DNA of 26,268 bases from a virus: IMG/VR virus record IMGVR_UViG_3300043466_003778, positions 1 through 26,268 of that record, one strand, 5' to 3'. Of this stretch, positions 1 to 26,268 are shown in pieces. Numbering within the stretch: position 1 is the stretch's first letter; each line of letters starts with the position of its first letter. A program made the position numbers and the translations under genes. The notes beneath the pieces are model-generated. The model saw only the letters and a list, made by a program, of their open reading frames with translations. It was not told the origin of the DNA and did not search any database.

Positions 1-2
1 GA

Positions 3-968
3 AGAAAAGGTGGTTTAGAACAAAGAGCAATTGCAATTGGAACACAAGGACTTGCGGATGTATTCTATTTAATGGATTATATATTCACTTCAGAGGAGGC
101 TAAAAAATTGAACAAAGAAATATTTGAAACTATATATTTCGCGGCAATCACCGAGAGTATGGAGTTATGTAAATCAGGTAAATACAAACCATATAAATTC
201 TTTAAAGGTTCACCAATGTCAAAAGGAATATTCCAATTTGATATGTGGGGATTAGATTATGAAGGATTAAGTGGATTATGGGATTGGGATTCACTTAAAT
301 TGGAAGTATCAGAGCATGGTGTTTGTAATTCATTATTCACGGCTCAGATGCCAGTTGCGTCTTCAGCTAAAATTACAGGTTCATTTGAAATGACTGAACC
401 GGCTCATTCAGCGTTATTTAATCGTCGTGTAGTTGGGGGAGAAATTTTAATTGTTAATAAATACCTTATCAATGATTTTGAAAAAATTGGTGTTTGGTGT
501 GAAGACTTAAAAAATGAAATTATAATGAATGAAGGTTCAATTCAAAATATTAACTTTAATCAATATCTTGACCCTGAAGAAAAAAATTACAATAAAAAAG
601 TTAAGAGAATTGAGCATTTAATTCCAAAATATAAAACTATTTGGGAAATATCTCAGAGGGAATTAATTGATATGGCGGCGGATAGAGCACCATTTATTGA
701 CCAATCACAATCAATGAATATTTATATGTCTGAACCAACATTATCAAAAATTTCATCATCACATTTTCATTCTTGGAAAAAAGGTTTAAAAACACTTTGT
801 TATTATGTGAGAACTAAAGCGATATCGACTGGAGCTAAACACTTGGCGGTAGATATTTCAAAAGTGACCCAATCACCGGATAAACAAGAAAAACCAAAAG
901 TTAATATTGTTGAGAATACAACAAAACCGACAGATTCAGAATTTGAATGTTTTGGGTGTGGTTCTTAA
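3..968 (+). CDS. nrdA: Ribonucleoside-diphosphate reductase large (alpha) subunit, C-terminal part (5' end outside window)
   Basis: This is the C-terminal part of a class I ribonucleotide reductase catalytic subunit, which reduces ribonucleoside diphosphates to deoxyribonucleotides in the cytoplasm to supply phage DNA synthesis. The frame is open from base 3, so the gene starts upstream of the window. Seen: RAIAIGTQGLAD at the very start, the phosphate-loop region NSLFTAQMPVASSAKI, and RRVVGGE. Codons 801-806 give the tandem tyrosines of LCYYVRT, equivalent to the radical-transfer pair (E. coli Y730/Y731). The C-terminal swinging-arm cysteine pair is ECFGCGS (Cys codons 948 and 957). The NSL..A.MP loop and the CxxCGS ending resemble the eukaryotic/T4-like branch (human R1 also ends in CGS) more than E. 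coli NrdA. The gene is separated from the downstream structural genes by a terminator. Family assignment is firm; the NrdB partner is not in the window. Confidence 0.95.
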   Translation, partial: RKGGLEQRAIAIGTQGLADVFYLMDYIFTSEEAKKLNKEIFETIYFAAITESMELCKSGKYKPYKFFKGSPMSKGIFQFDMWGLDYEGLSGLWDWDSLKLEVSEHGVCNSLFTAQMPVASSAKITGSFEMTEPAHSALFNRRVVGGEILIVNKYLINDFEKIGVWCEDLKNEIIMNEGSIQNINFNQYLDPEEKNYNKKVKRIEHLIPKYKTIWEISQRELIDMAADRAPFIDQSQSMNIYMSEPTLSKISSSHFHSWKKGLKTLCYYVRTKAISTGAKHLAVDISKVTQSPDKQEKPKVNIVENTTKPTDSEFECFGCGS

Positions 969-986
969 TATAAAAAAACAAGATAT

Positions 987-1013
987 AAATCACGACATTT
1001 TGTCGTGATTTTT
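987..1013 (+). terminator. Intrinsic terminator after nrdA
   Basis: A perfect 11-bp inverted repeat (AAATCACGACA / TGTCGTGATTT) with a TTT loop is followed by further T residues. It begins 18 nt after the nrdA stop codon. It insulates the nucleotide-metabolism transcript from the baseplate genes. The A-rich left flank could also let it act on the opposite strand. Confidence 0.85.
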
Positions 1014-1023
1014 CATTTTAGGG

Positions 1024-1058
1024 TATTTATTAAAAATAATCAAGACACTATATTTATA
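1024..1058 (+). promoter_or_regulatory. Probable late promoter region before the gp25-like gene
   Basis: Two versions of the motif that precedes the other unlinked genes lie here: TATTTATT at 1024-1031 and TATTTATA at 1051-1058. The second is only 3 nt from the start codon at 1062, so the first (30 nt away) may be the working one. This is the least regular instance of the motif in the window. Confidence 0.4.
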
Positions 1059-1061
1059 GTT

Positions 1062-1532
1062 ATGGCAGATGGAATTACATATGGTATTAATTTTCCTTTC
1101 AGAGATTCTGTAAGAGGAGATTATTTGGAGTTAACTCAATTTGAATCAGACGAAATTAAGGCGGATTTAATACATTTACTATTAACAAGAAAAGGTTCAA
1201 GGTATTATTTACCTAATTTTGGTACTAGACTTTATGAATTTTTATTTGAACCATTTGATGGATTAACATTCGATGCAATCGAATCGGATATTAGAGACGC
1301 AGTTGCGACTTATATGCCAAATTTATTATTAAATCAAATAACTATAAGTCCTGCTGACCCAACTGAGGAAGCTGATTTGGATATGGGTATCACAACGGTA
1401 GGGTCAAATGTTGCTTCAATTTATCGTTTTCCCGGAAAAGGGACATCAGAATACACTGCAAAAATAAAAATAGACTACTCGACAAGTAATAATGCTTTTG
1501 GACCGAGTGATTTTATTATAATTAATATTTAA
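1062..1532 (+). CDS. 25: Baseplate wedge protein, T4 gp25 / GPW family
   Basis: A 156 aa protein of the gp25/GPW (lysozyme-like fold) family, which sits in the inner baseplate wedge and helps nucleate sheath assembly. The diagnostic stretch is LLLTRKGSRYYLPNFGTRLY, followed by EFLFEPFDG and an amphipathic segment AIESDIRDAVATYMPN, matching the family pattern of R.G.....FG..L...LFEP. An in-frame ATG exists at 1005, but it lies inside the terminator hairpin. The ATG at 1062 (MADGITYG...) gives the family's expected N-terminus, so I chose it. It is slightly longer than T4 gp25 (132 aa). The gp6-like gene follows after 6 nt, the usual gene 25-gene 6 order of T4-like phages. Confidence 0.88.
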   Translation: MADGITYGINFPFRDSVRGDYLELTQFESDEIKADLIHLLLTRKGSRYYLPNFGTRLYEFLFEPFDGLTFDAIESDIRDAVATYMPNLLLNQITISPADPTEEADLDMGITTVGSNVASIYRFPGKGTSEYTAKIKIDYSTSNNAFGPSDFIIINI

Positions 1533-1538
1533 AAACAT

Positions 1539-3377
1539 ATGGCAAATCGTAATATATCTTATACTACAAGAGATTTTCAGGGAATTAGAACTGAGTTATT
1601 AAACTATGTTAGGACTTATTATCCTGAACTGATTCAAGATTTTAATGATGCATCAGTATTCTCAGTATTTTTAGATTTGAATGCTGCGGTTGCTGATAAC
1701 TTACACTACCATATTGATAGAAGTGTTCAAGAAACGGTTCTACAATATGCTCAACAAAGGTCTTCAATTTATAATATTGCAAGAACTTATGGATTGAAAT
1801 TACCGGGACAAAGACCATCAGTGTCTTTAGTTGATTTTTCAATTACCGTACCAGCATTTGGTGATAAAGAAGACGAGAGGTATCTTGGTACACTAACAAG
1901 AGGTTCTCAAGTTGTGGGTGCCGGAATTGTTTTTGAAAATGTTTATGATATTGATTTTGCGTCGCCATACAATGCTCAAGGGTTTCCAAATAGATTAAAA
2001 ATTCCAAACTTTAATGCAAATAATGTTTTAGTTAATTATACTATTACAAAAAGAGAGTTGGTTGTTAATGGTATTACAAAAGTTTTTAAACAAGTAATAA
2101 CACCTAACGATGTTAAACCATTTTTTGAATTATTTTTACCTGAAAAAAATGTTTTAGGTATTACTAGTGTTTTATTAAAAAGTGGGACAGAATATACGAA
2201 TATACCATCAACTGCGGAGTTTTTAAGTCCGGTTAATAAATGGTATGAAGTTGATTCATTGGCGGAAGATAGAATATTCATTGAAGACCCGACCAAAGTG
2301 TCTGACCAACCAGGGATTAAAGTGGGTAAATACATACAAACTCAAAATCGATTTATAAGTGAATATACACCTGAAGGGTTTAAGAAATTAACTTTTGGTG
2401 GTGGAACAAATACAGCCCAAGATGCCTTAGACCAATTTACAACACTTGGTGCTACAATTGATTTACAAAGATATACCAATAACCTTTCATTAGGTTCTGC
2501 ATTAAAACCGAACTCAACATTATTCATACAATATAGAGTTGGTGGTGGTTTAGCAACAAATTTAGGGACTAATGTTATAAATCAAATTGGGACTGTAAAT
2601 TTCTTCGTGAACGGACCATCTGAGTCAACAAATTCATCCGTAGTAAATTCATTAAGATGTAATAATGTAACTGCAGCTATTGGTGGAGCGGGAACACCAT
2701 CATTAGAAGAAATTAGAAATTATGTGTCTTTTAATTTTGCAGCTCAAAAAAGAGCTGTAACCGTTCAAGATTATGAATCAATTATTCGTAACATGCCTTC
2801 TGAATTTGGTGCTCCGGCAAAAGTGTCAATAACTGAAAATAATAATAAGATATTAATTCAATTATTATCTTATGATACATCAGGTAGATTAACTAATATT
2901 GTATCTGACACTTTAAGACAAAATGTTGCAAATTATTTATCGAACTATCGAATGATGAATGATTATATTTCGATATTAACCGCTGAGGTGATTGATTTAA
3001 GTATTGATGTTCAGATTGTGTTAGATTCCGCTCAAAATTCTGGTCAAGTAATTGCTGATGTGGTTGATAGAGTTTCCACTTATTTAAACCCACAAATTAG
3101 GGAGTTAGGACAGAATGTTAATCTTTCAGAATTAAAAAGTATTATACAAAATCAAAATGGTGTATTAAGTGTTGCGGGATTAAATGTGTTTAACAATGTT
3201 GGAGGACAATATTCATCTGCTGAAACATCTATGGTGTATGCAAATCCTGAAACAAAAGAAATTGCTCCTGTTGATGATACAATTTTTGCTCAACCTTCAC
3301 AAGTTTATCAGGTTAGATATCCAAATAAAGATATTAGAGTATCCGTTAAAAATTTCCAATCAGTAACCTTCTCTTAA
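1539..3377 (+). CDS. 6: Baseplate wedge protein, T4 gp6-like (baseplate J-like)
   Basis: A 612 aa protein resembling T4 gp6 (660 aa), the wedge subunit whose dimers join neighbouring wedges into the baseplate ring; its core corresponds to P2 gpJ. Seen: an N-terminal block ISYTTRDFQGIRTELLNYV and a helical block FSVFLDLNAAVADNLHYHID, typical of gp6/J N-termini. A central region carries PSLEEIRNYVSFNFAAQKRA followed by VTVQDYESIIRNMPSEFG, the conserved J-like core. A C-terminal block (about residues 480-560) has alternating strands and ends in NLSELKSIIQNQNGVLSV. It directly follows the gp25-like gene with a 6-nt gap and probably shares its transcript. There is no Shine-Dalgarno sequence; the start context is AAAAACATATG. 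The 93-nt gap after it carries a new promoter motif. Confidence 0.88.
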   Translation: MANRNISYTTRDFQGIRTELLNYVRTYYPELIQDFNDASVFSVFLDLNAAVADNLHYHIDRSVQETVLQYAQQRSSIYNIARTYGLKLPGQRPSVSLVDFSITVPAFGDKEDERYLGTLTRGSQVVGAGIVFENVYDIDFASPYNAQGFPNRLKIPNFNANNVLVNYTITKRELVVNGITKVFKQVITPNDVKPFFELFLPEKNVLGITSVLLKSGTEYTNIPSTAEFLSPVNKWYEVDSLAEDRIFIEDPTKVSDQPGIKVGKYIQTQNRFISEYTPEGFKKLTFGGGTNTAQDALDQFTTLGATIDLQRYTNNLSLGSALKPNSTLFIQYRVGGGLATNLGTNVINQIGTVNFFVNGPSESTNSSVVNSLRCNNVTAAIGGAGTPSLEEIRNYVSFNFAAQKRAVTVQDYESIIRNMPSEFGAPAKVSITENNNKILIQLLSYDTSGRLTNIVSDTLRQNVANYLSNYRMMNDYISILTAEVIDLSIDVQIVLDSAQNSGQVIADVVDRVSTYLNPQIRELGQNVNLSELKSIIQNQNGVLSVAGLNVFNNVGGQYSSAETSMVYANPETKEIAPVDDTIFAQPSQVYQVRYPNKDIRVSVKNFQSVTFS

Positions 3378-3395
3378 CAGGTTTATTTCTGACTT

Positions 3396-3464
3396 AACTA
3401 TATTATAATTAAAGTAGTGTATCTATTTTGTAAAAATGGGACATAAACTATTTATAATTAAAAG
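3396..3464 (+). promoter_or_regulatory. Tandem late-promoter-like motifs before the 1589 aa gene
   Basis: Two near-copies of a 19-nt element lie in the 93-nt gap: AACTATATTATAATTAAAG at 3396-3414 and AACTATTTATAATTAAAAG at 3446-3464. The second contains TATTTATA at 3449-3456, 14 nt before the ATG at 3471. That spacing also occurs at the starts at 18282 and 23327. The upstream copy may be a second or decayed promoter. Confidence 0.55.
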
Positions 3465-3470
3465 AATTTA

Positions 3471-6400
3471 ATGGGTCAGTCATATAGGATTAAAACCGAA
3501 TTAGGTGTAAATAAAACGATTAATGTTCAGTTAGACCAAGATTTTGAGTTTTTAGAAATTTTATCTTTAAAAATACAACAAAGTGACATCTACACAAGAA
3601 GTTGTGCTGATTATGGGGTAATTGTTGGTAGGGTTACGGCAAATAACGGATTTGGTATTCCAAATGCTCGAGTTTCTGTTTTTGTGCCAATTAGGAATGT
3701 AGACCAATCAAACCCTCTAATATCAAGTATATACCCATATAAATCACCTTCAGATAAAAATGAAGATGGTTATCGATACAATTTATTACCTTACGAAAAA
3801 TCATATTCTGCACATGCCGCTACAGGGACATTACCTACAAGAGACGACGCTTTAACCGGAGCGACCGCGGTTGAAATATACGATACTTACTACAAATATA
3901 CTACAAAAACTAATGAGAGTGGTGACTATATGATTATGGGTGCTCCGTTGGGGTCTCAAACCCTTGTTATGGATGTTGATTTGTCTGACATTGGTGAATT
4001 TTCATTAACACCTCAAGATTTGATTAGAATGGGGTTAGCAACGGAAGGACAAGTTGCCGGAAATCGTTTTAAAACATCCAATGACTTAAATTCATTACCT
4101 CAAATTATATCTCTAACTAAACAATTAGATGTTAGTCCTTTATGGGGTGACCCGGATATTTGTCAAATTGCCGTTAATCGTGTTGATTTTGATTTAAGAG
4201 ATGATGCAAATGTTGATATTCAACCTACTTCGGTTTTTATGGGTTCAATTTTTTCATCCGGAGATAAATTTAGAGTTAGAAAAAATTGTAAACCTAATGA
4301 TAATTTAGGTAATTTGTGTGGATTAACAACAAGTCCGGGACAAATTCTTGGAATTAGACAAACAATACAAGAAGATAGTGATGGAAATCCAATATTAGAA
4401 CAATACCAATTAGAACAATCAGGAAATATTATTGATGGTAATGGTGTTTGGATGACCGAACTCCCAATGAATTTAGATTATTTTATAACCAATGAATTTG
4501 GGGAGAAAGTTTTGTCAAATGACCCAACAGTTGGTATTCCAACAAAAGGAAAATATAGATTTAAAGTTAAATGGCAACAACCTAATGATTTAACTCTTCA
4601 AACTAGAAGACCATATTATTTAGTACCAAATGTTAAGGAATATGGGTGGTCAAATGCTAGTGACGACCCATACACTCAAGGTACTACTTCGGATAGAAAA
4701 AAACTATCTAGTTCTTATTATTTTGGGTTAGATTGGAGTGGATATACTGATGGGTTTACCAGTACAGAACAAATAGATAGACTTAATGAAGTTATTAATT
4801 GTGAAGATACTTTTTATCAGTTTGATTTTAATAAGGTATATACTGTCTCATCATTAATTGACCAATATAAGAAAGGTAATAAGGGTCAATTTATTGGTAT
4901 TAAAGAAATTGATGATGATAGTTGTGATAGTAGTAATAATAAATTTCCGGTAAATGACGGATTTAGGAATTTTGATTTATTATTTTTTTTATTTTCAATT
5001 TTATTAACAATTTTATCACCAGCATTTATAGGAATTTTAATTGCTATGCATATTATATTATTTTTATATAATATTGTGATAAGTGCTCTTTGTGGGTTAT
5101 GTGGTATTAAAATACTTAGAATTAGACCTTTTAGATGGATTTGTCGTTCATTGAAAATAAAATGTGATAATAGAAGTTATGTATTTAGAATTCCGATGAT
5201 TACTTATCCGGATTGTCAGGCTTGTGATTGTAAACAAGAAACATCTGTTAGTGCAAATAATAGTTATAATAATGGTAATCCTAATCCTTCAGGAGTTTTA
5301 ACTAATTTTTCATTACAAAGTAGTTATACTCCATTATTAGAGGCTAATTTTTCAGCAGAGACTGAACAAAATATGATATTATTATCTAATGTATTTTCTC
5401 AAGTTTTAGGAGGTTATAGTAATCAATCGTTCGTATCTAATAATTCTAGATATAAATTACCTATTAGTGATTTTTATACATATAATGGAGTTAAAAAAGT
5501 GTTATCTAGTAAAAGTTTACCGATTGGGGAAAGAATTAATCTTTTTAATCAAAGGTCGAATTATTTTACTGGGGTTAATAAAATTAAAGTTAGTTTTTCT
5601 AAAGATGAAAATATTGGTAAATATCATTATGATAATACTTTAACTATTTTATCTCAAGAGGAATTGAGTCCGGGTACCTTACTTAGTTTTGTTAGTTTTG
5701 AGAATACGGGAGATAAAAATTATACTTATACTGCAAATACATCTTCAGGTATTATTACAGGAATTAGTGGAACTTCATATAATGGTAGTGGTCAGACAAA
5801 TGTGGATATTGTTTATGCTAATCCTACTGATGGTAGTCAAACGACTGAATTGATGACTAGTTACGAATTACCGTATGGTTCAACAGAAATTAAATACAAA
5901 TTTCCTTCAGATATTGAATATTATCAAGTTGTGACAGCAATAACTGTTTCACAAGCTTCATCTATTTGGAATTCAGGTACTACTCAGTCATTTCCAAATG
6001 TTTTAAATGAGCCGACATCGATTTATTCTTATTCTCAGGTAAATGCGGGTTTAAATTTAGGAGAATTGAATTCTATTTTACAAGTTACTGCAACTGAATA
6101 TTTTGAAGATTATGATGCTCAATATATTCTTATCTTACAAAGAGGTGTTGACCCATATTCTCCATTATACACTAATGAATATAAATTAGGTTCATTATTT
6201 GGGGTTACAGAAGATGACCCAAATTGGACTGTGACGGCGACAACAAGATTAAATATACCAATTCAGAAATTGAGTAATACTAGTATTAGTGTACAACCAT
6301 ATAGTCAGAATGATATGTTTTATCAGTCATATTTTTTTAATCCTGGAAATCAATATTCGGGATTTACAACGTCCGCAACAACTTACTATAGTCGTTTAGA

Positions 6401-8240
6401 TAACAATGCGTTGCCTTTACCATCATCTTTAAGATTTGGACAGTCAGGGAATAAGATATTGTCTTTTACTTCAAACGGGTTTTGGAATTTACAATCAAAC
6501 AGTACTAGATATGATAATAGTGAGAATGTATCGGGTGTGTCTGCTATGTCAAGTAGAGATTATACTGTTCAGATTAATCAAATAATAAATTTTGATTATT
6601 CATATTTTGATTATTTTTATTACACTAAAACATTTTCACAGAATAATTTAATGAATATTAGTGTTCCTCAAAAAAATGTTTTAAGAACTGATAGATTACC
6701 TAGTTCAGATAAATTAGATGGTAGTTCTTGGGATAATAATCCGGCGTTATTACAACAAAATAATAATTTTGAAATTTATGTTATTAGTACAGAGTCGGAT
6801 AGTGCCAGTTCTCAAAGTTTTACCACAGGTGCTGACCAAGTTACTGTGGATTTAGAAGGGTTACCGGCGTCAAGTAATGTTCTTGCAAGTTTTGATTGTG
6901 AAAATATGGTTAGTTTGAAATGTTATGAAGGGTTTGGAGGGGATTTTCAAGTAAATGAATCATGTGAAGATAGTGATGCGGTTGAAAGAGGATGTTATAT
7001 GTTTATGAGAAGACCTTTGATTGATATCGTTAAAGATATTGGTACTTTTGGTGAATGGAGTTTTAGATTTAGATTTTTTTATGGTTTATGTAGAGGTGTT
7101 TTAGCACAATCATTTATGAATAATTGGGTTAACGGTTCATTATATATGTTTCCGATTCAAGTTGACACTTATTATAATAAACAAAATAAACCATTACCTC
7201 CAAGGTATTGTAAGGATTTGGCTTATTTTGATGATAAGACCAATAATTTTTATTATAGAAGTAGTCCTTATAATTATATTACTAATAAATTTGTGGGTAA
7301 TAGAACTAATAATGACTTTAAGGTTAATGATATAAATCTTATGTTCCCAACGACAATAATAAATTTAGGTGTTAAAGATTATTTTTATTCTGAAATAACT
7401 TTTGACCCATCAAATAAAGGTTACATATTACCGAATATTAATCCAACAAGTTATGGTGATACTTCAGATTTAATTAATTTATTTGTTATTAGTCGAATCA
7501 CAGACGAAGGTTTTTTAGCTCAAATAATACCATTAGGTGATAATTCATTACAACAATTATTTTCTCGTAATGAAACTAACGATTTGTTAGGTAGACGTAG
7601 AAGAGTTGACGGTGACTTAGCACAATTAATGTCAATTAATTGTGAGATAGGTAATATAAATTTTTCACCTGAATTTTATGAAACTGATGGGGGACCTCCA
7701 ACAACTATTTTGGGTAGTCAAGAAAATCCAACAATGGCTGTTTGGTTTTCATCGACTACTCAAGATTTACAAACTAAAGATTATTTAACACCTGGAAGAA
7801 TTAATTTTAGGGGTAATGATAATGTTGGATTTTACCCATATCCTTACGGTATTAAATCACAAGTAGTGCCTTTTTACCAATGGGGGTTAAATGGTAAACG
7901 ACCTAATGACAATTCCCCTTTAAATTTATTTGGGGGACAATATAATAATTGGGCGACAAATCCAAATGATATAATACAAAACACTTATTACCAAGGATTA
8001 GATAGGGCTAGTTTAACTACTAAGTATTTTTTACCTTCAAATATTGATGTAGTGCATCAAGATTTATTGGCTAGAGGGTATATATTTGGGGTTGATAACG
8101 ATGGTAATTATTCAAGTTCTGTCTCATTAATTAGTAATCCTAAATTTTTAGTTGGAGCTCCATATCATTTTTACTTTGGTGTGGTAAAAGGGGAAACGGC
8201 GTTAGATAAATTTAAAGAAAAATATTCCATAGATGAATAA
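3471..8240 (+). CDS. Large virion (probable baseplate) protein with transthyretin-like N-domain and hydrophobic hairpin
   Basis: A 1589 aa protein not matched to a named family. Residues about 45-180 look like a carboxypeptidase-regulatory/transthyretin-like beta domain: YGVIVGRVTANNGFGIPNAR, then YTTKTNESGDYMIMGAPLGS. An insert rich in Tyr and Asp separates the two halves. Residues about 501-546 are strongly hydrophobic (two potential membrane helices split by SPAFIG). A Cys- and Arg-rich stretch follows: CGLCG at 541-545, C558, C565 and CQACDC at 582-587. The remaining thousand residues are Asn/Ser/Tyr-rich, as in beta-structured virion proteins, with a late block RRPLIDIVKDIGTFGEWSFR. It lies between the gp6-like gene and the gpI/gp7-like gene and starts an overlapped gene run, so a peripheral wedge role is likely (inference). 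The next gene overlaps its last 8 nt. Confidence 0.7.
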   Translation: MGQSYRIKTELGVNKTINVQLDQDFEFLEILSLKIQQSDIYTRSCADYGVIVGRVTANNGFGIPNARVSVFVPIRNVDQSNPLISSIYPYKSPSDKNEDGYRYNLLPYEKSYSAHAATGTLPTRDDALTGATAVEIYDTYYKYTTKTNESGDYMIMGAPLGSQTLVMDVDLSDIGEFSLTPQDLIRMGLATEGQVAGNRFKTSNDLNSLPQIISLTKQLDVSPLWGDPDICQIAVNRVDFDLRDDANVDIQPTSVFMGSIFSSGDKFRVRKNCKPNDNLGNLCGLTTSPGQILGIRQTIQEDSDGNPILEQYQLEQSGNIIDGNGVWMTELPMNLDYFITNEFGEKVLSNDPTVGIPTKGKYRFKVKWQQPNDLTLQTRRPYYLVPNVKEYGWSNASDDPYTQGTTSDRKKLSSSYYFGLDWSGYTDGFTSTEQIDRLNEVINCEDTFYQFDFNKVYTVSSLIDQYKKGNKGQFIGIKEIDDDSCDSSNNKFPVNDGFRNFDLLFFLFSILLTILSPAFIGILIAMHIILFLYNIVISALCGLCGIKILRIRPFRWICRSLKIKCDNRSYVFRIPMITYPDCQACDCKQETSVSANNSYNNGNPNPSGVLTNFSLQSSYTPLLEANFSAETEQNMILLSNVFSQVLGGYSNQSFVSNNSRYKLPISDFYTYNGVKKVLSSKSLPIGERINLFNQRSNYFTGVNKIKVSFSKDENIGKYHYDNTLTILSQEELSPGTLLSFVSFENTGDKNYTYTANTSSGIITGISGTSYNGSGQTNVDIVYANPTDGSQTTELMTSYELPYGSTEIKYKFPSDIEYYQVVTAITVSQASSIWNSGTTQSFPNVLNEPTSIYSYSQVNAGLNLGELNSILQVTATEYFEDYDAQYILILQRGVDPYSPLYTNEYKLGSLFGVTEDDPNWTVTATTRLNIPIQKLSNTSISVQPYSQNDMFYQSYFFNPGNQYSGFTTSATTYYSRLDNNALPLPSSLRFGQSGNKILSFTSNGFWNLQSNSTRYDNSENVSGVSAMSSRDYTVQINQIINFDYSYFDYFYYTKTFSQNNLMNISVPQKNVLRTDRLPSSDKLDGSSWDNNPALLQQNNNFEIYVISTESDSASSQSFTTGADQVTVDLEGLPASSNVLASFDCENMVSLKCYEGFGGDFQVNESCEDSDAVERGCYMFMRRPLIDIVKDIGTFGEWSFRFRFFYGLCRGVLAQSFMNNWVNGSLYMFPIQVDTYYNKQNKPLPPRYCKDLAYFDDKTNNFYYRSSPYNYITNKFVGNRTNNDFKVNDINLMFPTTIINLGVKDYFYSEITFDPSNKGYILPNINPTSYGDTSDLINLFVISRITDEGFLAQIIPLGDNSLQQLFSRNETNDLLGRRRRVDGDLAQLMSINCEIGNINFSPEFYETDGGPPTTILGSQENPTMAVWFSSTTQDLQTKDYLTPGRINFRGNDNVGFYPYPYGIKSQVVPFYQWGLNGKRPNDNSPLNLFGGQYNNWATNPNDIIQNTYYQGLDRASLTTKYFLPSNIDVVHQDLLARGYIFGVDNDGNYSSSVSLISNPKFLVGAPYHFYFGVVKGETALDKFKEKYSIDE
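4971..5231 (+). other. Encoded hydrophobic hairpin and cysteine cluster inside the 1589 aa protein
   Basis: Codons 501-546 encode almost only F, L, I, A, V and S, enough for two membrane-spanning helices joined near SPAFIG. Codons 541-587 then supply seven cysteines among basic residues (CGLCG, RWICRSLKIKC, CQACDC). The flanking protein is polar and looks like ordinary virion material. Confidence 0.7.
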
Positions 8241-9933
8241 TTTTACAATAATACCAAGTAGATTAAAATATCAAGGTTCACCGTCTGTTGATGAGAAGGT
8301 AAGTATTACATTGAATCAAACGAGTCAACAAATTACGGAGTATGATAAAAATACTACAGTTAGTCTGGCTCAAGTTTATGACGATGAAAGACAATCTTGT
8401 ACTATTTTTAGACCAACATTTAAAGTAAATTATATCTATTCAAATACATATACAGGTAACACCACCTACTTACCATTCCAATATAATTTATATTATGTAA
8501 ATCCTGAATCTTCTTTTAATGATGGTGTATGGAAAGGTTATCCGCAATATTATGAATTTGATTTCTTTAGACCGGATGTTAAAGACCAACATATTAATTA
8601 TAAATCAAAAAGTGCTTACACTTATAATTGGATGTATTATTTAACATATCCATTCGAGAATGATTATACAAAAAAATTATCATATTATTCTGACATATCC
8701 AATGATATTAGTTGGGTTGCTCAAGATGGTATTCCATTTATAATTGAAAATATTGAAATAAATGGAAATGGTTTAATATCGTTCAAATGTATTGCTCCTC
8801 ACGGATTATCTGTGGATGAGTATGTGGAATTATCGTTAACCTATCGTGAATCGAATATTTTTCAAGTATTTTCATTGGGTAATGGATTGGTTGAAAGTGA
8901 CCCATATGTTTTTAATGTGTTGGATATTGGTTATACAGGTAGTACTTTTAATGACAATGTAACAGGTTTATTCAAAAGAGTTATTAATCCGGATAATTTG
9001 TTAGAAACAAGGTCAAAGTATTATGTTAGGAAACATAAAGTTTTGACCAACCTTGAAGATTTAATTGTTACCAAAAATGGTTTTGAAAAAAATGTGTTTA
9101 ATGAAGAAAAAAAATTTGAATATAGTTCAATAACTCCAAATCAAATTTCAAGAATTTCTCAAAAAACAAGTAGTAATTCGTATAATATTACATCTGCTTA
9201 TGATTTGGATTTATCAAGTTATCGAGATAATCAAATGAGACCTTTAAGTGAATTATACTTAACGATAATAAACAAAGGGTATTCAGGGTATTTTAATGAA
9301 CCATCATTTGGGTTTGGTTTAAAAGAGGGATGGGAATTTAATTTGAGTCGACAATTAAATGAATATTGGGATTTGGATAATTTTGAATCAACTTGTGAGG
9401 ATGTTTCTGTTTCGTCATATACTCTCACCAGTGGTGCGACTAAAACATTCTATTATAACCAAAATTTATCTAAAGACGATGTATTATATGGGGATTTTTG
9501 TGAATGGAATGATTATGAACAGCTTGAAAGAGTTATCTCACCATATTATCAAAAGTTAAATTATAACCAACAAGTTTTTCAAACCACAAATGTTTATTCA
9601 ACTAACACTCCCGGATTTTATTATAAACCACATAATAAAATGACTTTAAAGGTATTCTCTGATTATGTTGAAACTGGTGATGTTCAATTTATTGACCAAT
9701 TACCGGGGTATTCTTTTTACTCTGAATCGGACCAACAATTTAGATGGAGAGATTTATATACTTATGGTTATTTTGATAATTTGGATAGAGGTGTTGATTA
9801 TCCGTTTCTAAACACATCACATTATCCATTTGCAGATATTGTATTTAGATTGATACCTGAAGGGGTTAATTATAACGAAGAATTAAATGGAATAAATTTC
9901 CCAGTAAAACCTTTAATAGATGAGTGTGAATAA
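8233..9933 (+). CDS. Uncharacterised virion protein (566 aa), probable baseplate component
   Basis: Not recognised. The product is rich in Tyr, Asn and Phe with short alternating strands, and has no signal peptide or membrane segment. Features seen: N-terminus MNNFTIIPSRLKYQGSP; aromatic block FDFFRPDVKDQHINYKSK; VAQDGIPFIIENIEINGNG followed by HGLSVDEYVELSL, which resembles a small beta-barrel; a charged middle region (KYYVRKHKVLTNLEDL); and a Tyr-rich C-terminus. The start overlaps the preceding gene by 8 nt, and the stop overlaps the next start by 14 nt, so translation is probably coupled. Its place between wedge genes suggests a peripheral wedge or fibre-connector protein, but no fold is identified. 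Its N-terminus has faint similarity to the next gene product. Confidence 0.75.
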   Translation: MNNFTIIPSRLKYQGSPSVDEKVSITLNQTSQQITEYDKNTTVSLAQVYDDERQSCTIFRPTFKVNYIYSNTYTGNTTYLPFQYNLYYVNPESSFNDGVWKGYPQYYEFDFFRPDVKDQHINYKSKSAYTYNWMYYLTYPFENDYTKKLSYYSDISNDISWVAQDGIPFIIENIEINGNGLISFKCIAPHGLSVDEYVELSLTYRESNIFQVFSLGNGLVESDPYVFNVLDIGYTGSTFNDNVTGLFKRVINPDNLLETRSKYYVRKHKVLTNLEDLIVTKNGFEKNVFNEEKKFEYSSITPNQISRISQKTSSNSYNITSAYDLDLSSYRDNQMRPLSELYLTIINKGYSGYFNEPSFGFGLKEGWEFNLSRQLNEYWDLDNFESTCEDVSVSSYTLTSGATKTFYYNQNLSKDDVLYGDFCEWNDYEQLERVISPYYQKLNYNQQVFQTTNVYSTNTPGFYYKPHNKMTLKVFSDYVETGDVQFIDQLPGYSFYSESDQQFRWRDLYTYGYFDNLDRGVDYPFLNTSHYPFADIVFRLIPEGVNYNEELNGINFPVKPLIDECE

Positions 9934-10756
9934 AGTTACAATAGTACCTAATGGTGCCGACAAACAAATTAATATCCCTGTTAAATTAACTTGGGACTAT
10001 TTGGGTTTAGATATGGCCATCAATGAGTATGAAACTCAAGTTATAAAAGAAGTTGTTGGTGTTGGTAGAGATTTTGAGGTGAGTAGATTTGCCCATGAAC
10101 CTGCAACTGGAACGACCGACAATACTGAAATTAATTATGAGTTTTATTTTTATTCGGGAGGTTCGTTAGATGATATAACTAGTTGGAATATTGATTATAT
10201 GAGTGAAGGTTTCACTCCTCAGGACTTGTATTATTTTAATAATAATTTTTCTAATTCATTTTTTAAATTGGATTTTTATGATACACCGGATGAAAAAAGA
10301 CAAACGAATTATTTAACAATTATAATTCCAACACAACAAGGATTAAAGATGGATACTCAAATGCAAAGAAATGTTGTGTCTGTTAAAAAACCTAAATTTA
10401 TATTGGATTATGTTGGGGATAAAGAAGGGTTTTTTATTTATTGGTTAAAGAAAAAAACTTTCTTGGATATAGATACATTTTATATGACCGCTAAATTTTT
10501 TAATGCGAAAACAGGTCAATTTACTAAAATGATGACAGGTAGGGGTGATGACCCATTAGATAATACAAATGGTCCTCAATCAAATATAAACCCGGGAACG
10601 GAAAACAAATATGATTTTGATAATCTTTTATATTTTTATTATACCGTAAAATTAGATTATCAAAAACAAACTTATCAAGTTTTTAATACTTATGGACAAA
10701 GGTTGGGAACGAATATTCCCATAAAATGGTATGAATATATAAACCCACCACAATAA
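9920..10756 (+). CDS. Uncharacterised virion protein (278 aa)
   Basis: Not recognised. The N-terminus (MSVNKVTIVPNGADKQINIP) is followed by an Asp/Glu- and aromatic-rich segment (NYEFYFYSGGSLDDITSW) and a lysine-rich middle (VSVKKPKFILDYVGDKEGFF). The C-terminus is LGTNIPIKWYEYINPPQ. No membrane segment or catalytic motif is visible. It begins 14 nt inside the end of the 566 aa gene, and its stop TAA shares its last base with the ATG of the next gene (TAATG). The close coupling implies co-expression, and probably co-assembly, with its neighbours. Weak resemblance of its first 90 residues to the upstream protein (TI[IV]P, then EY[DE], then an aromatic FxY block) may mean shared ancestry; I am not sure of this. 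Confidence 0.72.
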   Translation: MSVNKVTIVPNGADKQINIPVKLTWDYLGLDMAINEYETQVIKEVVGVGRDFEVSRFAHEPATGTTDNTEINYEFYFYSGGSLDDITSWNIDYMSEGFTPQDLYYFNNNFSNSFFKLDFYDTPDEKRQTNYLTIIIPTQQGLKMDTQMQRNVVSVKKPKFILDYVGDKEGFFIYWLKKKTFLDIDTFYMTAKFFNAKTGQFTKMMTGRGDDPLDNTNGPQSNINPGTENKYDFDNLLYFYYTVKLDYQKQTYQVFNTYGQRLGTNIPIKWYEYINPPQ

Positions 10757-11847
10757 TGGAAGACATATATAAAGTTAAAATATCACCGGAAACGATATTG
10801 GGAGATTTATCGGTTGTAAACTATGACGGAACACCTGTTGGGGTTTATTCTGCAATGACCCAAGTGGTTAGTTCAGGTGTTAATGGTAGTTCTATTTTAA
10901 CCGGATTAACTATTCCAATTTTGATTAAACAAAGTGCGGTCGATGCAGGATATTATAGTCCATTTGATGGTGCGGTATTACAAAAAGATGTTGTTTCGAA
11001 TTTTATATTTTCATCGACAACTGAGAATCCATATGTGTATAATGTTTATAACACTTCAGATGAATTTCAAAAATTTTTGGATTTATCATCATATCGAATT
11101 AATTGGGGTGATAACTCACCAATTCAAACTATAACAAATTATGCTCCAAATTCGATTTCTCATACATACCCTATTCAAAATCGAAAATATACAATTACAT
11201 TAGAACAAGTTAATCCATGGGGAATAACTAAAGTTCAAAAAACTATAACAACACCGTTTAGTGATGTTCAAATATTCAATCCTCAAGGAGAGGCGTTTTT
11301 CGCACCTTCAACCGGAAATTGGATTGGAACCTCAGTATCGTATGATTATATATTTTCAGGAGATGCGGTTAATGAAGTTTCTGAACAAACATCAAACAAT
11401 TATGTGACAATACCATTCACAATTTCAGGTATTAGTAAATCAAGAATTACTGAATTGGAAACTTATGGAGATTTAACAATCAATCAAAGAATCGGATTAC
11501 CGGTAATTAGTAACGGACAGATTTGGGGTGCGATTACAGATGTCACACCAATATATACTGCCTATACAATTACTGGAATAAATTATTATGATTATAATGA
11601 TGGAACTACCATTTATTTTGAACAATCTTCAGGATTAACTGAAAATAATTTAACAGCAGTTCCAATAACAAAAGATGAAGTTTTATTAAAAGTTGTGGAC
11701 CAAGCACAGGTTCAAACTAATGTTTTTATCGAGAGAGGGAAAAATAGTACCTATGAAAGAGTGCAAAGAATTGGAGAAGTTGACAACTTGGGGGACATGA
11801 TTAACTACGGGTATGGGTTTTTTAATGTTGTTGATAAAGAAAATTAA
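10756..11847 (+). CDS. Virion protein with PKD-like segment (363 aa)
   Basis: Not assigned to a named baseplate protein. Residues about 110-160 resemble a PKD-type Ig fold: YRINWGDNSPIQTI, then ISHTYPIQNRKYTITLEQVN. This fits the family pattern WGDGS...HTY...Y.V.L. PKD domains usually mediate protein or carbohydrate contacts on surfaces. The remainder is Thr/Ser/Asn-rich, with VFIERGKNSTYERVQRIGEV near the C-terminus (seen also as a compact charged tail before NLGDMINYGYGFFNVV). The gene is joined to the previous one by a TAATG overlap and ends the run begun at 3471. A 43-nt gap with a promoter motif follows. A peripheral baseplate or fibre-attachment role is inferred from context. Confidence 0.72.
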   Translation: MEDIYKVKISPETILGDLSVVNYDGTPVGVYSAMTQVVSSGVNGSSILTGLTIPILIKQSAVDAGYYSPFDGAVLQKDVVSNFIFSSTTENPYVYNVYNTSDEFQKFLDLSSYRINWGDNSPIQTITNYAPNSISHTYPIQNRKYTITLEQVNPWGITKVQKTITTPFSDVQIFNPQGEAFFAPSTGNWIGTSVSYDYIFSGDAVNEVSEQTSNNYVTIPFTISGISKSRITELETYGDLTINQRIGLPVISNGQIWGAITDVTPIYTAYTITGINYYDYNDGTTIYFEQSSGLTENNLTAVPITKDEVLLKVVDQAQVQTNVFIERGKNSTYERVQRIGEVDNLGDMINYGYGFFNVVDKEN

Positions 11848-11863
11848 AAGAAAAAAAGAACTA

Positions 11864-11880
11864 AACTATTTATAAATTAA
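11864..11880 (+). promoter_or_regulatory. Late-promoter-like motif before the 302 aa gene
   Basis: AACTATTTATAAATTAA lies in the 43-nt gap. TATTTATA occupies 11867-11874, 16 nt before the ATG at 11891. The flanking AAAC-TATTTATAA-ATT matches the copies at 3446 and 18257. Confidence 0.6.
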
Positions 11881-11890
11881 ATAAGAATAT

Positions 11891-12799
11891 ATGGCGATTG
11901 CTAGCTACGGTACAGTAAGACCTTCAGATGTTTCACCTGCAGATGTTGAGGTGATATTAAATTACACTCCAAGTAGAGATGTTACAGACCAATTCGTTTT
12001 AACGAAGTTGGACGCTCAAACCATCCTTAGACCTTACTTTGAAAATTCACAAACCGGTGGGAATGCTGGTGTTGAGGTTTTAGGTGGGTTATATAATTTA
12101 ACATTACCGGCAAACCAATTCAACGCACTTGGTTTCTATACATTATATTTGAGACCTGCTCAAATTAGAACTACTATTACGGATTGTGGTGTCTTAAGCG
12201 CATTACCAAATGTAAAAGGTTTAGTTATTGATTTGGCAAATGTTCCTACACAATATCAAAACAAATTTGTTCCTCAAGGTTTAGTTGGTTTTAGAATTGA
12301 ATATTTAAATCCGGATGGTTCAAAAATACCAAATTTCTTTAGAGTAGTTACCTCAAGTTTTTATTGTGAACCTGTGGTTACAAATGAAGTTAATACACAA
12401 CAAAAGTCGATTAGATATAGATATGTCGATGGTAGTTCAAATTTAATATTTTTAACTTTATCACCATCGTCATCTCCAACGAATAAACCAAATGCGACTC
12501 CATTTATTGGACAACCAAGCCAAGATATTATTATTACCAATACATTCTTCAACCCTGTAACGGTTGAAATTGAAATGGTTGAATACGATATTTCATCTCT
12601 TGCAATTGCTCTTTATGGTAATCAAACCAAATCAATTGATGATGGAATTTATACTATCTATGATACTCAAAATAATATCTACAGACAATACAACTTATAC
12701 GAAGTTAGAGACCAATTTAATGCTCTTCTTTATGAGGTTAGACAGAGTCGAGGTAATAATATTGATTTCAGTAAAAACTTTACAAATATAACAACTTAA
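11891..12799 (+). CDS. Uncharacterised virion protein (302 aa)
   Basis: Not recognised. Its N-terminus reads MAIASYGTVRPSDVSPADVE and is followed by a compact region (GVEVLGGLYNLTLPANQF, then GFYTLYLRPAQI) that looks like a beta sandwich. A second region has IRYRYVDGSSNLIFLTLSPS, and the C-terminal 60 residues are more charged and probably helical (LYEVRDQFNALLYEVRQSRG). There is no signal peptide or membrane helix. It opens a new transcription unit behind a TATTTATA motif and is joined by a TAATG overlap to the gpI/gp7-like gene. It may therefore be a wedge-associated partner of that protein, but this is positional inference only. Confidence 0.75.
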   Translation: MAIASYGTVRPSDVSPADVEVILNYTPSRDVTDQFVLTKLDAQTILRPYFENSQTGGNAGVEVLGGLYNLTLPANQFNALGFYTLYLRPAQIRTTITDCGVLSALPNVKGLVIDLANVPTQYQNKFVPQGLVGFRIEYLNPDGSKIPNFFRVVTSSFYCEPVVTNEVNTQQKSIRYRYVDGSSNLIFLTLSPSSSPTNKPNATPFIGQPSQDIIITNTFFNPVTVEIEMVEYDISSLAIALYGNQTKSIDDGIYTIYDTQNNIYRQYNLYEVRDQFNALLYEVRQSRGNNIDFSKNFTNITT

Positions 12800-15786
12800 T
12801 GGCTGTAAATATAAAAACAACAAAATACTTTTATCCTCCAAGACCAGGTAGTGGTGCGGGGACTTTTTCCGACAACATTGTAGGTTTACAAACTGTTGAA
12901 GGGGGAGGGTTAACGCAAGGTAATTTTGAATTTACAACTTCAGTTACTGAAAAAGTTAATAGACGATTTAATGTAGGTGCTTTTTCGGAACCATTAAGTT
13001 TACAATCATTAAACATTGAAGATGTTAATGAAAGTAGAAGAATTTTGGCGACACAATTCAGAGTTTATCCAAACTATGATGTGTCTCAAGTTCTTAACTT
13101 TTCAATGTATGGGTCTTTAAGAAAAAGATTCCAAGTATCTGCAACTAAAATTATTAATTATTTTCCAGCGTCACTTGATATTCAATTTTCTAATTTGGAG
13201 TTTATTACAGGTGCAACTGCGATTAATATAAGTTATGACCCGATTGAGGATGAAACATATTTTGAGGTTAATGTTGATAGAATTAAAAATCCTTTTGATA
13301 TTGATTATTCTGTAAATGCTTCATCAAATTTAAATTTGAGGGAAATTACTACATCTCCTTATAGAAATTTATTTAACACTTATTTGGATTATTGTGTTAG
13401 TATTAATGATGATATTTACAAGATTAACTCATTCCAACCTTCGGAGTCTTTAACTAGTGGGTATATCGCCTTTTATGTTTCAGGTGCTCCATTTGGAACA
13501 ACCGCGACAACTATATTTGAGGAATATCAAATTAGACCAAATGATTTAATTGCTGATAAAATATTTGCGGAAAACTTTGATGAGGTTGAGAAATTTTTAT
13601 TAAATCGATTAATTAAACCTGAATATACTGCGGTATTCCAAGTTCCGGCTCAAACTGAAAATGGGGAGTTTTTTACTAATTTTCAACAAGTTACTTGGCC
13701 AAAAGATGGTGTTTGGAATTTAGATATTAGGTCATTTTTATTTGAAAATTATTTGAGTCAGTTAGATGAAATTGCGGAAAATTTAGATTCGTTTAAAACA
13801 AATTTAATTTCAAGATTTTTAGTTACGGATTCTTTAAAAGAATTTGATACTTTAGGTCAGAAAGTTGAAAAAATATTTCAAATATACGGAAGAAGTTTTG
13901 ACCAAATAAAACAATTTATTGATGCTTTGGCGTATATGAACTCGGTTAATTATAACCCGTCTAATGATATACCATCTCAATTACTTGTTAATTTGGCTCA
14001 AACATTGGGATGGTCATCAAATTTCTCACCAATAACAGATGAGGATTTTTTAGAATCGGTTTTTGGTAATACTTCAACACCAACATATCCGGGTTATGCT
14101 AGAGCTCTAACGCCGACAGAAATTAATTATGCATTTTATCGTAATTTAATTCTAAATGCGTCATACCTATTCAAATCAAAAGGTACTAGAAGGTCGGTTG
14201 AATTTTTAATGAGATTAATCGGTGCTCCGGACTCACTTATTGAATATAATGAACATATTTATTTGGCTGACCAAAAAATTAATTTGGAGCAATTCAACAC
14301 TCAGTGGGCTTCAATTTCAGGAGGAACTTATGTTGATAATACACCGGCATATTTACCGGGACAAACATATAAAATAAAAGGACGAATTTTTTCGGCTTTT
14401 ACATCTATTGCCACTTACGAAGATGTTTCTATTAGATTAAATGAGTATCCCATTGATGTTTTTGGTTATCCAAAAGCGCCGGTAAATACGGAAAGTTATT
14501 TTTTTCAAGTTGGTTCTGGTTGGTATGAATCAACACCTCAACATAGGAGTCCTGATGAAGTGGTTATAACCGGAGATGTTTTTACCGGGCAAAATTTTGA
14601 CATTCAAACCAAATTACAACCATTTACCTATGGACAACCTTACTTAGATAGGTTTAGACAATTCCCTTATATGAACGAAGGGTTTAAATTGAAAAAAGTT
14701 ATTGATAATAAAAAATCTTGGTTAGAGGAAGATAATAAAATAAGAATTTCGACAGATGGTGATTATAATGCTTACTATTATGTTGATGATGAAAGATTAG
14801 TATTAAATGTTAAAAATGTTGATTTATTCTTAAATCCGTCACAAGGTCTTGTTTTCGATGTTTGGAGACAATCAGTAAATTATGATTATCCATTTCCTGA
14901 GTCAGGATTAACAGTTGGTTATCCGGTTCCTGGAGGGGTTGATTGGACATTTATAAATCCTGAACCGAAGAAAAAAACATTTTTTGAATTTTCTCAAACT
15001 TTTTGGGAGAATATGATTAATGTTCGAAATAGACAATATATTAGTGATGGTAAAACTGGTGGATATCCAACATTACAATCAATATGGTGGAAATACATTG
15101 AATCTGAAGCAACAGTTGGATTACCAAATAGTAAATATACATATCAAAAATTAATTGATTATGTGACAGGACTTGGACCTTATTGGATGAAGTTGGTTGA
15201 ACAAATGTTTCCAGCAACAACAATTTGGAATACGGGTATTAAAATGGAAAATTCTGTTTTACATAGACAAAAATTTGTTTATAGAAGACAAAGAGGTTGT
15301 CAATTTATTCCGGTTCCGGTTGACCCTTGTTTTATTATTGATGACATTTTTGATTTTAATTGTGTTACTGAAAGTATTGATTTTAATATTTTTCCGTGGT
15401 TAAATGGTGACCCGGATGTTGGTAATTTTAATAGTATTTTAGCAAATAGGGTTAATAATATGTTAGCTCAAAACGGATTAACTTTAAATGATTGTGTTCA
15501 AAATTCAGTTGAAACAGAATGGTATGTTGATTTAAGAATTGGTGGAGAATTGTTAATTAAAGAGCCTTTTTATGTTGGTTATGGATATACCGATGTTCCA
15601 ACAAATACAATGTGGAGAAATGCCTTAATTCAAAATTTGTCGTTATTATATGATTATGGATTTACATACTTTATAAATGGGAATATTTTAACGATAAGTA
15701 GTTTAACTTGTTCTCAGACAAACATAGATGAATCAGTAACATTAAATGTTGGGATACAAATAAATATAAATTGTAATAGTAACTAA
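12799..15786 (+). CDS. Baseplate wedge protein with P2 gpI / T4 gp7-type core
   Basis: A 995 aa protein. Around residues 320-480 it carries helices and a motif characteristic of tail protein I: LVNLAQTLGWSSNF, then NYAFYRNLILNASYLFKSKG, then TRRSVEFLMRLIGAP. The pattern K-G-T-x5-6-L-x3-G is the P2 gpI signature. In T4 the wedge core is a gp7-(gp6)2 heterotrimer, with gp7 in the gpI position. Because a gp6-like gene lies upstream, this protein is the natural gp7 equivalent. The N-terminus is FYPPRPGSGAGTF-rich. Residues 510-800 form a long insert-like region with many aromatics, and the C-terminus has a Cys-containing block (RGCQFIPVPVDPC, DFNCVTES). TAATG overlaps couple it to genes on both sides. 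The gpI-type motif is visible; the gp7 equivalence is inference. Confidence 0.7.
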   Translation: MAVNIKTTKYFYPPRPGSGAGTFSDNIVGLQTVEGGGLTQGNFEFTTSVTEKVNRRFNVGAFSEPLSLQSLNIEDVNESRRILATQFRVYPNYDVSQVLNFSMYGSLRKRFQVSATKIINYFPASLDIQFSNLEFITGATAINISYDPIEDETYFEVNVDRIKNPFDIDYSVNASSNLNLREITTSPYRNLFNTYLDYCVSINDDIYKINSFQPSESLTSGYIAFYVSGAPFGTTATTIFEEYQIRPNDLIADKIFAENFDEVEKFLLNRLIKPEYTAVFQVPAQTENGEFFTNFQQVTWPKDGVWNLDIRSFLFENYLSQLDEIAENLDSFKTNLISRFLVTDSLKEFDTLGQKVEKIFQIYGRSFDQIKQFIDALAYMNSVNYNPSNDIPSQLLVNLAQTLGWSSNFSPITDEDFLESVFGNTSTPTYPGYARALTPTEINYAFYRNLILNASYLFKSKGTRRSVEFLMRLIGAPDSLIEYNEHIYLADQKINLEQFNTQWASISGGTYVDNTPAYLPGQTYKIKGRIFSAFTSIATYEDVSIRLNEYPIDVFGYPKAPVNTESYFFQVGSGWYESTPQHRSPDEVVITGDVFTGQNFDIQTKLQPFTYGQPYLDRFRQFPYMNEGFKLKKVIDNKKSWLEEDNKIRISTDGDYNAYYYVDDERLVLNVKNVDLFLNPSQGLVFDVWRQSVNYDYPFPESGLTVGYPVPGGVDWTFINPEPKKKTFFEFSQTFWENMINVRNRQYISDGKTGGYPTLQSIWWKYIESEATVGLPNSKYTYQKLIDYVTGLGPYWMKLVEQMFPATTIWNTGIKMENSVLHRQKFVYRRQRGCQFIPVPVDPCFIIDDIFDFNCVTESIDFNIFPWLNGDPDVGNFNSILANRVNNMLAQNGLTLNDCVQNSVETEWYVDLRIGGELLIKEPFYVGYGYTDVPTNTMWRNALIQNLSLLYDYGFTYFINGNILTISSLTCSQTNIDESVTLNVGIQININCNSN

Positions 15787-17918
15787 TGGCGTTTGATTAT
15801 ATTATAAAAGTAACGGGGGATTGTCAAAATAATGGAAGTGGTATAATTGATTTATTTATCACAGGTGGTTCCGAGCCTTATGTGGTACAATGGGTTCAAC
15901 CGGTGTTGTCCACTAATCTTACATCATCATCGGTCATCAAAACAAATTTATTTAGTAATACATATACTGTTCAAGTTACAGATAGTTCACTACCAGTTAA
16001 TCAAGTTGAGTTTATAAACATCCCTGTTTCGAGTGGGGTTTGTTGTAGTATATTAGGTGTTCAAAATACTACTTGTTCTCAAAATAATGGTTCGGTAACA
16101 GGAACTTCAACTTCCCAATACTCGTCAACCAATTATTATTTGTATCACGGTAATGATGTATTTAGTCAATCCGGAATTACAAATCAAGGTACGATAGAGT
16201 TTGGTAGTTTAACTGCCGGAACTTATTATATGACTGTTGAGGATTTAGGAGGGTGTACTGGTAGAAGTCAAAATTTTATTGTTGAGGAATCTGAACCTTT
16301 AAATTATGGTTTATATATGGTTCCGAACTCGTCTTGTGGGGGTACTCCTATTGGAAAATTAAGTGTTACAGGATTGACAGGAGAACCACCATTCACTTAT
16401 TTATGGAATAATGGACAAACAGGTTCGACAATAACGGGGTTAACCTCGGGTCCTTATTTTGTGACCGTAACCGATGGATATGGTTGTCAACTAAGTAAAA
16501 GTGAAACGGTTGTTGATGTTAATTCAATTGGTATTGTGTTATTTACTTCAAATCCTCCGACATGTTTTGCCGCGGATGGGTCAATAACTTTAAACATTAC
16601 CGGAGGAACTGCACCATATTATTATTCCGCTTCGACAGGACAAGTTGATATTTCATATTCTCAAAGTTTTACAATTTCAGGTTTATCTTCAGGGTCTTAT
16701 GAATTTTTAGTTACTGATGCAGGATTTTGTCAAGTATTTGGTCAAACATCAATTGTATCACCTAACGGAGTTGCTTCAGTTACCATTCAAACAAGTAATT
16801 CTACTTGTAGTAGTGATGATGGGGAAATTACCATTTCGGTGATAGGAGGAGTTACACCATATACATATACTTTAATTTACCCTAATGGTAATGTTGAGAA
16901 TGTGTCAGGAACTCAAACGGCTCAAGTATTTTCAAATTTATCAGGTGGGACTTATTCTGTTGGAGTAAGTGATAGTTCGGGTTGTTCATATTTAGATGAA
17001 TTGTTAATTTTAACACAGGATAAATATGTTATATCGGCGACAACAATTGGCACCGCTTGTAATCAATCAAATGGTATAATAAATATAAGTGTTAGTACCG
17101 GAGCTACATTACCACTAAATTATTCGATAGATAATGGGATTTATGATATATTAAATACCAATCTAACTGCGGTTACTTTTAATAATATTGCGGCTGGAAC
17201 ACATACAGTTACTGTTACTGATGCTACAGGATGTGAACAATCATCAAATGTTCTTATCACCGGAAGTGTTCCATTAGATTTTTCGTTATATAGTTCATCA
17301 TGTGGTGTTGGAAATAATGGTAAATTAAGTGCGTTTATAAATTCAGGTGTTCCTCCTTTCAATTTTTATTGGTCGAGTAATGTTCCAAATAACCCTCAAC
17401 AAATTCAAGTATCAGGACTTACAGGAGGAACTTATAGTTTAACAATTGTTGACAGTAATGGTTGTTCGTTAACTAGAAACGCAACAATAAGTTGTTTTGG
17501 TAATATTAGTTCGTATCAAACTTATGTGATGGGTTCAGAAATATTTAACATTACTTCACCTACCAAATTTGGTTTATTACAAATGTTAAATGAAGGGTTT
17601 TACGATTTAAGTCTTGGTAATGAGAGATGTGATTTAGTGAGTGCAACTTTTTCCGTTAGAGTGTCTGTAAATCCACTTAATTTGACAACTAGCCAAACAT
17701 TTTTCACAACAACATCATTAAATGTTGTTCCAACCGACAATCAATATTATGACACGGTGAGAAATTTATTATTAACAATTCCTGGTGTTGGCGGGGTTAC
17801 AATAAATCCTTTAACTAATCAAATAACTATTGAAACTACAAGGGGTGATGATACATTGAATGGTCAAGAAATTGTGGTTGATTTGGTTATTGATTATGAT
17901 ATTATGTGTTTAAGTTAA
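15786..17918 (+). CDS. SprB-repeat-like adhesin/fibre protein (710 aa, seven repeats)
   Basis: A 710 aa extracellular-type protein built from about seven Ig-like repeats of 75-85 residues. Approximate spans are 3-82, 88-172, 173-247, 249-328, 330-413, 414-495 and 496-570. The repeats resemble the SprB repeat of gliding flavobacteria, with the pattern GGxxPYxYxW...ITGLxxGxYxVTVTDxxGC. The clearest unit contains TGEPPFTYLWNNGQTGSTI then GPYFVTVTDGYGC. Most repeats carry one Cys near the start and one in the closing GC, so an intradomain disulfide is plausible. The last 140 residues form a different domain (FGLLQMLNEGFYDLSLGNER). It lacks a signal peptide and the type IX secretion C-terminal domain of real SprB, consistent with a virion protein. 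It lies between the wedge core gene (TAATG overlap) and the small paralogue at 17920. Receptor binding is inferred. Confidence 0.8.
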   Translation: MAFDYIIKVTGDCQNNGSGIIDLFITGGSEPYVVQWVQPVLSTNLTSSSVIKTNLFSNTYTVQVTDSSLPVNQVEFINIPVSSGVCCSILGVQNTTCSQNNGSVTGTSTSQYSSTNYYLYHGNDVFSQSGITNQGTIEFGSLTAGTYYMTVEDLGGCTGRSQNFIVEESEPLNYGLYMVPNSSCGGTPIGKLSVTGLTGEPPFTYLWNNGQTGSTITGLTSGPYFVTVTDGYGCQLSKSETVVDVNSIGIVLFTSNPPTCFAADGSITLNITGGTAPYYYSASTGQVDISYSQSFTISGLSSGSYEFLVTDAGFCQVFGQTSIVSPNGVASVTIQTSNSTCSSDDGEITISVIGGVTPYTYTLIYPNGNVENVSGTQTAQVFSNLSGGTYSVGVSDSSGCSYLDELLILTQDKYVISATTIGTACNQSNGIINISVSTGATLPLNYSIDNGIYDILNTNLTAVTFNNIAAGTHTVTVTDATGCEQSSNVLITGSVPLDFSLYSSSCGVGNNGKLSAFINSGVPPFNFYWSSNVPNNPQQIQVSGLTGGTYSLTIVDSNGCSLTRNATISCFGNISSYQTYVMGSEIFNITSPTKFGLLQMLNEGFYDLSLGNERCDLVSATFSVRVSVNPLNLTTSQTFFTTTSLNVVPTDNQYYDTVRNLLLTIPGVGGVTINPLTNQITIETTRGDDTLNGQEIVVDLVIDYDIMCLS

Positions 17919-17919
17919 T

Positions 17920-18237
17920 ATGACTCAAATAGAAATACAAGGAATTTCGGGGGGAACATTACCAATAAATTTATATGCTTGTGATGTTTATCAAAACCAA
18001 TGTGTATTAGTTGGAACTATAAATACAACAGTTCCTCCGAACATTATTATTACATTACCACAACAATTTGATAATGTTCCTGCCTTTGGTGTTTTATTGG
18101 TTGACGGGAATGGATGTGAAAGATTTGAAGTTGCTGTTTGTACTATTGGTGGGTATGTTAAAATTTTCCAAAATACTGATGACGATTATGTTTTCCAATT
18201 TATGGACTTTGTTATTTATCAATTTGAGGGACCATAA
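17920..18237 (+). CDS. Small single-repeat virion protein with FMDF tail (105 aa), paired with fibre 1
   Basis: A 105 aa protein starting 1 nt after the stop of the SprB-like gene. Residues 1-75 read like one SprB-type Ig unit: IEIQGISGGTLPINLYACD, with a closing LLVDGNGCERFEVAVC and three cysteines. The last 20 residues form an acidic-aromatic tail with DDYVFQFMDFVIYQFEGP. The same arrangement, including the tail motif F-x-F-M-D-F-x-I-x-x-F, recurs in the protein at 23327. Both genes lie immediately upstream of a giant fibre gene. No catalytic motif or membrane segment is seen. A fibre adaptor or assembly-partner role is inferred from the paired organisation. It also marks the end of the 11891-18237 unit, since a promoter motif follows. 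Confidence 0.78.
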   Translation: MTQIEIQGISGGTLPINLYACDVYQNQCVLVGTINTTVPPNIIITLPQQFDNVPAFGVLLVDGNGCERFEVAVCTIGGYVKIFQNTDDDYVFQFMDFVIYQFEGP

Positions 18238-18256
18238 TAAAATTAAATAATTTTTA

Positions 18257-18271
18257 AAGTATTTATAAATA
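18257..18271 (+). promoter_or_regulatory. Late-promoter-like motif before fibre 1
   Basis: AAGTATTTATAAATA lies in a 44-nt gap. TATTTATA occupies 18260-18267, 14 nt before the ATG at 18282. The start is preceded by an A-rich leader (AAAAAATAAAA) and no Shine-Dalgarno sequence. Confidence 0.6.
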
Positions 18272-18281
18272 AAAAATAAAA

Positions 18282-21200
18282 ATGCCAATATATCAAAGAC
18301 TTACTGACCGACAATTTCCACCAAGTGGAGTTACATTAGATGATTTAATTCATATTGTAATAACAGGTGATACATCTCAAAGTCCTGAGGGCTCTTCATT
18401 TAAAGTTACTTTGAGTGAGGTTGCTCAAATAATATCGGGAGGTAGTGGTAATACAATTTTTACTGCTGATACTGGAACATGTTCAACTTTAAGAATTGGT
18501 TCCGGATGTGTGTTGGGTAATTATTCGGCAGTATTAGGTGGTCAATTTAATACAGGAACAACTGCTCATTCATCAATCGTTGGTGGATGTCAAAATGTTA
18601 TAAGTGGAGGAACCCATTCATTTATTGGTGGTGGTTATTGTAATACCGCATCAGGATATAGTTCATCTGTTGTAGGTGGTCGTTATAATACCGCATCAGA
18701 TTATTTTTCATCTGTTGTAGGTGGTTGTTATAATACCGCATCAGGAGCTACTTCGTTTGTTGGTGGTGGTCAATCTAATACCGCATCAGGATTTACTTCG
18801 TTTGTTGGTGGTGGTCGTTGTAATACCGCATCGTGTAATTATTCATCTGTTGTAGGTGGTCTTAGTAATACCGCATCAGGAGTTACTTCGTTTGTTGGTG
18901 GTGGTCGTCAAAATATCGCATCATCTGCCTATTCAACAATTGGTGGTGGTATTTATAATACCGCATCATATAGTTTTTCAACAATAGGTGGTGGTGGTTG
19001 TAATAACGCATCAGGAAATTACGCAACAATTGGTGGTGGTAATGGTAATAACGCAGGACTTTGTTCAACAATTGGTGGTGGTGCTTTTAATACCGCATCA
19101 GGGTATAAATCAACAATAGGCGGTGGTCAATTTAATTATGCATCATCTACTTATTCAACAATTGCTGGTGGTTGTCGTAACACCGCATCAGGAAGTAATT
19201 CATTTATTGGTAGTGGTCAATACAATAACGCATTATGTTGTTTTTCAACAATTGGTGGTGGTTTTTGTAATATCACATCAGGGTATAATTCATTTGTTGG
19301 TGGTGGTGTTTGTAATACCGCATCAGGACTTAGTTCATTTGTTGGTGGTGGTCAATCTAATACCGCATCAGGTTATTTTTCATCTGTTGTAGGTGGTCAA
19401 TCTAATACCGCATCGTGTAATTATTCATCTGTTGTAGCTGGTGTTCAAAATATCGCATCATGTGATTTTTCATCTGTTGTAGGTGGTCGTTATAATACCG
19501 CATCATGTTATTTTTCATTTATTGTAGGTGGTTTTTGTAATACCGCATCAGCACGATATTCATCTGTTGTAGGTGGTTGTTGTAATACCGCATCAGGAAA
19601 TTATTCATCTGTTGTAGGTGGTTATTGTAATACTGCATCGTGTAATTATTCATTTGTTGGTGGTGGTCAATTTAATACCGCATCATCTGCCTATTCAACA
19701 ATTGGTGGGGGTAAAGTCAATTTTAACAAATCTGAATCAGGTTTTATTGGTGGTGGAACTTTAAACTCAACTACTTGTACGACAATTTTTAATGGTTATG
19801 GAAGTGCTTATTCTCAATGTTTTTGTTTAAGTGGCGACCAATCAGCAAATTTTACAATAGGAGATTGTTTTGTAGGTGCAAATTCACAAACAAATCAAAT
19901 TTATAAAGGTCAAATATGTAGTGTGACTTATGGAAGTGGTTATACGCTAATACAAACTGGTATTTATTTTGGTTCTTGCAATAGTCAAACTATAATTAAT
20001 ACATCTACTGCAACAAATGCTTGTAATTTTGCAACAATAGTTGGTGGTTTTGGTAATATCGCATCAGGTTGTAATTCATTTATTGGTGGTGGTGGTTTTA
20101 ATACCGCATCAGGAAGTAATTCATTTATTGGTAGTGGTCAATACAATAACGCATCAGGTGCTATTTCATCTGTTGTAGGTGGTTATTGTAATACCGCATC
20201 AGCAAATTATTCATCTGTTGGTGGTGGTCGTTGTAATATCGCATCAGGATGTTGTTCATTTGTTGTAGGTGGTCGTAATAATACCGCATCAAATTATTTT
20301 TCATCTGTTGTAGGTGGTTGTTGTAATACCTCATCATATTATGCTTCATTTGTTGGTGCTGGTCTATGTAATACCGCATCAGGTGCTATTTCATCTGTTG
20401 TAGGTGGTTGTTGTAATACCGCATCGTGTAATTATTCATCTGTTGTAGCTGGTTTTCAAAATATCGCATCAGGAGATAGTTCATTTATTGGTGGTGGGGT
20501 TTGTAATACCGCATCAGCAAATAGTTCATTTGTTGGTGGTGGTCGATATAATACCGCATCAGGAGATAGTTCATTTATTGGTGGTGGGTTTTGTAATACC
20601 GCATTATGTTGTTTTTCAACAATTAGTGGTGGTAATTGTAATACCGCATCAGATGATAATTCAACAATTGGTGGTGGTCGTTATAATACCGCATCAGGTA
20701 CTTTTTCAACAATTGGTGGTGGTCTTTGTAATACCGCATCAGGAAGTCGCTCATTTGTTGGTGGTGGTCGTTGTAATATCGCATCAGGTTGTAATTCATT
20801 TGTTGGTGGTGGTTTTTATAATACTGCATCAGGAGAACGCTCATCTGTTGTAGGTGGTCTTAATAATACCGCATCAGGTTGTTTTTCATCTGTTGTGGGT
20901 GGTCGTTATAATACCGCATCAAATAATTATTCATCTGTTGTAGGTGGTTTTTCTAATACCGCATCATGTTTTTTTTCAATAATTATCGGAGGTTGTTATA
21001 ATACCGCATCAGGACAAGTAGCATCTGTTGTAAATGGTGTTTGTAATACTGCGTCAGGGGGTTATTCATTTATTGGAAATGGTTATGTTAATACCTCATC
21101 AGGATTTGCTTCAGCAATTGGTGGTGGTCGTGGAAATACCACATCAGGATATTATTCAACAATAGGCGGTGGTGTTTGTAATACCGCATCAGGTTGTAAT

Positions 21201-23270
21201 TCATTCGTTGGAGGTGGTTGTTGTAATACCGCATCAGGAATTATGTCATCAATTTTAGGTGGTTTTTTCAATACCGCATCGTATAATTATTCATCTGTTG
21301 TAGGTGGTCGTTATAATACCGCATCAGGAGGTAATTCATTTGTTGGTGGTGGTCGTCAAAATACCGCATCAGGACAATATTCATCTGTTGTTAATGGTTT
21401 TTGTAATGTTGCTTCAGGAAATCAATCATTTATTGGTAATGGTTATCGTAATACTGCATCAGGAGATACTTCATCTGTTGTAGGTGGTGCTTTTAATACC
21501 GCATCAGGTTGTAATTCATTTGTTGGTGGTGGTCGTTGTAATACCGCATCAGGAGTTACTTCATTTGTTGGTAATGGTCGTCAAAATATCGCATCATCTA
21601 CCTATTCAACAATTGGGGGTGGTATTTATAATACCGCATCAGGAGTTAATTCTTTTATTGGTGGTGGGTTTTGTAATACCACATCAGGAAATAGTTCATT
21701 TGTTGGTGGTGGTCGATATAATACCGCATCAAATTATTATTCAACTATTGGTGGTGGTGTTTATAATACCGCATCAGCTTGTTATTCATCTGTTGTAGGT
21801 GGTCGTTATAATACCGCATCATATAATTATTCATCTGTTGTAAATGGTCTTTGTAATACCGCATCAGGAAGTCGCTCATTTGTTGGTGGTGGTCAATCTA
21901 ATACCGCATCAGGAAGTGCTTCATTTGTTGGTGGTGGTGCTTTTAATACCGCATCATGTAATTATTCATCTGTTGTAGGTGGTCTTTGTAATACCGCATC
22001 AGGTAGTGCTTCATCTGTTGTAGGTGGTTGTTATAATGGTGTGTCAGGTACAACTTCATTCATTGGTGGAGGTGTGTGTAATTGTATTTTTGCGGGAGGT
22101 AAAAACGCAACAAGTGGTGCTGTAATAGGTGGTGGTTATTGTAATGTTATTTGTGCTATCTCAGGGTTAGCAACAATTGGTGGGGGTTCAGGTAATATTG
22201 CCGAAGGAAATTGGTCAACTATCGGGGGGGGTTGGAATAACACGGCAACATCATTTAGAGCGTCAACAATTGCCGGAGGTGTAGGTAATTGTGCTACAGG
22301 TAATTATTCGTTTGTTGGTGGTGGTCGTGGTAATATATCTTATGGAACTACTTCATCTGTTGTAGGTGGTTGTTGTAATAACGCATCAGGGTATTTTTCA
22401 ACAATTGGTGGTGGTTGTAAAAACACCTCTTCCGGATATTTTTCATTTGTAGGTGGAGGTACAGGAAACACTTCAAGTAATTGTTTTTCATTTGTGGGTG
22501 GTGGATATTGTAACACCGCATCAGGATGTACTTCATTTATTGGTGGTGGTAGTCGTAATTTATCTTCAGGTTGTTTGTCAACTGTTGGAGGTGGGGTTTG
22601 TAATGTTGCATCAGGAACTACATCATTTATTGGTGGAGGATTTTGTAATATCGCTAGTGGGCCTCAATCAACAATTAGTGGAGGTCGTAAGAATACCTCA
22701 TCCGGTTGTTGTTCATTTGTTGGAGGTGGTAGTTATAATACATCATCATTTTATTGGTCAACAGTTGGTGGTGGTATTTGTAATACTTCATCAGGTGACA
22801 AATCATTTATTGGTGGTGGTCGTAATAATACCGCATCATGTTATGTAACAACAATAGGTGGTGGTTTATATAATTCAGCGATTGGTTGTGCATCAACAAT
22901 TGGTGGTGGTAAATTTAATTACGCGTCCGATTGTTACTCAACTATAGGTGGTGGAGATTCTAATTTTTCTATTTGTTCTTGGTCAACAATCGGAGGTGGT
23001 TATTGTAATTATTCATCAGCACCTAATTCAACAATTGGTGGGGGTCTGTGTAATACCGCATCAGGTTTAAGGTCATCAATTTTAGGTGGTCAATGCAACA
23101 CAACAAACACTTGTGCCGACGCGATGATTGTAGGGTCTTGTATTACAGCAGACAGAGTGTGTACCACATTTGTAAACAATTTATCGATTATGAATATACC
23201 TACAAGTGGTGTAGGATTGCCTGTTGGTTCAGTTTATAGGGTTGGTAATGCGTTATGTATTGTAATTTAG
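18282..23270 (+). CDS. Giant coil-repeat tail fibre 1 (1662 aa), YadA-head-like
   Basis: A 1662 aa fibre. Residues 1-55 are an N-terminal anchor (PPSGVTLDDLIHIVITGD, then SPEGSSFK), homologous to the start of the protein at 23913. Residues 79-121 form an entry cap (YSAVLGGQFNTGTTAHSSIV). Some 90-100 units of about 15 residues follow, with consensus [ST]-[SF]-[VI]-[VG]-G-G-x-x-N-T-A-S-[GC]-x-x. These resemble Hep_Hag/YadA-head coils, which form trimeric left-handed beta-rolls. A non-repeat insert of about 110 residues interrupts them at 475-586. The exit cap is CNTTNTCADAMIVGSCITAD. The C-terminus IPTSGVGLPVGSVYRVGN, then ALCIVI, is of a type common at phage fibre ends. It is unusually rich in Cys. 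Nearly identical DNA across units indicates expansion by recombination. Trimeric fibre identity and receptor binding are inferred from repeat type and position. Confidence 0.85.
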   Translation: MPIYQRLTDRQFPPSGVTLDDLIHIVITGDTSQSPEGSSFKVTLSEVAQIISGGSGNTIFTADTGTCSTLRIGSGCVLGNYSAVLGGQFNTGTTAHSSIVGGCQNVISGGTHSFIGGGYCNTASGYSSSVVGGRYNTASDYFSSVVGGCYNTASGATSFVGGGQSNTASGFTSFVGGGRCNTASCNYSSVVGGLSNTASGVTSFVGGGRQNIASSAYSTIGGGIYNTASYSFSTIGGGGCNNASGNYATIGGGNGNNAGLCSTIGGGAFNTASGYKSTIGGGQFNYASSTYSTIAGGCRNTASGSNSFIGSGQYNNALCCFSTIGGGFCNITSGYNSFVGGGVCNTASGLSSFVGGGQSNTASGYFSSVVGGQSNTASCNYSSVVAGVQNIASCDFSSVVGGRYNTASCYFSFIVGGFCNTASARYSSVVGGCCNTASGNYSSVVGGYCNTASCNYSFVGGGQFNTASSAYSTIGGGKVNFNKSESGFIGGGTLNSTTCTTIFNGYGSAYSQCFCLSGDQSANFTIGDCFVGANSQTNQIYKGQICSVTYGSGYTLIQTGIYFGSCNSQTIINTSTATNACNFATIVGGFGNIASGCNSFIGGGGFNTASGSNSFIGSGQYNNASGAISSVVGGYCNTASANYSSVGGGRCNIASGCCSFVVGGRNNTASNYFSSVVGGCCNTSSYYASFVGAGLCNTASGAISSVVGGCCNTASCNYSSVVAGFQNIASGDSSFIGGGVCNTASANSSFVGGGRYNTASGDSSFIGGGFCNTALCCFSTISGGNCNTASDDNSTIGGGRYNTASGTFSTIGGGLCNTASGSRSFVGGGRCNIASGCNSFVGGGFYNTASGERSSVVGGLNNTASGCFSSVVGGRYNTASNNYSSVVGGFSNTASCFFSIIIGGCYNTASGQVASVVNGVCNTASGGYSFIGNGYVNTSSGFASAIGGGRGNTTSGYYSTIGGGVCNTASGCNSFVGGGCCNTASGIMSSILGGFFNTASYNYSSVVGGRYNTASGGNSFVGGGRQNTASGQYSSVVNGFCNVASGNQSFIGNGYRNTASGDTSSVVGGAFNTASGCNSFVGGGRCNTASGVTSFVGNGRQNIASSTYSTIGGGIYNTASGVNSFIGGGFCNTTSGNSSFVGGGRYNTASNYYSTIGGGVYNTASACYSSVVGGRYNTASYNYSSVVNGLCNTASGSRSFVGGGQSNTASGSASFVGGGAFNTASCNYSSVVGGLCNTASGSASSVVGGCYNGVSGTTSFIGGGVCNCIFAGGKNATSGAVIGGGYCNVICAISGLATIGGGSGNIAEGNWSTIGGGWNNTATSFRASTIAGGVGNCATGNYSFVGGGRGNISYGTTSSVVGGCCNNASGYFSTIGGGCKNTSSGYFSFVGGGTGNTSSNCFSFVGGGYCNTASGCTSFIGGGSRNLSSGCLSTVGGGVCNVASGTTSFIGGGFCNIASGPQSTISGGRKNTSSGCCSFVGGGSYNTSSFYWSTVGGGICNTSSGDKSFIGGGRNNTASCYVTTIGGGLYNSAIGCASTIGGGKFNYASDCYSTIGGGDSNFSICSWSTIGGGYCNYSSAPNSTIGGGLCNTASGLRSSILGGQCNTTNTCADAMIVGSCITADRVCTTFVNNLSIMNIPTSGVGLPVGSVYRVGNALCIVI
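18516..19705 (+). repeat. Coil-repeat array 1A in fibre 1 (about 45-bp period)
   Basis: In-frame tandem units of mostly 45 bp (some 42 or 48) encode GGGxxNTASGxxSSV-type coils. The block AATACCGCATCA is nearly invariant even at synonymous positions. Variation is concentrated in the two codons before AAT and the two or three codons after TCA. The first 130 nt are repeated at 26031-26160 in fibre 2. Confidence 0.9.
19706..20033 (+). other. Non-repeat insert domain within the fibre 1 array
   Basis: This stretch of about 110 codons (residues about 475-586) lacks the coil consensus. It encodes segments such as NGYGSAYSQCFCLSGD, GDCFVGANSQTNQIYKGQ and YGSGYTLIQTGIYFGS. The frame stays open across it, and regular coils resume with FATIVGGFGN. 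It may be a protruding globular domain; no family recognised. Confidence 0.7.
20034..22047 (+). repeat. Coil-repeat array 1B, highly homogeneous core
   Basis: About 45 consecutive units share near-identical DNA. Long duplications are visible: 20103-20154 is an exact 52-nt copy of 19182-19233, and 21544-21640 matches 18871-18967 with about five differences. These show that blocks of several units were duplicated or exchanged. Confidence 0.88.
22048..23072 (+). repeat. Coil-repeat array 1C, diverged units
   Basis: The same coil pattern continues with irregular unit lengths and divergent codons. Examples are GGGVCNCIFAGGKNATSG, GGGYCNVICAISGLATIG and GGGWNNTATSFRASTIAG, and the near-invariant AATACCGCATCA block is mostly lost. 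These units look older or escape homogenisation. Confidence 0.8.
23073..23185 (+). repeat. Exit-cap repeat, copy 1 (pair at 25761-25873)
   Basis: A 113-nt block encoding SSILGGQCNTTNTCADAM and the following residues recurs in fibre 2 at 25761-25873 with about 100 of 113 bases identical. In both genes it terminates the coil array, so it is read as a C-terminal cap of the beta-roll. Confidence 0.85.
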
Positions 23271-23301
23271 CTATTTTTAATGATTGATATTATATGTTTT
23301 A

Positions 23302-23318
23302 GTGTATTTATAATATAA
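23302..23318 (+). promoter_or_regulatory. Late-promoter-like motif before the 184 aa gene
   Basis: GTGTATTTATAATATAA lies in the 56-nt gap after fibre 1. TATTTATA occupies 23305-23312, 14 nt before the ATG at 23327. No terminator hairpin is visible in this gap. Confidence 0.55.
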
Positions 23319-23326
23319 TTAAACAT

Positions 23327-23881
23327 ATGATATTAATTGAAGTTACATCGATAAACGGAGTTGCTCCATACAATATTTCAATTTGTGATTTAAGTAAAAC
23401 CAATTGTTATATTGTTGCGACAGGGACTCCAACATTACCTCTTTATTTGGGATTACCACCACAATTAAGTAGTGCCAATCAGGTATTGTTGGTTGTTACT
23501 GATTCACAAAATTGTGAATATTTTAAAGTTATTTCTTGTATTCCTCCGTCGCCAACACCAACTCCTACTCCTACTCCGACACCAACTCCAACACCTGGTA
23601 ATTGTTTATGTTTAACATTTGTTAATAATACCTTATCAGATTTAACTATTGGTTATACTCGTTGTGATGGACTTATAACCTCAGAAACGATTTACTCTAA
23701 CACTATTCTGTATTATTGTGGTAGTAATCCGACTGCCGAACCAGGAGTTATTATAAATGTGGGTAATCCTTGTGTTAATAATAGTTGTCCAACACCAACT
23801 CCAACACCTTTAACATATAAACAATTTCAAGATTATGAATATTTTGAATTTATGGACTTTGAAATATTCGATTTCCAATAA
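23327..23881 (+). CDS. Small virion protein with Pro-Thr linkers and FMDF tail (184 aa), paired with fibre 2
   Basis: A 184 aa paralogue of the protein at 17920. Residues 1-72 form the same single SprB-like unit (IEVTSINGVAPYNISICD, with closing VTDSQNCEYFKVISC). A (PT)n linker at residues 76-90 leads to a second small Cys-rich domain (GNCLCLTFVNNTLSDLTI, then VGNPCVNNSC). A second, shorter PT linker follows, then an acidic-aromatic tail DYEYFEFMDFEIFDFQ that matches the tail of the 105 aa protein. It therefore looks like the 105 aa protein with an extra domain inserted between Ig unit and tail. It lies 31 nt upstream of fibre 2 and has its own promoter motif. Role inferred as a fibre-partner or adaptor; no enzyme motif is seen. 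Confidence 0.8.
   Translation: MILIEVTSINGVAPYNISICDLSKTNCYIVATGTPTLPLYLGLPPQLSSANQVLLVVTDSQNCEYFKVISCIPPSPTPTPTPTPTPTPTPGNCLCLTFVNNTLSDLTIGYTRCDGLITSETIYSNTILYYCGSNPTAEPGVIINVGNPCVNNSCPTPTPTPLTYKQFQDYEYFEFMDFEIFDFQ
23552..23596 (+). repeat. Pro-Thr hexanucleotide repeat (linker)
   Basis: Fifteen alternating Pro/Thr codons (CCN-ACN) encode an extended linker in the 184 aa protein. A shorter copy of seven codons lies at 23789-23809. Codons vary (CCA/CCT/CCG, ACA/ACT), so selection on the protein, not simple slippage, maintains it. Confidence 0.9.
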
Positions 23882-23883
23882 CA

Positions 23884-23900
23884 AACTATTTATGATATAA
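23884..23900 (+). promoter_or_regulatory. Late-promoter-like motif before fibre 2
   Basis: AACTATTTATGATATAA lies in the 31-nt gap. TATTTATG occupies 23887-23894, 18 nt before the ATG at 23913. It is followed by the A-rich leader AACAAAAAAACA. The last base of the core differs from the other copies. Confidence 0.5.
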
Positions 23901-23912
23901 AACAAAAAAACA

Positions 23913-26268
23913 ATGATATTAACTGAAAGAACATATTCACCATCAGGGTTTACAACAAGTCAAACATTAATTCACATTGTTGATACTAATAACCCGACTC
24001 AAAATCCTGCAGGTTCATCTTATAAATCAACTATTGATGGGGCCATCAGTGGGTCACCATTTGTTGTTATAGTTAGTGGGACAGGAGTTAATTCTTCAAT
24101 AAGAAGAGATGTTGATAATCTTGCGTCAGGAAATAATTCCGGTGCTTTAGGAGGGTATTCAAATTCAGCAACAACAAATTATTCAATGGTTGTTGGTGGT
24201 TGTCAAAACATTATTAGTGGAGGAACTCATTCCTTTATTGGTGGTGGTTTTTGTAATACCTCATTAGGGAATTATTCATCTGTTGTAGGTGGTCGTTGTA
24301 ATGCCGCATCAGGGTGTACTTCATTTATTGGTGGTGGTTATTATAACACCACATTAAATGACTATTCGACAATAGGTGGTGGTTTGGGTAATGCTGCATC
24401 AGGAAATCGTTCATTTATTGGAGGCGGTTGTAAAAATACTGCATCAGGGAATAAATCATTTATTGGTGGAGGTATTATAAATACTGCATCGGGAGATACT
24501 TCCACAGTTGTTGGTGGTTGTTGTAATGTATCATCAGGTGTGTGTTCATTTATTGGTGGTGGAACTAATAATCTTGTTTCAGGAAGTACCTCATTTATTG
24601 GTGGTGGTGTTAACAATACTGCATCAGGATGTATTTCATTTATTGGTGGTGGTAAAGATAATACTTCATCTTGTGAGGGTTCATTTATTGGAGGTGGTCA
24701 AGGTAATGTGACATCAGGAAGTTATTCATTTGTTGGTGGTGGTAATTCTAATACCGCATCATCTAATTTTTCATCTGTTGTAGGTGGTCAATGTAATACC
24801 GCTTCAGGATATAATTCATTTATTGGAGGTGGTCGTTGTAATACCGCATCGTATAATTATTCATCTGTTGTAGGTGGTGGATATAATACCGCGTCAGAAC
24901 GTTTTTCATTTATTGGTAATGGTTATTGTAATGTCGCATCAGGAGATAGTTCATTTATTGGTGGTGGTCGTTATAATACCGCATCGTGTAATTATTCATC
25001 TGTTGTAGGTGGTAATTGTAATACCGCATCGTGTAATTATTCATCTGTTGTAGGTGGTCGTTATAATACCGCATCAGGAGATAGTTCATTTGTTGGTGGT
25101 GGTCGTTGTAATACCGCATCAGGAGATAGTTCATTTATTGGTGGTGGTCGTTATAATACCGCATCAGGTTCTTGTTCATTCGTTGGAGGTGGTCGTCAAA
25201 ATACCGCATCGTGTAATTATTCATCTGTTGTAGGTGGTTATTGTAATACCGCATCAGGTTGTAGGTCATTTGTTGGTGGTGGTCTTTATAATACCTCATC
25301 AGGACAAATTTCCTTTGTTGGTGGTGGTGTTTATAATACCGCATCATGTGATTTTTCATCTGTTGTAGGTGGTTATTGTAATACTGCATCAGGGATTTAT
25401 TCATTTGTTGGTGGTGGTTTTTATAATACTGCATCATGTCTCGGTTCATTTGTTGGTGGAGGTAGTACTAATATTGCATCAGGGTATACTTCAACAATAT
25501 CTGGTGGTTTTTTAAATATTGCATCAGGAGACAATTCATTTATTGGTGGTGGTCGTTGTAATACCGCATCATGTAATTTTTCATCTGTTGTAGGTGGTCG
25601 TGGTAATACCGCTTCAGGAATTTGTTCATTTGTTGGTGGTGGTTGTTATAATACCGCATCGAATAATTTTTCATCTGTTGTAAATGGTTTTTGTAATACC
25701 GCATCAGGTTGTTATTCATCGATTGTTAATGGTCGTTGTAATACCGCATCAGGTTGTCGCTCATCTATTTTAGGTGGTCAATGTAACACAACAAACTCTT
25801 GTGCCGACGCGATGATTGTAGGTTCTTGTATTACTGCTAATAGAGCGTGTACCACATTTGTTAATGATTTATCTGTTTGTAGTTTTAGTGGTTTTAGTGG
25901 ATGTAGTGTTGGAATATCAACAAACGGTCTTTTAATCCCAACATCAGGTGGTGGTGGAGGAAGTAGTATATTTGTTGTGGGTGCCGGAACTTGTTCATCA
26001 GTTAGAGAAAATGTTTCAAATGTTGCTTCAGGTAATTATTCGGCTGTATTAGGTGGTCAATTTAATACAGGAACAACTGCTCATTCATCAATCGTTGGTG
26101 GATGTCAAAATGTTATAAGTGGAGGAACTCATTCATTTATTGGTGGGGGTTATTGTAATAACGCAAGTGGTTCATACGGCTCGTTTATTGGAGCGGGAGT
26201 ATTAAACACCGCAAGTGGAAATGCGTCAAGTGTTGTTGGAGGTCAACAAAATACTGCTAGCGGTATTA
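23913..26268 (+). CDS. Giant coil-repeat tail fibre 2, 3'-truncated by window end (785+ aa)
   Basis: The frame is open from ATG 23913 to the last base, so the gene continues beyond the window. The N-terminus (YSPSGFTTSQTLIHIVDTNN, then PAGSSYK) is homologous to the fibre 1 anchor. A diverged entry cap (NYSMVVGGCQNIISGGTHSF) leads into about 35-38 coils of the same type as fibre 1, and many share identical DNA with it. The exit cap (CADAMIVGSCITANRACTTF) is followed by a Gly-rich linker (PTSGGGGGSSI). A second module then begins: YSAVLGGQFNTGTTAHSSIV, with its DNA almost identical to fibre 1's entry cap, followed by new coils to the window end. Fibre 2 thus has at least two tandem beta-roll modules. 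It is preceded by the 184 aa FMDF-tail protein, mirroring the arrangement at fibre 1. Fibre identity is firm by repeat type; the receptor role is inferred. Confidence 0.82.
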   Translation, partial: MILTERTYSPSGFTTSQTLIHIVDTNNPTQNPAGSSYKSTIDGAISGSPFVVIVSGTGVNSSIRRDVDNLASGNNSGALGGYSNSATTNYSMVVGGCQNIISGGTHSFIGGGFCNTSLGNYSSVVGGRCNAASGCTSFIGGGYYNTTLNDYSTIGGGLGNAASGNRSFIGGGCKNTASGNKSFIGGGIINTASGDTSTVVGGCCNVSSGVCSFIGGGTNNLVSGSTSFIGGGVNNTASGCISFIGGGKDNTSSCEGSFIGGGQGNVTSGSYSFVGGGNSNTASSNFSSVVGGQCNTASGYNSFIGGGRCNTASYNYSSVVGGGYNTASERFSFIGNGYCNVASGDSSFIGGGRYNTASCNYSSVVGGNCNTASCNYSSVVGGRYNTASGDSSFVGGGRCNTASGDSSFIGGGRYNTASGSCSFVGGGRQNTASCNYSSVVGGYCNTASGCRSFVGGGLYNTSSGQISFVGGGVYNTASCDFSSVVGGYCNTASGIYSFVGGGFYNTASCLGSFVGGGSTNIASGYTSTISGGFLNIASGDNSFIGGGRCNTASCNFSSVVGGRGNTASGICSFVGGGCYNTASNNFSSVVNGFCNTASGCYSSIVNGRCNTASGCRSSILGGQCNTTNSCADAMIVGSCITANRACTTFVNDLSVCSFSGFSGCSVGISTNGLLIPTSGGGGGSSIFVVGAGTCSSVRENVSNVASGNYSAVLGGQFNTGTTAHSSIVGGCQNVISGGTHSFIGGGYCNNASGSYGSFIGAGVLNTASGNASSVVGGQQNTASGI
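24110..25760 (+). repeat. Coil-repeat array 2 in fibre 2
   Basis: About 35-38 in-frame units of mostly 45 bp use the same AATACCGCATCA core as array 1. Units such as the one encoding TASCNYSSVVGG occur in several identical copies here and in fibre 1. Units near 24110-24720 are more diverged than those from 24720 onward. Confidence 0.9.
25761..25873 (+). repeat. Exit-cap repeat, copy 2 (pair at 23073-23185)
   Basis: This 113-nt block ends the first coil array of fibre 2 and matches the fibre 1 exit cap, with CADAMIVGSCITA conserved in both. Here it is followed by a linker and a new module, whereas in fibre 1 it is followed by the protein's C-terminus. Confidence 0.85.
26031..26160 (+). repeat. 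Entry-cap repeat, copy 2 (pair at 18516-18645)
   Basis: A 130-nt block is identical to 18516-18645 except at about three positions, in the same reading frame, 7515 nt away. It is much more alike than the entry cap of fibre 2's own first module (about 24175-24250). This points to recent exchange or duplication between fibre genes. Confidence 0.88.

Follow-up and report, generated by a model that had tools for sequence, protein, structure and literature searches.

A C-terminal tail of period eight and an N-terminal fibre anchor as a probable attachment pair for exchangeable fibres in large uncultured phages

Introduction

A central question in the evolution of host range is how phages swap their recognition fibres yet keep a working baseplate. 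The window analysed here, a linear viral record of 26,268 bp, raises this question at a single locus, where two small proteins are each followed by a giant fibre. A preliminary description of this DNA regarded the two gene pairs as a dedicated adaptor-fibre cassette that had duplicated and diverged. Judged from sequence comparisons, however, what is conserved as a unit is a short C-terminal tail together with the first ~40 residues of the fibre, here called the anchor, and not the small protein as a whole. The tail is probably a plug that fixes exchangeable fibres to the particle in a group of large uncultured phages. All loci related to the window are metagenomic and known from sequence alone.

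Organization of the locus

The gp25-like wedge protein assigns the locus to a contractile-tail baseplate module. Behind the wedge proteins come large proteins that belong to no family, then the 710-aa SprB-repeat protein and both pairs of small protein and fibre; a ribonucleotide reductase gene (PF02867) is present in the window by its end. The open reading frames of the two pairs (17920-18237, 18282-23270, 23327-23881 and 23913 to the end) are borne out as previously described. The features discussed below are as follows.

1005..1532, + strand: gp25-like baseplate wedge protein (PF04965, E=4e-11; PHROG 261, E=7e-17)
1539..3377, + strand: gp6/Baseplate_J-like baseplate wedge protein (PF04865, E=2e-6; PHROG 219, E=2e-23)
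12799..15786, + strand: 995-aa baseplate-region protein, without the tail in the window; homologues L094, L088 and L104 carry the tail
15786..17918, + strand: 710-aa SprB-repeat protein (PF13573, five SprB stretches), without the tail in the window
17920..18237, + strand: small putative adaptor protein 1, 105 aa; body (residues 1-74, predicted beta-sandwich) and class I tail
18160..18234, + strand: class I putative docking tail of adaptor 1, KIFQNTDDDYVFQFMDFVIYQFEGP (tail profile, period-8 analysis)
18282..23270, + strand: fibre 1, 1662 aa; anchor and beta-roll repeat shaft (PF21300, 10 stretches)
18282..18425, + strand: class I anchor of fibre 1, LTDR...DLIHIVITGDTSQSPEGSSFK (anchor alignments; conserved region ~40 residues)
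23327..23881, + strand: small putative adaptor protein 2, 184 aa; body, Pro-Thr linker, extra domain and class I tail; relatives L014 and G025
23819..23878, + strand: class I putative docking tail of adaptor 2, KQFQDYEYFEFMDFEIFDFQ (DNA alignment to L023-type phages)
23913..26268, + strand: fibre 2, at least 785 aa, running off the contig end; anchor and beta-roll modules (PF21300, 7 stretches)
23913..24050, + strand: class I anchor of fibre 2, LTERTYSPSGFTTSQTLIHIVDTNNPTQNPAGSSYK (N-terminus comparison, anchor alignment)

The 995-aa protein matches no family in Pfam, PHROG, NCBIfam or PDB sequence searches; its C-terminal part may resemble P2 gpI and wedge proteins. The host may be a freshwater member of the Bacteroidota, since a related fibre (L210) has its tip in common with a Flavobacterium phage.

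Small proteins and fibres

The two small proteins are related, as had been proposed: residues 1-74 align with 31% identity (E=2e-9) and the tails align as well (38%, E=0.004). The second has the additional Pro-Thr-linked domain ascribed to it, at residues ~72-163. It also remains the case that no named family covers them; neither has a Pfam match, the best PHROG match reaches only E=0.69, and nothing in Pfam or PHROG ties them to T4gp10-like or comparable adapter families. Their description as SprB-like stands in part. The body looks similar to an SprB repeat (beta-sandwich, Asp-x-x-Gly-Cys) and AlphaFold2 predicts a beta-sandwich for the L009 orthologue with a pLDDT of 80-92, but the Pfam SprB model (PF13573) is not matched, and neither protein hits any Pfam family at E<=1. 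Foldseek comparison of the predicted model with the PDB gave nothing significant (best E=0.05). A tblastn search of 50,697 phage records with the small proteins and the anchor found none, so the group is missing from that collection at the sensitivity of tblastn.

The two fibres share an N-terminal anchor, as the preliminary description held (39% identical, E=3e-11). Their shafts are beta-rolls rather than the coiled coils suggested by the term "coil-repeat": both match the YadA-like beta-roll repeats of Pfam LbR_Ice_bind (PF21300; E=1e-16 and 6e-20, or 60.8 and 71.6 bits against a curated cutoff of 30). Nor is such a shaft the constant partner of the small protein. Unlike the window fibres, fibres with the same anchor elsewhere have collagen-like or other shafts, and among the 90 distinct class I fibres the collagen-like ones number 37 and the beta-rolls 19, the remaining 34 being short or of other kinds. 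In the phages L009-L011, for example, tail and anchor are kept and the shaft is collagen-like (PF01391 on the L010 fibre, E=7e-185). Identity among anchors is ~0.5-0.85 and drops to ~0.2 past the anchor, where the shafts vary. The anchor of tail-associated fibres takes the form LTDR...DLIHIVITGDTSQ.P.GSSYK, and none was confirmed in GTDB genomes.

The period-8 tail

The acidic-aromatic tail common to both small proteins is real: its profile scores mostly 20-50 bits on real open reading frames, against a maximum of 6.7 on shuffled ones. The class I tail occupies the last 20-25 residues and reads F-Q-D-x3-F-x-F-M-D-x3-Y-x-F-Q, with a period of 8. More generally, the pattern is [FY]-[QEM]-[DN]-x3-[FY]-x, F-M-D-x3-Y-x, F-[QE], that is, two full octads and a partial third. 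Across 45 distinct tails the similarity at lag 8 is 0.586, as opposed to 0.184 after shuffling, and lag 4 is depleted. Strong period 8 occurs in 59 of 721 distinct C-termini, of which 48 are class I, 9 are class II (described below) and 2 are others. A search of open-access full text found no literature describing such tails.

Association of tail and anchor

When viral contigs are searched with the small proteins, proteins with the FMDF tail are found directly before an anchor fibre and tail-less homologues before other genes. A body-only search, whose query contained neither tail nor fibre, counted 34 distinct bodies uncut by contig ends. Tail and a directly downstream anchor fibre are both present in 23 of these and both absent in 11, with 0 discordant (Fisher 3.5e-9, a value uncorrected for relatedness and indicative in nature because the sequences share kinship). 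The consistent adjacency claimed for an adaptor-fibre pair is thus seen in all tail-bearers (23/23 followed by an anchor fibre) and in no tail-less homologue (0/11). Among tail-less bodies in 17 records, anchor and tail are both missing in 16; the remaining record (G038) has both, adjacent to one another.

A search of viral contigs with the anchor gave 228 stretches, of which 80 were kept. A tail-bearing open reading frame lies next upstream of 77 of the 88 distinct class I anchors, with gaps of 11-51 nt in almost every case. Covariation of class I tails with their anchors is only weak after correction for the divergence of the bodies (partial r=0.154, p=0.035), a result that fits a conserved interface common to each class better than a multitude of private interfaces.

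Carriers and exceptions

The idea of a dedicated small protein finds no support in its stated form. What stays constant is the tail, found also on baseplate-region proteins of 744 aa, 900 aa and, in two cases, ~1300 aa, and homologues of the small protein that lack the tail have no such fibre adjoining them. In L094 the tail ends a 900-aa homologue of the 995-aa protein of the window (31%, E=6e-120), and in L088 and L104 it is internal to homologues of 1317 and 1307 aa that directly precede the fibre. In G038 it ends a 744-aa homologue of the 710-aa protein (37.5%, E=7e-136), directly before an anchor fibre. In the window itself the tail is on adaptor 1 and on neither of these two large proteins. 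Other carriers share the N-terminal body of the small protein and are longer (L257, 285 aa; G025, 1174 aa; adaptor 2 of the window), and units of ~100 aa are also among them.

Exceptions to adjacency occur in the anchor clade HVVVTGDTSQSPQGSSYYAPLS, where the tail protein is often non-adjacent; of the 11 records of this kind, 8 have a small protein with the tail at another place in the record. Three class I fibres (L037, L039, L281) follow tail-less units; in the L281 record a tail is found at the end of a 1174-aa protein ~11 kb from the fibre. The non-adjacent tail proteins of the HVVVTGDTSQSPQGSSYYAPLS clade are often followed by a glycosyltransferase-like gene.

A second class of tail and anchor

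Some bodies without the FMDF tail carry other period-8 C-termini (L168, L190, L160 and L210), and two of the four precede fibres with another anchor, LPIS.LPEL...SGTTYK. When this class II anchor is searched for, the preceding protein ends in a tail of LLQEDGF type, YLLQEDGFYLLQEDGSKIIIT, on very different carriers, including proteins of 84-93 aa that are unlike the small body. Scored with tail and anchor profiles, the distinct anchors divide into 77 in which a class I tail meets a class I anchor, 22 in which both are class II and 0 crossed, and a further 11 class I and 1 class II anchors lack an adjacent tail; class II is defined from a few seed tails, so this table is less independent than the body-only test.

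The tail tracks the anchor and not the tip of the fibre. In phages with only the fibre tip in common (Acinetobacter phiAC-1, Limnohabitans DC31 and DC33, Flavobacterium elemoA and environmental podoviruses), the anchors differ from those of tail-associated fibres, and no period-8 C-terminus was seen upstream of these fibres.

History of the two gene pairs

The two cassettes of the window appear from their DNA to be different in recent history while also having exchanged shaft sequence. Along 23327-24330, identity to L023 DNA is at chance level to ~23817 and ~90% from 23819 to ~24240. Position 23819 is the first codon of KQFQDYEYFEFMDFEIFDFQ, and the ~90% stretch runs on from the tail across the intergenic region and the anchor into the first part of the shaft. 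The second body, by comparison, is only 29-33% identical in protein to L023-type bodies. Given this shift at the first tail codon, the second pair looks like a module gained by recombination. The first cassette is nearest to L009-L011 (79%), and the two window fibres have a shaft stretch that is 97% identical (18516-18650 and 26031-26165).

The proposal that the pair duplicated and diverged fits these data poorly, in that the DNA of the second tail and anchor agrees at ~90% with that of other phages, next to a body of such low protein identity. A cassette that duplicated within this genome and gave rise to two fibre types would explain why both cassettes are homologous and why both fibres contain the 97% identical shaft stretch; nevertheless, with the second pair mosaic and the first closest to a different set of phages, duplication is an unlikely origin. 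A simple tandem duplication is rejected in view of the mosaic DNA profile of cassette 2. The presence of two fibre types on a single virion is plausible.

Proposed mechanism and alternatives

Tail and anchor occur together, independently of carrier and of shaft; their classes match, the tail has a period of 8 and a DNA junction falls at its start. From these properties of the sequences we infer that tail and anchor bind physically. It is quite likely that the FMDF tail serves as a short docking module that can move between carriers, and that the N-terminal anchor of the fibre trimer holds it, so fixing the fibre to the baseplate. The tail would be displayed at the end, or rarely inside, of the last baseplate-region protein ahead of the fibre gene, where it would be gripped by the conserved ~40-residue anchor and the fibre thereby attached. 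The window would accordingly offer two plugs, with adaptor 1 serving fibre 1 and adaptor 2 serving fibre 2. Two full octads and a partial third, set against a trimeric fibre, suggest a stoichiometry of one tail to three anchors, and three strand-like tail segments facing three fibre chains could resolve the symmetry mismatch. The pair of tail and anchor may also be the unit of exchange when fibres are swapped between phages.

AlphaFold2 was applied to two monomeric read-through fusions (the small protein, its natural linker and the anchor; the tail, linker and anchor). The tail is disordered in these models (pLDDT ~40-50) and no ordered contact between tail and anchor was seen; the anchor forms a hairpin and a helix of moderate confidence (pLDDT ~60-80). 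As the proposed interface is trimeric and the chains were monomers, the runs neither support nor refute docking. The three class I fibres behind tail-less units and the weak covariation of tail and anchor within class I count against it.

Helper proteins of phage fibres are known, and the small gene adjoins the fibre gene in the same direction with a gap of 11-51 nt. The small protein might then be a non-structural chaperone or trimerisation helper with the tail as its client-binding site, which is improbable in view of the tails that end or sit inside the 744-aa, 900-aa and ~1300-aa baseplate-region proteins, carriers that make poor candidates for chaperones. A general assembly or targeting signal (e.g., for incorporation into the baseplate) that makes no contact with the fibre would suit a tail borne by the particle-side protein instead of the fibre, as well as the lack of a predicted interface in the monomeric chains. 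Such a signal is very unlikely, since tail-less homologues of the body occupy the same operon position and lack exactly this class of fibre, and the class of the tail follows that of the anchor. The identity junction exactly at the tail start could also mean that the tail is mainly a DNA-level handle for homologous recombination in fibre-gene swaps, the peptide hitchhiking. This is the least likely of the readings considered, because period 8 is kept at the protein level in 45 distinct tails, several different carriers encode the tail in frame, even internally, tail and anchor still co-occur in one record when they are not adjacent, and the two classes never cross. The docking peptide is thus the preferred reading.

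Comparison with known attachment systems

As proposed, the tail-anchor pair would work like known peptide-mediated fibre attachment, and on the features compared it appears to lie outside those families. In Pseudomonas phage Pa193 (Pbunavirus), the N-termini of a fibre trimer hold one aromatic loop of the wedge protein gp46 in a 3:1 arrangement (PMC11042391). The proposed likeness consists of one aromatic-rich segment of a baseplate protein, which Pa193 holds 3:1 by hydrophobic residues near the N-terminus of the fibre trimer. In contrast to the present tail, a modular period-8 peptide found on several carriers (mostly a small protein) and in at least two matched classes, the gp46 segment is internal and fixed, a loop with the aromatic residues W84, F86, F93 and F112 that has no octad repeat. 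The loop of the E217 homologue (NSSWAFGRLRQNFIYSG...) likewise has no octad repeat and no similarity to the tail by eye. Internal placement as in the Pbunavirus wedge is found only in L088 and L104, the homologues of the 995-aa protein; the other tails are C-terminal.

Phages K1-5, K1E and SP6 use an adapter with short conserved peptides, G7C and Klebsiella phages use T4gp10-like branching modules, and the connectors of these adapter and branching systems differ between phage groups (PMC6872550). Their resemblance to the present system lies in how exchangeable receptor-binding proteins are attached, namely through short conserved peptides and N-terminal anchors. The arrangement, however, is reversed: in the K1-5 and G7C systems the short peptide belongs to the receptor-binding protein and the adapter supplies the domain, whereas here it is the particle side that has the short peptide and the fibre that has the conserved anchor. 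A short peptide at the N-terminus of the receptor-binding protein is absent here, where the fibre has the ~40-residue anchor and the upstream protein the peptide.

Implications for fibre exchange

If it exists, a matched tail-anchor pair would explain fibre exchange in mechanical terms, and sequence alone could assign fibres to their attachment protein in uncultured phages. A broader proposal is a general plug-and-socket code of phages built on C-terminal tails of period 8, in which each class of tail fits its own class of anchor, one tail is gripped by three fibre chains, and the pair moves between unrelated phages and carriers. We put this forward tentatively, with the balance leaning slightly against it; under such a code, fibres could be exchanged while the baseplate stays as it is. 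The present data document two classes and there may be more, as tails of LLLETGD and LLQDN type hint at further classes.

The TATTTAT element

In the window, all six intergenic gaps of at least 31 nt contain a TATTTAT element, which lies 4-19 nt 5' of the following start codon. Its positions are as follows.

TATTTAT elements in the window
1050-1058, TATTTAT element
3448-3456, TATTTAT element
11866-11874, TATTTAT element
18259-18267, TATTTAT element
23304-23312, TATTTAT element
23887-23893, TATTTAT element

Among related metagenomic virus loci, the element occurs in 74 of the 84 distinct 45-nt stretches 5' of fibres with the conserved N-terminal anchor, as compared to 2.3% of random 45-nt windows. 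TATTTAT is possibly a phage late promoter element.

Fibre shafts and variant cassettes

Over 18516-18650 and 26031-26165, the shafts of the two window fibres are 97% identical at the DNA level; this near-identity suggests recent recombination between them.

In the related loci, one class I fibre is preceded by two successive small adaptors (L056:3401-3973) whose C-terminal tails differ (FFILTETGLIITTESGDRLVWI versus the class I tail, the proposed docking peptide of period 8). Two more period-8 C-terminal tails (L168:3001-3309, LLLQDNTCFLLQDNTLFLLQGC; L190:3001-4956, LLLETGDYLLLETGDKIIL), neither with a fibre gene directly 3', possibly represent additional, putative docking classes. Glycosyltransferase-like genes (MKIFVQIASYRDPQLI..., MDDLIFVTAQPDVPYFHWQ...) recur 3' of the adaptor, in the expected position of the fibre gene, in L012, L022, L114, L118, and L120. 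A decayed cassette (L144:3001-3593) has a changed tail (...SFIFMDANIYTVETQ) and an adjoining fibre of only 78 aa; tail and fibre seem to be degenerating jointly.

In the baseplate region of the window, one protein includes a long membrane-like hydrophobic stretch (FFLFSILLTILSPAFIGILIAMHIILFLYNIVISALCGLCGI), which is unusual for a virion protein.

3471-8240, 1589-aa protein, baseplate region
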